Positions 1 through 44,387 of a stretch of 44,387 nt of DNA are shown here, in pieces (the first letter of the stretch is position 1; each line of letters starts with the position of its first letter). The position numbers were made by a program, and so were the translations under genes. The notes below the pieces were generated by a model. The model saw only the letters and a list, made by a program, of their open reading frames with translations. It made no database searches and was not told where the DNA came from. The stretch is from a virus. The DNA lies in IMG/VR virus record IMGVR_UViG_3300007735_000869, positions 1 through 44,387 of that record. One strand, 5' to 3'.

Positions 1-1
1 T

Positions 2-118
2 ACGTTTGCTAAGCGTATGGAGTACGTCTCTGAACAGACTGGTTATCCAGTCGGCGCAATGCATTGGTTTATCACTAATTTACACATTTATCCAAGACAC
101 TATAATTTATTAGCATGA
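2..118 (+). CDS. C-terminal end of a thymidylate synthase-like protein (partial)
   Basis: The reading frame is open from the left edge and stops with TGA at 116-118, giving 38 residues. The tail contains the string G-x-M-H-W-F-I-T-N-L-H-I-Y-x-R-H-Y. This resembles the C-terminal 'f.v.slHvYeRHf' segment of phage thymidylate synthases, where the His-x-Tyr lies in the dUMP site. A dCMP or dUMP hydroxymethylase of the same fold is possible and would matter for DNA modification. The stop overlaps the next start as ATGA, so the two genes are translationally coupled. Only the tail is visible, so the family call is moderate. Confidence 0.55.
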   Translation, partial: TFAKRMEYVSEQTGYPVGAMHWFITNLHIYPRHYNLLA

Positions 119-576
119 TTTTAGATAGAGAATTTTTAGAAACAGAATTGAGCAAGCTTTGGAACAATAAGTACAATTGCTATCAGTGGTGGCGCAGGTA
201 TCAAACTAGAGATTGCTTACCTAAGAAAGCTCCTCTCTACGATAAGATAGTTCACGGAGATTACGATACATCAACTTACTTGTACCAAGCAGATCACGAG
301 ATGCATCTGTTAGCAGACAAGCTGCAGAACGTAAAGCATCCAGATGAAGCCCATGACATCACCAGTCTGTTTATGGAAAGGAGGCGAAGGTTATTAATAG
401 ATTACGAAAAGGAAGAGGCCAACATAATGAGGGAGCTCAAGAGCGACTTTGTAAAGACATTTAGAATAGAAAAAACATTACTAGAAACAATTATGGAAAC
501 ATTCGATGGAACTCTAGTAGAATTATATAACCACATAAAAAATAAAGATTATGATTCAAGTAGGCTCAGTAGTTAG
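115..576 (+). CDS. Hypothetical protein, 153 aa
   Basis: The start ATG overlaps the stop of the thymidylate synthase-like gene by four bases. The protein is charged and mostly helical in appearance. It has a Trp/Tyr-rich N-terminus (CYQWWRRYQ, about residues 22-30) and a Lys/Glu-rich middle that could form a helical hairpin. No signal peptide, membrane segment or recognisable catalytic motif is seen. Its end overlaps the next gene by 26 bases, which supports one polycistronic unit. I do not recognise the family. Confidence 0.75.
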   Translation: MILDREFLETELSKLWNNKYNCYQWWRRYQTRDCLPKKAPLYDKIVHGDYDTSTYLYQADHEMHLLADKLQNVKHPDEAHDITSLFMERRRRLLIDYEKEEANIMRELKSDFVKTFRIEKTLLETIMETFDGTLVELYNHIKNKDYDSSRLSS

Positions 577-793
577 ATGCGTTAGAGGCGCAGAAGACAT
601 TTTAAAAGAGGGAGAAGAGTACACAGTGCTTCAAATCACTAGAAAGGGAAATTTTATTATAGAAGAGGTGGATTCTCCTTTTGGGTACGATTGCTTCGAT
701 AAGACTCGATTCGAAGATACTGGAAAAACTGTTATTACGGAAATGAGAGAGTATTTCTCCGAGTATGAACTTGAAGAAATTTTCGGTGAATAA
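551..793 (+). CDS. Small acidic protein, possibly SH3-like, 80 aa
   Basis: This 80-residue protein begins with a beta-rich segment (VGSVVRCVRG, then GEEYTVLQI and FIIEEV) like the small SH3-type barrels common in phage accessory proteins, and ends in an acidic helix (EYELEEIFGE). The start lies inside the preceding gene's last codons. No catalytic motif is visible. It closes this gene group: the next 95 bases are AT-rich and carry a promoter-like box. Confidence 0.72.
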   Translation: MIQVGSVVRCVRGAEDILKEGEEYTVLQITRKGNFIIEEVDSPFGYDCFDKTRFEDTGKTVITEMREYFSEYELEEIFGE

Positions 794-833
794 ATTTTTA
801 TAAACCCAAAAAATAAATGCAACGATTATGAAA

Positions 834-856
834 TATTGTTGTATATTTATTATATC
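834..856 (+). promoter_or_regulatory. Promoter-like TATATTTAT box before the small lipoprotein
   Basis: TATATTTATTATATC at 842-856, with TTG just upstream, matches the box that recurs before several gene groups in this window (for example 36182 and 36887). It resembles the Bacteroidota -7 element TAnnTTTG with the final G changed to A. It lies 33 bases before the ATG at 889. Confidence 0.45.
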
Positions 857-888
857 ATTAACAATTTAATTAAACAAAAACAAAACAA

Positions 889-1047
889 ATGAAAAAGTTT
901 TTAGCAATCGTTGCGGTATCTGCATTATTAATCTCTTGCGGTGGCGCTTCAACCACAGAAACAACTTCTACGGATTCTACAGTAGTAAAGGCTGACACTA
1001 CGTTGCCTGCAGTAGACACAACAAAAGCAGTAGACACAGCTAAGTAA
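889..1047 (+). CDS. Small lipoprotein, 52 aa
   Basis: The protein starts MKKFLAIVAVSALLISC: a basic n-region, a hydrophobic core and a lipobox LISC with Cys17 as the predicted lipidation site. The mature part is only about 35 residues, rich in Thr, Ser, Asp and Ala, and looks disordered. A- and C-rich leader sequence precedes the ATG, as at other starts here. It may be an entry-exclusion type surface lipoprotein or a spanin-like piece; neither is shown. It ends eight bases before an RNA-gene cluster. Confidence 0.7.
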   Translation: MKKFLAIVAVSALLISCGGASTTETTSTDSTVVKADTTLPAVDTTKAVDTAK

Positions 1048-1055
1048 TTTAGCAC

Positions 1056-1167
1056 ATCGGAGTGGCGGAAGCAAACAAGTCGACTAAGTTTGCAAGCTAG
1101 ACGTAACCAGTTATGGTCGGCACAGGGTAACCGAGCCGTAGAGGTGCAAATCCTCTCTCCGATACCA
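1056..1167 (+). tRNA. tRNA-like element, 112 nt, oversized; isotype not assignable
   Basis: A perfect 7-bp acceptor stem pairs ATCGGAG (1056-1062) with CTCCGAT (1157-1163). It is followed by a discriminator A and an encoded CCA. A perfect 5-bp T-stem, AGAGG/CCTCT, encloses the loop TGCAAAT (1145-1151). The middle is too long for an ordinary tRNA and contains several hairpins: GCAAAC/GTTTGC (1071-1076/1088-1093), ACCA-GTTA-TGGT, and CGGC/GCCG just before the T arm. I could not place a standard 7-base anticodon loop. It may be a type II (Leu/Ser-like) tRNA with an insertion or intron, or a tRNA mimic. Confidence 0.55.
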
Positions 1168-1178
1168 CAGTAATTTTA

Positions 1179-1251
1179 TTGCGGGGAAGTGGATAAGTAC
1201 CACGCGGGTCTCATAAGCCCGAGAACTGGAGCGTTACCAGCGACCGCAACA
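1179..1251 (+). tRNA. Degenerate tRNA-Met(CAT)-like gene
   Basis: The anticodon arm is clear: CGGGT-CTCATAA-GCCCG, with T33, anticodon CAT and purine 37. A D-arm GTGG-ATAAGTA-CCAC precedes it and a short T-like arm CTGG-AGCGTTA-CCAG follows. The acceptor TTGCGG pairs with CCGCAA. Deviations are a mismatch at the base of the acceptor stem, a T-loop without TTC, and no encoded CCA. It could be a divergent initiator, elongator Met or Ile2 tRNA. It sits twelve bases after the oversized tRNA-like element. Confidence 0.6.
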
Positions 1252-1256
1252 AAAAT

Positions 1257-1273
1257 AGTTGCCGTTCTTTGAC
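1257..1273 (+). repeat. Left arm of inverted repeat flanking the 1292-1636 gene
   Basis: AGTTGCCGTTCTTTGAC is the reverse complement of 1645-1660 apart from one extra T. The arms bracket one gene exactly, between the tRNA-like genes and the tmRNA. In RNA they would form a 16-bp stem with a single bulge. Confidence 0.7.
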
Positions 1274-1291
1274 ATATAGGAGATCAAAAAC

Positions 1292-1636
1292 ATGGATACA
1301 CAAACAGCATTTGGTTTAGGTATGCTTGCGGTGGTTGCTATCGGAATGTTGATAGCAATCGTTGTAGGTATGCTTAAGGTAAGTCATTTGGAAGCAGAGC
1401 TGGAAGACACACAAACCAGCATAACAAGAACACTTGAAAACATTGAACGCTACGTAGCAGAAATACGTAAAGAGTTAGAACACAGAATAGATAAAGAATC
1501 TAGATATATGGAAACTACTATCAGCGAACATTCATCTGTATTGCACCGAAGAATGGACGATATAATGTCGGAAATAGATTCGCGATTCGATAAATTCGAA
1601 AATAGAATAACAAAGAAACAAATTTTAAAAGACTAA
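1292..1636 (+). CDS. Membrane-anchored coiled-coil protein, 114 aa
   Basis: An N-terminal hydrophobic segment (about residues 8-28, rich in Gly, Val, Ile and Met) is followed by a long heptad-like region with many Glu, Arg and Ile (about 32-110). This fits a single-pass membrane protein with a coiled coil. Unusually for this window, a good Shine-Dalgarno sequence, AGGAGAT (1278-1284), lies nine bases before the ATG. The gene is alone between a tRNA-like cluster and the tmRNA and is bracketed by an inverted repeat. Possible roles include a holin-like, scaffold-like or superinfection-related protein; none can be chosen from sequence. Confidence 0.75.
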   Translation: MDTQTAFGLGMLAVVAIGMLIAIVVGMLKVSHLEAELEDTQTSITRTLENIERYVAEIRKELEHRIDKESRYMETTISEHSSVLHRRMDDIMSEIDSRFDKFENRITKKQILKD

Positions 1637-1644
1637 AAAAATTA

Positions 1645-1660
1645 GTCAAAGACGGCAACT
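1645..1660 (-). repeat. Right arm of inverted repeat flanking the 1292-1636 gene
   Basis: GTCAAAGACGGCAACT pairs with 1257-1273. It lies nine bases after the stop codon and 18 bases before the mature 5' end of the tmRNA, so it could also act in RNA processing. Confidence 0.7.
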
Positions 1661-1678
1661 AAAGATCTTTTACATTAT

Positions 1679-2092
1679 GGGGATGATTTGGCATTTGATC
1701 CGGATGCAAAGGGTAATATCACACGCAGAGGCATGGTTCTAATCCTCTTTAATACTTGAACAAAACTATAAACGACAACAAAAAATCTCGTCAAGAAATC
1801 GGTGCATCTATTATCAACATGGCTTTTGCTAATGTAGCTGTAGCTGCCTAAGATCTAAGGATCTTTTCTTTCCCTGGCAACTTGGGTGAAACAGTAAGTT
1901 GCAATCAGGTTTTCTTAGTTGAACCAGTTAATCAACTGAGTGGTGGAGCGTTCTAACTTTCGGTTAGTTCCCTAATTACGGTGCAAAAATAACGGGGGTT
2001 CACCCTCTTGATTATCTTAGTACTAAGCGTGTGAAACGTTGGTATTATTGTTTCTTTCGGAGACCGCGGTTCGATCCCGCGCATCTCCACCA
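1679..2092 (+). ncRNA. ssrA: tmRNA (transfer-messenger RNA), 414 nt, phage-encoded
   Basis: The ends form an alanine-tRNA-like domain. GGGGATG (1679-1685) pairs over 7 bp with CATCTCC (2082-2088), including a G3-U70 wobble, the alanyl-tRNA synthetase identity element. A perfect T-stem CGCGG/CCGCG with loop TTCGATC is followed by discriminator A and CCA (2090-2092). A long-range helix 2 is visible: TCACACGC (1719-1726) pairs with GCGTGTGA (2027-2034). Inside is a tag-like frame ending M-A-F-A-N-V-A-V-A-A-stop (1819-1851), with the stop at the edge of hairpin AAGATC/GATCTT (1850-1865). Several pseudoknot-type stems follow, such as GCAACTT/AAGTTGC. The resume codon is not certain; the frame is open back to about 1765. 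It would rescue stalled ribosomes and tag proteins for proteolysis. Confidence 0.9.
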
Positions 2093-2148
2093 TGGTCGTG
2101 TTTGTAGACCTTAAACACAAACAATATTTCTTAACAAAACAAACAATT

Positions 2149-2679
2149 ATGAAAAAAACAGTATTACTCTTAGCAGTAATTTTGGGATCATTCTCATTGA
2201 CGACTGTAAGCGCCCAAAAAAATTCCGCTATATTGAGTGGAACGGTATCTTACACAAAAGCAAAAGATGTTAAAGCTTCTTATAGCATCAACCCTCTAAT
2301 AGGTTACTTCGTAACCGATAAAGTGGCGGTTGGCGTTTTGGGAGGTCTTAGCAAAACAGATTCGGCAAACAAAGCTACTAGCGTAGGAGTTTTCGGAAGG
2401 TGCCACTTCTTGAACATTGGCAAAAAATGTCTTATCTTCTCTCAGTTGGATTTGACAAGCAATTCTGAAACGGTAGAAAACGTAAAAACAAAGTCTACTT
2501 GCGTTAATCTTGGATTGGGAGCTAACTACACTTTAACTAAAAAGTTAGATCTAACCATGCACGTTACGAATTTGGCTACGTACGTAAGTACAGAAGGAGC
2601 TTCTGCCTTTACGGTAGGATTCTCTGGAGTTGCCAATCCGTTCGCAACGACTGGATTCGGTGTGATCTACAAATTCTAA
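2149..2679 (+). CDS. Outer-membrane beta-barrel protein with signal peptide, 176 aa
   Basis: The chosen start gives MKKTVLLLAVILGSF and a signal peptide ending VSA before QK. The in-frame ATG at 2092 is the last base of the tmRNA CCA and is rejected. The mature protein alternates polar and hydrophobic residues in about eight strands with repeated Gly-x-Gly turns. It ends in a strand with terminal Phe (GFGVIYKF), the usual barrel assembly signal. This fits the small OmpX/OmpW-like or PorT-like barrels of Bacteroidota. In a phage it could alter the infected cell's surface, for instance to block superinfection, but that is inference. A strong terminator follows. Confidence 0.78.
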   Translation: MKKTVLLLAVILGSFSLTTVSAQKNSAILSGTVSYTKAKDVKASYSINPLIGYFVTDKVAVGVLGGLSKTDSANKATSVGVFGRCHFLNIGKKCLIFSQLDLTSNSETVENVKTKSTCVNLGLGANYTLTKKLDLTMHVTNLATYVSTEGASAFTVGFSGVANPFATTGFGVIYKF

Positions 2680-2726
2680 ACAGTACTCATATTGCTTACC
2701 GTAAGATCAGCTTATGAGTCAATATT

Positions 2727-2754
2727 GGCAGTCAGCAATGGCTGCCTTTTTTTT
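2727..2754 (+). terminator. Rho-independent terminator after the barrel gene
   Basis: An 8-bp stem GGCAGTCA/TGGCTGCC (one G-U pair) is capped by the tetraloop GCAA and followed by eight T residues. It separates the RNA/barrel unit from the lysis cassette. Confidence 0.9.
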
Positions 2755-2776
2755 GTGTTTGCGCATATTTATATTC
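2755..2776 (+). promoter_or_regulatory. Promoter-like box before the lysis cassette
   Basis: GTTTG at 2757-2761 followed by CATATTTATATT at 2764-2776 matches the recurrent TATTTAT-type box of this window. It lies directly downstream of the terminator and 64 bases before the first lysis gene. Confidence 0.45.
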
Positions 2777-2839
2777 GAGCATATTAATCAGTTATAGAAG
2801 TTGTTGCGTATTGATAAACAAACTTAAATAACACGTAGT

Positions 2840-3112
2840 ATGACTTTTAAAAAATGGATTCTTGAACTATTTAAAGACGAACGCGGTTCAGTATCAATCA
2901 AACCTGTAGTAGCATTCATTGGCGCAATGTTTTTATGCGTCACAATGACAATCAATTCTTTCTCTCACGAAGACTTCAAACCAGCAGATGCTCTAGTTGA
3001 TGCAGTAATGATTATTACTTGTATCGGATTAGGCGCTGATAGCATTGATAAATTCTCTCACAAGAAGAAAGAAGAAACAACAACAGAAGAACCAACAACC
3101 ACAGTAGAATAA
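2840..3112 (+). CDS. Small two-helix membrane protein, holin-like, 90 aa
   Basis: Two hydrophobic segments (about residues 22-40 and 50-68) are separated by a short acidic loop. They are followed by a charged tail (HKKKEE, then a Thr/Glu-rich stretch). Size, topology and place at the head of a cassette ending in an endolysin fit a class II holin, which would permeabilise the inner membrane at lysis. A second holin candidate lies further down (3808-4140), so the actual holin is uncertain; one could be an antiholin. It is spaced one base from the next gene. Confidence 0.65.
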   Translation: MTFKKWILELFKDERGSVSIKPVVAFIGAMFLCVTMTINSFSHEDFKPADALVDAVMIITCIGLGADSIDKFSHKKKEETTTEEPTTTVE

Positions 3113-3113
3113 A

Positions 3114-3413
3114 ATGGCAAAAAAATCAACAGTAGAAACAGTTGCAGGTGCTGTAAAGTCGCCAATCTCTTTTAAAGAGTTTGCGAAAGAACCTGTAAAG
3201 GGCTTGATGTTTATTTGCATCATAGCAGTAGGTTATCTGTATGTTGATATTAAAATGACTAACTCAGCAACGCAAAAGCAATTAAATGAAAAAATTACAG
3301 TACTGGAAACAAAGGTTGACCAGCTTACTGACCAGCTTAGAAGATCGGATAGCGCGCTTTCTGCAGCGGCTTCCAAAATAGCAGTCCTTCAAGAATTAGG
3401 TAAAATCAAATAA
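3114..3413 (+). CDS. Inner-membrane coiled-coil protein, possible i-spanin, 99 aa
   Basis: One membrane segment (about residues 28-46, LMFICIIAVGYLYVDI) is followed by a periplasm-facing coiled coil (about 52-95, with ITVLETKVDQLTDQL). This is the layout of inner-membrane spanin subunits. The very next gene encodes a lipoprotein, as expected for an i-spanin/o-spanin pair, though here the genes are consecutive rather than nested. Sequence alone does not prove spanin function; a structural membrane protein is the alternative. Confidence 0.6.
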   Translation: MAKKSTVETVAGAVKSPISFKEFAKEPVKGLMFICIIAVGYLYVDIKMTNSATQKQLNEKITVLETKVDQLTDQLRRSDSALSAAASKIAVLQELGKIK

Positions 3414-3414
3414 C

Positions 3415-3804
3415 ATGAAAGTAAGAAACATATTGATAGCTTGTCTATTAGTAGGATGTAATACATCAACAGAAGCTCCTGAAGCAACTTATACCGATAG
3501 CTTGATAGCTGCCAGTGACAGTGTAATGGCTAAAGCAGAATGCTCGAGTAAAATTCTGGATTCAGTAACAACTGTGACTGCAGAAATGGTAACAGATAAC
3601 GTCGAGGTATTAACTAATACCATCACTAATTACGAAACCAAAATCAAAGCTGCTACTAAGACAGTAACCGTAGAGAAAGTTATTCGCGATACAGTGTATG
3701 TAGAGACTAAGAAAAATTTCTGGGGTAAGACTAAAAAGAGCGTAACTACCTCATCAGATAGCAGTATTAATGCATCAGAAGTAGTAGATACAACACAACA
3801 ATAA
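3415..3804 (+). CDS. Lipoprotein, possible o-spanin, 129 aa
   Basis: The N-terminus MKVRNILIACLLVGC has a lipobox LVGC with Cys15 as the predicted lipidation site. The mature part is rich in Thr, Ser and Val, with heptad-like stretches (about 40-90) and no enzyme motif. Following an inner-membrane coiled-coil protein and preceding an endolysin, it fits an outer-membrane spanin, which would help fuse the two membranes at the end of lysis. It is longer than most o-spanins, so the role is inferred from context. Confidence 0.6.
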   Translation: MKVRNILIACLLVGCNTSTEAPEATYTDSLIAASDSVMAKAECSSKILDSVTTVTAEMVTDNVEVLTNTITNYETKIKAATKTVTVEKVIRDTVYVETKKNFWGKTKKSVTTSSDSSINASEVVDTTQQ

Positions 3805-3807
3805 TTT

Positions 3808-4140
3808 ATGTTCAGTTCACCGTCAGTTGCGATAATGATTTCAGGGGTTTTAATATCTCTACTCTTTATCTGTGCAGCATTATATTTTGTCTACAAGTTA
3901 TTTGCTAACAACGCTCAGGAGGTATTAGTTAGGTTTATCCTATTAATATTTACAGCGTTGGTTGGAGTATGGACAGTCGATAAGATAGTTGCATTCAAGA
4001 TCAATCTACTATCAGAACAACAAGATAACGAACTGTTTGATCTAATCAAGACTCTCATACTAATGATATTCAGTTACTATTTCGGAACTAAAAACACAAA
4101 TAAAGATGAATGTACAGAAACTAAAGGGACACGTTCCTGA
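3808..4140 (+). CDS. Membrane protein, second holin candidate, 110 aa
   Basis: Three hydrophobic segments are visible (about residues 8-30, 42-62 and 82-96) before a short charged tail (KNTNKDECTETKG). The topology fits a class I holin. The last 35 bases overlap the endolysin start, so the two are translationally coupled, the usual holin-endolysin arrangement. With the two-helix protein at the cassette's head this could form a holin/antiholin pair. Confidence 0.62.
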   Translation: MFSSPSVAIMISGVLISLLFICAALYFVYKLFANNAQEVLVRFILLIFTALVGVWTVDKIVAFKINLLSEQQDNELFDLIKTLILMIFSYYFGTKNTNKDECTETKGTRS

Positions 4141-4705
4141 TACAGTTATAGCTCAGATTCCTGATGTTATGGCTAAATTTGAAATCAACACACCACTTCG
4201 CTTGGCTCATTTCTTAGCTCAGTGCGGACATGAATCAGGTGGCTTTAAAGTTGTAAACGAGAACCTAAACTACAGCGCTAAAGGATTATTAGGAGTATTT
4301 AAGAAATACTTCCCCGATGGAACCAAAGCAGCATTGTACGAGCGTAAGCCAGAAAAGATTGCTAACTTAGTTTACGGTAACAGAATGGGTAACGGACCTG
4401 AAGCATCAGGAGACGGATTCAAATTCAGAGGAAGAGGTTATATCCAGTTGACTGGAAAGGACAACTACAAAGCATTCGATGCAGTTGTACCTGAGAATCT
4501 ACTTGAATCTCCAGATTTAGTAGCAACTAAGTATCCATTGCTATCTGCAGCTTGGTTCTTTCACAAAAACGGACTACATAAGATAGCAGACGGTGGAGCT
4601 ACAGACACTGTAGTAACATCAGTAACAAAACGAGTGAACGGCGGAACTATCGGTTTAGCTGATCGCATTAAACACTTTAAAGAATATTACTCTTTATTAG
4701 CATAA
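4106..4705 (+). CDS. Endolysin, glycoside hydrolase family 19 (chitinase-like lysozyme)
   Basis: The protein would hydrolyse cell-wall peptidoglycan glycan at lysis. It carries the GH19 signature: FLAQCGHESGGF (Glu43 is the probable catalytic acid), NYSAKGLL, YGNRMGNG, and FRGRGYIQLTGKDNY, the conserved substrate-cleft stretch, then AAWFF and the C-terminal TKRVNGG segment. At 199 aa it is a complete single-domain enzyme of usual phage length. There is no signal peptide, so export depends on a holin. A terminator follows 27 bases downstream. Confidence 0.93.
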   Translation: MNVQKLKGHVPDTVIAQIPDVMAKFEINTPLRLAHFLAQCGHESGGFKVVNENLNYSAKGLLGVFKKYFPDGTKAALYERKPEKIANLVYGNRMGNGPEASGDGFKFRGRGYIQLTGKDNYKAFDAVVPENLLESPDLVATKYPLLSAAWFFHKNGLHKIADGGATDTVVTSVTKRVNGGTIGLADRIKHFKEYYSLLA

Positions 4706-4731
4706 AAAAACTTAATGTTTGTAAAAAGTTA

Positions 4732-4762
4732 GGAGACCAAATAATTAAAGGTCTCCTTTTTT
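4732..4762 (+). terminator. Rho-independent terminator after the endolysin
   Basis: A 7-bp perfect stem GGAGACC/GGTCTCC with an A/T loop of 11 bases is followed by six T residues. It closes the lysis cassette. Confidence 0.9.
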
Positions 4763-4794
4763 ATTTTATAGATTATATTTAAAATAAAAACTCA

Positions 4795-5118
4795 ATGGCT
4801 TGTCATACTATTTTTATGAAAGATCAAAAGGAATTTTTCCAAAGAATTAAGGAAAGAGACCCTGAAATTATTTTGAAGATGGTAAAGTGCGTATTGAGCG
4901 CTCACAAGAGAAAAATTAAAAATCTAAACATATTCGAAGTAGTTTTTAAAGATACGACTTACATGGTGTTCGCGATGGATAAATCAGAATTTAAAAATTT
5001 CTTAAACAATTGTATGCAAGATATGATTAATATAGAAGAATATGAGATCTGCGCGCAAATAAAAAAGATCGTTTCTAGAAATACCAGAAAAAAGAAAGTT
5101 TCCACTGAAGAGAAATAA
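4795..5118 (+). CDS. Hypothetical protein with C-terminal EEYExC helix motif, 107 aa
   Basis: A basic, mostly helical small protein. Its C-terminal segment (about residues 72-94, ...N-C-M-...-E-E-Y-E-I-C-A-x-I-K-K-I-V) resembles the C-terminus of the protein at 29119-29469 and, loosely, UVR-type helical hairpins. The ATG at 4795 has the A-rich upstream context typical here. An internal ATG at 4816 is a possible alternative start that would remove seven residues. No enzyme motif is seen. Confidence 0.65.
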   Translation: MACHTIFMKDQKEFFQRIKERDPEIILKMVKCVLSAHKRKIKNLNIFEVVFKDTTYMVFAMDKSEFKNFLNNCMQDMINIEEYEICAQIKKIVSRNTRKKKVSTEEK

Positions 5119-5165
5119 TTTATACTCTCAACAATAACAATTTAATTAGTATTAAAACCAATTTT

Positions 5166-5399
5166 ATGGATCAACAACAAGTAAAACTAAACATTTCTTT
5201 GGATAAAACTGAAGGTGTAATCTGCGATGTTTGTCAAAATCAAACATTTCAAGAAGCTCTTATAATTAGGAAAGCTTCGAAATTCTTAACAGGAACTGCT
5301 CAAGATGCAATAGTGCCTATTCCAACTTTCTGCTGTACCAAATGCGGACACGTTAATGAAGATTTTCTACCTCAAGAATTAAAATCAACAAAAAATTAA
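5166..5399 (+). CDS. Zinc-ribbon protein, 77 aa
   Basis: Two Cys pairs, CDVC (about residues 20-23) and CTKC (about 58-61), the latter followed by GHVNEDFLP, form a probable four-cysteine zinc ribbon. The insert between them contains a hydrophobic IPTF segment. Similar short zinc-ribbon proteins of unknown function occur in large myovirus-like phages. It is followed after four bases by a MazG-like protein; the two may be co-expressed. Confidence 0.72.
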   Translation: MDQQQVKLNISLDKTEGVICDVCQNQTFQEALIIRKASKFLTGTAQDAIVPIPTFCCTKCGHVNEDFLPQELKSTKN

Positions 5400-5403
5400 A
5401 TAT

Positions 5404-5667
5404 ATGAATGATAGAGAAGTTACGGTTATAGCGTATGACAAAGACAATTCGAGAACAGTATTAAGAGCAGATTCAATAGTAGATTCTATAGTAGATAAAT
5501 TCATAGACAGGTCTAGGTTTGGAAAAAAGAAATACGGAACTGATTTAGATAGAACCGATTTGGGTTTGGAAGAATGGCTAAATCACGCTATAGAAGAACA
5601 CATGGATGCGATACTTTACTTACAAAAAATTAAATCAGTTATAGGTGGCTCCAAAACAAAATTATGA
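5404..5667 (+). CDS. MazG-like/DUF5664-type small helical protein, 87 aa
   Basis: The central string R-x-R-F-G-K-K-K-Y-G-T-D-L followed by EEWLNHAIEEHMDAILYLQ resembles small phage proteins with the pattern 'KYGttL.r.dls..eWl.HaieElmDailYl'. These are related to nucleotide pyrophosphohydrolases of the MazG type. Acidic residues in the last two helices could bind metal. A role in nucleotide-pool control fits the thymidylate-synthase-like gene at the window start, but the activity is not established. Confidence 0.6.
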   Translation: MNDREVTVIAYDKDNSRTVLRADSIVDSIVDKFIDRSRFGKKKYGTDLDRTDLGLEEWLNHAIEEHMDAILYLQKIKSVIGGSKTKL

Positions 5668-6550
5668 TATAGATTGGGCAACTCAGAAAGGAATCAGTTA
5701 TTCTCAGTACTCTTTATATAATCAATGTCAACACAGGTGGTATTTACAATATGCTAAGAAGATCAAGGTTTTCGAACCTTCGATGCATCTCGTCTTTGGT
5801 ACAGCATTTCATGAAACTCTACAAGAGTACATTAGAGTTATGTACGAGCAGTCTGCTAAAGCCGCAAATTCCATAGATCTAGAAACTTTTCTCAAAGAGA
5901 AAATGCTCGAGAGCTATAAAGAGATATATGACAACAATGGCAATGTGCACTTCGCTAAACCTGAAGATTTTAAAGATTTCATAACAGACGGAACCACTCT
6001 ATTAAATTGGATAAAATCTAAAAGATCCAGATACTTTAGTTTAAAAGGAGTAGAACTGAAAGGAATAGAAATACCAGTGAAAGGTCTAATATCAGAAGAC
6101 GCTCCAAATATATTCATGATAGGCGCTATAGATCTCGTATTCTATGATAAACGAGATGGCAAATATACTATATATGATATAAAAACATCTACTCGTGGTT
6201 GGTCAGAAATGGATAAGCGCGATCAAACTAAAATCAATCAAATACTTTTATACAAACACTATTATTCGAAACTTGTTAAAGTGGACTTAGATAAAGTAGA
6301 TGTGAAGTTTTTCATAGTCAAAAGAAAGCCTTACGAAAATCCTGATTTTCCTACCCATAGAGTGCAGGAGTTTGTTCCTGCTAACGGAAGTAAAAAAATA
6401 GAGAAAGCTGTTAATTCTTTTAAAGAGTTTATAGGAAGCTGCTATAACGCTTCTGGAGATTTATTAGAGAGAACGTACGAAAAAAATCTATCAGCTTGTA
6501 AATATTGTCCTTTCAATAACAAACCTGAACTTTGTAATCGCAACCAATAA
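5645..6550 (+). CDS. RecB/Cas4-like PD-(D/E)XK nuclease with a probable Fe-S cluster, 301 aa
   Basis: Motifs appear in order: YSLYNQCQHRWYLQY near the N-terminus, GTAFHETLQEY (motif with conserved His), MIGAIDLVFYD and YDIKTS (the D...DxK nuclease core, about residues 158-180), then a C-terminal CKYCPF...C set. One N-terminal Cys plus three C-terminal Cys is the 4Fe-4S arrangement of Cas4, AddB and Dna2-type nucleases. It may process DNA ends in phage recombination or replication. The start is a GTG overlapping the previous gene by 23 bases; this start is likely but not certain. No Cas genes or CRISPR array are nearby. Confidence 0.8.
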   Translation: MAPKQNYDIDWATQKGISYSQYSLYNQCQHRWYLQYAKKIKVFEPSMHLVFGTAFHETLQEYIRVMYEQSAKAANSIDLETFLKEKMLESYKEIYDNNGNVHFAKPEDFKDFITDGTTLLNWIKSKRSRYFSLKGVELKGIEIPVKGLISEDAPNIFMIGAIDLVFYDKRDGKYTIYDIKTSTRGWSEMDKRDQTKINQILLYKHYYSKLVKVDLDKVDVKFFIVKRKPYENPDFPTHRVQEFVPANGSKKIEKAVNSFKEFIGSCYNASGDLLERTYEKNLSACKYCPFNNKPELCNRNQ

Positions 6551-6580
6551 AATTTATTTTTTATTTATGTATATATAATC

Positions 6581-6600
6581 TATATTTATGTATATTTATA
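6581..6600 (+). promoter_or_regulatory. Tandem TATATTTAT promoter-like boxes
   Basis: Two adjacent copies, TATATTTATG and TATATTTATA, lie 13-32 bases before the ribbon-helix-helix gene at 6613. They match the recurrent box of this window. The upstream stretch 6551-6580 is almost entirely A/T. Confidence 0.4.
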
Positions 6601-6612
6601 ATAAAGATAAAT

Positions 6613-6828
6613 ATGGAAACTAAAAAAAGAGTAATCACATCGGTAAAGATTCCCGATAACTTATACGAAGATTTTAAAATTATGAACGTAAGAACAAAAA
6701 TGAACTTACAAGATTTGGTAGAAAGAACTATATTCCTTTATTTAACAGAAAATAAATTTAGAGAAATGGTACACAACCAATTCAATACATACTATACAGG
6801 ATCAGACATTTTAAACGCAATAAAATAA
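6613..6828 (+). CDS. Ribbon-helix-helix DNA-binding protein, 71 aa
   Basis: The N-terminal strand KRVITSVKIP followed by NLYEDFKIMNVRTK and NLQDLVERTIFLYL gives the strand-helix-helix order of Arc/CopG-type repressors. In these, the strand of a dimer reads the DNA major groove. The gene has its own tandem promoter-like box and sits six bases before the first glycan gene. It could regulate the large glycan cluster or its own promoter. The target is not known. Confidence 0.68.
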   Translation: METKKRVITSVKIPDNLYEDFKIMNVRTKMNLQDLVERTIFLYLTENKFREMVHNQFNTYYTGSDILNAIK

Positions 6829-6833
6829 AGTAA

Positions 6834-8276
6834 ATGATAAACGGTTATATCCCACAAAAAGACAGAAAAAAAATACTCTTGCTTTGCGACGATATTCGAA
6901 TGACTTCTGGAATATCTACAGTTGCAAGAGAACTAGTAGTAGGAACTTCTCACGTATTTAATTGGGTAAATCTTGGTGGAGCAATAAACCACCCAGATCA
7001 TGGAAAGAGATTAGATATATCTCAAGATACAGGAAACATCATTGGAATACAAGATGCTTCTGTTTTCTTATATCCGTGCAATGGATACGGTTCACCAGAA
7101 ATAGTGAGACAATTGATAGACGTAGAAAAGCCAGATGCTCTAATGTTTTTTACAGACCCAAGGTATTGGATATGGTTATTTCAAATGGAAAACGAAATTA
7201 GAAAAAATATCCCAATGATATACTTAAATATTTGGGACGATTTACCTGCTCCACTATACAATAAATCCTATTACGAATCTTGCGATACGTTATTCGCAAT
7301 ATCTAAACAAACGGAAAATATAAATAGATTAGTACTTGGAGACTTAGCAAAAGATAAAATTATTAAGTATTTGCCTCACGGAATAAACGAAAAGTTTTTC
7401 TATCCTATAAACGATTACATGAAAGAGGAAAGTGAGAAACTAGATCAAATGAGAACAAAACTTTTCGGAGACGATAAACCAGATTTCACTGTTTTCTACA
7501 ACGCTAGAAATATAAGGAGAAAGTGTTTACCAGATCTAATAGCTGGATATGCTCAATTTTGTGACATGATTGGCAAAGACGCCGCTAAAAAATGCAGATT
7601 GCTAATGCATACGGATCCTATGGACGAAAATGGAACCGATTTACCTGCTGTTATAGATTTGATCTGCGATCCAGAATATCAAAAAACTGTATTCTCAGCA
7701 GGAAGAACATCTACTCAAGACATAAATTTAATGTACAATCTGTGCGATGTAACGGCACTAATATCCTCAAACGAAGGTTGGGGACTGTCTTTAACTGAAG
7801 CAATGATGTGCGGAAAAATGATTATTGCAAACGTAACAGGCGGAATGCAAGATCAGATGAGATTCGAAGACGAAAAAGGAAATTGGATTAATTTCGATGA
7901 AAAATTCCCATCTAATCATTTTGGAAAATATAAAAAATGTGGAGAATGGGCAATACCCGTATTTCCATCAAATATGAGTCTAGTAGGATCTATACCTACC
8001 CCGTATATTTGGGACGATAGAGCTGATTTTAGAGATATAGCAAACGCGATTAAAGAAGTTTATGATCTAACACCAGAGGAGAGACACAGAAGAGGAATGA
8101 GCGCAAGAGATTGGGTTCAGTCAGATGAATCAAACATGAGCGCAAGAAGAATGTGTCAAACTTTTGTTTCAACAGTAAACGAAACTTTAAGCGGTTTCAA
8201 AAAAAGATCCTCTTTCGATCTAATAAAAATTGAAAAACTACCAAGAAAAAAACTAACACACCCATTAACATACTAA
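6834..8276 (+). CDS. GT-B glycosyltransferase, GT4-like, 480 aa
   Basis: The N-terminal Rossmann-like half begins KKILLLCDDIRMTSGIST. The C-terminal half holds NEGWGLSLTEAMMCGK, the E-x7-E motif that binds the nucleotide-sugar donor in GT4 and related families. Near the middle, VFYNARNIRRKCLPDL is the usual 'grN..kg...' segment. It would transfer a sugar from a nucleotide donor to a growing glycan in the cytoplasm; no membrane segment is present. It is the first gene of the glycan cluster and ends one base before the next glycosyltransferase. Confidence 0.85.
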   Translation: MINGYIPQKDRKKILLLCDDIRMTSGISTVARELVVGTSHVFNWVNLGGAINHPDHGKRLDISQDTGNIIGIQDASVFLYPCNGYGSPEIVRQLIDVEKPDALMFFTDPRYWIWLFQMENEIRKNIPMIYLNIWDDLPAPLYNKSYYESCDTLFAISKQTENINRLVLGDLAKDKIIKYLPHGINEKFFYPINDYMKEESEKLDQMRTKLFGDDKPDFTVFYNARNIRRKCLPDLIAGYAQFCDMIGKDAAKKCRLLMHTDPMDENGTDLPAVIDLICDPEYQKTVFSAGRTSTQDINLMYNLCDVTALISSNEGWGLSLTEAMMCGKMIIANVTGGMQDQMRFEDEKGNWINFDEKFPSNHFGKYKKCGEWAIPVFPSNMSLVGSIPTPYIWDDRADFRDIANAIKEVYDLTPEERHRRGMSARDWVQSDESNMSARRMCQTFVSTVNETLSGFKKRSSFDLIKIEKLPRKKLTHPLTY

Positions 8277-8277
8277 T

Positions 8278-9585
8278 ATGAATAAACAATATTGCGTTAT
8301 TTCCTGCCCGATAGACACCTATTCAGGTTATGGAGCAAGATCAAGAGATTTCGTAAAAGCAATTTACGAATTAAAAAAAGAAGATTGGACAATTGAAATT
8401 CTATCTCAAAGATGGGGAGCGACTCCTTGGAATTATATAAAAGAGAACTCAAAAGATTGGAGTTTTTTGGAGCCTCTTATAAATAAAACAGGACAGATAA
8501 CACAACAGCCAGACATTTGGATTCAAGTAACAATTCCTAATGAATTTCAACCAATAGGAAAATTCAATATAGGAGTTACTGCCGGAATAGAAACAACTCT
8601 ATGTCACGCTTCTTGGTTAGATGGACTAAATAGAATGAATCTAAACTTTGTCTCATCAGAACACGCCAAATCAGTTTTTAAGAATACGTTTTTTGAAGAA
8701 AAGAATCAACAAGGTCAAGTCGTAAGACAAATAAAATTAGAGAAACCAGTAGAAGTGCTTTTTGAAGGAGTGGATTTAAATAAGTATTTTCATATCGAAG
8801 AAAAAGATTTGCAAAAAACAGAAATATTAGAAAGTTTAAATAGCATCAAAGAATCTTTTTGTTATTTGTTTGTTGGACATTGGTTGCAAGGAGAAATAGG
8901 CGAAGACAGAAAAAATGTTGCACTAATGTTAAAAACATTCTTAGAAACTTTTAAAGGCAAAAAAAATAAGCCTGCGTTAATAATGAAAACGTCTGGAGCT
9001 GGATCTAGTATCATGGATCGTGATGAAATTCTCAAAAAGATAGATATAATAAGAAACTTTATTGGTGATAAAGATTTGCCCAATGTATATCTTCTTCATG
9101 GAGATATGTTCGATGAAGATATGAATATATTATATAATCATCCAAAAGTAAAAGCTATGGTGAATCTGACAAAAGGAGAGGGATTTGGAAGACCTCTGTT
9201 AGAATTCAGTTTATCTAAAAAACCAATTATAGCTTCAAATTGGTCTGGCCATGTAGATTTTTTATCTGATGATTTTTGTTGCTTAGTTAATGGAGAAGTA
9301 AAACAAATACATCCATCAGCAGTTGTAGAGAATATGTTAATCCCAGAATCAGGTTGGTTTTCTGCAAATTTAGGAGAAGCGAAATATTATTTGAAAGATG
9401 TTTTTGAAGACTATGAAAAATATTTGGAAAAAGCAAAAAGACAAGCTTATAAATCAAAAATACAATTCTCGTTAGACAAAATGAAAGATTTATTGGCTAT
9501 TAATTTAGAAGTCATTCCTAAAAAAGTAGAATTAAAACTTCCTACTCTTAAAAAAATAGAATTACCTAAACTTAAAAAACTTTAA
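8278..9585 (+). CDS. GT-B glycosyltransferase, GT4-like, 435 aa
   Basis: A second GT-B enzyme. The N-terminus has GYGARSRDFVKAI, typical of the acceptor-domain start. The C-terminal domain contains GEGFGRPLLEFSLSKKPII, an E-x7-E donor-site motif, followed by ASNWSGHVDFL. It ends in a repetitive Lys/Leu/Pro tail (about residues 418-435, with K-L-P-T-L-K-K-I-E-L-P-K-L-K-K-L) that may be an interaction peptide. Donor and acceptor cannot be told from sequence. Confidence 0.85.
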   Translation: MNKQYCVISCPIDTYSGYGARSRDFVKAIYELKKEDWTIEILSQRWGATPWNYIKENSKDWSFLEPLINKTGQITQQPDIWIQVTIPNEFQPIGKFNIGVTAGIETTLCHASWLDGLNRMNLNFVSSEHAKSVFKNTFFEEKNQQGQVVRQIKLEKPVEVLFEGVDLNKYFHIEEKDLQKTEILESLNSIKESFCYLFVGHWLQGEIGEDRKNVALMLKTFLETFKGKKNKPALIMKTSGAGSSIMDRDEILKKIDIIRNFIGDKDLPNVYLLHGDMFDEDMNILYNHPKVKAMVNLTKGEGFGRPLLEFSLSKKPIIASNWSGHVDFLSDDFCCLVNGEVKQIHPSAVVENMLIPESGWFSANLGEAKYYLKDVFEDYEKYLEKAKRQAYKSKIQFSLDKMKDLLAINLEVIPKKVELKLPTLKKIELPKLKKL

Positions 9586-9586
9586 T

Positions 9587-9856
9587 ATGACTGAAAAAGA
9601 ATTCGTAACATGGTTCAAAGGTTTCGTATCAGCAGCCAACACTTTCAATATAACTCCAAAACAATGGGATTCTATTTGCGAACAATTAGAGAAAGTTAAA
9701 GAGATTAATGAGGAATCAAAAAGTTATAGTAGATATATGTTAGATATAGATACGAGTAATAGTAATTGGACTAGCACAACCATAACTAATGCAGATAGAA
9801 ATAACGTATCATATAAAAAAGATAATTTAGAAACAAAAACTATTTTAAATGACTGA
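9587..9856 (+). CDS. Hypothetical protein, 89 aa
   Basis: A small protein opening with a helical segment (EKEFVTWFKGFVSAAN, then ITPKQWDSICEQLEKV) and ending in a low-complexity Ser/Thr/Asn-rich tail. The N-terminal pattern is common in small phage proteins, but I cannot name its function. It starts one base after a glycosyltransferase and overlaps the following zinc-ribbon gene by eight bases, so it is part of the operon. Confidence 0.68.
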   Translation: MTEKEFVTWFKGFVSAANTFNITPKQWDSICEQLEKVKEINEESKSYSRYMLDIDTSNSNWTSTTITNADRNNVSYKKDNLETKTILND

Positions 9857-10298
9857 TAAAATTATAGACTGCCCAAATTGTAAAGAGAAGGCTTGTTGCT
9901 ATCAGACCCCTATAAATGAATTTCATAATTCATACGCTTGTTTCGGATGCGGATTTACCACAAATGATTTAATGATAGATGGAGAATTTAATTTTGAAGA
10001 GTTCGAATCTACGCTTCCCGAACTATATAAAGATTTAAAAAATAAAGATCACGAAGGTAGGATATGGTATCCTCAAGCAATTAATATTCTAGAGAAAGGA
10101 ACCGTTTTTGCTAATGGAAAATCAAAAACAAATTGGCAGTGGTCCGCGATCAAAACCGTAGAATTAACAGAAGAAGAAAAACAAAATCCAAAATTTAAAG
10201 GTCAAGCGTATAAATCAGATTCAAAAACTTTAGAAAATTTCGGAACAGATTTTATAGAAGCTTGTGACTATATAGGTTTTTTTGATATAAAAAAATAA
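9849..10298 (+). CDS. Zinc-ribbon protein, 149 aa
   Basis: An N-terminal ribbon is formed by CPNC (about residues 8-11) and CFGC (about 31-34), with an extra KACCYQ between them. The rest is an acidic linker (EFNFEEFESTLPELYKDL) and a C-terminal region with WYPQAINILEKGTVF. Proteins of this layout are found in large phages without known function. It is unusual to find one among glycosyltransferases; it might regulate or bridge components rather than make sugar. Confidence 0.68.
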   Translation: MTDKIIDCPNCKEKACCYQTPINEFHNSYACFGCGFTTNDLMIDGEFNFEEFESTLPELYKDLKNKDHEGRIWYPQAINILEKGTVFANGKSKTNWQWSAIKTVELTEEEKQNPKFKGQAYKSDSKTLENFGTDFIEACDYIGFFDIKK

Positions 10299-10304
10299 AT
10301 TTCA

Positions 10305-10925
10305 ATGCCATCAATAAGTTATGCAATACCCGTATGCAATGAGCATAGAGAGTTAGATAAATTACTTTCACTACTAATTGAATATAAACGATCGCAAGAC
10401 GAAATAGTAGTTCAATGCGATTTGGGAAACACAACTAGAGAAGTTTATGAAATTATTGAAAAATATAAATTGCATATAAAAGTTTTAGAGTTTGCATTAA
10501 AAGGAAATTTTGCAGCATTTAAAAATAATTTAAAAGAAAATTGCACAGGAGCTTGGATATTTCAAATAGACGCAGACGAACTATTACACGAAGAATTTTT
10601 ACAGCATCTTCCTCAAATTTTAAGAGATAATCCTACTGTAGAACTTTTCTGTTTACCAAGAATTAATACTGTCGAAGGCTTAACTCAAGAGCATATTGCA
10701 AAATGGAGATGGAACGTCAATGAAAAAGGATGGGTAAATTTCCCCGATATACAAACTAGAATAATTCAAAATTCTCCAAAAATACAATGGGTTGGTAAAG
10801 TTCATGAAGTAATCTATGGACATAGATCTCAAGCAGTTCTACCCATACAAGAAGAATATTGTATACTACACCATAAACATATAAGACGCCAAGAAGTGCA
10901 AAATACATTATATTCAATGATATGA
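10305..10925 (+). CDS. GT2-like glycosyltransferase, short, 206 aa
   Basis: The N-terminus SISYAIPVCNEHRELDKLLSLL is the start of a GT-A/GT2 nucleotide-binding fold, and FQIDADELLHEEFL holds the D-x-D metal-binding motif. The segment KWRWNVNEKGWVNFPDIQTRI, followed by a His before GHRS and HHKHIR, resembles WaaE/KdtX-type lipid-A-core glucosyltransferases. At 206 aa it is shorter than the family norm but looks complete. The stop overlaps the gmd start by four bases. Confidence 0.8.
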   Translation: MPSISYAIPVCNEHRELDKLLSLLIEYKRSQDEIVVQCDLGNTTREVYEIIEKYKLHIKVLEFALKGNFAAFKNNLKENCTGAWIFQIDADELLHEEFLQHLPQILRDNPTVELFCLPRINTVEGLTQEHIAKWRWNVNEKGWVNFPDIQTRIIQNSPKIQWVGKVHEVIYGHRSQAVLPIQEEYCILHHKHIRRQEVQNTLYSMI

Positions 10926-11893
10926 AAAAAGCATTAATAACTGGAATAAACGGACAAGACGGATCATACCTAGCAGAGTATCTAATCGAAATAGGATACG
11001 AAGTCCACGGTATTTTAAAAAGAAATTCTGTAGCAGAAAATCAAACAGCGAGATTGGATAACATATTTGATAAATTGAATTTACACTACGCTGATATGAC
11101 AGATATATCATCTTTATATAGAGTAATAAATCAAGTTAAACCTGACGAGATATATAATTTAGCGGCTCAATCTCACGTTAGAATATCCTTCGATCAGCCT
11201 ATATATACTGTAAATGCAACTGGTGTCAGTGTTCTTAATTTATTAGAAGCGGTAAAAGAAATAGATCCATCTATAAAAATATATCAAGCGTCGTCTTCTG
11301 AAATGTTTGGGAACTCTATAGATAAAGACGGTTATCAAAGAGAAACAACTCCCATGAATCCAGTGTCTCCTTACGGATGCGCAAAAGTTTTTGCCTATAA
11401 TATAAGTAGAAACTACAGACATTCATATAACATGTTTATATCTAACGGAATACTATTTAATCATGAGAGTCCTAGAAGAGGTACTAACTTCGTAACAAAT
11501 AAAGTATGTAAAGAAGCTGTAAAAATAAAATTGGGATTATCTAACGAGTTAAAATTAGGCAATTTAAATGCAACTAGAGATTGGGGACATGCAAAAGATT
11601 ATGTTAAAGCAATGCATCAAATTCTGCAATTAGATAAACCTGACGATTTTATATGCGCTACTGGAATATCTCACTCTGTTCAAGAACTTTGTGAATATGT
11701 GTTTACAGCATTGGATCTAGATTGGAAGAATTACGTAAAACAAGACGAAAAATTTTTAAGACCTGAGGAATTAAATGATCTCAAAGGAGATGCATCAAAA
11801 TTGATTGGTTCTACTGGTTGGAAACCGACATATACTTTCAAATCCATGTTATTGGAAATGATTAATTATTGGATAAAACATTACGAAAAATGA
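10922..11893 (+). CDS. gmd: GDP-mannose 4,6-dehydratase
   Basis: Converts GDP-D-mannose to GDP-4-keto-6-deoxy-D-mannose, the first step to GDP-L-fucose and related sugars. The NADP-binding motif TGINGQDGSYLAEYL, the conserved HGILKRNS, YNLAAQSHVRISFDQP, SSSEMFG, and the active-site YxxxK (YGCAKVFAYN) are all present, as is the NHESPRRGTNFVT stretch typical of Gmd. At 323 aa it is slightly shorter than many homologues. It overlaps the next gene as ATGA, making a gmd-fcl pair. Confidence 0.94.
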   Translation: MKKALITGINGQDGSYLAEYLIEIGYEVHGILKRNSVAENQTARLDNIFDKLNLHYADMTDISSLYRVINQVKPDEIYNLAAQSHVRISFDQPIYTVNATGVSVLNLLEAVKEIDPSIKIYQASSSEMFGNSIDKDGYQRETTPMNPVSPYGCAKVFAYNISRNYRHSYNMFISNGILFNHESPRRGTNFVTNKVCKEAVKIKLGLSNELKLGNLNATRDWGHAKDYVKAMHQILQLDKPDDFICATGISHSVQELCEYVFTALDLDWKNYVKQDEKFLRPEELNDLKGDASKLIGSTGWKPTYTFKSMLLEMINYWIKHYEK

Positions 11894-12795
11894 GTAAAAT
11901 ATTAATAACAGGAGGAACTGGGTTAATCGGTTCCGCTTTTAAACAAGGGAAAAAAGTTGGATCTAAAGATTATGATCTTAGAGATCAATATCAAACAAAC
12001 CAAATGCTTTCAGATAACGATCCAGACATAGTCATTCATACAGCAGCCAAAGTAGGAGGAATTGGAGCAAATATGCAATATCCTGCCGATTTTTATTATG
12101 ATAATATAATGATGAATACGAACGTTATAGAAAGTTCATTTCAACACGGAGTAAAAAAATTAGTTTGTTTTTTATCTACATGCGTATTTCCTGATAAAAT
12201 AGAATATCCTCTGACCGAAAATAAAATACATCAAGGAGAACCCCATACGAGTAATGCTCCGTACGCTTACGCAAAAAGAATGGCTGATGTTCAAATCCAA
12301 GCTTATAATAGTCAATATCAAACAAAATATTTTTCAGTTATTCCGTGTAACGTTTACGGAATTAATGATAATTTTGATTTACAAAATGGTCATGTGATAC
12401 CAATGTTAATACACAAGTGCTGGTTAGCAAAACAAAACAATATTCCTTTTGAAATTTGGGGAGATGGATCTGCTCTTAGAGAGTTTATTTTTGCAGAAGA
12501 CGTTGCGAATATAATTCTAAAATTAGTGGACACATACGATGGAATAGATCCAATTATAATATCCAATCCTCAAGAATATTCTATAAAGCAGGTAGTTGAA
12601 TTGATTGTAAAATATATGGAATTTGATGGAGATATTAAATGGCTTGCCGATAAGCCAAATGGACAGCATAGAAAGCCTTCATCAAATAAAAAATTATTGA
12701 GTGTAATAGGAGAATATAATTTCACTACTTTAGAAATAGGTTTAAAAAATACAATAGAATGGTTTAAATTGAATCATAACAAAATAAGGAAATAA
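11890..12795 (+). CDS. fcl: GDP-L-fucose synthase
   Basis: Epimerises and reduces GDP-4-keto-6-deoxy-mannose to GDP-L-fucose. It shows the Rossmann motif ITGGTGLIGSAF, the family's VGGIGANMQYPADFYYDNIMMN segment, SSTC-like LSTCVFPD, and the catalytic Y-x3-K in APYAYAKRM. The C-terminal half has GDGSALREFIFAEDVA, a substrate-binding hallmark. The start at 11890 overlaps the gmd stop and gives the usual N-terminus MSKILITGG; an upstream in-frame ATG at 11869 is less likely. With gmd it supplies the donor for the fucosyltransferase domains encoded at 20760. Confidence 0.93.
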   Translation: MSKILITGGTGLIGSAFKQGKKVGSKDYDLRDQYQTNQMLSDNDPDIVIHTAAKVGGIGANMQYPADFYYDNIMMNTNVIESSFQHGVKKLVCFLSTCVFPDKIEYPLTENKIHQGEPHTSNAPYAYAKRMADVQIQAYNSQYQTKYFSVIPCNVYGINDNFDLQNGHVIPMLIHKCWLAKQNNIPFEIWGDGSALREFIFAEDVANIILKLVDTYDGIDPIIISNPQEYSIKQVVELIVKYMEFDGDIKWLADKPNGQHRKPSSNKKLLSVIGEYNFTTLEIGLKNTIEWFKLNHNKIRK

Positions 12796-12805
12796 AATTA
12801 AAGTT

Positions 12806-14119
12806 ATGCAAGATATTATAAAATTAGTAGAAGAGTACATAAACAATAAACACTCTCAAAAAAAATGGGAAGCAGGTAAAGATTGGGTACAATACGCAGG
12901 TCCATATTTTAGTAGTGAAGAATATATAGCAGCTGTTAAAACTTTATTGGGAGAGTGGCTCGTATTAGGAGCAGAAGCAATTAAGTTTGAAAAAACATTT
13001 CCAGAGAAATTTGGTAAAAGATTTGGGTTATTAACAAATAGTGGATCAAGCGCCAACCTTCTTATGATGCTGGCGATGACATCTAAAAGAGGTAGAAATT
13101 TACCAAAAGGTACAAAAGTCATAACTCCTATTGCTGGATTTCCAACAACTATTAATCCTATTTTTCAAGTAGGATTTACTCCAATTTTTGTAGACATAGA
13201 ATTAGAAACTCTTAATTTAGATTTAGATCATGTAGAAAGAGTTTGTATAGAAAATCCTGATGCTAAGATAATAACATTTGCGCATGTTTTAGGAAATCCT
13301 CCAAACATGAATAAACTCATGAATATAGTAGAGAAATATAATTTAATTCTCTTAGAAGATTGTTGTGATGCTTTAGGATCTTTATATGATGGTAAAAAAT
13401 TAGGGTCTTTTGGAGAATTAGCTAGTTGTTCATTTTATCCAGCACACCATATTACTATGGGCGAAGGAGGATTTGTAGCAGCTAAAGATCAAAATACAGA
13501 AAGAATAATTAGAAGTTTTAGAGAATGGGGTAGAGGTTGCTATTGCGTAGGTAAACAAAACTTATTAGCAAACGGATCTTGTGATTGTAGATTTAATAAT
13601 TGGTTGCCTTCTCTTCCTGAAGATTTATTTGATCACAAATATGTTTACGAAGAAATTGGATATAATTTAAAACCGATTGAATTACAAGCTTCTATAGGGT
13701 TAGTGCAAATGAAAAAAATGAAAGAAATAGGAGAAAAGCGTAGAGAGAATTATTCTAATCTTTTTAAAGCATTCTCTAAATATGAGCAATATTTCCATTT
13801 ACATAAAGCACAAGAATTGTCGGATCCAGATTGGTTTGCGTTTCCAATTACTTTGAGAGATGATGCTCCATTTAAAAGATCAGACATATGTCAATTTTTA
13901 GAATCTAACAAAATTCAAACAAGACCATATTTTGCAGGAAATATAATGCTTCAACCAGCCTACGCAGGAATGATGGACCCAAAAGAAGTTATTGAAAAAT
14001 TCCCTATTGCCCGTAAAGTAACAACTGATACATTCTTTTTAGGAACAAGTCCAGTAATAAACAAAGAAAAAATAGATTACATAGAATCAATTCTAGATAA
14101 GTTTATATTGACATTATGA
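12806..14119 (+). CDS. RfbH-type PLP-dependent 3-dehydratase (DegT family), 437 aa
   Basis: DegT/DnrJ/EryC1 aminotransferase fold in which the Schiff-base lysine is replaced by histidine: SFYPAHHITMGEGG, His214. This is the mark of 3-dehydratases such as RfbH/E1 and ColD, which remove the C3 hydroxyl of 4-keto-6-deoxyhexoses. A C-Y-C (245/247) and C-D-C (259/261) pair sits where E1 enzymes bind their [2Fe-2S] cluster, favouring the RfbH branch. The length matches that family. RfbH normally works with a flavin/Fe-S reductase on CDP-sugars; neither that reductase nor a CDP-sugar pathway is visible nearby, so the substrate may be the GDP-sugar from gmd. The product would be a 3,6-dideoxy sugar. 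Confidence 0.88.
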   Translation: MQDIIKLVEEYINNKHSQKKWEAGKDWVQYAGPYFSSEEYIAAVKTLLGEWLVLGAEAIKFEKTFPEKFGKRFGLLTNSGSSANLLMMLAMTSKRGRNLPKGTKVITPIAGFPTTINPIFQVGFTPIFVDIELETLNLDLDHVERVCIENPDAKIITFAHVLGNPPNMNKLMNIVEKYNLILLEDCCDALGSLYDGKKLGSFGELASCSFYPAHHITMGEGGFVAAKDQNTERIIRSFREWGRGCYCVGKQNLLANGSCDCRFNNWLPSLPEDLFDHKYVYEEIGYNLKPIELQASIGLVQMKKMKEIGEKRRENYSNLFKAFSKYEQYFHLHKAQELSDPDWFAFPITLRDDAPFKRSDICQFLESNKIQTRPYFAGNIMLQPAYAGMMDPKEVIEKFPIARKVTTDTFFLGTSPVINKEKIDYIESILDKFILTL

Positions 14120-15099
14120 AAATAGCATTTTTGACTGAAATGGGATTTACAGGAAAAATCTCTGAAGATCATCCTAATATGAGAACAGAATTTGCATGGA
14201 TGAATGCACTTAATGCTGACCATTTCCACATTTCTATGTTTTCTCAAGTGGAAAATTATGATCATGTTTTTTTAATATTCCCTAAAGGAGAAGTGTATTT
14301 AAATACAATAGGATCTAAATTAATAGACAAAATTAACCCAATTAGTGATTTATTGAGATCTGATTTTCAACAAGTAATAAAAAATAAGAACTCAAAATTA
14401 CATTTTGTTCAAGAAGGTCCTCACTGGCTGTTTAATGATTATGAGATAGTAGATCAAATAAATTTCTATAATCTTATAAGTGAATGCGACACTATATTTG
14501 CGCATAATCAAGAAGATAGAAAGTATTATTGTGGAATGTTCCCTGATAAGCCTGTTCATGTTTTACCTACTCTAATGATAGAAACTTTAATAAAGGATAT
14601 AGAACCTATTAAAACAGATCGGGTAATCATTGGTGGTAATTTCTCAAGATGGTATGGAGGATTTGAAAGTTATACGGTAGCTCAAGAATTCGATACACCT
14701 ATCTGGGCTCAAGATTCTCATTCAAAAAGAGAATACGAAGATCAACTAGAAAATATAAATCATTTTCCAAGAATGATGTGGAATGAGTGGATGAGACAAT
14801 TATCTTCATTTAAATATGCAGTGCATTTAATGCCAACGGTGGCTGCAGGAACATTTAGTTTGAATTGCGCATATTTTGGAATACCGTGTATAGGAAATAA
14901 AAAAGTAGATACACAATCAGCATGTCATCCTCTATTATCGGTTGATGTAGAAGATATTTACTCTGCAAGAAATTTAGCGAAAAAATTAAAAGAAGATAAA
15001 GATTTTTACGAGCGTTGTAGTAGAATGGCTAAAGAGAGTTATAAATCTTTTTACCATAAAGATAATTGGTTGCAGTATATGAATAAAGTTTTAAATTAG
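14116..15099 (+). CDS. Probable GT-B-like glycosyltransferase, 327 aa
   Basis: It overlaps the dehydratase stop by four bases. The N-terminus MKIAFLTEMGF and the middle segment RVIIGGNFSRWYGGFES look like the two Rossmann halves of a GT-B fold. A C-terminal stretch HLMPTVAAGTFSLNCAYFGIPCIG takes the place of the classical donor site but lacks the E-x7-E motif. DFYERCSRMAKESYKSFYH near the end is typical of GT4-like C-termini. It is a likely but divergent glycosyltransferase. Confidence 0.65.
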   Translation: MKIAFLTEMGFTGKISEDHPNMRTEFAWMNALNADHFHISMFSQVENYDHVFLIFPKGEVYLNTIGSKLIDKINPISDLLRSDFQQVIKNKNSKLHFVQEGPHWLFNDYEIVDQINFYNLISECDTIFAHNQEDRKYYCGMFPDKPVHVLPTLMIETLIKDIEPIKTDRVIIGGNFSRWYGGFESYTVAQEFDTPIWAQDSHSKREYEDQLENINHFPRMMWNEWMRQLSSFKYAVHLMPTVAAGTFSLNCAYFGIPCIGNKKVDTQSACHPLLSVDVEDIYSARNLAKKLKEDKDFYERCSRMAKESYKSFYHKDNWLQYMNKVLN

Positions 15100-15104
15100 T
15101 ATAA

Positions 15105-16463
15105 ATGATTAAACTTATAATATTCGATTTAGACGGAGTGCTAGTCGAAGCAAAACATATACACTACGAAGCTCTAAATAAAGCTTTAGGTAGTAAATAC
15201 TCTATTGATTGGAACGAGCATCTATCAGTGTATGATGGTTTAAAAACAAACCAAAAACTACAAATGTTGACTGAGAAAAAAGGTTTGCCGCAAAATATTC
15301 ATGGAGAAGTTTGGAAGAATAAGCAAAAATACACATTAGAAGCGTTATCGAATCTTAAACCATCAATTCAATTACAAGTGTGTTTAAAAACCTTAGTAGA
15401 TCAGGGTTATAAAATTGCTTGTTGTAGTAATAGCATAAGAAAAACGATATTAACAGTTTTAAGTAAGTTGAACATAATAGAATATTTTGACTTGATTCTC
15501 TCTAATGAAGATGTAAAAAATAGTAAGCCTCATCCTGAAATATATTGGAAAGCCATTTCAACCATGGGATATTTGCCAGAAGAAGCTCTAATAGTCGAAG
15601 ATTCTCCTTACGGTTTATTAGCTGCTAGTCGAAGTAAAGCTAATATTATGAGAGTGGGTTCTCCTAAAGATATTACATATAATAACATATATAAACATTT
15701 AAATAAAGAAAAAATGAACAATACACCAAAATGGAAAGATGACAAACTGAATGTGTTGATTCCTATGGCTGGTGCTGGATCTAGATTTGAGCAAGCAGGT
15801 TACACATTTCCAAAACCTCTGATAGATGTTAAAAACAAACCTATGATTCAAGTAGTCGTAGAAAATCTAAATATAGATGCAAACTATATTTACATAGTAC
15901 AAAAAAAGCATAGAGAAAAATATAATTTAGACACGTTGTTAAATCTTATTACTCCAGGTTGTAATATAGTTGAAGTAGATGGATTGACTGAGGGTGCAGC
16001 ATGTACTGCGTTATTAGCTAAGCAATTCATAGATAATGATAATCCACTGTTTTTCGCAAATTCAGATCAATTTGTTGAATGGGATTCTAATGAGTTTATG
16101 TATAAGATGCAAGAAACAGATTCAGACGGAGGAATAGTATCTTTTAAAGCCACTCATCCTAAATGGTCGTTTGCAAAAGTAAATCAAGACGGTTTAGTAA
16201 CTGAAGTAGCAGAAAAAAATCCAATATCAGATATAGCAACTGTTGGATACTATTATTGGAAACATGGTTCTGATTTTGTAAAATATGCCGAACAGATGAT
16301 TGAAAAGAACATCAGAGTAAATAACGAGTTTTATGTGTGTCCTGTATTTAATGAAGCAATTCAAGACAACAAACAAATAAGAATTTTCGATATTAAAAAG
16401 ATGTGGGGATTAGGAACTCCAGAAGATTTAAATGATTTTTTAAAAAAATATAATAATGAATAA
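15105..16463 (+). CDS. HAD phosphatase - sugar nucleotidyltransferase fusion, 452 aa
   Basis: Domain 1 (about residues 1-200) is a HAD-superfamily phosphatase/phosphoglucomutase: FDLDGVLVE (Asp8, Asp10), a Ser/Asn segment CCSNS, KPHPEIYW and VEDSPYGLLAA. Domain 2 (about 215-450) is a GT-A nucleotidyltransferase: LIPMAGAGSRF (about 218-228), FPKPLIDV, a 'FFANSDQFV' metal-binding stretch, and TVGYYYW. Together they could prepare a sugar phosphate and activate it to a nucleotide sugar. No frameshift is needed; the linker is natural sequence. Substrate unknown. Confidence 0.85.
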   Translation: MIKLIIFDLDGVLVEAKHIHYEALNKALGSKYSIDWNEHLSVYDGLKTNQKLQMLTEKKGLPQNIHGEVWKNKQKYTLEALSNLKPSIQLQVCLKTLVDQGYKIACCSNSIRKTILTVLSKLNIIEYFDLILSNEDVKNSKPHPEIYWKAISTMGYLPEEALIVEDSPYGLLAASRSKANIMRVGSPKDITYNNIYKHLNKEKMNNTPKWKDDKLNVLIPMAGAGSRFEQAGYTFPKPLIDVKNKPMIQVVVENLNIDANYIYIVQKKHREKYNLDTLLNLITPGCNIVEVDGLTEGAACTALLAKQFIDNDNPLFFANSDQFVEWDSNEFMYKMQETDSDGGIVSFKATHPKWSFAKVNQDGLVTEVAEKNPISDIATVGYYYWKHGSDFVKYAEQMIEKNIRVNNEFYVCPVFNEAIQDNKQIRIFDIKKMWGLGTPEDLNDFLKKYNNE

Positions 16464-17163
16464 AATAGAATTCATAAAGCAAAACTTTAAACACTATTAC
16501 ATAGATAATGGTCCTGAGAACGGAATGTTACAAGGTACTAAGTATGCAGGATCAGCGACTCATTGTAGAGCGTGTTTGAATGCTTTAACGAGAATGTTAA
16601 AACCTCTATATGTTTTAGAGATAGGATCTCTACATTATGAAAGCACTATTTCAATATCGAAAGGTATGGACACGTATCTGTTAGAAGATCAAGGTCAAAT
16701 CCATAGTTATGATATAAAAATCGGAGGTTATACTGGAGAAGGTAAAACTGATCATTTATCAAAAAGAATATCTCCAAGATATTGGTATCCATACAAGACA
16801 GAATATGATGATTGGAAATTTACTGATTTTGGAGTCGTTTATAAAGATTTCATAAATTATGATAATGATGAATTGTTTATTAAAAATAAAGAGATCTTAA
16901 AAGAAGTAGCGCCTCCTTCAGGATACGATTTAATTTTTATCGATGGAGATCACTCTTACGAAGGAGCACATAAAGATTGGCTTCACGCTTTAGAAGTGTC
17001 TCATAAAGAAACTGTGATTGTAATTGACAACATATGGGATTACAGATTGAGAGAAGTTCGCCGTTTTTACGATAGTTTAAACGTTAACAAGTGGGATTTT
17101 GAAGAATGGAATGATAGTAATTTAGACATGGTTCAAGATACAGGAGTTTTATTGACTTATTAA
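16456..17163 (+). CDS. Class I SAM-dependent methyltransferase, 235 aa
   Basis: Motif I appears as VLEIGSLHYESTISI, and the later acidic segment YDLIFIDGDHSYEGAHKDW is the hallmark of the Methyltransf_24-type enzymes, where the Asp residues bind metal and acceptor. IVIDNIWD follows. It would methylate a sugar or nucleotide-sugar intermediate in the cytoplasm. It starts eight bases inside the fusion gene's end. One of three methyltransferases in the cluster. Confidence 0.8.
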   Translation: MNKIEFIKQNFKHYYIDNGPENGMLQGTKYAGSATHCRACLNALTRMLKPLYVLEIGSLHYESTISISKGMDTYLLEDQGQIHSYDIKIGGYTGEGKTDHLSKRISPRYWYPYKTEYDDWKFTDFGVVYKDFINYDNDELFIKNKEILKEVAPPSGYDLIFIDGDHSYEGAHKDWLHALEVSHKETVIVIDNIWDYRLREVRRFYDSLNVNKWDFEEWNDSNLDMVQDTGVLLTY

Positions 17164-17176
17164 CATAACTTAAAAA

Positions 17177-18028
17177 ATGGATAGAATAGCTGTTATAATG
17201 TTAGCAGGGGAAAGACAGAATATTTGCTTTTGGCCTTCTTATTATAATTGTAAAGCAGGAATTTCTCATGATTTAATAATAGTTCATAGAGATGGTTTAG
17301 GTCTTCCTGAAGAAATACTAGATCAAGGATACGGAGAAATAAAGTTTTTAAATAAAATTGTGGATGGAGTAGATATTCCTCATAGAGCTTTCGGAGCTTA
17401 TAGATATTCATTTAATCTATATAAAAATAATTATGATTATTTTATTTTCATATCAGATGATGTTGTACTTAAAAGAGATAGTTGGTTGCTAGATATAATT
17501 AATGTTTTAAACAAGCATGAAAAATTAGGATTCGGAGCGAGTCAAATATTTCATGGAGGCAAAGGATTTCCTGAAGAAAGCCACATAAGAGCCCCTTTTT
17601 GGTTCGCAAAAACAGAAGCGCTAAACAAAACCGTATGGGAGTTCGATCATGATCATACAGGAGAGATGAGAATAGGAGATCAGATAACTCAAGCTGGGTA
17701 TTTTGGAGTGCAAGTTGGAAATAAGTTAACTCTAGGATTTGATTCAACAGAGAAAGATCATATAACTCAACTACTAGAAAAAAAATATTTTCCGCAAAAA
17801 TCAGAAATGGGAAAATATGATTTACATCAGTACGACTATTTTTTAAATAATATAGATGAAATAAAAAGCGATTATATAGTGTCTCCATATAATCATATTG
17901 GAAAACAAAATGTTTTGATAGATATTGAGCCTTTTGATGGTTTAATATATAATCCGAGTTTAGAAATAGCAAAAAAATGTGTAGATATAATTGATATCGG
18001 ACACAATACGTACATTATAAAAAACTAA
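17177..18028 (+). CDS. GT-A-like glycosyltransferase, 283 aa
   Basis: The N-terminal strand RIAVIMLAGE and the central YDYFIFISDDVVLKRDSW give a GT-A fold with a D-D metal-binding motif in place of D-x-D. The segment GFGASQIFHGGKGFPEES... and APFWFAKTEAL fit acceptor-side loops of GT2-like enzymes. No membrane segment. Its family is not fixed, but its place between two methyltransferases supports glycan assembly. Confidence 0.65.
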   Translation: MDRIAVIMLAGERQNICFWPSYYNCKAGISHDLIIVHRDGLGLPEEILDQGYGEIKFLNKIVDGVDIPHRAFGAYRYSFNLYKNNYDYFIFISDDVVLKRDSWLLDIINVLNKHEKLGFGASQIFHGGKGFPEESHIRAPFWFAKTEALNKTVWEFDHDHTGEMRIGDQITQAGYFGVQVGNKLTLGFDSTEKDHITQLLEKKYFPQKSEMGKYDLHQYDYFLNNIDEIKSDYIVSPYNHIGKQNVLIDIEPFDGLIYNPSLEIAKKCVDIIDIGHNTYIIKN

Positions 18029-18032
18029 AAAT

Positions 18033-18725
18033 ATGGTGTTCTTAGATGTAATAAAATTATTAGAAAACAAAAAAGGCTTAGAATTTGGTGGACCGACAGA
18101 ATTGTTTGGTTCAAATAGTTACGGAATGCCGCTATATCCGCATGTGCATTTAGATGGAGGCAATATTTTTGAAAATAACTATTTTCAATATACGATAAAT
18201 GATCAATTTAATTATTATGGAAAAACTGGATCACAATATAATGTTGATTGCGCAAATATAGAAGATATTCAAAAAATAAATAAGACATACGATTTTATAT
18301 TGACTTCTCATGTTATAGAACATATTGCGAATCCCATGAAAGCAATAAAAAGTTGGGTAGATAATCTACTAAATGAAAACGGATATATTCTGTCTATCAT
18401 ACCAGATTATAGAAACTGTTTTGACAGAAATAGACCACTAACTCAAATAGATCATATAATTGAAGATTATAAAAACGACACTAAAGAAGATGATACTACA
18501 CACATAGAGGAGCAGAAACAACTTCACGATTGGTCTTGTGGTGGACATAGGGATTTTTATAGTCTATGTGAAATAAATTATAAAACAAGAGTAGTGCATC
18601 ATCATACATTCACTCCAGAAACTGTAGATCAATTATTTTTAGAGTGTGGACTTGAATCTATTACGACATTTAAGCACGATGATTTAAACATAGTGAATTT
18701 ATCTAAAATTAAAAAAAATGATTAA
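18033..18725 (+). CDS. SAM-dependent methyltransferase (Methyltransf_11-like), 230 aa
   Basis: A weak motif I (KKGLEFGGPTELFG) is followed by a clear YDFILTSHVIEHIANPMKAIK segment (motif II/III of the class I fold with the conserved H-x-x-E-H) and NGYILSIIPD. The C-terminal part has a His-rich VVHHHTFTPETVDQLFLECG typical of the family. Likely modifies a sugar. The stop overlaps the next gene by eight bases. Confidence 0.78.
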   Translation: MVFLDVIKLLENKKGLEFGGPTELFGSNSYGMPLYPHVHLDGGNIFENNYFQYTINDQFNYYGKTGSQYNVDCANIEDIQKINKTYDFILTSHVIEHIANPMKAIKSWVDNLLNENGYILSIIPDYRNCFDRNRPLTQIDHIIEDYKNDTKEDDTTHIEEQKQLHDWSCGGHRDFYSLCEINYKTRVVHHHTFTPETVDQLFLECGLESITTFKHDDLNIVNLSKIKKND

Positions 18726-20316
18726 TATAAACTATTTATCGCACAATAGAACTAATTTCAGTGAATTGACTTTTCATTTTTTGAATAAAATTAAAAAAGA
18801 AAACAAACTTAAAATTAAATTAACAATACTATGCAGTAAAAGTTGTAATTTTAATTTACATAAACTAGAGGATATAAGTACTGAAGTTAAAATTTTTGAA
18901 TCTGAGAATAATTATTTATCGAAAATTCAATATGCTATAAAAAGCGATTGCAAATATTCTATTAAATTAGACGAGGACTGCTTCATAAATAACCATGTTT
19001 GGGATTATATAATTGAAAATATAGAAATTTTAGATAACCCAGAAAATTTATTACTGTCTCCCACAATGACTAATAACATTCCATCATGTGATTTGTTTAT
19101 AGAAGATTATGTAAAGGACCAAGATTTTAAAAATAGAATATATGAATGTTTTTTGAATAGAGAAATGCCAGTAGGATTATGGGGAGTAGACTATTCGCCC
19201 TTAAATCAATATACAATATTAGCTAATAGTTGGAATTCCAAAGATTATTATGCTGGACTTTCATTATTGGAAACCCCAATAAAAGGCATGCATCCTCTTA
19301 GAATCAGTTACGAAGCTCAAGTTTTAATAAACGATTATATATTGCAAAATGTAGATAGATTTTTAAACAAAAACGATTATTCTATAGTTGAATTAATTTC
19401 TCCCTATTTCACAAATAGTTTATTTGCAATAAAAACATCAGAGTGGAAAAATATATTAGATAACATGTATGTTGACCAATTTGATGAAATCGCTTTAAAT
19501 GATTATAAGAAGACTACGAACAAGAAATTTTTATTTATTAAAAATGGATTTGGTATTCATCCTATGTATAATACTGTTTTTGGAAATAAAAATCCTTGGG
19601 GTATAGGAGCAGAAAATGGAGAGCAATCAGAAAAAGATTTTTTTAACAGTTTTAAAAATATAATAATCAAAAAAATACATTGTATAGGTGATAGCCACTC
19701 GGCAGTTTTCAGTGGAAAAGAAGAAATGGTGCCAATCTGGCCTGAATTATCCGATGACATTACTGAATACTTTAAAACGTATAGAATAGGTCCTGCTACT
19801 GCATATAAATTAGAAAATAAAATAGAAATCATTAATAGTATTATAGAAAATAATGTTAATAAAGACAATGATCATGTGTTGTTTTGTTTTGGAGAAGTAG
19901 ATATTAGAGCTCATCTAATAAAACAGTCAGAGTTGCAAAACGTGGACATCTTAAAAATAGTTGAAGAGTGTGTAGATCAATATTTTAAAGTCATACTGTA
20001 TTATAAACAGTTGGGATACAAAACTATAGCGTGGGGACCAATAGCATCTTGGCATGAATCTAAGCCATACACAGGAGGGCCGTCGTTTGGAACATGCTTA
20101 GAAAGAAATATAGTTACTGAAATGTTTAATAAGAGATTAGAAATGAGATGCGATCAATATGATGTAGACTTTCTTACTATTTTTTATGAAATGATAGATG
20201 ATAATAAAATAACCATCCCTAAATACTTAGATAATTGGGAAGGTTCTCATATACATCTTAGCCAAACTTCCATGCCTCTTATAATTGATGCTTTTAAACG
20301 TAAAAATCTTATATGA
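18718..20316 (+). CDS. Two-domain protein: GT-A-like N-terminus and SGNH hydrolase C-terminus, 532 aa
   Basis: The N-terminal part (about 1-310) resembles a glycosyltransferase GT-A fold, with YSIKLDEDCFINNHVWDYI as its acidic motif. The C-terminal part (about 320-530) is SGNH-like: IHCIGDSHSAVF (block I, Ser326), FCFGEVDIRAH (block III), and EGSHIHLS (block V region, His511/His513). SGNH domains in glycan clusters usually add or remove acetyl or similar acyl groups. The fusion suggests transfer of a sugar followed by O-acylation or trimming. The GT half is the less certain assignment. Confidence 0.72.
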   Translation: MININYLSHNRTNFSELTFHFLNKIKKENKLKIKLTILCSKSCNFNLHKLEDISTEVKIFESENNYLSKIQYAIKSDCKYSIKLDEDCFINNHVWDYIIENIEILDNPENLLLSPTMTNNIPSCDLFIEDYVKDQDFKNRIYECFLNREMPVGLWGVDYSPLNQYTILANSWNSKDYYAGLSLLETPIKGMHPLRISYEAQVLINDYILQNVDRFLNKNDYSIVELISPYFTNSLFAIKTSEWKNILDNMYVDQFDEIALNDYKKTTNKKFLFIKNGFGIHPMYNTVFGNKNPWGIGAENGEQSEKDFFNSFKNIIIKKIHCIGDSHSAVFSGKEEMVPIWPELSDDITEYFKTYRIGPATAYKLENKIEIINSIIENNVNKDNDHVLFCFGEVDIRAHLIKQSELQNVDILKIVEECVDQYFKVILYYKQLGYKTIAWGPIASWHESKPYTGGPSFGTCLERNIVTEMFNKRLEMRCDQYDVDFLTIFYEMIDDNKITIPKYLDNWEGSHIHLSQTSMPLIIDAFKRKNLI

Positions 20317-20747
20317 AACTAATATCACATAGAGGAAACATTAATGGTAGAATTATTGAAGCAGAAAATAACCCAGAATATATTAATGATACTATTCGTT
20401 TAGGATATGAAGTAGAAATTGATATGTGGTGGATTGATGGTAGAATATACTTAGGACATGATGAACCGCAATATGAAGTAAGTGATGAATGGTTAGAAGA
20501 TAGAATTGATAAGTTATGGGTTCATTGTAAAAATATAGAATTATTAAATTGGATAAGAAGTACAGAATTACACTATTTTTGGCATGAGAATGACACAGTA
20601 ACATTGACGTCAAAAAATTATATCTGGGCATATCCAGGTAAGCAACCTATAATAGGGAGCATAGCTGTAATGCCTGAATTGTACGGTGACAATATTGAAA
20701 AGTGCATAGGCGTATGTTCAGACTACATAATAAATTTTAAAAAATAA
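20313..20747 (+). CDS. GDPD-like phosphodiesterase domain, minimal, 144 aa
   Basis: LISHRGNINGR at the N-terminus, YEVEIDMWWIDGRIYLGHDEP, and WVHCKN match the start of glycerophosphodiester phosphodiesterase-like (PI-PLC-like TIM barrel) proteins, with the catalytic His (HRG), Glu/Asp (E-x-D) and second His (HDE). At 144 aa it is shorter than the roughly 240-aa family norm but matches small GDPD-like versions in sugar clusters. It could cleave or form a phosphodiester-linked decoration. It overlaps the previous gene's stop by four bases. Confidence 0.7.
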   Translation: MKLISHRGNINGRIIEAENNPEYINDTIRLGYEVEIDMWWIDGRIYLGHDEPQYEVSDEWLEDRIDKLWVHCKNIELLNWIRSTELHYFWHENDTVTLTSKNYIWAYPGKQPIIGSIAVMPELYGDNIEKCIGVCSDYIINFKK

Positions 20748-20759
20748 AAATAAAAAATA

Positions 20760-23700
20760 ATGGAATTTACATTCGGAATAATTACGAGTTATGGAACATC
20801 TGAATTTCTTCTCAGAATAATAGATCAAATAAAGGCTGAAGTTCCCAAAGATAAAAGAGAGATTATTGTAGTAGGAGGAAGCAATCCTAATATAGAAGAC
20901 GTTATACATCTAGACTTCAATGAAAACGAAAGAGCAATGTGGATAACAAGAAAAAAGAATTTAATTACGCACAACAGCACTAAAGAAAACATAGTATACT
21001 TACATGATTATATAGGTTTTACGCCAGGTTGGTACGAAGGGCAACTTAAAAAGGGTAATAATTTCGATGTGAGAATGGATAAAATTATAAATTATGATGG
21101 AACCAGATTCAGAGATTGGTCTATATGGCCTCACAATGGTAACGAGATGGATTCTATAATAGGAAGAGAATGTTTAATTCCATATAATATAGATCAATTA
21201 GTCAAATATATGTATATATCAGGAACTTACTGGATCGCAAAAAGACGAGTGATGTTAGAATTTCCATTAAATGAGAATTTATTGTGGGGTCAAGGAGAAG
21301 ACGTAGAGTGGTCAAAGCAAGTAAGAGAGAAATATAGTTTTCAGATGAACGAAAACTCTTCAGTAGATATATTAAAACCTGGTAAAGATCGAGCTTTTGA
21401 ATACGCAACAGAAGATACTATAAATAAAGCATTGGAATTTCTTAATGCTAATAATTCTCATAAAAGCAATAAAAGAAAATTCGTAATAATATCGACTGTT
21501 TATAACAAAGGTAAGTTTGTTGGATATAATGTAAATAGTCTAAAACAGCAAAGCTATAATAATTTTATTGCGGTATATGGATATGATAAATCGACAGATA
21601 ATAGTTTAGAATATTTAAAATCTTCAATAGGAGACGATGATAGATTTATTATTCATATTAATGATAATCCAGGATGCTACTTAAATTGTTATATGTCTAC
21701 ATATGAATTTTTAAAAGAAAATCATCTTATCAATCCAGAAGATGTTATAGTAGAAATAGATGGAGATGATTGGCTTTTACATTCATTCGTTTTACAGTAT
21801 ATAAATGACGTGTATGAATCCAATCCAGATATTTGGATGACTTACGGACAATATATAACGTTTCCAAATGGAGAATATGGAGGTCATTTTAATTTATCAT
21901 TAAATGATCAAGTTGATATACACAATCAATATAGAAACGCAGAATTTCCATATAGTCATTTAAAAACATATAAAGCATTTTTATTAGATAGTATTACAGA
22001 CGAAGATCTTACTGATCCTCAAACTGGAAAATATTTTAATGCTGCTGCCGACTTCGCATTATGTATGCCTTTAGTAGAGCAAGCAGGAAAAAATAGGATT
22101 TTTAGAGTAGATCAACCGATGTATGTTTACAATACCTCCACTGATTTAGAATCAGAAACAAATAACAGACTTTCTTTACAAAAAGAAGTAGAGATGAGAA
22201 TAAGGAAAAAATCTCCAAAAGCTAGATTGACTAGCAAACCATATTCTAATTATAATATTGTAAATGCTTTAGCTGGAGGATTAGGAAACATGATGTTTCA
22301 AATAGCCGCAGGATATTCTTTATCTAAAGAAGCGAATGGAAAATTTTTCTTATATCCAAACGAGATAGGTGGAATGATGCATAAACATCCAACTGAATAT
22401 TTAAATACAGTTTTTAGAAATTTAAAAATTCTAGATATTAATGAATCATTTAAACAAATAGAGCATAATTCATTTCATTACGAGCCCATTAATTTAAACA
22501 ATGAAAACTGCAGGAATTTATTTTTGGTTGGAGGATTTCAATCTTTTAAATATTTTGAAAAGCACTCTAAAGATATTAGATCTCTATTTTCTGCGCCTTT
22601 AGATTTGGTATCCAACTTAAAACTTAAATACGACGTAGATAATAAAGTATCAATACATGTCAGAAGGGGAGATTACATAAATTTGCCTAATCATCATCAT
22701 AATTTAGCTATATCATATTATAAAAATGCTATTAACTATTTTAAAGGTTTTAAATTTATTGTATTTAGCGATGATATTAATTGGTGTAAGAATAACTTCA
22801 TCGGAGATAATTTTACATTTGTAGAAAATACTACAGACGTAGAAGATTTATATTTAATGAGTATGTGTGAACATCATATAATAGCTAATTCTACATTTAG
22901 TTGGTGGGGAGCATGGTTAAACCAAAATGAAAACAAGAAAGTGGTATATCCAAATAAGTGGTTTGGACCAGTTTATAAAGATTTTAGAACCAGCGATTTA
23001 TTCCCAGAAGATTGGATTTGTTTAGAAGAAGATTTTCCTGAATTGCAAGTAAACTTATTCGATAATGCTTTTAGACATTTATCAAATGATAATGGCAGAT
23101 ATTCTTCTGTACACGGTAAAATATCAAATAAGATTGAATTTGTTAGAGATCTTTATCAATATGATGGAATAACTATTTTTACTGACGACTATTTAAATAC
23201 TGATATCGTAAAACAAATTGAGAGCGAAAAGAAAATAGGTTGGTTATTAGAACCAAGACAGATACAACCATTAAGATATGATCAATTCGAAAATTATAAA
23301 GATAATTTTGATTATATAATAACACATGATGAAAAACTCCTAACACAATATCCAGAAAAAACCAAATTTGGAATTGTAGGAGGAACTTGGATAAAAACTA
23401 AAAACTACGGATTACATAATAAGACTAAGAACATATCAATAATATATTCTAATAAAACAGATTTAGAAGGACATAGATTGAGACATGAAGTTGCAAGAAA
23501 TATCAACGCATTGGATCTATATGGAAGAGGCACTTCTAATCCTATTGAAAACAAAGAAGATTCTCTATTAGATTACAGATATTCAATAGTAATAGAAAAT
23601 AGTAAAGCGAAAGGTTATTTTACAGAAAAGCTAATTGATAGTTTAATAACTGGCACAATTCCAATTTATTGGGGTTGTATAAATATACAAGATTTCTTTG

Positions 23701-23876
23701 ATACGAGAGGAATGTATATAGTAAATAATTTAGAAGACATTAAAAATATTATTGGTAATTTAGGAGAAAGAGATTATTTTAGTAAAATGGAATACGTTAA
23801 GAATAATTTTGAGTTAGCTAAAAAGTACGTGATAACCGAAGATTGGATGTACGAAAATATTTTTAATATAAAATAA
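20760..23876 (+). CDS. Four-domain glycosyltransferase: GT2 - GT2 - GT11 - GT10, 1038 aa
   Basis: Domain 1 (about 1-230): GT-A fold starting FTFGIITSYGTSEFL. Domain 2 (about 240-480): GT2, KFVIISTVYNKGKFVG with the metal motif VEIDGDDWLL. Domain 3 (about 498-765): GT11 alpha-1,2-fucosyltransferase, with NALAGGLGNMMFQIAAG, IHVRRGDYINLP (about 631-642) and NSTFSWWGAWL (about 708-718). Domain 4 (about 770-1038): GT10 alpha-1,3-fucosyltransferase, with YSIVIENSKAKGYFTEKL and TGTIPIYWG (about 940-970). GDP-L-fucose from Gmd and Fcl would feed domains 3 and 4. One polypeptide could therefore extend a chain and add two fucoses. No membrane anchor is visible. Confidence 0.88.
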   Translation: MEFTFGIITSYGTSEFLLRIIDQIKAEVPKDKREIIVVGGSNPNIEDVIHLDFNENERAMWITRKKNLITHNSTKENIVYLHDYIGFTPGWYEGQLKKGNNFDVRMDKIINYDGTRFRDWSIWPHNGNEMDSIIGRECLIPYNIDQLVKYMYISGTYWIAKRRVMLEFPLNENLLWGQGEDVEWSKQVREKYSFQMNENSSVDILKPGKDRAFEYATEDTINKALEFLNANNSHKSNKRKFVIISTVYNKGKFVGYNVNSLKQQSYNNFIAVYGYDKSTDNSLEYLKSSIGDDDRFIIHINDNPGCYLNCYMSTYEFLKENHLINPEDVIVEIDGDDWLLHSFVLQYINDVYESNPDIWMTYGQYITFPNGEYGGHFNLSLNDQVDIHNQYRNAEFPYSHLKTYKAFLLDSITDEDLTDPQTGKYFNAAADFALCMPLVEQAGKNRIFRVDQPMYVYNTSTDLESETNNRLSLQKEVEMRIRKKSPKARLTSKPYSNYNIVNALAGGLGNMMFQIAAGYSLSKEANGKFFLYPNEIGGMMHKHPTEYLNTVFRNLKILDINESFKQIEHNSFHYEPINLNNENCRNLFLVGGFQSFKYFEKHSKDIRSLFSAPLDLVSNLKLKYDVDNKVSIHVRRGDYINLPNHHHNLAISYYKNAINYFKGFKFIVFSDDINWCKNNFIGDNFTFVENTTDVEDLYLMSMCEHHIIANSTFSWWGAWLNQNENKKVVYPNKWFGPVYKDFRTSDLFPEDWICLEEDFPELQVNLFDNAFRHLSNDNGRYSSVHGKISNKIEFVRDLYQYDGITIFTDDYLNTDIVKQIESEKKIGWLLEPRQIQPLRYDQFENYKDNFDYIITHDEKLLTQYPEKTKFGIVGGTWIKTKNYGLHNKTKNISIIYSNKTDLEGHRLRHEVARNINALDLYGRGTSNPIENKEDSLLDYRYSIVIENSKAKGYFTEKLIDSLITGTIPIYWGCINIQDFFDTRGMYIVNNLEDIKNIIGNLGERDYFSKMEYVKNNFELAKKYVITEDWMYENIFNIK

Positions 23877-23881
23877 AAAAA

Positions 23882-24838
23882 GTGAAAAAAATAGTGTATA
23901 TAACAGGGTGTTTAGGTTTTATAGGATCATATATTACAAGAGCGTGCTTAAAAAAAGGATGGTATGTTAAAGGAGTTGATAAGATGACATACGCTGCGAA
24001 TAAAGACATTTTAAATGAATTTAAAAAATATGATAATTTCTCTTTTGTTCACTGCGATATTAATGATTTAAAATTTTTATATGATTGCGACTATATCATC
24101 AATACGGCTGCAGAAACGCATGTTGGAAATAGCATAGCAAGTAGTGTAGAATTTGTGAGATCAAATATAGATGGAGTTCATAACTTATTAGAACTTATAA
24201 AAAATCATAGAGGAGAAAATTCTACAAAACCAGTATTGATACATTTTAGTACAGACGAGGTTTATGGAGATATAGAAATTGGAGCTCATACTGAATTAGA
24301 CTTATTAAAACCGAGTAATCCTTATTCTGCAACAAAAGCAGCAGCAGATATGCTCGTAATAGCTTGGGGAAGAACTCATAAAGTTCCATATATGATTGTT
24401 AGACCGACTAATAATTATGGAATAGGTCAATACGTAGAGAAGTTAATTCCTAAAGCAGTTAAATGCCTTAACTTGGGTAGAAAAATACCGCTTCACAATA
24501 ATGGAGAACCTTATAGAAATTGGTTGCATGCAGCAGATACGGCTGAAGCTATAATAACTTTACTAGAGCGCGGAACTATCGGAGAAATTTATAATATAGC
24601 AGGAGGATTTGAACAAAAAAATATAGATACTATAAAACAAGTTATACAGTATTATAAAAATCAGCAATTAGAATCTTATATAGATTTTATAGATTTTTCA
24701 TGTAGTAGACCTGGACAAGACGTTAGATATGCATTGGATGATTCGAAACTTAGAAATTTAGGATGGTCACCTAAAATCAATTTTTCTAAAGAAATAAAAA
24801 ATATTGTAAATTATTATAAAACAAAATTTATTTGGTAA
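23882..24838 (+). CDS. NAD-dependent sugar 4,6-dehydratase/epimerase, RmlB-like, 318 aa
   Basis: Rossmann motif TGCLGFIGSYITRACL, NTAAETHVGNSI, FSTDEVYGD and YSATKAAADM (active-site Y-x3-K) are those of dTDP-glucose 4,6-dehydratases, as is RPTNNYGIGQ. At 318 aa it is a little short. The start is GTG at 23882, five bases after the previous stop; it gives the expected MKKIVYITG start, and no better ATG is present. It could make a 4-keto-6-deoxy sugar that the RfbH-type enzyme or the TPP enzyme uses. Confidence 0.85.
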   Translation: MKKIVYITGCLGFIGSYITRACLKKGWYVKGVDKMTYAANKDILNEFKKYDNFSFVHCDINDLKFLYDCDYIINTAAETHVGNSIASSVEFVRSNIDGVHNLLELIKNHRGENSTKPVLIHFSTDEVYGDIEIGAHTELDLLKPSNPYSATKAAADMLVIAWGRTHKVPYMIVRPTNNYGIGQYVEKLIPKAVKCLNLGRKIPLHNNGEPYRNWLHAADTAEAIITLLERGTIGEIYNIAGGFEQKNIDTIKQVIQYYKNQQLESYIDFIDFSCSRPGQDVRYALDDSKLRNLGWSPKINFSKEIKNIVNYYKTKFIW

Positions 24839-25533
24839 TGGGTTTATTTAGAATACAACACAATAAATTTGAAGAGTCATTTGATATGACTCAATTTGAT
24901 ACAGCCCATCCTAACGAGTGGGAAGGAACAGACAGATTGCAAGAAGAGGCTTGGCAACAGAGATATGAATATGAAGCGTGTCTTATTTGTGATGTTATAA
25001 AAGAAAATCCTCACATAAAAAATGTATTAGAATTAGGTAGTGGACCAGGAATACTGTCCCAAAAAGTGCAATTAGAATATCCTGATTTGAACTATCACTT
25101 AGTTGATAAACCTTTTGCAAAAAAATATTTTGATGATAATAATTTTAAAGGAACTTTCTTTGTGAAAGATCTATCTTGTAGTTTCGATACTGAGGGTTTG
25201 TTAAGAGAATATGATTTAGTTATTACGAATGATTTTATAGAGCATGTGTTTAATCCTCATATAATAATAAAAACTGTATACGAATTAACTAATAAAAATT
25301 CAAGATTCTTTATAAGCAATCCAAATTGGAGAATGGCTCATCAGTATGTATATAGAGGACTTTTTGATTTTGATAATTTTATCTATCTGTTATATACTCA
25401 TATGTTTGAATTAGAAGGATTTTATGGTTCTCAATTAAAGACGCCTAATTATCCTAGAATAAGTAGCGAAACTTTATTGCCAGACGATAATTTAACTGAT
25501 TGGAATCATTATATGATTTTTAAACATAGATAG
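24838..25533 (+). CDS. SAM-dependent methyltransferase, 231 aa
   Basis: The start ATG shares its A with the previous stop (TAATG). Motif I is VLELGSGPGILSQKV, then the nucleotide-binding acidic strand (HLVDKPF) and DLVITNDFIEHVFNPHIII. The N-terminal helix FEESFDMTQFDTAHPNEWEG has the WE motif typical of small-molecule methyltransferases. This third methyltransferase of the cluster probably methylates a sugar. Confidence 0.82.
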   Translation: MGLFRIQHNKFEESFDMTQFDTAHPNEWEGTDRLQEEAWQQRYEYEACLICDVIKENPHIKNVLELGSGPGILSQKVQLEYPDLNYHLVDKPFAKKYFDDNNFKGTFFVKDLSCSFDTEGLLREYDLVITNDFIEHVFNPHIIIKTVYELTNKNSRFFISNPNWRMAHQYVYRGLFDFDNFIYLLYTHMFELEGFYGSQLKTPNYPRISSETLLPDDNLTDWNHYMIFKHR

Positions 25534-25552
25534 TACAATAAAATAACTTATT

Positions 25553-26182
25553 ATGATAAATAAAAATGATCTAATTTCTTTCGAAGACGAAATCGGAAAT
25601 CTATTTAATGAAGGCAAAATAAGAGCGCCTATCCATTTATATTCAGGTAATGAAGATCACATGATAGAGATATTCAAAGAAATAGATATTGAAAACGATT
25701 GGGTTTGTTGCACTTGGAGAAATCATTATCAAGGATTATTAAAAGGAATATCTAAGAGTATTTTAAAAAATAAAATAGTAAATGGAAAGTCGATGGTAAT
25801 GAACTTACCAGAATTTAAATTTATATGCAGCTCAATAGTAGGAGGAATTCCATCGATAGCCACAGGAATAGCGCTTGCTATAAAATTACAAAATAAATCT
25901 AATAGGGTGTGGTGTTGGGTTGGAGATATGAGTGCAGAAACCGGCGCTTTCCACGAAGCTTATAAGTACAGTTTAAATCATAATCTTCCTATAACGTTTA
26001 TAGTGGAAGACAACAAAAAATCCGTGTGCACTCCGACTCCTGACGTATGGAAAAGAGATACTCCATACTATTTAAATTCTGAATATAGAGGAGGAGTATT
26101 AAAACAACAAAACTTATACTATTATCAATACGAAAATAAAAAATTTCCTCATGCTGGTGCAGGAGTGAGAGTTCAATTTTAA
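25553..26182 (+). CDS. Thiamine-diphosphate enzyme, alpha (E1-alpha/transketolase-N-like) subunit, 209 aa
   Basis: The chain begins with a helical segment, then GGIPSIATGIALAIK, and carries the thiamine-diphosphate motif GDMSAETGAFHEAYKYSLNH...VEDN (about residues 124-157), the G-D-x...N pattern of pyruvate-dehydrogenase E1-alpha and transketolase. It is much shorter than ordinary E1-alpha (about 330 residues) but keeps the cofactor core. The adjacent gene is the matching beta-type subunit. In antibiotic sugar pathways such split E1-like pairs attach a two-carbon branch to a keto-deoxysugar; that is a plausible role here. Confidence 0.82.
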   Translation: MINKNDLISFEDEIGNLFNEGKIRAPIHLYSGNEDHMIEIFKEIDIENDWVCCTWRNHYQGLLKGISKSILKNKIVNGKSMVMNLPEFKFICSSIVGGIPSIATGIALAIKLQNKSNRVWCWVGDMSAETGAFHEAYKYSLNHNLPITFIVEDNKKSVCTPTPDVWKRDTPYYLNSEYRGGVLKQQNLYYYQYENKKFPHAGAGVRVQF

Positions 26183-26184
26183 TT

Positions 26185-26721
26185 ATGAAATATTTCGAAG
26201 AATTAAAAAAAGCAATGAGTTTATTGGCGGAGCATCCCAAAACTATGTTCATAGGTCAAGCTGTAGAATATGAAGGGACAGGGTTATATGATTCTCTAAA
26301 ACATTTACCATCAGAAAAAAAAATAGAGTTGCCTGTTGCAGAATATTTACAAACAGGAATGGCTAACGGAATGGCAATAGAGGGAATGATACCAGTATCC
26401 ACCTATCCAAGATGGAATTTTTTATTAATGGGAGTTGATCAAATAGTGAATCACATGGATAAGTTTATAACAATGTCTGAAGGTCAATGCTCTCCGAAAA
26501 TAATTATAAGAGTGTCTGTAGGAAGCGAACATCCTGTGGATCCCCAATGTCAACATAAAGGTAATTTCTCTAACGCATTTAGAGAGATGCTTCAAAATAC
26601 AGAGGTCGTAGAATTACACGAACCAGAAGACATTATTCCGTCTTATCAAAAAGCGATTAATAGAACTGATGGAATTAATACAATATTGGTAGAATTCGCC
26701 GATTATATAAAAATTAAATAA
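26185..26721 (+). CDS. Thiamine-diphosphate enzyme, beta (E1-beta/transketolase pyrimidine-domain-like) subunit, 178 aa
   Basis: The protein matches the pyrimidine-binding domain of E1-beta: GQAVEYEGTGLYDS, ELPVAEYLQTGMANGMAIEG (the Glu likely activates the cofactor), IPVSTYPRWNFLLMGVDQIVNH and IIIRVSVG. It stops where the transketolase C-terminal domain would begin, so the pair is a minimal heteromer. It starts two bases after the alpha subunit, and its stop touches the next SDR gene's start (TAATG). Active without the C-terminal domain or not is unknown. Confidence 0.82.
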   Translation: MKYFEELKKAMSLLAEHPKTMFIGQAVEYEGTGLYDSLKHLPSEKKIELPVAEYLQTGMANGMAIEGMIPVSTYPRWNFLLMGVDQIVNHMDKFITMSEGQCSPKIIIRVSVGSEHPVDPQCQHKGNFSNAFREMLQNTEVVELHEPEDIIPSYQKAINRTDGINTILVEFADYIKIK

Positions 26722-27497
26722 TGAAAGTATTGATTACTGGAGGTAATGGGTATATTGCTACTAGTTTATATAATTCATTAAAAAATAAATATCAAGTAGA
26801 ATGTATAACAAGAAAGGATTTTGATTTGACTAACTTAAATCAAGTAAATAAATTTTTTGAGAATAAGTATTTTGATATTATTATACACACAGCAGCAAAA
26901 GGAGGAAACCGATTAAAAGTAGAAGATTCTTCTATAATGGATGATAATCTCATGATGTATTATAATCTATTAGCAAATAAATTTCAATTCGGTAAGTTTA
27001 TTCATTTTGGCTCTGGAGCTGAATTATTCTCAATCAATACGCCATATGGTCTCAGTAAAAAAGTTATAGCTAATCCAATATCAGAAAAGGATAACTTTTA
27101 TAATCTAAGAATATATGCAGTATTTGATGAGAATGAATTGGATACTAGATTTATAAAAGCTAATATAAAAAGATATATAAACAAACAACCAATAGAAATA
27201 TATCAAGATAAACACATGAGTTTTTTCTATATGAAAGATCTTATAAAAGTCGTACATTACTATATAGAAAATAACTATTTACAAAAAGAAGTTGACTGCT
27301 CTTACAATTACACATACACTCTAAGCGAGATAGCCGATATTATAAATTCACTATCTGATTATAGAGTAGAAATTATAAAACAAAATCCTGATATTGCTAG
27401 AGGATATTATGGTAATAATTTAGACGATTATAATATAGATTATTTAGGATTAGAATATGGAATAAAAGAAGTTTATAATAAATTGAAAAATGCGTAA
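26721..27497 (+). CDS. NAD-dependent epimerase/reductase (extended SDR), 258 aa
   Basis: KVLITGGNGYIATSLYNSL is the nucleotide-binding motif, IIIHTAAKGG follows, and TPYGLSKKVI gives the Y-x3-K. The enzyme is short for its family and is closest in style to sugar reductases or epimerases. Directly after the split TPP enzyme, it may reduce the keto group of the product made there. Confidence 0.78.
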   Translation: MKVLITGGNGYIATSLYNSLKNKYQVECITRKDFDLTNLNQVNKFFENKYFDIIIHTAAKGGNRLKVEDSSIMDDNLMMYYNLLANKFQFGKFIHFGSGAELFSINTPYGLSKKVIANPISEKDNFYNLRIYAVFDENELDTRFIKANIKRYINKQPIEIYQDKHMSFFYMKDLIKVVHYYIENNYLQKEVDCSYNYTYTLSEIADIINSLSDYRVEIIKQNPDIARGYYGNNLDDYNIDYLGLEYGIKEVYNKLKNA

Positions 27498-28770
27498 AGA
27501 AAAAATAACATTCGCAACTAACGTAGGCCCAAATACATTAGATCATACTAAAATACTTTTAAAATCGTTAAAAGAAAATTTGAATGATAAAGAACATGAG
27601 ATTCTAATTTTTATAGATAACGATAATGACGGGACTGTTGAATACTTAAAAAGTATAAAATCTGAATTTTATGATTTGAAGATAGTTACACACAAAGTCA
27701 AGCCAATAATAGGATATTCTAGAAATTCTAATTTGATAGTTAATCTAGCTAAACACAATATAGTGAGTTATCTTCAAACAGATATGGTCATTTCAAAAAA
27801 TTATGATATAGAAATTCTAAAAGAATTAGAAGATAATTGTATATTAAGTTCAACAAGAGTGGAACCCCCTTTACACGGAGCGTCTGATAAAACTTTCACT
27901 ATGGATTTCGGAATAACACCAGAATCTTTTAAGTATGAAGAATTTCTAAATTTCTCAGAAAGTATAAAATCGAATAAAACTATAGATTATTTCTTTGCTC
28001 CATATACTTTTCATAAATCTACTTGGCAGAAATTAGGAGGATATAATACGCTATTCAGAAGATCGAGAGAAGATTCAGATTTCGTTCAAAGATGTTTACA
28101 CGCTGGAGTAAAATTAAAACAAACATACGCGGCGAATGTATATCATTTCACGTGTGTATCGTCGAGAGGTAAAGACTGGTTCGATCAATCAAATCAGAAA
28201 GCTCAAGATCGAGTTAAATTACAAAATATAGCAGACGAAATAGAGTTAAGAAGGTTTATTAAAAGATGGGGAAATTTTAATCATGGTGAAAATATAATAA
28301 AAAAATATGATTGCGATTTAGTAATTAAGGGAGATAAAGATCAAATAAATATAGCGTATCAATTAGAACCATTTTTCACAAGAGTTTTCGTGCAATCAGA
28401 AGAGTGTAGAAATAAACTCATTGAAGCGCATTCGAATCAGCATCAACCTGCTAATTCTCTTTTAAATTTTACGGAGCAAGATTGGATAGAATCAAACAAA
28501 TATTATAATCAAATAGACTATTCTCAGATTTATTTTGTAGGAGAACCAGAAGATTTTAATGCAAAAATAACATTAGATTTGGATAGTGAGGAATATAATA
28601 TGCTAACTCAAGAAACATTATTAAATCTTTCTCACTTAATTCAACAAACAGAACTTGGAGATTATGAATCAGGAAATTGTATCATCTCTATAAAAGAAGC
28701 TAAAGATATTACACCTCCATTCAAAGTAGAAAATCCCCCTTTCGATATGAGTTTATTAACCATAGAATAA
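27490..28770 (+). CDS. GT2-like glycosyltransferase, 426 aa
   Basis: The N-terminal strand KITFATNVGPNTLDHTKILL, HEILIFIDNDNDGTVEYLKS and a YLQTDMVISKNYD metal-motif region form a GT-A fold of GT2 type. GGYNTLFRRSREDSDFVQRCL is the typical 'E-D..f..R' catalytic/acceptor segment. The C-terminal part (about 260-426) is not recognised and may bind the acceptor. It is the last gene of the glycan cluster and overlaps the previous gene by eight bases. Confidence 0.82.
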   Translation: MRKEKITFATNVGPNTLDHTKILLKSLKENLNDKEHEILIFIDNDNDGTVEYLKSIKSEFYDLKIVTHKVKPIIGYSRNSNLIVNLAKHNIVSYLQTDMVISKNYDIEILKELEDNCILSSTRVEPPLHGASDKTFTMDFGITPESFKYEEFLNFSESIKSNKTIDYFFAPYTFHKSTWQKLGGYNTLFRRSREDSDFVQRCLHAGVKLKQTYAANVYHFTCVSSRGKDWFDQSNQKAQDRVKLQNIADEIELRRFIKRWGNFNHGENIIKKYDCDLVIKGDKDQINIAYQLEPFFTRVFVQSEECRNKLIEAHSNQHQPANSLLNFTEQDWIESNKYYNQIDYSQIYFVGEPEDFNAKITLDLDSEEYNMLTQETLLNLSHLIQQTELGDYESGNCIISIKEAKDITPPFKVENPPFDMSLLTIE

Positions 28771-28786
28771 TATTTATATAAAAGAA
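28771..28786 (+). promoter_or_regulatory. Promoter-like TATTTATAT box after the glycan cluster
   Basis: AATATTTATATAAAAG lies directly after the last glycosyltransferase stop and six bases before the next ATG. It matches the recurrent box of this window and may start a new transcription unit with a very short leader. Confidence 0.35.
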
Positions 28787-28791
28787 TATAC

Positions 28792-29100
28792 ATGGAAGCA
28801 GTACAACCCAAAGCATCGGTAACTATAGAAGGTAAAAAATTAGGATTATTGTTTGATGTAAATTCAAACCCAACAAAAAAAGGTGTGAAGATGCACTTCG
28901 TATTAGAAGAAAAATTCGAAGATCCGAGACAGAAACAGGCACTAGCTTCCAAAATATCTACTGCGTTACAAAAAAAATTTGGAGATGCTGGCATAGTTAT
29001 AGACTATGATGAGAGATCTCCATACGAAAACGCTATATCATACATAGTGCCTTTACAATCCATCTCAGAGATTCTCATAAAAGCTCTGAAAGGTCAATAA
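28792..29100 (+). CDS. Hypothetical protein, 102 aa
   Basis: A small mixed alpha/beta protein: an N-terminal beta segment (ASVTIEGKKLGLLFDV), a Lys/Glu helix (DPRQKQALASKISTALQKKF), and a C-terminal IISISEI-type helix with ILIKALKG. No motif that names a function. It begins the run of small genes after the glycan cluster and is 18 bases from the next gene. Confidence 0.72.
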   Translation: MEAVQPKASVTIEGKKLGLLFDVNSNPTKKGVKMHFVLEEKFEDPRQKQALASKISTALQKKFGDAGIVIDYDERSPYENAISYIVPLQSISEILIKALKGQ

Positions 29101-29118
29101 CAAAAAAGAAAAACAGTT

Positions 29119-29469
29119 ATGGCAAAAAGAAAAACAATAAGAGCGCTCTTCGATAACATACACGAATTAACCGCAGAAGAGATAGCAAAATCTCAACAAC
29201 TCAAAGATCTGTTGAAAATGCAAGTGCCAGTATCAATTTATGAGGCACATCAAGCCAACAAGCAATACGCTACTGTTTTTGAAATAAATGCATCCGACAG
29301 TTACATAGAAATTCCCAAAAAAGACTGGATACCTGCCATAGAGACGTGCATAATGTGGTACTTAGAATCAGAAGAGTACGAGAAGTGTAGCAAACTCAAA
29401 GAGATTGTGGATCAGATTCAAACGAAAGCATCTAAAAAAATCACCGTTAAAACAGAAGACAATGAGTAA
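29119..29469 (+). CDS. Hypothetical protein with C-terminal EEYExC helix motif, 116 aa
   Basis: The middle has a beta-like YATVFEINASDSYIEI segment. The C-terminal string WYLESEEYEKCSKLKEIVD (about residues 79-97) resembles the end of the 4795-5118 protein. This may be a shared helical interaction motif of a small phage family. The ATG has the recurrent AGTTATG context. It overlaps the next gene by eight bases. Confidence 0.7.
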   Translation: MAKRKTIRALFDNIHELTAEEIAKSQQLKDLLKMQVPVSIYEAHQANKQYATVFEINASDSYIEIPKKDWIPAIETCIMWYLESEEYEKCSKLKEIVDQIQTKASKKITVKTEDNE

Positions 29470-29863
29470 CGATTTTAGAAATGTGCAAACAGCGGTTGAT
29501 GGTTTGCTGAATATCAAATCTGTCGTTAGGCGCAAAAAGAAAACCGAACAGAACAAGAAGAAGGAGATGTTCACTCAAATAATAAATGGTTTGGAAGAAG
29601 CAATAATCAGATCAAACATTGCGATGGTCGATTTCGGTTTGGATTATTCCGCTTACGACGAAACATTTCTAAATGTTATAGACTCCTTACTCTATATGAA
29701 CTTTGGCAAAGATGCAGCAGAATTAATATCCTACTATCTTTGGGATCGAGTGAATCCAGACGGATCTATAAACCCCATATTCGACGAAGAAGATCAAGAG
29801 ATATTGTTGAAAGATGCTCACGAACTATGGGAGCTTCTCTGTAAGTTGAATCCTAAATTGTAG
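29462..29863 (+). CDS. Hypothetical helical protein, 133 aa
   Basis: The start at 29462 lies in the last codons of the previous gene and gives MSNDFRNVQTAV. A longer in-frame extension to 29405 would overlap the upstream gene too far. A basic stretch (VVRRKKKTEQNKKKEMF) is followed by an acidic helical domain with repeated hydrophobic residues (FGLDYSAYDETFLNVIDSLLYMNFG). No catalytic motif. It ends two bases before the next ATG. Confidence 0.7.
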   Translation: MSNDFRNVQTAVDGLLNIKSVVRRKKKTEQNKKKEMFTQIINGLEEAIIRSNIAMVDFGLDYSAYDETFLNVIDSLLYMNFGKDAAELISYYLWDRVNPDGSINPIFDEEDQEILLKDAHELWELLCKLNPKL

Positions 29864-29865
29864 TT

Positions 29866-30561
29866 ATGGCAAAACCATTCAGACACGACGGTTTCGCGTT
29901 CACTGAAGAAGATATAAGACAAGCAATGTCGAAGACTCGAAGCAACGCAGAAGCCGCAAGACATTTACAAGTACACATTACGACATACAAGAAATACGCT
30001 AAGAGATACACGGATGCGCTGACGGGCAAGACTTTATGGGAGTTGCATATGAATATATCTTCTAAAGGAATCCCTAAAAAGTGGCAGACTGGTGAGCTCA
30101 AGGGAGATCTTGACAAGATGTTGACTCAAAAGCAGTTGAATAATCCGAAGAGACTTGGAATGTTGAAGTCGCTTCTGATGAAGGACGGTAGATTAGGTTA
30201 CTGTTGTTCTGCGTGTGGACACTCTGAACGCAGACTCACAGACATGAAACAGCCACTCATGATTGCATTCAACAACGGAGTGAGAACTGACTGGAGAATT
30301 GAGAATCTCAAGTGGCTTTGCTACAACTGCGCATTCATTCTCGGTCTCGACTACTTCTCTAATCGCATGATACGAGACATAGAATCGTTTACGAGTCACA
30401 CAGAAGAATCGCAAAAAGAAGTGCAGAACTTCTACGCTCTCGACGATTTTTACATGGAGCATCTGTCTAAGCTTGGACTCGACGATCGCGGTGATGTGAT
30501 AGATAAAGCACAGCCTTCAAAAACATATGATGAAGGAGATGAATTTATAGATCGAATCTAA
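29866..30561 (+). CDS. Zinc-finger DNA-binding protein, HNH-like but degenerate, 231 aa
   Basis: The N-terminal part (about 12-50) looks like a helix-turn-helix (EEDIRQAMSK...NAEAARHLQVHITTYKKYAKRY). The middle has a CSACGHSE pair (about 109-116) and, after NNGVRTDWRIENLKWLCYNC, a second C-x-x-C: the cysteine frame of HNH (beta-beta-alpha metal) nucleases. The usual catalytic His-x-x-His/Asn is not evident, so it may be a DNA-binding or packaging-type protein without nuclease activity. About 240 bases without a gene follow. Confidence 0.65.
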   Translation: MAKPFRHDGFAFTEEDIRQAMSKTRSNAEAARHLQVHITTYKKYAKRYTDALTGKTLWELHMNISSKGIPKKWQTGELKGDLDKMLTQKQLNNPKRLGMLKSLLMKDGRLGYCCSACGHSERRLTDMKQPLMIAFNNGVRTDWRIENLKWLCYNCAFILGLDYFSNRMIRDIESFTSHTEESQKEVQNFYALDDFYMEHLSKLGLDDRGDVIDKAQPSKTYDEGDEFIDRI

Positions 30562-30604
30562 AAATTTATCAATCAGTTACATATAAACTAATCTTTCCAT
30601 ACAT

Positions 30605-30647
30605 AACTCGTTGGTTATCAAAGCTTGCTAACTCGTTGACAACCAAT
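30605..30647 (+). repeat. Inverted and direct repeats in the 30562-30803 leader
   Basis: AACTCGTTG occurs twice (30605-30613 and 30630-30638). The arms GTTGGTTATC (30610-30619) and GACAACCAAT (30638-30647) form an imperfect 10-bp stem. The GTTGGTT core recurs at the start of the three long promoter repeats, so these may be operator or activator sites. Confidence 0.5.
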
Positions 30648-30681
30648 CTACTACACATATAATAAAAACGCATATATAAAG

Positions 30682-30762
30682 CGTTGGTTCTCCCAGAACT
30701 ATTTTTGAAAAAAAGCTCTAAATAATTTTTTTATAAGCAAGGAAGCGGTAATTTTACTAAGT
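30682..30762 (+). promoter_or_regulatory. Long promoter repeat, copy 1
   Basis: This copy contains GTTGGTTCTCCCAGAACT, TATTTTTGAAAA, CTAAATAATTTTTTT and the box TAATTTTAC (30749-30757), ending 46 bases before the ATG at 30804. It aligns over about 80 bases with 34222-34300 and with 36818-36905, with conserved sequence and spacing. It is the likely start of the 30804-34180 gene block. Confidence 0.75.
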
Positions 30763-30803
30763 TATCTCACAGCGACATTGTTCACTTAAAAAAAATATAT
30801 AAT

Positions 30804-31067
30804 ATGAGTAAGAAAAAAATTCAACAGTTGAAAACATTAACCGAATTGCCTAAAGAAGAGTACATCGCGATGATGAAGGAATTGAATCCTGATCTGACAG
30901 ACGCAGATCTACAGGATATGTTTCCCGCCGGATGGCAAAAGAATCACGTTACATTTAAAGATTCTCACTACGAAGACTTTAGAAAGCATCAGCTTGCTAT
31001 CGACGCTTCTTTAGAAGAGCAATTCTGCGGCGGTTATGAATCGTACGACGACGATTTTGATTATTAA
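30804..31067 (+). CDS. Hypothetical acidic protein, 87 aa
   Basis: First gene after promoter repeat copy 1. A basic N-terminus (MSKKKIQQLK) leads into PKEEYIAMMKELNPDLTDADLQDMF, a helix pair, and the protein ends in a Tyr/Asp-rich acidic tail (YESYDDDFDY). It looks soluble. No family recognised; a host-takeover role is possible given its place behind a strong promoter-like element. Confidence 0.7.
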   Translation: MSKKKIQQLKTLTELPKEEYIAMMKELNPDLTDADLQDMFPAGWQKNHVTFKDSHYEDFRKHQLAIDASLEEQFCGGYESYDDDFDY

Positions 31068-31097
31068 TAAAATTATAAACAAATAAAATAAAAAAGT

Positions 31098-31529
31098 ATG
31101 TTAGCAATCGAAGATTTGTTAGGCAAAACTGAAGCTCAAGTAAAAGAGCATATCGCTCGTAGGTATGCTAAAGATTACGATGATGAAAGCGTGAAAGTCG
31201 TCAAAGATCAATTAGACAATCTCGACGTGTTGATCGCCTACGAATCAGTCGGAAGTTGGGGTTGTGACTCTACTTCTTTCTTTGTGTTCAAAGACAAAGA
31301 GACTGGTAAGCTATACGAGATGCATGGATCCCACTGTTCGTGTTATGGATTTGAAGGTCAGTTCGGATTAGAAGAAACTACTGTCGAAGCTCTTAAGTCT
31401 CGAGTAGAGAATGCGAGAAGTCGTAACGATGATGAAGACGACGAGCACGCAATATTTTCAATAGGCGGATACGATAGCGATGCTATCAATAATGCAAGAA
31501 TAGTCAACAATTACATTAACAGTTTATAA
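31098..31529 (+). CDS. Hypothetical protein, 143 aa
   Basis: The region VGSWGCDSTSFFVFKDKETGKLYEMHGSHCSCYGFEGQF (read here in pieces: WGCDSTSFFVF, then GSHCSCYGFEG) has three conserved-looking Cys and one His and may bind metal. The C-terminal part is Asp/Glu-rich (NDDEDDEHAIF) with a GGYDSDAINNARI end. Similar domains occur in small phage proteins of unknown function. A-rich upstream context, no Shine-Dalgarno. Confidence 0.72.
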   Translation: MLAIEDLLGKTEAQVKEHIARRYAKDYDDESVKVVKDQLDNLDVLIAYESVGSWGCDSTSFFVFKDKETGKLYEMHGSHCSCYGFEGQFGLEETTVEALKSRVENARSRNDDEDDEHAIFSIGGYDSDAINNARIVNNYINSL

Positions 31530-31547
31530 TCAAAAAAAATCAAAGTT

Positions 31548-31862
31548 ATGAAAGCAACAAACAAATCATTAAATGGTACATCATTTCACGACGTGGTAGT
31601 TCATGAAACTCCAGCGAACATGATTAAATTCTTAGGCGAACCTCACTGCGTAGCTGGTGACAAAACAAACATGGAGTGGGATATGGAAACTTCGGATGGA
31701 ACGGTCTTTACAATCTACGATTGGAAGAATTACGGCGGTATAGCAATGGACGGAGTGGTCGAATGGCACATAGGAGGCCATACGAAAGAAGACACACTTA
31801 AAGCAAGAGAGGAATTGATCAACTTCATATTCAACTTTCCAGTAACAGATATAACCATTTAA
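31548..31862 (+). CDS. Hypothetical protein, 104 aa
   Basis: A compact mixed protein with a Trp-rich centre (MEWDMETSDGTVFTIYDW, then EWHIGGHTKEDTLKA). The His and Trp pattern suggests a small ligand- or nucleic-acid-binding domain but no family is named. The ATG carries the frequent AAAGTTATG context. Part of the 30804 unit. Confidence 0.7.
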   Translation: MKATNKSLNGTSFHDVVVHETPANMIKFLGEPHCVAGDKTNMEWDMETSDGTVFTIYDWKNYGGIAMDGVVEWHIGGHTKEDTLKAREELINFIFNFPVTDITI

Positions 31863-31879
31863 AAATTAAAAGTAAAAAC

Positions 31880-32092
31880 ATGATGCATAAAACAAATCGT
31901 CAGATTCTGACAAAAGCAATAAAAGAATTGAGTGACATTGACTTGGTATTCTTTCGCGAACGCATGCTTAGGTCGTGTGATGAAGAATTGAGCGACAAAG
32001 AGAATATCCTAAAAGACATGGAAGGAGGATTTGTATCTCCTCATCTATTTATCGAGTGTATGCAGAGCATAAAAGAAAAAATAGATTTCTAA
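31880..32092 (+). CDS. Hypothetical helical protein, 70 aa
   Basis: Mostly helical, with RQILTKAIKELSDIDLVFFRERML and a C-terminal MQSIKEKIDF. Two adjacent ATG codons open the frame (31880 and 31883); the first is used here. No recognised motif. Followed by an AT-rich stretch with a promoter-like box. Confidence 0.65.
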   Translation: MMHKTNRQILTKAIKELSDIDLVFFRERMLRSCDEELSDKENILKDMEGGFVSPHLFIECMQSIKEKIDF

Positions 32093-32129
32093 CACTTGTA
32101 CTTGAAATTTTATAATCTCAAAAACATTT

Positions 32130-32146
32130 ATTACATTTATAAAATA
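32130..32146 (+). promoter_or_regulatory. Promoter-like TACATTTATAA box
   Basis: TTTATTACATTTATAAA at 32128-32144 carries the TAnnTTTA box seen before other gene groups. It lies nine bases before the ATG at 32153. Confidence 0.35.
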
Positions 32147-32152
32147 ACAGTT

Positions 32153-32431
32153 ATGAATAAAGAAAAAATATCTAAGTCGTTATACCCAAGTAAACAGATG
32201 CCGTACAATTTATGGTGCAAAAAGTTTAAAGTAGGATCACGAGTAGATAAATCTAAGTTGACTAACTTTTATGAGGACGGACAATATGATTACGATAAAT
32301 TTATTAAAATGATAAACAGTTATGGCGAAAACAAAACAGAGCAAAGCGTTTGGAAACAGATCAGCGAGGCATTTCTTGCACTATGTAAAAGGCAAGTGCA
32401 AAAAGCATGGAATAGAATTAGTATTGCGTGA
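32153..32431 (+). CDS. Hypothetical protein, 92 aa
   Basis: The start at 32153 (CAGTTATG) gives MNKEKISKSLYPSK; the frame is open upstream to 32096 but that extension lacks a good start context. Aromatic and basic residues are plentiful (NLWCKKFKV, YEDGQYDYDKF). The last 110 bases overlap the following metallopeptidase in a different frame, which is unusual here. Either both are real or one frame's end is a passenger; the shared region includes this protein's whole C-terminal third. Confidence 0.5.
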   Translation: MNKEKISKSLYPSKQMPYNLWCKKFKVGSRVDKSKLTNFYEDGQYDYDKFIKMINSYGENKTEQSVWKQISEAFLALCKRQVQKAWNRISIA

Positions 32432-32945
32432 AGTAAGTTATTTAAAACTCGATGGTAACATCAAATGCTCAGGATATTTTGATGACGAGGGCGGCACGTT
32501 AGCTGTAGCTATGAAGTCTCCTCTGGCTTTAGAGATTCTCGTACACGAGTTTGCACATTTAACTCAATATGTAGACAACTGCAAAGCTTGGAGAAACTTA
32601 GGCGACAGTCTTGATAAGATGACAAATTGGTTGATAGGCAAAAATATTAAAGATTACGAAAGACACATCAACGTTGCTAGAGACTTAGAAATAGACAATG
32701 AAAAGAGAGCAGTAAAAATTATCAAGCAGTTTGGTTTAGACATCGACATGAGAGATTATATAATGAGAGCAAACAGCTATATCTATTTTTATAACTGGTT
32801 GAAGACCACAAGACGCTGGTCTACTCCTTCAAATTCTCCTTATAAGAACAAAGCCTTGCTAGAAGTTATGCCTAAAACATTCCAGAAGAGTTACAGAACA
32901 ATACCTAAACGTATAGCGAAAGTATTCAAAGAACAAGCAATATAG
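32322..32945 (+). CDS. HExxH metallopeptidase-like protein, 207 aa
   Basis: ALEILVHEFAHLTQYVDN contains the zinc-binding HEFAH (about residues 73-77), and the downstream NVARDLEIDNEKRAV offers an acidic third ligand, as in gluzincin-type peptidases. A zinc-dependent protease or anti-restriction role is possible; substrates are unknown. The start ATGGCG has the CAGTTATG context and lies inside the previous gene. The next gene, one base after the stop, is a second HExxH protein. Confidence 0.75.
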   Translation: MAKTKQSKAFGNRSARHFLHYVKGKCKKHGIELVLREVSYLKLDGNIKCSGYFDDEGGTLAVAMKSPLALEILVHEFAHLTQYVDNCKAWRNLGDSLDKMTNWLIGKNIKDYERHINVARDLEIDNEKRAVKIIKQFGLDIDMRDYIMRANSYIYFYNWLKTTRRWSTPSNSPYKNKALLEVMPKTFQKSYRTIPKRIAKVFKEQAI

Positions 32946-32946
32946 T

Positions 32947-33330
32947 ATGAGAAAGATCACAAGGTTTCACGCAGTAAAAATATTCGAATGGTGTAAAAAG
33001 AGGTACGGTAGAGGCGTGAAGCCGTATCCTATTCTCGAGTTTAGAAAGCCTAACCACTTGAATGGAGAGTATGCTCAAGGCGAATATGATTACGAAGAGG
33101 ATATGATATACGTAAACAGTCAGATGCACGGCAGTTTAGACGAATTAGCTGATACTATAATACACGAGTACGTTCATTATAGGTATCATGCCAAGTCCAC
33201 ATATTACCAGTTGGATAGAGACTACGATCACGACGACCATCCGATGGAGAAGCAAGCAGAATCAATAGCAAACAGAGACAAAAAAAAGTGTGTGCAAGAA
33301 CTAAAAAAGTACTTCCCACAGTTTAATTAA
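32947..33330 (+). CDS. SprT-like HExxH metallopeptidase-like protein, 127 aa
   Basis: ELADTIIHEYVHYRYH carries HEYVH (about residues 74-78), and the later DHPMEKQAESIANRD supplies a possible third ligand Glu. Small size and one domain fit SprT/Spartan-like proteins, which degrade proteins cross-linked to DNA, though the match is only by motif. It directly follows another HExxH protein, so the two may act together. Confidence 0.75.
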   Translation: MRKITRFHAVKIFEWCKKRYGRGVKPYPILEFRKPNHLNGEYAQGEYDYEEDMIYVNSQMHGSLDELADTIIHEYVHYRYHAKSTYYQLDRDYDHDDHPMEKQAESIANRDKKKCVQELKKYFPQFN

Positions 33331-33338
33331 TAATTTAT

Positions 33339-33352
33339 AAACATATTTATTG
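33339..33352 (+). promoter_or_regulatory. Promoter-like ATATTTATTG box
   Basis: AACATATTTATTGT ends seven bases before the ATG at 33359 and matches the identical ATATTTATTGT before 39509. It implies a very short or leaderless transcript. Confidence 0.35.
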
Positions 33353-33358
33353 TCAGGT

Positions 33359-33571
33359 ATGAAAACATATATAGCATTAGACGAGATTGCACAGAAATCT
33401 ATACCTAAAGGAGAGCATCCAATGTTGAGAGTGAATAGTAGAGAAGCTTGGGTAAAACTGGTTTTAGACTTAATAATAAAAGATCAAGTGAAACCAACTG
33501 CTTCGAACATAAAAAAACTCTCTCAGTGTTGGGAAACTCTATTGTATAATCACTATAGCGCATTGAATTAA
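33359..33571 (+). CDS. Hypothetical protein, 70 aa
   Basis: Short helical protein (MKTYIALDEIAQKS..., then REAWVKLVLDLIIKDQ and NIKKLSQCWETLL). The ATG at 33359 is preferred over the weak TTG at 33350 that would add three residues. No motif that gives a function. It ends one base before a holin-like gene. Confidence 0.65.
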   Translation: MKTYIALDEIAQKSIPKGEHPMLRVNSREAWVKLVLDLIIKDQVKPTASNIKKLSQCWETLLYNHYSALN

Positions 33572-33572
33572 C

Positions 33573-33887
33573 ATGACATTATTACAAATCGGCGGAATCA
33601 ACTTTTCTTCTGTTGCTACGCAATACGGAATTTTAGGAATCTTAGCAGTACTACTTGGCTACTTCGCTTGGAATACCTATAGTAAAATATCCAAAAAGAA
33701 TGACGAAGATTACCAGAGACTCTTGAAAAAGAACGAAGAGTTGGAGCAAGAAGTTGCCGATTTGAGAGAGGAAATGATGGCGCTGATAGTAGAAGAGAGA
33801 AACAGGATGGCTGATTTAGTAAAAGCCAATACCGAAGCTCTAACAGAATTACGCAGAACAATAACAGACTACATGCTAAAGAAATAG
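33573..33887 (+). CDS. Membrane-anchored coiled-coil protein, BhlA/UviB holin-like, 104 aa
   Basis: One hydrophobic N-terminal segment (about residues 15-33, YGILGILAVLLGYFAW) followed by a long charged coiled coil (KKNEELEQEVADLREEMMALI ...). This layout is that of BhlA/UviB-type holin-like proteins. As the main lysis cassette is at 2840-4705, this could be an extra holin, an inner-membrane accessory, or unrelated. The gene is compact and follows 33359 directly. Confidence 0.62.
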   Translation: MTLLQIGGINFSSVATQYGILGILAVLLGYFAWNTYSKISKKNDEDYQRLLKKNEELEQEVADLREEMMALIVEERNRMADLVKANTEALTELRRTITDYMLKK

Positions 33888-33889
33888 CT

Positions 33890-34180
33890 ATGAATAAAAC
33901 AGCATCGCTGCTATCTAAGATGGCTGACAAACTATTAAAGTCAGCAGATAAAGCAGATGCTTACGCTCAGTCTCAAGCCAAATACAAAAGAGTAAAGCTT
34001 CTACACGAAGCGATGACTGAGAGATACAAATTCTATATCACACACAAAGAGAAGTTCATATACGCAGATCAAGTCAAAAGCGATATCGAACAAGTAAAGA
34101 AGCTCGAAAAGAAGCTTACGCTTACCCCCATTGAAGACACAGCGTTAAATAGATTATTTGCTAAATATAAGATCGACTGA
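33890..34180 (+). CDS. Hypothetical helical protein, 96 aa
   Basis: A Lys/Ala-rich helical protein (SLLSKMADKLLKSADKADAYAQSQ, read in pieces) with a second helix (QVKSDIEQVKKLEKKL). Probably soluble and coiled. Last gene of the block that starts at 30804; the following 165 bases carry the second long promoter repeat. Confidence 0.68.
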   Translation: MNKTASLLSKMADKLLKSADKADAYAQSQAKYKRVKLLHEAMTERYKFYITHKEKFIYADQVKSDIEQVKKLEKKLTLTPIEDTALNRLFAKYKID

Positions 34181-34221
34181 GTCAATCAGTTATGTATGAT
34201 GATTTTATATATGTGTAACTT

Positions 34222-34300
34222 ATTGGTTCTCCCTGAAGTATTTTTGAAAATAGTCGCTAAATAATTTTTTTGTAAGCAGGAAAGCAGTACTTTTACACTG
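34222..34300 (+). promoter_or_regulatory. Long promoter repeat, copy 2
   Basis: The repeat reads ATTGGTTCTCCCTGAAG, TATTTTTGAAAATAG, CTAAATAATTTTTTT and the box TACTTTTAC (34288-34296), and ends 49 bases before the ATG at 34346. It matches copies 1 and 3 in order and spacing. Just downstream, AGGAGGTGAT (34313-34322) is a near-perfect anti-16S match but lies 23 bases before the ATG. Confidence 0.78.
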
Positions 34301-34345
34301 TTGCCGCCATTCAGGAGGTGATATTAACAAAAAAAATAATAAGTT

Positions 34346-35131
34346 ATGACGAAGTTGAATTACAAAAATGCTGCTCAAGCTAAACGCGAAACTGGACTTT
34401 CTTACATCGGCGCTGTTAACTCAAGTGCTAAGATCCTCAAAAACGAGAAATATAACGAGCTTACATACATTATCTATTTGGCACCCGCCAACATGAGCGG
34501 ATACGAGGTGTGCCCGATGCGTACGGAAGAGTGTACGAATGCATGCCTATTCGGTAGCGGCCAAGTTATCATGGATAAAACGAATCGTATAGTTGAATCG
34601 CGTATCAAGAAGACGCAAATGTTTTTCACTAATCGCGACTACTTCATGTCGTGGGTAATTAAAGAGATCGAACAAGCTAAAGCGAAAGCTGAGAAGAAGG
34701 ATATGAAATTCTCAGTACGTTTAAATGGTACTTCTGATCTTGAGCCAACACTATTCAAACACAATGGCTTAACGCTATTCGAAATATTTCCAGACGTACA
34801 ATTCTACGACTACACTAAAGTGCCTAAGCGTTTCAGACTGTTAGAGAAATATAACAACTACGATCTTACGTTTAGTTATTCTGGACACAACTGGTCTGCG
34901 TGCGAAGAGATACTCGATAACAAATCAGGTCGTGTGGCTGTCGTATTCGAAAAGAGTTTGCCTGAAACTTACAAAGGTTATAAAGTTGTTGACGGCGATG
35001 CATACGATATGAGATACATAGACGAACAAGGCGTGATCGTAGGTCTTAAATTCAAACGCGTAAAGAATAAAGTAGAAAAGACTAACAACGCATTCATCGT
35101 AGCGATAGACGATATTAATAGAAACAAATAA
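34346..35131 (+). CDS. Gp88-like conserved phage protein, 261 aa
   Basis: The N-terminal third contains YEVCPMRTEECTNACLFGSG, with three spaced Cys and a Gly-rich turn, similar to the conserved core of the mycobacteriophage Gp88-type domain. The rest is mixed alpha/beta (SVRLNGTSDLEPTLF, FPDVQFYDYTKVPKRF). Its function is not established. It follows promoter repeat copy 2 and uses many CGT/CGC and GGC codons, unlike the AGA-rich glycan genes, which suggests high expression. Confidence 0.6.
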   Translation: MTKLNYKNAAQAKRETGLSYIGAVNSSAKILKNEKYNELTYIIYLAPANMSGYEVCPMRTEECTNACLFGSGQVIMDKTNRIVESRIKKTQMFFTNRDYFMSWVIKEIEQAKAKAEKKDMKFSVRLNGTSDLEPTLFKHNGLTLFEIFPDVQFYDYTKVPKRFRLLEKYNNYDLTFSYSGHNWSACEEILDNKSGRVAVVFEKSLPETYKGYKVVDGDAYDMRYIDEQGVIVGLKFKRVKNKVEKTNNAFIVAIDDINRNK

Positions 35132-35142
35132 AAAATATAAAA

Positions 35143-35268
35143 ATGAAATTAGAAGACTTAAAATGCTGGGACTTTATGTATTACGTTGGTCACCTCGTAG
35201 ATTTAGACGGAGATGGTTGGGTAGACGAACAAACGGCTTTAGAAATATTAAAAACAATCAATCAATAA
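35143..35268 (+). CDS. Very small protein with EF-hand-like loop, 41 aa
   Basis: The 41 residues include DLDGDGWVDEQTALEIL (about residues 20-36). This has Asp at loop positions 1, 3 and 5, Gly at 6, a hydrophobic residue at 8 and Asp at 9, as in calcium-binding EF-hand or dockerin loops; position 12 is Thr instead of Glu. It begins with the basic-acidic MKLEDLKCWDF. It ends five bases before the next gene and has an A-rich start context. Confidence 0.65.
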   Translation: MKLEDLKCWDFMYYVGHLVDLDGDGWVDEQTALEILKTINQ

Positions 35269-35273
35269 AAGTT

Positions 35274-35780
35274 ATGACAACAAAACAATTTGCAGAATTA
35301 CAACGTCAAGCAGACGTAATCGAAACGCATGATAAAAACATGCAAGTTAACAAAGCAGTAGAGCTATTCGTAGAGACTCTACCATTAGAGTATGTAGACA
35401 TCGATAGAGAGTCTGCAAGATGGCACGATCTGTATTCTAAAGAGTGCGAGCTATTTGGTATCATGAGTAAATTCGAAAAGTCTCAATCAGTTGAGTACAA
35501 GAAACGAATCGCTAAAGAGACTTTCAAGTGGAGAATAGCCAAAGTCAAAGGTTTCTTTTGTTTGAGCGGCGATCACGAGTTCAATGACGAAGGACACGGA
35601 TATATCGATACGCGAATCGAATGGGGCGGCACTAGAGTCGATGTGATCATTTACAGAAAAGTTGATCGTGCGCCAGAGTTTTTCGTAGATCTTTACGACG
35701 GAAATAGAAGCAGAGAATCTAGGATTGCTGCTGAAAGAGACATGGAAGAAAGATTTCACAATTACATTTCAAATCAATAA
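35274..35780 (+). CDS. Hypothetical protein, 168 aa
   Basis: The start at 35274 (AAAGTTATG) is preferred to an upstream in-frame ATG at 35163, which runs through the small gene before it. The protein is charged with a beta-rich centre (GYIDTRIEWGGTRVDVIIYRK). No catalytic motif. Part of the unit behind promoter repeat copy 2. Confidence 0.7.
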   Translation: MTTKQFAELQRQADVIETHDKNMQVNKAVELFVETLPLEYVDIDRESARWHDLYSKECELFGIMSKFEKSQSVEYKKRIAKETFKWRIAKVKGFFCLSGDHEFNDEGHGYIDTRIEWGGTRVDVIIYRKVDRAPEFFVDLYDGNRSRESRIAAERDMEERFHNYISNQ

Positions 35781-35801
35781 ATTTAAAAAAAAACAAAAGT
35801 T

Positions 35802-35912
35802 ATGAAAACATCAGACAAATTAATTACAGCAGCAATCGCAACAGTTATTTGTTCAAGTCTTGTTGCAGTGATAGTTGCACTCGCATGGACGCTTGCAATC
35901 ATTTTCGGTTAA
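35802..35912 (+). CDS. Very small single-pass membrane protein, 36 aa
   Basis: MKTSDKLITAAIATVIC starts a long hydrophobic segment (about residues 8-35). Only 36 residues, it is probably an inner-membrane micro-protein. Start context AAAGTTATG. The function is unknown; small membrane proteins of this kind can modulate host transport or block superinfection. Confidence 0.6.
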   Translation: MKTSDKLITAAIATVICSSLVAVIVALAWTLAIIFG

Positions 35913-35930
35913 TCTAAAAAAATTAAAGTT

Positions 35931-36134
35931 ATGAAATATCAATTCGACATTCAAAACGACAGAGTCAAATTCCTAACCAAAGAATTAACAGACAAAATTA
36001 GTATTGTTGAACAAGACGGCAAATGGACGCGAGTAGAAATTACGATCGAAAACAACATGGATCTTCTTCACGTATTTCATGCTGGTTGCAAAGCTGGTAT
36101 CGACGCAATGATGCCTGATAACTTGAAAAATTAA
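35931..36134 (+). CDS. Hypothetical protein, 67 aa
   Basis: A small alpha/beta protein (KYQFDIQNDRVKFL, ISIVEQDGKWTRVEI, then a helix LLHVFHAGCKAGIDAMM). The start has AAAGTTATG. No family named. An AT-rich spacer with a promoter-like box follows. Confidence 0.68.
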   Translation: MKYQFDIQNDRVKFLTKELTDKISIVEQDGKWTRVEITIENNMDLLHVFHAGCKAGIDAMMPDNLKN

Positions 36135-36159
36135 ACTTTCATTACCTAAAAGATAAGCT

Positions 36160-36198
36160 TTTTTAATTCAAAACAGTTGCATATATTTACTATATAAC
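36160..36198 (+). promoter_or_regulatory. Promoter-like element before the HTH gene
   Basis: CTTTTTTAATTCAAAACAG, then TTGC and TATATTTAC (36182-36190) TATATAAC, 37 bases before the ATG at 36228. It is close to the 3' part of promoter repeat copy 3 (TTTTTTATTTCAAACAG ... TACATTTAC ... TATAAC), but lacks the GTTGGTTCTCCC part. Confidence 0.6.
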
Positions 36199-36227
36199 AA
36201 TTAACAATTAAACAAAAACAACACGTT

Positions 36228-36494
36228 ATGAAAAAAACAAACAGCACACCGAAGAGCAACCGTCCTTCAAGCTACACTAAGTTGACTTACATTCAAAAAG
36301 TTAGTCGTATCAACCGTCGCTTACGCACTGGTGATATTAGTCGTATTGCTGACGAAACTGGTTACTCTACAACTCACGTATCTGACGTAGTTAGTGGTAA
36401 GTACTTCAACGATTCTATCGTTAACAAAGCTTACGATATGACTCGTAGCCGTGTATCGAATGCGGTTAAGTTGAGCAAGTTAGCCAACGCGTAA
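36228..36494 (+). CDS. HTH DNA-binding protein, 88 aa
   Basis: The stretch YIQKVSRINRRLRTGDISRIADETGY, followed by STTHVSDVVSGKY (about residues 22-60), has the helix-turn-helix pattern of small phage regulators, with basic residues on both sides. CGT/CGC is common for Arg (in contrast to AGA in the glycan genes), so it is likely well expressed. Preceded by its own promoter-like box. Could be an early or middle gene regulator. Confidence 0.72.
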   Translation: MKKTNSTPKSNRPSSYTKLTYIQKVSRINRRLRTGDISRIADETGYSTTHVSDVVSGKYFNDSIVNKAYDMTRSRVSNAVKLSKLANA

Positions 36495-36537
36495 TCTCTC
36501 ACTCATTGTCTTTGAAGCAATACTAAAGCTTCACCCA

Positions 36538-36592
36538 AGATCAGTTACTTGTAACGGCTTATCTAAGTCAACACAATAGCTGATCTTTTTTT
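36538..36592 (+). terminator. Terminator-like hairpin with a long loop
   Basis: AGATCAG (36538-36544) pairs with CTGATCT (36580-36586), followed by six more T residues. The loop is 35 bases long, larger than usual, so it may instead be part of a structured RNA that includes inner stems. Confidence 0.6.
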
Positions 36593-36699
36593 ATATGTTT
36601 AAATTCACATGGAAAACAATCGTAATATCCTCACAATATACAGATATACGCCACAATAGAAAGTGCATCGAGAGCTCACCCCGTACTCACCATTCAGCC

Positions 36700-36770
36700 G
36701 AAAGGGGGCCTGCCAATAGGCTAACATAGGGGCCTACCCCAATATGTATCCCATGGGGACCTATCCAACA
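36700..36770 (+). other. G/C-rich element with three GGGG(A)CCT repeats
   Basis: GGGGCCTGCC (36706-36715), GGGGCCTACC (36730-36739) and GGGGACCTATCC (36756-36767) are spaced 24-26 bases apart. GGGGCCTACCCC and CCCATGGGG can fold locally, and TAGGC...GCCTA pairs across the second unit. In an AT-rich genome this composition is exceptional. It may be a small structured RNA, an origin/pac-like site or a protein-binding array; nothing identifies which. Confidence 0.5.
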
Positions 36771-36817
36771 GATTGTCTACCAAAAAGATATATATTCACC
36801 TGAGAAATACATGTAAC

Positions 36818-36905
36818 GCGTTGGTTCTCCCAGAAGTATTTTTGAAAATAGTTGCTTAAATATTTTTTTATTTCAAACAGTCGTCGTACATTTACCCTAT
36901 AACGA
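36818..36905 (+). promoter_or_regulatory. Long promoter repeat, copy 3
   Basis: CGTTGGTTCTCCCAGAAG, TATTTTTGAAAATAG, a run of T, TTTCAAACAG and the box TACATTTAC (36887-36895), then TATAAC; 44 bases lie between the box and the ATG at 36940. Same order and spacing as copies 1 and 2. Confidence 0.78.
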
Positions 36906-36939
36906 TAAACAAGACACTAAAAAACTAAAAAAACATAAT

Positions 36940-37296
36940 ATGAACAAAGTAACAACTTACAACGACGCTATCTGGAACACATCATCTCAAGAGCAAACAG
37001 TCTATTTGAACAAAGCAGCTACAAAGCTTACTGAGAAAGCTTCTAGTGGTACACGCGTAGAGTACGTAGACTTCTTCGGTAAGAAGCAAATCATTGCATG
37101 TCGTACGAACAAGCAGCTTAAAGAAGCGATGCAATTCTTGTCAATGTTGAAACGTGAGTCGGCCACGATCAATCAGATCTGCGCTCAGTACAACGTTAAG
37201 ATGGGTAAATTCCAAAACGTTGGTAAACTAAAGCAAGATCTTAAAGCTTTAGGTCTCACTACGACAGCTGTCAATCGTTTGACAGTTATCAAATAA
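36940..37296 (+). CDS. Hypothetical protein, 118 aa, probably highly expressed
   Basis: The gene sits between promoter repeat copy 3 and a strong terminator, so it is probably transcribed alone. The N-terminal part looks loose. The middle (RVEYVDFFGKKQIIACRTN) is beta-like and the C-terminus is helical (NVGKLKQDLKALGL). Arg codons are mainly CGT/CGC. It has no named domain; single-gene control suggests an abundant early product such as a nucleic-acid-binding protein. Confidence 0.72.
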   Translation: MNKVTTYNDAIWNTSSQEQTVYLNKAATKLTEKASSGTRVEYVDFFGKKQIIACRTNKQLKEAMQFLSMLKRESATINQICAQYNVKMGKFQNVGKLKQDLKALGLTTTAVNRLTVIK

Positions 37297-37299
37297 TTC

Positions 37300-37322
37300 A
37301 AGTGGCTAAATGCCACTTTTTT
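37300..37322 (+). terminator. Rho-independent terminator
   Basis: A 7-bp perfect stem AAGTGGC/GCCACTT with the loop TAAAT, followed by a T run. It starts four bases after the stop codon of the 36940 gene. Confidence 0.88.
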
Positions 37323-37349
37323 CTATCTAATCAAATCTAAATAAAAGTT

Positions 37350-37616
37350 ATGAAAATGGACTACACACACTACGACGAAGACAAACAAATCAACAAGACA
37401 ATTATCAACCCGTACGTTGACATGAACTATAACGATAGATCACAAGAGATTGAAGATGCGTATGCGCCTACGTTAGAAGATATTAAGAACGATCCAGAAT
37501 TTTACGCAGAATTGGTTAACGATCTTATGTTTCATTGGATGCACGGTACGAGAGAAACGCCGCTAATGAATATAGCAAAAGAGAATTACAAAATAGGTAT
37601 TGGTGAATCTAAATAA
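37350..37616 (+). CDS. Hypothetical acidic protein, 88 aa
   Basis: Tyr-, Asp- and Asn-rich (YTHYDEDKQINK, NPYVDMNYNDR), then a helix LEDIKNDPEFYAELVNDLMF. The start has AAAGTTATG. No motif gives a function. Possibly in the unit that runs to 40117. Confidence 0.68.
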   Translation: MKMDYTHYDEDKQINKTIINPYVDMNYNDRSQEIEDAYAPTLEDIKNDPEFYAELVNDLMFHWMHGTRETPLMNIAKENYKIGIGESK

Positions 37617-37639
37617 TTAATCATTTAAAATATAAAATT

Positions 37640-38008
37640 ATGACGTCTTACGAAATTTCAGAAAGAGTAAAGTACATGCAAGAGAGAGGATATTCAAACA
37701 AAGATATCGAATCTTGGGTATTAGCAAACGATAAAAATGGATATTATCGCTATAATAACGAAATGTTGAAAGCACTATGGGAAAAAAATGGCTTCACACA
37801 ACACGAAATTGCAATGATGCTAAATCAATTAAACGAAGGTCCACGTAAAAGTTCTGGATACGATCACGATTATGATGATGGAGATTACGATAATGGTTAT
37901 ACTCATTCGCAACAATCTTACGCAGACAGATCAGACTACGCAAGAGAGTTATACGAAAGCGGTAGAATAGATCGCATACAAATGGCTGAGATGAGAATGG
38001 GAGCTTAA
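37640..38008 (+). CDS. Hypothetical protein, 122 aa
   Basis: A helical N-terminal half (YEISERVKYMQERGYSNKDIESWVLA) is followed by a Tyr/Asp/Gly-rich low-complexity linker (DHDYDDGDYDNGY) and a C-terminal helix (LYESGRIDRIQMAEMRMG). The linker looks disordered. No family recognised. Confidence 0.68.
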   Translation: MTSYEISERVKYMQERGYSNKDIESWVLANDKNGYYRYNNEMLKALWEKNGFTQHEIAMMLNQLNEGPRKSSGYDHDYDDGDYDNGYTHSQQSYADRSDYARELYESGRIDRIQMAEMRMGA

Positions 38009-38034
38009 TTAATCAATCAATAAAAATAAAAGTT

Positions 38035-38238
38035 ATGTATACATACACAAAAAGAGAATTGCAGAATTTAGAAACTATCGAACAATCATGGGACGGAGCC
38101 GAATTGAAGATCGAAGACGGCGAAATTAAAGTGTGGTTGGTACCGCGCGAGAATCGTGGATACGACGGAGATTATCAAGTTGAAACTCAAGATGCCACTG
38201 GCAGATGGATCACTAAAAACTATTATTTCGAACAATAA
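38035..38238 (+). CDS. Hypothetical protein, 67 aa
   Basis: A small beta-rich protein with Trp (AELKIEDGEIKVWLVPRENRG..., TGRWITKNYYFEQ). It may be a small OB- or SH3-like fold. Start context AAAGTTATG. Function not recognised. Confidence 0.66.
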   Translation: MYTYTKRELQNLETIEQSWDGAELKIEDGEIKVWLVPRENRGYDGDYQVETQDATGRWITKNYYFEQ

Positions 38239-38252
38239 AAACTAAACTTATT

Positions 38253-38630
38253 ATGCAACAAGGTTACGATCAAACACTGACAAAACAAATGGCGAGAGAA
38301 ATGGTTGGAGACGGACAGTCACCGAATTTATGGTTCGTTACGTACGGTCCATACGTAGCTGTAAAGGATGGATATGACGATTATAATTTTGAATTGATTG
38401 AAGGCAGAGACCCAAACACAGACACATACACGCAAGGTCCTTTTGCGAGTTACGAAGACGCACTAAAGTGTTACGACGAGATAGAGTTAGACTTCGATTA
38501 CGGTATCGGTCAAGCGTTCATCGAAGACAGACAGTGCGGAGTTGTCACTGAGAAGTGGTTGTACAAGAAAGTAAAAGTATTATACGAACAAGACGAATGC
38601 GACCACTCAAAAATATTCTACAAAAAATAA
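38253..38630 (+). CDS. Hypothetical protein, 125 aa
   Basis: A mixed protein with an aromatic centre (LWFVTYGPYVAVKDGYDDYNF) and acidic turns (CYDEIELDFDYGIG). Soluble, no recognisable motif. Fourteen bases separate it from the upstream gene. It ends 23 bases before the DUF3846-like gene. Confidence 0.68.
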   Translation: MQQGYDQTLTKQMAREMVGDGQSPNLWFVTYGPYVAVKDGYDDYNFELIEGRDPNTDTYTQGPFASYEDALKCYDEIELDFDYGIGQAFIEDRQCGVVTEKWLYKKVKVLYEQDECDHSKIFYKK

Positions 38631-38653
38631 TTAATCAAAAAAAAATAAAAATT

Positions 38654-39013
38654 ATGAAAGCATTACTGATCGATTCAAAAAATCGAATGATCACTAAAAT
38701 TGAAATCGGTGAACACTTTACTGAAATTTCTAAAGCAATAGGTTGCGAAGTATTCGCAGCGCCTCACATCATGCAAAACAACGACACATTGTACTGCGAC
38801 GACGAAGGTCTACTTAAAGATCCACAACATTTCTTCCTACTCGATAGTTATCCGCAACCAATTGCAGGAAATGGTTTAATTTTGGGCTGCGACGACGAAG
38901 GAGAAAGCGTAGACGTTAGCATGAGCCTAATCGAATTATCAAACAAAGTTACGTTCATGGACATTAACGAAGCCTACAACTGGTCTTTAAAACAATCTTA
39001 TCAATTCAATTAA
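38654..39013 (+). CDS. DUF3846-like protein, 119 aa
   Basis: The start at 38654 gives MKALLIDSKNRMI; a longer in-frame start at 38555 overlaps the previous gene. The pattern TLYCDDEGLLKD..., PIAGNGLILGCDDEGESVDV resembles DUF3846, small phage or plasmid proteins with a 'DDEGLL...N...IAG...G.DDEG' core and unknown role. Confidence 0.65.
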   Translation: MKALLIDSKNRMITKIEIGEHFTEISKAIGCEVFAAPHIMQNNDTLYCDDEGLLKDPQHFFLLDSYPQPIAGNGLILGCDDEGESVDVSMSLIELSNKVTFMDINEAYNWSLKQSYQFN

Positions 39014-39024
39014 AAATAAAGTAT

Positions 39025-39246
39025 ATGCAAGAAAATTTAACAAAAGCAGAAAAAGACTTCTGCTTCTACAAATCAGGAAACGCTGGTGGATTCATGACTC
39101 GTTTGATCGACACAATATTCTCAGCTGACGACAACAACAGAGCGAAGCTCGCTCAAGGATTTCCAGAACTCGTTGAAGTAGTCAATCGCTACAACAGAGA
39201 ACGAGGTTATTGGGAAGACCTTCAAAAAAGATTCGCAAACTATTAA
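39025..39246 (+). CDS. Conserved small phage-type protein, 73 aa
   Basis: The core FCFYKSGNAGGFMTRLID, then AKLAQGFPELVEVVNRY, is a pattern I recognise from small conserved proteins in large phages, without known function. No membrane segment. It is 11 bases from the upstream gene. Confidence 0.65.
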   Translation: MQENLTKAEKDFCFYKSGNAGGFMTRLIDTIFSADDNNRAKLAQGFPELVEVVNRYNRERGYWEDLQKRFANY

Positions 39247-39285
39247 ACAAATCATTCGAAAACTGTAAAACAAAAAATTAAAGTT

Positions 39286-39492
39286 ATGGCAAAATGTAAA
39301 GTATGCAGAGAAGAAATACACCCACTTCGAGTAAAAATGGGATACGGAACTACGTGCGTTAAGCACTCTACAGCAGAGAGATACACTGGAATAGTCGTAG
39401 CAGATCACAAGACAGCTGACTCTATTCAAGTTATAAAAGATCCAGAAGTTGGTCGCAAGCTCGTTGAATTGAGCAACGTTTACGGACACTAA
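39286..39492 (+). CDS. Small zinc-binding protein, 68 aa
   Basis: AKCKVCREEIHPLRVKMGYGTTCVKH has Cys-x2-Cys and a later Cys-x-x-His, the four ligands of a small zinc finger similar to the DUF6011 type. The C-terminal half is helical. The start has AAAGTTATG. Confidence 0.65.
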   Translation: MAKCKVCREEIHPLRVKMGYGTTCVKHSTAERYTGIVVADHKTADSIQVIKDPEVGRKLVELSNVYGH

Positions 39493-39508
39493 TCAATATT
39501 TATTGTAT
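39493..39508 (+). promoter_or_regulatory. Promoter-like ATATTTATTG box
   Basis: AATATTTATTGTAT runs into the ATG at 39509. The same ATATTTATTGT precedes 33359. If used as a promoter, transcription would start at or very near the start codon. Confidence 0.35.
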
Positions 39509-40117
39509 ATGTCTATAGAGTTAAAGACTTACGGAGATCTAAAGAAATTGATCAACGCTATATCAGCGAAACAAAAGGGCGAAAAGATTATATCAAAGGG
39601 TAAAGAGTTCGCCTTAGATCAGATATTAGGTTTAATACCTGGAGCGTCTAATGCAAAAACTGCTTTTGGATTTTTCCAAGCCGCATTCAAAAAGCCTGAT
39701 ACTAAAAAGACAAATACGTGGTTGGATAGATTGGATATAGATGACGATATGTCTGCTATAGTTGACGATACTGTTGAGAACGGATTCATGAAAACAATGG
39801 CCGCAACCCTTGAAAAAGAACCAGACGACAAACCGCTAGAAGCAGATTTCAATCTCAATGCAAAAATGGTAGATTATTTAAGAAACACTCACAACGGCAG
39901 ATTCGTATCTGGCATAAAAGAAAATAAAAACAGCAACATGAAAAAATACAATTTTGAGAATTTGACTCCAGACGAACAGGACAAGTTAAAGGAATATATC
40001 GCAAGTGTCAAAGAGATACAGAAAGAGATCAAATCTCTAGTAAAAAAAGCTAAAGCACCGAAGATCGACGAGGAGGGAGGAAACATGTCGAGTGGACTTA
40101 CACTATCAACGAATTAA
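39509..40117 (+). CDS. Hypothetical protein, 202 aa
   Basis: The ATG at 39509 is used rather than the TTG at 39503. The N-terminal half includes a Gly/Pro-rich LDQILGLIPGASNAKTAFGFF, possibly a short amphipathic or membrane-associated segment. The middle is acidic (LDIDDDMSAIVDD), and the C-terminus is a Lys-rich helix (IQKEIKSLVKKAKAPK). A terminator follows. No family recognised. Confidence 0.66.
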   Translation: MSIELKTYGDLKKLINAISAKQKGEKIISKGKEFALDQILGLIPGASNAKTAFGFFQAAFKKPDTKKTNTWLDRLDIDDDMSAIVDDTVENGFMKTMAATLEKEPDDKPLEADFNLNAKMVDYLRNTHNGRFVSGIKENKNSNMKKYNFENLTPDEQDKLKEYIASVKEIQKEIKSLVKKAKAPKIDEEGGNMSSGLTLSTN

Positions 40118-40143
40118 AAAATAGTAACACACTAACAAGATAA

Positions 40144-40167
40144 AGCCCTCTTTTTGAGGGTTTTTTT
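40144..40167 (+). terminator. Rho-independent terminator
   Basis: AGCCCTC/GAGGGTT (one G-T pair) with a TTTTT loop and a run of T. It lies 27 bases after the 39509 gene and directly before the membrane-protein gene. Confidence 0.88.
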
Positions 40168-40183
40168 ATAAATTTACTATATC

Positions 40184-40522
40184 ATGAATCTAATATATGG
40201 AATTTTATGGGGATTGCTTGCTCAAATAGTAACGTTCTTACAGTTACAAGGACAAGTCAAATATACAATACTAAAAAACAATACGTGGTTTCTTGTGCTA
40301 ATGGGATTGCCTATATCGTATATGTTTATGCAATCAGTTAAGAATTTTATATTAGCATTCAATGGTGAAATTTGGCCAAGCAGATTATTAGGATTCGGAT
40401 TGGGAGTTATAGTGTTTTCTGTTATGGCTTTTTTGTTATTCAAAGAGCCATTTACACTTAAGACTATTTCTTGCTTGTTTTTAGGACTCTGCATAATTGC
40501 AATACAAATATTTTGGAAATAA
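40184..40522 (+). CDS. Four-helix membrane protein, 112 aa
   Basis: Four hydrophobic segments (about residues 2-20, 36-52, 67-87 and 92-110) with few charges between. Size and topology resemble small DMT/SMR-like or phage membrane proteins, with no certain substrate. A TTTACTATATC box lies a few bases before the ATG, implying a very short leader. An in-frame opposite-strand frame is ignored. Confidence 0.7.
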   Translation: MNLIYGILWGLLAQIVTFLQLQGQVKYTILKNNTWFLVLMGLPISYMFMQSVKNFILAFNGEIWPSRLLGFGLGVIVFSVMAFLLFKEPFTLKTISCLFLGLCIIAIQIFWK

Positions 40523-40536
40523 TAAAATAAAAAGTT

Positions 40537-41163
40537 ATGAATAAGAAAAGCAAGTTTTATATCAAAGACAACAGATCTTTCAAGGAGAAAGCATCTAACT
40601 TCTTCCATAGTCTATTGTTTTGGAAAGGCAGAAAGAGAGGTATGATACATACAAGAGACATTACGCTAAATGATCTACGCGCTGTATTTTTTCCTAGAAG
40701 TTTTCAAGAGAAGTATCAGTATTTAGGTTGTGTGCCTTGGAATGTTGATGGTGAGATCTTCAAAGCAATGGAGCCACTAGTAATCTTTATGGACTATAAA
40801 GCTAAACCTAAATTGTGTCCAAGATGGGTACTACGTTTTCTACATTTGTTTGGTAGTGACAACTCAATAGTGAGAGTACGTAATAGAACACTATATAATT
40901 TAGAGAGAAGATTGACTAAAGGCGTTCAGCTTACTGATTATAAAACTAAATGGCATTGGTATGATTTGAGGATCTCAGTTTATGGTACAGATCAGATGCA
41001 GAACTTAGCTGATGCTATTGAAACTCAGTTTTATGACAGAGGGCGTAGAGAAGATCTGGCAGACCAAATCAAAGCATTAGATCCGGACACTAAGTTTGAT
41101 AAAGGGTGGTCTATTGAATCATTAAAAAAAGAATTAGACAGATTAGAAAACATAAACGGTTAA
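40537..41163 (+). CDS. Hypothetical basic protein, 208 aa
   Basis: Rich in Lys, Arg and aromatic residues, with a repeat of basic stretches (FWKGRKRGM, RNRTLYNLERRLTKG) and a Trp-rich segment (YKTKWHWYDLRI). It ends in a Lys/Glu helix (IESLKKELDRLENI). May bind nucleic acid. The start has AAAAGTTATG. No domain named. Confidence 0.66.
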   Translation: MNKKSKFYIKDNRSFKEKASNFFHSLLFWKGRKRGMIHTRDITLNDLRAVFFPRSFQEKYQYLGCVPWNVDGEIFKAMEPLVIFMDYKAKPKLCPRWVLRFLHLFGSDNSIVRVRNRTLYNLERRLTKGVQLTDYKTKWHWYDLRISVYGTDQMQNLADAIETQFYDRGRREDLADQIKALDPDTKFDKGWSIESLKKELDRLENING

Positions 41164-41176
41164 AATATATAAAAGC

Positions 41177-41539
41177 ATGAAATACAGAATCAAGAATACG
41201 ATTAGAGGTATAAACAACCTATGGAAATGGCGTAAGATCATCTATAAAGACAGAGATTGGGATCATTGGTATATATTTGAGATTCTAAAAAAGAAATTAG
41301 AGTTTCAAGCAGAGTTCGCTGAGAAACACGGATATCACGAAAAGTCTGCTAACGACGCTCATACTATGAGATACATAGCGAATCTAATAGATAAAGTCCA
41401 GAACGAGTACTATTTAGATCAGGCTCTTGATTACGAAATTAATGATAGTAGAATAGACGAAGCTATACAGAAACACAATGAAGCAAGAAAAGAGATATTC
41501 AATTTATTGCAAGAGAACATAGAATTTTGGTGGGAATAA
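41177..41539 (+). CDS. Hypothetical protein, 120 aa
   Basis: Helical, with many Trp and Lys near the N-terminus (GINNLWKWRKIIYKDRDWDHWYIF) and an Asn/Glu-rich end (ARKEIFNLLQENIEFWWE). A conserved-looking HGYHEKSANDAHTMRYIANL segment could bind metal. Fourteen bases separate it from the preceding gene and sixteen from the phosphoesterase gene. Confidence 0.66.
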   Translation: MKYRIKNTIRGINNLWKWRKIIYKDRDWDHWYIFEILKKKLEFQAEFAEKHGYHEKSANDAHTMRYIANLIDKVQNEYYLDQALDYEINDSRIDEAIQKHNEARKEIFNLLQENIEFWWE

Positions 41540-41554
41540 TTAAAAACTAAAGAC

Positions 41555-42307
41555 ATGAAAACAGTTGTATTAGGCGACATACACGGAAGATCTGTGTGGA
41601 AATTGATCTACGAATTAGAGAAGCCTGATAGAATGGTATTCATAGGCGACTATTTTGATTCATTCGACATAAAAGGAGCGGATCAGTTAAACAACTTCCA
41701 AGACATAATCAAATTCAAAGAAAATGGAGTATGCGATGTTGTTATGCTGATAGGTAACCACGATCATCACTACTTCCCAGAAATTGGAGATACTGGCACG
41801 AGCGGATACCAACACTTGCTTGCTCCGTCTATAAGCTACATTGTAGGAGAGAATAGAAAGCACTTGCAGATGGCTTATAGAATAGACGACATGCTATTCA
41901 CCCACGCAGGAGTCAGTAGCGTATTTATGGATCAGGTATTTGGCAAAGACGGATGGAAAACTGAAAGCATCGTAGAAGATCTAAATGAACTGTTTAAATA
42001 CAAACCAAGATCGTTTGAATTTGGAGAGTTTGCTATGATGAATAAAATGTCGTATCTCGATCCTTACGGAGACAGCGAAGATCAGTCACCTATATGGATC
42101 AGACCTCGAGCCTTAAAGAGAGCAAACAGAGACACACTACGTAAAGAGATTATTCAAGTAGTAGGTCACACCCAGCAGACTCAGATCGATAAAAAAGGCG
42201 GAGCCACGGGAGGTAGATACTATTTCATAGATACGCTCGAAACCAGTGGAGAGTACATGATTATAGAAGAGGAATTAAAAGAAATAAAATTCGCAACATA
42301 TAAATAA
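41555..42307 (+). CDS. Calcineurin-like metallophosphoesterase, 250 aa
   Basis: Metal-binding motifs in order: VVLGDIHGR (about residues 5-13), FIGDYFDS, LIGNHDHHY, FTHAGVSS and VVGHTQQTQ. These are the D-x-H, GD-x-x-D, GNH-D/E, and GH-x-H-type ligands of the calcineurin-like family, close to PPP-type serine/threonine phosphatases. It may dephosphorylate proteins or cleave phosphodiesters such as cyclic nucleotides or nucleotide caps. No other domain is attached. Confidence 0.9.
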   Translation: MKTVVLGDIHGRSVWKLIYELEKPDRMVFIGDYFDSFDIKGADQLNNFQDIIKFKENGVCDVVMLIGNHDHHYFPEIGDTGTSGYQHLLAPSISYIVGENRKHLQMAYRIDDMLFTHAGVSSVFMDQVFGKDGWKTESIVEDLNELFKYKPRSFEFGEFAMMNKMSYLDPYGDSEDQSPIWIRPRALKRANRDTLRKEIIQVVGHTQQTQIDKKGGATGGRYYFIDTLETSGEYMIIEEELKEIKFATYK

Positions 42308-42314
42308 ATAAGTT

Positions 42315-42656
42315 ATGTTAAAAGGTCACATACACTACTACGAAAAAACAAATAAGTGGTATGTAAAATACTACAGAACACCTCAAATATTAACAGAAAT
42401 ACCCGTCCATCCAGAAGATGCTGATAGGTTGACAAAGAGAGATCACCTTTCTAAAGTAGAATTTGAAGTAGAAACTATTGGAATAGGTTTAGACGAGTTC
42501 GATGTTACTGATTGCGATGTTGCTAGAGTAATTGTAAATTCAGAATTATACTCTTTAATTGAAGCCGCTATAATTAATTGGACTATAGAAGATAATAAAA
42601 CAGCAGGAGAATTAGCAAGAGAAATCATAAACATAATAAATAAACATAAAAAATAA
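42315..42656 (+). CDS. Hypothetical protein, 113 aa
   Basis: A beta-rich N-terminal half (HIHYYEKTNKWYVKYY) and a helical C-terminal half (LYSLIEAAIINWTIEDNKT, LAREIINIINKHK). Follows the phosphoesterase by seven bases and may be a partner. No family recognised. Confidence 0.68.
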   Translation: MLKGHIHYYEKTNKWYVKYYRTPQILTEIPVHPEDADRLTKRDHLSKVEFEVETIGIGLDEFDVTDCDVARVIVNSELYSLIEAAIINWTIEDNKTAGELAREIINIINKHKK

Positions 42657-42660
42657 AACC

Positions 42661-42783
42661 ATGTGGAAAGTATATTTGCTCGAGTTTATAATAGTGGTGA
42701 TAGTATCTGCATTATGGGTCAGAGGTATAGATAAAATGATGGAAGACCATCCTGATTACAAAGGCGAAGATTTTTTAAATTAA
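42661..42783 (+). CDS. Very small membrane protein, 40 aa
   Basis: MWKVYLLEFIIVVIVSALWV is a single hydrophobic segment at the N-terminus, and the rest is polar (RGIDKMMEDHPDYKGEDFLN). Four bases after the previous stop and eleven before the next ATG, so clearly in the operon. Confidence 0.62.
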   Translation: MWKVYLLEFIIVVIVSALWVRGIDKMMEDHPDYKGEDFLN

Positions 42784-42794
42784 AATAAAATCAA

Positions 42795-43055
42795 ATGAAA
42801 AAATATATAAATGCTGTATTAACAATCTTATCCGTTGTGATGTTATTTTACGTCTTGCACGATCAAAGATCAACTATAAAACAGATAAAAGAAGAGAATC
42901 AAAAACTTATTATCGAGCGAGATTCGTTGAGATCTGAGTTAATTACAATGCAAATAATTGAAGGTCGATTAGAATATATAGTGGACAGAGCGGAAGCAGA
43001 AATGAGTCCAGATTGCAAAGAAGAGTTTGAAAAAATACTACATGAAACAGAATAA
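42795..43055 (+). CDS. Membrane-anchored coiled-coil protein, 86 aa
   Basis: An N-terminal hydrophobic segment (about residues 5-21) and a coiled coil (STIKQIKEENQKLIIERDSL, read in pieces). This resembles the layout of i-spanin-like or the 33573 protein, but no function follows. Its end overlaps the next small gene by 14 bases. Confidence 0.65.
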   Translation: MKKYINAVLTILSVVMLFYVLHDQRSTIKQIKEENQKLIIERDSLRSELITMQIIEGRLEYIVDRAEAEMSPDCKEEFEKILHETE

Positions 43056-43173
43056 AAAGAAACAAGGCAAACAAGTTATTCACGTAGTGAAGAGAGAACC
43101 AGGAAAACCGCACAAATATCACAGATCTCGTTTGAAACTGAATAAAGATGGATCTATAACTATTTATGAATAA
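43042..43173 (+). CDS. Very small basic protein, 43 aa
   Basis: Lys/Arg-rich (MKQNKKKQGKQVIHVVKREP, then KYHRSRLKLNKDGSITIYE). High positive charge suggests nucleic-acid or membrane binding. It starts in the last codons of the upstream gene and is followed by a TATTTATAC-type box. Confidence 0.55.
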   Translation: MKQNKKKQGKQVIHVVKREPGKPHKYHRSRLKLNKDGSITIYE

Positions 43174-43200
43174 TCAAAATATTTATACATAGCGTAAACA
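43174..43200 (+). promoter_or_regulatory. Promoter-like TATTTATACATAG box
   Basis: CAAAATATTTATACATAG lies between the 43042 and 43209 genes, 17 bases before the ATG at 43209, and matches the recurrent box of the window. Confidence 0.35.
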
Positions 43201-43208
43201 GAGACTTA

Positions 43209-44006
43209 ATGATAACTTCAGAAGATGCGAGCACATATAAAGTAAGAGGATTCTTTAAACCCGAATCCAGCTTTTTTACGATAAGGGAATGGGAAAGAGC
43301 TGCTAGAGAATTTATTGATTTGCAATCGCAAGGCTTTGACACGAGAGGAGGAGTGTTATCAGATAATCCGCGACTCGTTAGTTTAGTAAACGAATATTTT
43401 GGATATCAATACTACGTAGAACCTTTGCAGTTTCCAAAACTTTCTCAAAAAATGGTGCTTGACTTTATAGAAGATTTTGTAAACTACAGAGTATGGGAAA
43501 TGTATCACAATTTCTCAGAGTACGATTTTGATGTTGCAAGAGCGAGATTCGCGTACTTCTACTCAAGAGGAAATATAGAACCGTATGTATTACTCGACGA
43601 ACGTTTTACGAAATCCGTTTACGGAAGCACTGATATACCAACGGTAACTTATCATTGGACTTCTGCCGATGGATTAGAGAACATAGTAAGATCATTAAAA
43701 GAAGGAGAAGAAATACCGTTGTCGACCTTCACGGTCCAGTTTAAAGAGTTTTTTAGGCCTGAAAGTAATTATCTAGTCAAATTAAAAGGTAGATTAGTCG
43801 CCGCATTCGAATCAGATACTAAATCTTTTTCCACTGACACAGGTAAAAAAGCAGTTAATATGTTAAGATTCACATTACCTGGTCACAAATACAATCTATG
43901 TAAAAATTGGAAAACTTGTAATAAAAATAAAACTTATTTGTGGAATGAAATAATTGTCTATCCCACTAATATAATAGATTATAAAAAAATAGAAAGATAC
44001 AAATGA
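43209..44006 (+). CDS. Hypothetical protein, possible ART-like domain, 265 aa
   Basis: The C-terminal half has TVTYHWTSADGLENIVRSL, PLSTFTVQFKEFF and TYLWNEIIVYPTNIIDY. The order 'y-H-w-T-s ... S-T-F-T ... E' is reminiscent of the R-S-E/H-Y-E pattern of ADP-ribosyltransferases (S-T-x-T and a late Glu), but the match is loose. The N-terminal half (about 1-110) is unrecognised and helical. It overlaps the next gene by four bases. Confidence 0.6.
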   Translation: MITSEDASTYKVRGFFKPESSFFTIREWERAAREFIDLQSQGFDTRGGVLSDNPRLVSLVNEYFGYQYYVEPLQFPKLSQKMVLDFIEDFVNYRVWEMYHNFSEYDFDVARARFAYFYSRGNIEPYVLLDERFTKSVYGSTDIPTVTYHWTSADGLENIVRSLKEGEEIPLSTFTVQFKEFFRPESNYLVKLKGRLVAAFESDTKSFSTDTGKKAVNMLRFTLPGHKYNLCKNWKTCNKNKTYLWNEIIVYPTNIIDYKKIERYK

Positions 44007-44254
44007 TAAAATTAACTAAGCTATTAAACGAAAACGAAAACGAACCTAAACCGTATATGTATTCTCCAGTTGGATTCTCGTGCGCAGTGTGTAGTTACTT
44101 AAACTATAATAAAGATGAAGGAGTTTATACTTGTGGAAGTACAGAATATCAAGAATACGCAGGTACTCACATCTTGAAAGGAGAAGACGGAGAACCTCTT
44201 ACCAAAGAATTGTTAAAGAAATATTGCTCTAATTGGTTCGAACCAAAATCTTAG
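44003..44254 (+). CDS. Four-cysteine small protein, 83 aa
   Basis: FSCAVCSYLNYN, YTCGSTEYQEYAG and KKYCSNWF provide four Cys that could hold zinc or an Fe-S centre, similar to small high-potential iron-sulfur-type or zinc-knuckle proteins. The C-terminal half has the helix GEPLTKELLKKYC. A promoter-like box follows. Confidence 0.65.
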   Translation: MIKLTKLLNENENEPKPYMYSPVGFSCAVCSYLNYNKDEGVYTCGSTEYQEYAGTHILKGEDGEPLTKELLKKYCSNWFEPKS

Positions 44255-44279
44255 ATTTTTTTAGATAGAAACTAATTGA

Positions 44280-44288
44280 TACATTTAT
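44280..44288 (+). promoter_or_regulatory. Promoter-like TACATTTAT box
   Basis: TACATTTATATC lies 17 bases before the last ATG and matches the recurrent box. The preceding TTTTTTAGATAG stretch and TTG at 44277 resemble the upstream parts of the other elements. Confidence 0.35.
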
Positions 44289-44305
44289 ATCAAATCAATA
44301 CAGTT

Positions 44306-44387
44306 ATGATAGATCAAAAGAAGTATATTATATTGCCTCCAAAACCCGCAAATAGTGGCAATCGTACAGGTAAAACAATATATCACA
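44306..44387 (+). CDS. Partial CDS at the right edge
   Basis: The ATG follows a CAGTTATG context. The frame is open to the end of the window and encodes MIDQKKYIILPPKPANSGNR and a few more residues. There are too few residues to name a family. Confidence 0.55.
   Translation, partial: MIDQKKYIILPPKPANSGNRTGKTIYH

Follow-up and report, generated by a model that had tools for sequence, protein, structure and literature searches.

The peptide tags encoded by tmRNAs are usually treated as degrons. Their most frequent length is 10 residues (PMC11915505), and tmRNA genes are present in 402 of 18,146 phage genomes (PMC9004378). Phage tmRNAs have been listed (PMC4131195), the Cellulophaga phage Calle (Callevirus) is reported to have one tmRNA (PMC8776804), and huge phages encode both tmRNA and SmpB (PMC7162821). 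When read with ARAGORN, the tag of phage BillNye has 20 residues and that of phage G has 13, and phage tmRNAs and phage tags of 20 to 25 residues are already known or present (ET08, phi38:1, BillNye). The tmRNA genes of the bacterial side are represented by 25 Bacteroidota chromosomal loci, of which 18 are read by ARAGORN with tags of 8 to 10 residues, mostly of the form Gly-x-x-x-Tyr-Ala-[LMF]-Ala-Ala, and six have no ARAGORN tag; a 15-residue tag at locus L096 (start position 214) looks like a reading in the wrong frame and was set aside.

The locus described here belongs to a family of phage tmRNAs with tags that are two to three times as long as those of the Bacteroidota hosts sampled. What distinguishes this family is that its long tags retain the AA degron, whereas the long tags of ET08 (...AALV), BillNye (...LVTV) and phi38:1 (...VGV) end without AA. 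The unusual part of the tag is a stretch of about 15 residues added at its N-terminus, which, as the comparison of family members indicates, is conserved as a peptide throughout this large family of phages.

The tmRNA gene of the window

The sequence that was analysed (the window) is a stretch of 44,387 bases from the IMG/VR virus record IMGVR_UViG_3300007735_000869. ARAGORN finds only one tmRNA in the window, at 1679-2092 (+), with the tag DNKKSRQEIGASIINMAFANVAVAA followed by a stop codon. The Rfam model RF00023 matches exactly the same bases on the same strand with a score of 88.5 bits (E 3.7e-33, model positions 1-374), when compared with a gathering score of 47. Since two programs independently give identical coordinates, the tmRNA is real, and 1679-2092 (+) is confirmed as a complete and genuine one-piece tmRNA gene (ssrA). 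This is in agreement with the preliminary description, which had read these positions as a tmRNA, and not a mere tRNA, in a phage genome: the record is viral and has phage genes around the locus, and the coordinates, the acceptor with its G3-U70 pair, the T arm, the CCA and the tag end are all as given there. The permuted two-piece model RF04321 scores 24.5 bits against a cut-off of 47, and the gene order in the window is the standard one. A second copy of the 25 bases at the 3' end of the tmRNA is absent within the window, and the gene is complete.

All features of the gene are on the plus strand. The 5' acceptor strand GGGGATG (1679-1685) pairs with the 3' acceptor strand CATCTCC, which is followed by the discriminator A and the encoded CCA at 2090-2092 (2082-2092 in total, as seen in the sequence and in the RF00023 match); this pairing includes the alanine identity pair between G3 (1681) and U70 (2086). 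The T arm CGCGG-TTCGATC-CCGCG (2065-2081) is uninterrupted, with the loop TTCGATC intact and a T-loop group I intron absent from the window copy. In the 5' part, a PK1-type pseudoknot is formed by AGAGG (1727-1731) and CCTCT (1744-1748), crossing the second stem formed by GTTC (1736-1739) and GAAC (1758-1761). The PK2-PK4 region aligns to the RF00023 model with several mismatched pairs. The family signature, CTAAGCGTGTGAAACGTT (2023-2040), lies in the helix 2 region, on its 3' strand; the searches with its motif are described below.

The tag frame DNKKSRQEIGASIINMAFANVAVAA extends from the resume codon GAC at 1774 to the stop TAA (1774-1851), with 25 codons at 1774-1848 and the stop at 1849-1851. 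It is directly preceded by TAAAC (1769-1773), which abuts the resume codon and fits the pre-tag context of the family, [TC]AA[ACG][CT]. In the Rfam alignment GAC aligns with the consensus resume codon GCA, which is the same start as that given by ARAGORN. The preliminary description had allowed a tag of up to about 27 residues; a long tag is indeed found, with 25 residues as its exact length.

The long-tag family and selection on its tags

The family motif CTAAGCNTGTGARACGTT, which represents part of helix 2 (its 3' strand), retrieves 99 IMG/VR stretches, almost all of which are tmRNAs (L312 and L347 are matched and are not tmRNAs), and has zero matches among 295 Bacteroidia genomes. With a stricter second pattern one additional IMG/VR locus is obtained, and most of the tmRNAs retrieved with a general 5' pattern are short-tagged and either permuted or of the host type. 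Phage tmRNAs do not have long tags in general, because L148 and L222, on contigs of 188 and 207 kb, encode tags of 8-9 residues. All records are metagenomic, and most or all of them are fragments. Nucleotide searches of INPHARED gave no match for the tmRNA of the window, for that of a relative or for a 12-kb part of the window. The tag peptides also gave no match in tblastn searches against phages, where the queries are too short for a valid negative, because a Bxz1-type tag was unmatched as well, though ARAGORN finds that tag in ET08.

Tags were read from the window, the 99 motif stretches and earlier relatives, including some duplicate records, by taking the context [TC]AA[ACG][CT], followed by 18-32 residues ending in Ala, and keeping readings of 23-29 residues. 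This gave 93 readings and 52 distinct tags, all of 23-29 residues; the filter on length and on the terminal Ala constrains these tags, and just five of the tmRNA stretches were left without a reading. Of these, L273, L331 and L351 are cut at the contig end, the longer RNA of L355 carries a typical 26-residue tag, AKTRSQRVAEGEAVLASIFQTEAVAA, and in L346 the tag is shortened by an apparent deletion. The short ARAGORN readings of some members (ADYALAA, ANEYALAA) were rejected as starting from wrong resume codons, the conserved context being farther upstream. The tag cores are DEMSTMTFDDLMAFVGADYALAA-like, RQE[IE]GASIINMAFANVAVAA-like (type B, which is the type of the window) or QRVAEGEAILASIFGEVAVAA-like, with a few others.

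The C-terminus is well preserved, as 49 of the 52 distinct tags close with A-[LVIMY]-A-A, and relatives have the ends NVALAA, NVAMAA and EYALAA. The tag had been described as unusual, which holds for its length and its phage specificity and does not hold for its C-terminus, which is not exotic. The degron is not universal in the family, as the ends of L310 (ATFA) and L341 (LELA) are altered and L346 seems to have lost its tag end. In the L346 tmRNA (4072-4454) the apparent deletion removes the tag end and part of the region beyond, so that the tag would read DEMSTMTFDDLMAFVGADYE before its stop; this is either a natural mutant or an assembly error.

The RNA structure is maintained by compensatory changes. 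Each of the acceptor pairs 4-7 occurs with all four Watson-Crick combinations (16 distinct stems from 84 tmRNAs, besides one AC cell and one TT cell), and G3-U70 is kept in all 16 distinct stems; as the search required GGG at the 5' side, TCC at the 3' side and at least 6 pairs, it accounts in part for the invariance of pairs 1-3 and for how fully the stems are paired, whereas it does not account for the variety of pair types. The T stems also vary in a paired fashion (23 distinct stems), and PK1, with differing complementary stems, is found in 47 of the 52 distinct family 5' regions, when compared with about 10% of mononucleotide shuffles.

Selection is also visible in the tag codons. The pN/pS values are 0.23 for the type A tags of 23 residues (25 distinct sequences), 0.62 and 0.64 for those of 24 and 25 residues, 0.47 and 0.35 for the type B tags of 25 and 27 residues and 0.56 for type C. 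Permutation of alignment columns gives P = 0.011, 0.004, 0.19, 0.04 and 0.004 for five tag groups and, when the type A core is pooled, P = 0.014; these codon-position tests are modest singly, as the value of 0.19 shows, and the sequences are related, and all tests are in the same direction. Because the tag codon differences concentrate at third positions, there is evidence that selection acts on the tag peptide, with the extension included, and not on the RNA alone. A selected extension suggests that the added part of the tag has some role.

Genome setting, neighbouring RNAs and introns

The window record is classed as linear, and the window is probably a fragment. Its genes include a GH19-type lysozyme and GP88, which was considered as a marker of phage kinship and rejected, having distant matches only. 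Among the relatives found via neighbour genes, L002, L003 and L007 have a tmRNA at the same place with an identical tag, and L004/L010 have the tag DNTELSDWTFEDAMAFVGADEYALAA. In the syntenic contig L006 (65 kb) the surrounding genes are kept and the tmRNA is absent, so the tmRNA is not essential in that lineage. The T4-like identity comes from the relatives, as the Gp23 region lies outside the window: a T4-like Gp23 capsid gene is present in all eight tested contigs of at least 135 kb and in two smaller ones, and the contigs with Gp23 span 94-245 kb. No SmpB was found in 27 phage records, which include that of the window; as there are fragments among them, this is no proof of its absence from the phages.

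With respect to the host, we infer that the phage infects Bacteroidota. A region of about 22 kb of the window (6834-28770, +) contains glycosyltransferase, nucleotide-sugar (GDP-mannose dehydratase, fucose synthase), aminotransferase and related genes. At 10922-12795 it has two genes for fucose synthesis that are similar to a gene pair of Saprospiraceae, which hints at a Saprospiraceae-like host; for the first gene the identity is 69-71% with two genes of Saprospiraceae and does not exceed 53% with the others among the matches listed, and the second gene adjoins in one of these two Saprospiraceae matches.

Several further elements surround the tmRNA. Directly after it, at 2149-2679 (+), is a gene for a protein with a start like that of a signal peptide, which is conserved in L011 and L012, where no tmRNA is called, and also occurs in L006. 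The ORF had been listed with a start at 2092, which is probably wrong, since it overlaps the CCA of the tmRNA. An AG(T/A)TCTTTNANATAT-like element is found at 1664-1677, ending right at the 5' end of the tmRNA, and at 1264-1277, as well as upstream of 39 of 65 distinct relatives. It is not enriched across the window and may serve as a promoter or as a signal for processing. At 1056-1167 (+) the window has a tRNA-like RNA of type II character, which is also present at about 4119-4241 of L002 and in L004, L005, L006, L140, L353 and L358. It has an acceptor with compensatory changes, the sequence AGTGGCGGAA...AGACGT, a T loop starting with TGCRA and a hairpin insert in the D loop, and its anticodon arm is variable, with an 8-base loop ATTTCGTG in L002 and L006, 4-6 bases in the window and a TTCG loop in L358. 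The window copy is missed by ARAGORN and some of the others are named 'tRNA-???'; it is possibly a tRNA mimic without an anticodon. Beside it, at about 1179-1250 (+), the window has a tRNA-Met(CAT)-like gene, also missed by ARAGORN, with the T loop AGCGTTA instead of TTCRANY, where relatives have a normal tRNA-Met. In L358 a GOLLD RNA (RF02032, 299.8 bits) is found at 9188-9591 (-), about 1 kb from the phage tmRNA and near tRNA genes.

In four relatives (L140, L143, L315 and L340) the T loop of the tmRNA is interrupted after its second T by a group I intron, with the 5' exon ending in GGGTT. The three introns with a placeable end have 191, 191 and 208 bases and end with G, the L140 copy being at 1745-1935, and intron removal restores the T loop TTCGACT or TTCGAAT. 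The RF00028 scores are 49.1 bits for L140, just under the cut-off of 50, and 85.5 bits for L340. When tested with ARAGORN, two of three were called: L140 and L143 only after in-silico splicing, and L315, which has its 5' end cut off, neither spliced nor unspliced. Introns at this position (subsite 3) have been reported only from the class Bacteroidia (PMC11915505), and a search of an open-access library found no paper describing introns in phage tmRNAs. The introns of the four relatives are likewise at subsite 3, but in phage contigs, which suggests phages as possible carriers of the Bacteroidia subsite 3 introns.

As judged by eye, small HNH- or homing-endonuclease-like ORFs are located directly 3' of the tmRNA in L316, L332, L273, L140, L143, L319 and others, and the site after the tmRNA may attract mobile endonucleases. 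A stretch of L336 matches the HNH endonuclease of phage immuto. This Flavobacterium phage was considered as a cultured relative and rejected, as it shares an HNH endonuclease stretch but has no tmRNA.

Proposed function and relation to known tmRNAs

It is quite probable, on the sequence evidence, that the gene encodes a working tmRNA of a large T4-like (Gp23) Bacteroidota phage, which would use the SmpB and AlaRS of the host and of which the tag extension would be functional. After transcription the RNA would undergo tRNA-type end processing, and host AlaRS would charge it with alanine via G3-U70. Together with host SmpB, the charged tmRNA would enter ribosomes stalled on broken mRNA, and the ribosome would switch to GAC at 1774, add Ala and the 25-residue tag and stop at TAA. 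These steps of rescue, and the degradation that would follow, are taken from established tmRNA biology; the tagged proteins would most likely go to host ClpXP-type proteases, because the A-V-A-A end is a close variant of the host end. Most likely the 15 or so additional residues at the N-terminus of the tag contribute a function, for example by improving the engagement of a protease or by docking an adaptor; the simplest idea is that they lengthen an unstructured or docking segment ahead of the degron. A likely benefit would be that ribosomes are kept free during infection, when nucleases truncate many mRNAs and host tmRNA may be limiting. As a more specific proposal, put forward tentatively, the extension could be a phage-evolved functional peptide (for adaptor or protease docking, or with its own activity on stalled proteins) that alters how the products of trans-translation are handled in infection.

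It is unlikely that the long tag acts in the opposite sense, diverting tagged proteins from ClpXP or stabilising them. Such a role had been considered in the preliminary description, of which the interpretation is partly supported: a steering to other proteases is not indicated by the C-terminus, as NVAVAA is near the host-type NYALAA, and nothing supports a protection of phage proteins. A diversion would fit with an extension that is phage-specific and selected, with the tags of ET08, BillNye and phi38:1 that end without AA and with the altered ends of L310, L341 and L346, which show that the end can change, but it does not fit with A-[LVIMY]-A-A in 49 of the 52 distinct tags or with the window end VAVAA, which differs from that of the host by conservative changes.

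A decoy, which acts mainly by competing with host tmRNA or titrating SmpB and for which the tag is of little importance, is rather less probable still. Such a mode of action has been proposed for the DS6A molecule, which has no tag. DS6A encodes little beyond the tRNA-like domain, and tmRNA is inhibited by a molecule of this kind (PMC4131195, PMC11915505), and the lack of a phage SmpB in the records searched would also agree with a decoy, but the reading frame is complete and selected as a peptide, which is needless for a decoy. A passenger, that is, a host ssrA acquired via imprecise excision or as an attachment-site copy and having no phage function, is very improbable, since, although elements commonly integrate at ssrA and prophages can contain fragments of it (PMC9004378), this gene is complete with its 3' end once in the window, the family motif is absent from the 295 Bacteroidia genomes, the related contigs of 94-245 kb have the Gp23 capsid gene, and a selected tag, together with compensatory changes in the stems, is retained by many copies that have diverged, the covariation strongly disfavouring this explanation.

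For the working tmRNA proposed here, the tags of 23-29 residues, with their three recognisable conserved cores, are a natural series in which to ask for a second function of the tag, and the long-tag family also bears on why phages carry tmRNA at all.

The window tmRNA is most closely comparable to the one-piece tmRNA of Bacteroidota (RF00023), with which it shares the G3-U70 acceptor, the T arm, PK1, the resume context and the A-x-A-A tag end. The differences concern the tag, which has 25 residues instead of 8-10 (18 tags), starts with the resume codon GAC (Asp), whereas most sampled host tags start with Gly, and ends with NVAVAA instead of NYALAA, with Y changed to V and L changed to V. The Bxz1-type tmRNA of the mycobacteriophage ET08 is likewise a one-piece phage tmRNA with a 25-residue tag, ATDTDATVTDAEIEAFFAEEAAALV, but it is from an actinobacterial phage, its tag ends with ALV and not with AxAA, and this tag has no sequence similarity to that of the window. 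The one-piece tmRNA of the Cellulophaga phage phi38:1 (Callevirus) is likewise from a Bacteroidota phage and has a 22-residue tag, AQIEANMEAVNAILNLEVAVGV, but its tag ends with VGV, the family signature motif is absent and the genome has 72.5 kb. Melnitz and related marine phages are myophages that likewise encode a tmRNA, but in these phages it is a permuted two-piece tmRNA (PMC9004378), whereas that of the window is a one-piece tmRNA.

Follow-up and report, generated by a model that had tools for sequence, protein, structure and literature searches.

We found that a single open reading frame of the window (the whole 44,387-base stretch of viral DNA analyzed here) links four transferase-like domains into one protein, with two that belong to fucosyltransferase families, and that in proteins of this kind a GT2 domain has been exchanged by recombination in front of the two fucosyltransferase-family domains. 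The frame is uninterrupted over 1038 residues, a frameshift artefact was rejected as the source of the fusion, and a simple hydropathy scan predicted no transmembrane segment in the protein. Its layout is as follows.

20760-23876, + strand: four-domain fusion ORF (ATG start, 1038 aa, no internal stop)
20760-21455, + strand: D1, N-terminal GT-A-fold module (aa 1-232; HDY and GQGED motifs)
21456-22253, + strand: D2, GT2 domain, exchangeable slot (aa 233-498; DxDD motif; PF00535, 6e-6)
22254-23039, + strand: D3, GT11, alpha-1,2-fucosyltransferase family (aa 499-760; PF01531, phrog_2644, HxRRGDY)
23040-23873 (stop codon to 23876), + strand: D4, GT10, alpha-1,3-fucosyltransferase family (aa 761-1038; PF00852, 2nzw, 2nzx)

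Searching the translated protein against Pfam gave three matches, all above the gathering score, to GT2 (residues 243-407), GT11 (542-754), and GT10 (886-998). Foremost was D3, a GT11 family member (100 bits to PF01531, gathering 23.9, E 1.5e-28) that is also spanned by PHROG 2644 'glycosyltransferase' at residues 505-754 (2e-55) and carries the motifs HVRRGDY-633, of the HxRRGDY form, and NSTFSWW-710. D4 is a member of GT10 (33.2 bits to PF00852, gathering 23.9, E 5.3e-8), and in the PDB it matched the H. pylori alpha1,3-FucT 2nzw both by phmmer (6.7e-9 over residues 928-998) and with a 14-row family profile (1.1e-14), along with a fold match to 2nzx over 351 columns. Its motifs are ENSKAKGYFTEK-946 and GTIPIYWG-965, the former bearing the EN...Y.TEK donor-site signature, whose E, N, E, and K are invariant in 14 relatives. 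The HMM searches that the first-pass annotation had suggested thus recovered both families, and two GDP-fucose-type additions by these domains are predicted. D2 belongs to GT2 (26.7 bits to PF00535, gathering 23.3), with a DxD-type motif at DGDDW-334ff and a fold match to the chondroitin polymerase K4CP (Z 23 over 235 residues), and it comes closest to GT2 genes that stand alone in three viral loci (L033/L035/L037, 68-69% identity). Accordingly, the GT2-GT2-GT11-GT10 order proposed in the first-pass annotation stands for the last three domains, but not for D1 as a member of a curated GT2 model.

Here, Pfam gave no match for D1 itself (residues 1 to about 232) and no meaningful match for three D1 relatives. 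An AlphaFold2 model of D1, which is a poor one (mean pLDDT only 61), aligned with 6p61 at Z 12.9 over 165 residues and with many GT-A enzymes at Z 11-13, including WrtF, TarS/TarP, and RmlT, and a six-row D1 profile reached RmlT of L. monocytogenes (8bz4) at 1.3e-4. The signature residues are LHDY-81ff and GQGED-177ff. As D1 is blank in Pfam and GT-A-like in its model, 'GT2' is an approximate name, fair for the fold though not for the curated family, and we treat D1 as a transferase of GT-A type whose family is uncertain, with a fold that depends on a low-confidence model. In the full-length model of the fusion, D1 was left unfolded (pLDDT <50) because only 4 of the 17 alignment rows cover it. 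The module may be inactive or take a different donor.

A search of the phage collection with D1 gave no match. In the viral contigs, D1 occurs as a stand-alone gene in at least some 75 distinct ORFs (relatives L017-L020 and L182-L260) and lies directly after a GT10 gene in 12 loci, and for 38 of the 77 distinct D1 loci the flanks that were fetched include GT11 or GT10. Among the matches listed, which may lack records very close to the window's own, D1 is joined to GT2-GT11-GT10 in this window alone, and such singularity would suit an assembly error that merged two phage genes. We consider that very improbable, since the join is clean and in frame, running end to end from a nearly complete D1 through a linker of about 10 residues into GT2 with no stop, and since the usual D1 companion genes sit just upstream in the same contig. 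Rather, to judge from the sequence around the join, D1 would have been gained through loss of a stop codon. The companions in question, both found near stand-alone D1 in L017-L020, are a small 'SHRGN' protein (homologues there 48-55% identical, and a similar gene adjoining D1 in L111) and a HAD phosphatase-nucleotidyltransferase protein (genes 60-76% identical), from which D1 possibly takes its sugar nucleotide. The two HAD-nucleotidyltransferase parts are fused in the window and in L017-L020, while in L111 each has its own gene beside the other, and gene fusion is therefore a theme of the cluster. The L111 entry (positions 1-12064) is titled Methylococcaceae bacterium TMED69 and has GT2, GT10, GT11, and two D1 genes among phage-like neighbors; it is possibly a large phage binned with the genome.

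The 44,387-base record is probably a fragment. It carries a phage endolysin and a phrog_1617 protein, one relative of which is annotated 'minor head protein'. Positions 1-25000 of the window had no DNA similarity match to known phages, and the isolate matches closest to the fusion protein are mostly Synechococcus phages. The fusion lies in a glycan island (6.8-28.8 kb) of nucleotide-sugar and transfer genes, which comprises two GT4-type and further GT2-type transferases, three methyltransferases, gmd, fcl, an RfbH-like dehydratase, the HAD-nucleotidyltransferase, an RmlB-like dehydratase, and a split E1-type thiamine enzyme. The principal genes are given below.

6834-8276, + strand: GT4-type glycosyltransferase 1, at the island start (PF00534, 3.4e-12)
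8278-9585, + strand: GT4-type glycosyltransferase 2 (weak PF00534, 6.7e-4; phrog_2170, 1e-16)
10922-11893, + strand: gmd, GDP-mannose 4,6-dehydratase, donor supply (PDB GMD, 1e-95)
11869-12795, + strand: fcl, GDP-L-fucose synthase, donor supply (PDB human GDP-fucose synthase, 4e-78)
15105-16463, + strand: HAD phosphatase and nucleotidyltransferase fusion, candidate donor supply for D1 (PF13419/PF00483)
20313-20747, + strand: small 'SHRGN' protein, D1 companion, immediately 5' of the fusion
23882-24838, + strand: NDP-glucose 4,6-dehydratase-like (RmlB-like), immediately 3' of the fusion (TIGR01181, 302 bits, below the cut-off of 365)

That gmd and fcl share a cluster with the fusion, as the first-pass annotation had stated, is borne out by these PDB matches, the pair lying 8-10 kb upstream. 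Against the curated models, gmd scores 394 bits (TIGR01472, under the cut-off of 415) and fcl 240 bits (NF047922, under the cut-off of 500), and both have catalytic-type motifs (SSE-125 and YxxxK-151 in gmd; STC-103 and YxxxK-132 in fcl). The true fcl start is probably the ATG at 11890, which overlaps the gmd stop.

Other genes of the island deserve mention in their own right. Just 3' of fcl, the RfbH-like PLP 3-dehydratase (12806-14119; 467 bits, above the cut-off of 423) has paired cysteines at CYC-245 and CDC-259 and would yield a 3,6-dideoxysugar precursor, though a matching reductase partner was not identified. The 327-residue protein encoded at 14116-15099 lacks a Pfam or NCBIfam match and is 65-88% identical to proteins of the viral glycan islands in L035, L043, L044, and L045, a likeness that marks it as a protein of no assigned family that is conserved among the glycan clusters of phages. 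In the 532-residue protein at 18718-20316, about 310 residues match 319-324-residue products of phage genes near D1 (L017 and L018), and an extra C-terminal stretch of about 220 residues, starting CIGDSHS, is perhaps an SGNH-type hydrolase; going by this alignment, the protein is a further domain fusion in the island. Finally, an E1-type thiamine enzyme is split between two adjacent genes at 25553-26721, one half matching PF00676 and the other PF02779, with a reductase-like gene after them, and a single 400-residue gene product in L013 matches both families. A branched or two-carbon-extended sugar is a possible product of the split enzyme.

To place the fusion among its relatives, viral contigs were searched with the whole protein, a fusion alignment, D1, and D4, which returned at least about 255 loci, some of them overlapping; the contigs are metagenomic, some of them may stem from one population sampled twice, and locus counts are lower bounds. 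As stand-alone genes in complete, distinct viral ORFs, GT10 was found at least 114 times, GT11 at least 104, GT2 at least 84, and D1 at least 75. Fused forms comprised at least 10 GT2-GT11-GT10 proteins plus one with an extra C-terminal domain, at least three GT11-GT10 ORFs, and at least four GT2-GT11 ORFs, two of these with an FkbM domain in front. This fusion is not a chance one, since at least 11 distinct viral proteins share the order GT2-GT11-GT10. Very often, the same genes stand separately side by side, in that order (for example L075, L084, and L094) or as GT2-GT10-GT11 (L071, L072, and L080). The FkbM methyltransferase domain was seen added on the N-terminal side in L043 and L045 and on the C-terminal side in L034 and L075. 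No fused form was found among the 80 GTDB loci listed (single domains or a GT2 pair only), in 198 Bacteroidota genomes, or in plasmids; as far as these searches reach, the fusion therefore looks to be a viral one. In the literature, we found no paper on GT11-GT10 fusions. The first-pass annotation had called the four-domain protein unusual, and this now applies to the D1 addition, so far unique to this contig, but not to the three-domain form, which is a recurring viral family.

Most fused relatives have gmd and/or fcl nearby. However, the fetched flanks of the L030, L031, and L036 fusions held no gmd and no strong fcl match, so that the donor there may differ or be host-derived. In L030 (4992-9325), a 1078-residue GT2-GT11-GT10 protein has a GT29 sialyltransferase-like C-terminal end (Pfam 1.1e-4, just below the cut-off), and directly after it comes a gene for a cytidylyltransferase (CMP-sugar-synthetase-like). 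From its domains, this fucosylation core is apparently extended by a sialic-acid-type transfer, and the adjoining gene suggests that an added domain can bring its donor gene along.

All trees here are quick ones. In that of GT10, most fusions form one compact main group, to which the window belongs (moderate support), and a single clade of all GT11-GT10 fusions was rejected (AU p 9e-5). On the GT10 sequences, then, the GT11-GT10 fusion is judged to have arisen at least twice, L287/L293 being independent. For GT11, in a set without L287/L293, a single origin of all fusions was not rejected (p 0.5). More conspicuously, the modules of one protein do not agree in their relationships. L002 and L004 share 91% identity in GT11 and 89% in GT10 but 54% in GT2, and along the DNA their sliding identity is 94-98% in the upstream gene, 66-75% through the GT2 module and a small GT2 gene that precedes it, and about 87-99% once the GT11 module begins. 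Moreover, L069/L024/L026 resemble L002/L004 in GT11 (64-65%) and GT10 (75-82%) but not in GT2 (32-34%), whereas with L005/L028/L030 they share 73-79% in GT2 and only 50-64% in GT11/GT10. A single clade of the fused GT2 domains was rejected as well, with a p of 2e-53 that should be read as 'strongly', the group having been picked after the tree was seen. From these discordant identities it follows that recombination has exchanged the GT2 slot on more than one occasion. This exchange inside a fused protein, judged from sequence comparison, is the more interesting fact, and it was absent from the first-pass annotation. By the same evidence, GT11-GT10 appears to be a stable core with extra domains added at either end.

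On balance, we lean towards a soluble multi-activity glycosyltransferase whose four domains work on one glycan, with two fucose-type additions, probably on the phage virion, in the manner of the PBCV-1 proteins A064R and A111/114R. D1 and D2, as GT-A domains, would add backbone sugars to the growing glycan, and GT11 and GT10 would each attach one fucose-type sugar to it, using GDP-L-fucose supplied by the phage-encoded gmd and fcl. Tethering of the domains would keep the intermediate local and fix the set of sugars added, and phages would alter the glycan by module swapping, with the GT2 slot recombined and further domains placed at the ends. Sequential transfer to one glycan is suggested by the repeated fusion of the same activities and by the donor genes in the same cluster. 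The assembly line envisaged in the first-pass annotation is likewise favored by Rosetta-stone evidence, that is, by neighboring and partly fused genes, although consecutive action is something we infer from the fusions only. We likewise infer that all four domains are active, in what order they act, which linkages they make, on what acceptor, and for what purpose. More tentatively, and short of an even chance in our estimate, the family could be a combinatorial line in which various GT modules recombine at the same in-frame junction before GT11-GT10 and thereby change the virion or cell glycan, comparable by analogy with the shuffling of polyketide synthase modules; among forms built from GT2-GT11-GT10 and a GT-A module, the window protein would then be the longest.

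As for the acceptor, a cytosolic phage protein is the most likely one, and mycobacteriophages provide a known case of virion glycosylation (PMC12619734). Unlikely, though to be taken seriously, is that the fusion instead remodels the host surface polysaccharide (O-antigen or capsule) in infection, with a host carrier and export, so as to block superinfection or hide the cell. Such is the usual reading of cyanophages in which gmd, fcl, and the fucosyltransferases are genes of their own (S-SCSM1, PMC9602691; S-SRM01), yet that published reading is itself an inference; the bacterial GT11 homologue WbgN does modify O-antigen (PMC11987014), and the cluster has many nucleotide-sugar genes, the RfbH-like and RmlB-like ones included. 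What speaks for the virion is that the island was found to encode neither a flippase nor a polymerase nor an initiating transferase of the polytopic kind, and that a hydropathy scan found no polytopic membrane protein on the island coding strand or in nearly all relatives checked. The missing flippase is weak evidence, as a phage could borrow that of the host.

The sugars added would be something other than fucose if the donor were a relative of GDP-fucose, such as GDP-colitose or GDP-L-galactose. This we hold improbable, in spite of the RfbH-like 3-dehydratase that adjoins fcl, because RfbH-type enzymes have CDP-sugars as substrates, fcl scores clearly as a GDP-fucose synthase against the PDB, and gmd plus fcl is the more regular pair among relatives. 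It is nonetheless true that GT11 enzymes transfer colitose and L-galactose besides fucose (PMC11987014), and a GT10-type domain of the chlorovirus PBCV-1 is predicted to fucosylate a glucose (PMC7826918), so that a CAZy family does not fix linkage or acceptor. The same point weighs on the first-pass idea of a doubly fucosylated Lewis/H-type epitope that mimics an animal host. H and Lewis fucosyltransferases do belong to the GT11 and GT10 families, but membership leaves linkage and acceptor unfixed, and nothing about a phage fragment whose fusion protein has mostly Synechococcus phages as its nearest isolate matches points to an animal host to mimic, nor is there any sign of an animal-associated one. 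Neither the Lewis/H-type end nor the host mimicry is thus supported, and we give this epitope hardly any credence.

If the favored reading is true, the swap of one in-frame module within a single enzyme would be enough for phages to diversify a surface glycan, and quick change of antigenic or receptor-facing sugars would thereby be explained. The fused relatives would then offer a natural matched enzyme set, with the same fucosylation core and a different front, for testing the addition made by each module, as well as a compact single-enzyme route to doubly fucosylated oligosaccharides. Bacterial viruses would also gain a counterpart of the multi-domain glycosyltransferases of algal giant viruses.

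Among known systems, the bacterial two-domain synthases K4CP and PmHS2 resemble the fusion in having tandem GT domains in one chain, in keeping with the D2 fold match, but they are polymerases with two alternating activities and no fucosyltransferase. The cyanophage clusters of S-SCSM1 and S-SRM01 bring together gmd, fcl, an alpha-1,2-fucosyltransferase, and other GTs, though all as separate genes (PMC9602691), and in the Synechococcus phage S-SRM01 the gmd, fcl, GT10-like, FkbM, and GT11 genes each stand apart. Closest in architecture is A111/114R of PBCV-1 (GalT-XylT-FucT), in which several viral GT domains likewise share one chain and a GT10-type fucosyltransferase, modelled on H. pylori FucT, is also C-terminal (PMC7826918). 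It differs in coming from an algal virus, in having three domains and no GT11, and in an N-terminal domain modelled on LgtC. The domains of A111/114R are assigned to consecutive sugars of one glycan, and the activity shown is nucleotide-sugar hydrolysis only (PMC7826918). The PBCV-1 protein A064R (RhaT-RhaT-methyltransferase) is a multi-domain viral transferase too, with different sugars and families, and its three domains build the end of the virion N-glycan in consecutive units, with activities shown in vitro (PMC9614988).

Follow-up and report, generated by a model that had tools for sequence, protein, structure and literature searches.

The question raised by this locus is what two short, adjoining genes with the look of pyruvate dehydrogenase E1 subunits are doing among the sugar genes of a virus. 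The stretch of DNA analysed (hereafter the window) is the whole 44,387-base virus record IMGVR_UViG_3300007735_000869, positions 1 to 44,387. An earlier, sequence-only reading had likened the two genes to truncated E1-alpha and E1-beta and proposed that they branch a keto-deoxysugar. The genes that bear on this proposal are the following.

12806-14119, + strand: RfbH-type PMP/[2Fe-2S] sugar 3-dehydratase (437 aa; NF011936, 467 bits, cut-off 423)
15105-16463, + strand: HAD phosphatase-nucleotidyltransferase fusion, candidate for sugar activation (HAD and RmlA-like domains; phrog_3980, 2.7e-77)
23882-24838, + strand: NDP-hexose 4,6-dehydratase, RmlB-like, with TDEVYG motif (TIGR01181, 301.7 bits, cut-off 365.1)
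24832-25533, + strand: methyltransferase, possible tailoring step (Methyltransf_23, 3.5e-11)
25553-26182, + strand: alpha, minimal E1-alpha-like subunit, ThDP PP domain (209 aa; E1_dh)
26185-26721, + strand: beta, minimal E1-beta-like subunit, PYR domain only (178 aa; Transket_pyr)
26721-27497, + strand: SDR, proposed branch-ketone reductase (258 aa; Epimerase, 2.5e-17)
27490-28770, + strand: glycosyltransferase family 2, candidate for sugar transfer (Glycos_transf_2, 2.6e-7)

The alpha and beta ORFs are intact and contiguous on the + strand with a gap of 2 nt, and the beta stop overlaps the SDR start (TAATG), leaving alpha, beta and SDR head to tail. The methyltransferase gene sits between the 4,6-dehydratase gene and alpha, a position it also takes in L005 and L051, and a GT2 gene stands behind the SDR in several related loci, as it does here. 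The 3-dehydratase gene lies upstream, its end 11.4 kb from alpha; other + strand genes upstream of the pair include glycosyltransferases, GMD-like and GDP-fucose-synthase-like genes, and methyltransferases. The 3-dehydratase, 4,6-dehydratase and SDR that the sequence-only reading had placed near the pair were thus all found. Elsewhere in the window, 20760-23876 encodes one 1038-aa chain joining GT2, GT11 and GT10 glycosyltransferase domains, and the product of 2092-2679 has an apparent signal peptide ending in VSAQ and resembles a Bacteroidota outer-membrane protein, which might hint at the host.

A minimal E1 pair

In the HMM check that the earlier reading had proposed, both subunits scored above cut-off, alpha against Pfam E1_dh (PF00676; 1.2e-16, 61 bits, cut-off 22) and beta against Transket_pyr (PF02779; 7.3e-8, 32.7 bits, cut-off 27). 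A profile built from 16 alphas matched human PDH E1-alpha at 7e-18. The best curated names for the pair are PDH E1 subunits, with scores far below the equivalog cut-offs (TIGR03182, 81.1 bits against 393.85). AlphaFold2 single-chain models reached a pLDDT of 92.4 (alpha) and 92.3 (beta). The alpha model aligned to E1-alpha chains over 197-203 residues (Z 19.6 and 19.4, rmsd 2.5), its next structural match being a split transketolase (Z 14.6), and the alignment to human E1-alpha, available as ranges only, extends to human residue 268, reaching the catalytic loop, whose His may have its counterpart in alpha H200. For beta, the model matched E1-beta with a TM of 0.85.

Residues H28, R56, H58, D125, N154 and H200 of alpha are invariant or nearly so, and E53 and H124 of beta are invariant. 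In alignments with human E1, alpha H28, H58 and the GD...N motif, together with E53 and H124 of beta, occupy conserved E1 positions, whose catalytic roles are established for the E1 family; the full ThDP/Mg motif of alpha reads GD(M)...EDN, with GDM where GDG is usual. Judging from these residues and the models, the PP domain of alpha and the PYR domain of beta would form a ThDP site between them. The likeness to truncated E1 subunits is thereby confirmed in Pfam matches, short lengths, folds and catalytic residues alike.

The window pair lacks the C-terminal domain of E1-beta and the C-terminus of E1-alpha; in full-length bacterial E1 loci, alpha measures about 312-370 aa and beta 317-349 aa. 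Transketolase_C (PF02780) was absent from 24 related contigs, and E2 acyltransferase (PF00198) from all 34 related phage contigs, many of them fragments, control genomes being positive in both searches. Within alpha, Pfam reported no match to Transketolase_N up to E = 1. Because E2 is absent from the 34 contigs, we place the pair apart from pyruvate dehydrogenase proper, in a distinct minimal-E1 family.

Genes that accompany the pair

Neighbourhoods were counted in loci holding alpha (84 alpha genes; 64 E1 loci in the dereplicated set). Beta follows alpha immediately in 82 of the 84, and because this order recurs and the catalytic residues are invariant, the pair is not a chance find. The SDR gene comes directly after beta in 60/84, a 4,6-dehydratase-like gene is the next one upstream of alpha in 47/84, and an RfbH/DegT-family gene lies near alpha in 73/84. 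Among the 77 E1 loci having a 4,6-dehydratase gene, 75 carry the TDEVYG motif in it. A 3-dehydratase of the His type (RfbH or ColD type) was found within 8 kb in 51 of the 64 dereplicated E1 loci; none was seen within that distance in the other 13.

The RfbH-like proteins have His214/215 in place of the PLP lysine, as well as Cys187/245/247/259, invariant in 171 sequences. A second DegT-family class of ~380 aa also has a His (SFYASH) for the PLP lysine and is without the Fe-S cysteines, like ColD; its members stand near the E1 pair in RfbH's stead at L012:4999, L013:5913, L021:9940 and L034:5903. Replacement of Lys by His and the Fe-S cysteines are the defining features of such 3-dehydratases, ColD being without the cysteines (PMC8987622). 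None of 34 related contigs held a dedicated RfbH reductase of the E3 type (PF00175); a precedent for reliance on general host reductases is SpnQ, which works with ferredoxin or flavodoxin systems of that general kind (PMC8987622).

Right behind the SDR, L067:9966-10538 and the equal place in L065, L068 and L082 hold a phosphoribosyltransferase-like gene, for which the best name is xanthine phosphoribosyltransferase.

Relatives of the pair

When viral contigs were queried with the window alpha, the best 80 of 100 related stretches, at 61-83% identity, were kept; by alignment query, the minimal-E1 family comprises at least 570 confirmed viral-contig stretches. The cultured relatives S-SM2 and P-TIM68 have a fused form (phrog_34187). 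The pair also occurs in a 735-kb uncultured phage genome and in roughly ten contigs assigned to cellular bins, part of them perhaps phage-derived. In a tree with one outgroup row on a very long branch, minimal alphas from phages and cellular MAGs cluster apart from full-length E1 with a support of 89/95, which is not decisive; among the minimal alphas, the window-type clade (100/99) and the fused cyanophage clade (100/97) are resolved.

In 61 of 68 loci with a fused cyanophage relative, the gene next upstream encodes a Zn-alcohol dehydrogenase, a linkage which suggests that the keto-sugar acceptor is there made by oxidation, or that the enzyme has another role. This arrangement, with the fused alpha-beta gene nearly always right behind the dehydrogenase gene, is seen in L002:10963-13185, L003:10970-13194 and L326-L390, and sugar-kinase-like, nucleotidyltransferase and phosphoheptose-isomerase genes lie 3' of the fused gene in the same loci. 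Minimal E1 genes stand beside radical SAM/SPASM genes in L004:10388-12606, L091, L092 and L094, a set which covers the 735-kb phage genome and archaeal and Desulfobacterales MAG contigs. L004 also has a 350-aa ORF, radical SAM-like in appearance, between beta and alpha.

A ThDP slot in RfbH cassettes

A separate set of loci was picked by RfbH, blind to any ThDP gene, and freed of near-duplicates (n=36). A ThDP enzyme was present in 28 of them: 15 had a YerE-like enzyme, 6 a TK-like pair, 4 an E1 pair, and 3 an E1 pair and a YerE-like enzyme together. The YerE-like type is a ~590-aa TPP_enzyme_N/M/C protein (acetolactate-synthase/YerE type), and the TK-like type is a minimal split pair of about 209 + 159 aa, Transketolase_N-like and Transket_pyr, without a C-terminal domain. 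All three recur at a position shortly after the 4,6-dehydratase and before the SDR (18/24 occurrences for YerE-like, 4/6 for TK-like, 6/10 for E1). The gene order is RfbH, 4,6-dehydratase, TK pair and SDR in L209, L214 and L230; 4,6-dehydratase, E1 pair and SDR, with RfbH upstream, in L213 and L229; and RfbH, 4,6-dehydratase, three genes, YerE-like and SDR in L200 and L207. L046 holds an E1 pair and a TK pair in one locus.

For a control, loci were selected by GDP-mannose dehydratase (GMD), an Fcl-selected set of only 8 loci being too small. Here a ThDP enzyme was present in 6 of the 15 loci that had a 3-dehydratase and in 2 of the 60 that had none (Fisher p = 5e-4, indicative only, as loci of one collection are not fully independent). 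The ThDP enzymes of this control were never of the E1 type, and it therefore speaks to the slot, not to E1 itself. Because YerE-like enzymes and the E1 pair share a slot by RfbH, the 4,6-dehydratase and the SDR, we consider the pair a probable sugar C-branching carboligase, and this analogy is the strongest evidence for such a role. Whether, beyond that, aquatic phages share a standard dideoxysugar cassette whose ThDP slot is exchangeable, with three lineages swapped in to attach different carbon branches to a single keto-sugar and thereby diversify the glycans that phages make, is in our judgement an even call.

Minimal split transketolase-like pairs were seen in the E1 slot at L209:12255-13356 and in L214, L217, L230, L236 and L046, and YerE-like enzymes in phage RfbH cassettes at L195:13727-15478, L200:13808-15610, L216:12376-14133 and L221:12282-14043, the last of these split across two ORFs. 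The trio of small genes before the YerE-like gene at L200:12252-13847 (L207 and L010 have genes of similar size) consists of a DJ-1/PfpI family member and two ORFs without a Pfam match, cupin-like and HAD-like in appearance.

Proposed reaction and its alternatives

We propose, with a probability of about 0.65, that the pair adds a C2 unit, probably from pyruvate, to C4 of an NDP-3,6-dideoxy-4-keto-hexose, and that reduction follows. We infer the chemistry, the donor, the nucleotide, the branch position and the destination of the sugar as follows. The 4,6-dehydratase would give an NDP-4-keto-6-deoxyhexose, from which the RfbH-type 3-dehydratase, fed with host electrons, would remove O3 to yield the NDP-3,6-dideoxy-4-keto-hexose. 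The pair, as a minimal E1-lineage carboligase, heteromeric and ThDP-dependent, would decarboxylate a 2-keto acid, most likely pyruvate, to a two-carbon carbanion equivalent, which would join the C4 ketone to form a tertiary alcohol bearing an acetyl branch. The SDR would reduce this branch, giving a yersiniose-like octose, and glycosyltransferases would put the octose into a phage-made glycan, perhaps on the virion.

YerE transfers C2 from pyruvate onto the RfbH product, CDP-3,6-dideoxy-4-keto-glucose, and the E1-type alphaKADH2 pairs carry out a like reaction in antibiotic pathways, seemingly specialised for C2 branches (PMC12247030). Reduction of the branch ketone has been proposed in the case of yersiniose and demonstrated in that of paulomycose, in the latter by another reductase family (PMC4753412). 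The genomic linkage (51/64 loci, 28/36 for the slot) supports the earlier suggestion that an E1-like pair may branch a keto-deoxysugar. Several observations count against it: the 13/64 loci without a 3-dehydratase, the lack of an RfbH reductase, the RmlB-like 4,6-dehydratase, GDM for GDG, the co-occurrence of E1 and YerE-like enzymes in some loci, and the Zn-alcohol dehydrogenase with the fused cyanophage relatives.

The same keto-sugar might instead be given a glycolaldehyde (ketol) unit by a ketose phosphate, or a longer acyl group by another 2-keto acid, given that TK-like pairs occupy the equivalent slot and that the beta substrate pocket differs from that of PDH (PRWNF against MTFNF in the human enzyme). 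However, sequence and fold are E1-like and less so transketolase-like, and the known E1-type sugar enzymes give only C2 acetyl branches (PMC12247030), and we regard such a donor as unlikely. The acceptor could also be a keto-sugar or aldehyde other than the 3,6-dideoxy-4-keto-sugar, or the product a small acyloin that enters the glycan pathway at some other point. In agreement with this, clusters of other kinds (with radical SAM, Zn-alcohol dehydrogenase or kinase genes) hold the cellular minimal pairs and the fused cyanophage forms, but the strong 3-dehydratase linkage within the window's own clade makes it an unlikely explanation here.

Database names, together with a published reading that assigns viral genes of the pyruvate dehydrogenase and transketolase kinds to central carbon metabolism (PMC4053976), would make the pair an auxiliary metabolic E1 of pyruvate or acetoin dehydrogenase, or else a transketolase. 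This is the case that the sequence-only reading had set against its own proposal, and we hold it very improbable, the related phage contigs being without E2 or Transketolase_C: a central-metabolism dehydrogenase was rejected on the missing E2, the missing E1-beta C-terminal domain, the far-sub-cut-off equivalog scores and the glycan neighbourhood, and transketolase proper on domain type. A degenerate, inactive pair, which the short subunits and GDM for GDG might bring to mind, is scarcely credible when dozens of divergent pairs retain the subunit sizes and catalytic residues and both chains model with high confidence.

Phosphonopyruvate and sulfopyruvate decarboxylases are likewise minimal ThDP enzymes. 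They were rejected on Pfam type (alpha has only a weak TPP_enzyme_C match, 8.6e-4) and on the PP-before-PYR order in the fused relatives, a comparison drawn partly from general knowledge.

Comparison with known systems

Systems in which an E1-like pair or YerE acts on keto-deoxysugars are already known. The alphaKADH2 pairs (AviB1/AviB2, Pau11/Pau12, KbDH-alpha/beta, the aldgamycin enzyme) likewise consist of two E1-like subunits encoded next to keto-deoxysugar genes. Their C2 branch is proposed or shown, whereas that of the phage pair is predicted; they belong to actinobacterial antibiotic clusters, whereas the phage pair lies beside an RfbH-type 3-dehydratase; and where their sizes are stated they are full-length, as with the keto-sugar-branching Pau11/Pau12 at 325/345 aa (PMC4425429), against 209/178 aa for the phage subunits.

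The yersiniose pathway (YerE, Yersinia O-antigen) has in common with the phage locus a 4,6-dehydratase, an RfbH-type 3-dehydratase, a ThDP carboligase and a reductase, and YerE-like enzymes fill the equivalent slot of sister phage loci, the window itself having the E1 pair. It uses a single acetolactate-synthase-type flavoprotein where the phage has an E1-lineage pair, an E3 reductase where none was seen in the 34 related contigs, and a CDP-glucose 4,6-dehydratase where the window has an RmlB-like one. The latter looks dTDP-type (301.7 bits with TIGR01181 against 79.3 with the CDP model), and the route is therefore not literally that of CDP-yersiniose.

Pyruvate and branched-chain 2-oxo acid dehydrogenase E1 share the fold and ThDP-site residues with the phage pair, which is without their E1-beta C-terminal domain, E1-alpha C-terminal part and E2 partner. 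Members of phrog_34187 (S-SM2 gp198 and the P-TIM68 'transketolase central region') have homologous alpha and beta domains at 33-41% identity and also lie in glycan clusters, but as one fused chain of ~400 aa with a companion Zn-alcohol dehydrogenase, in contrast to the two genes of the window. Transketolases, split ones included, combine Transketolase_N-type PP and Transketolase_C domains, whereas the window alpha is of the E1_dh type and PF02780 is absent.

To the earlier reading, a phage with such chemistry was new; the locus is no single case, hundreds of viral contigs having relatives. No prior report of phage yersiniose or phage branched sugars was found in the literature searched, which leaves out most subscription journals, and we claim no priority. 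Nor did that literature describe the pair as two short genes, its occurrence in phages or the three-way ThDP exchange in one cassette.

Implications

If the proposal is true, phages make C-branched higher sugars, which have so far been reported from bacterial O-antigens and antibiotics. The pared-down E1 core would reveal the portions of the 2-oxo acid dehydrogenase scaffold that are dispensable for carboligation. Among carboligases of their lineages, the minimal pairs, E1 and transketolase alike, would rank with the smallest, and compact and diverse catalysts for tertiary alcohols would be on offer. Some viral genes read as pyruvate dehydrogenase or transketolase may instead be glycan branching enzymes, and would then be recast from hijacked central metabolism to the decoration of glycans.
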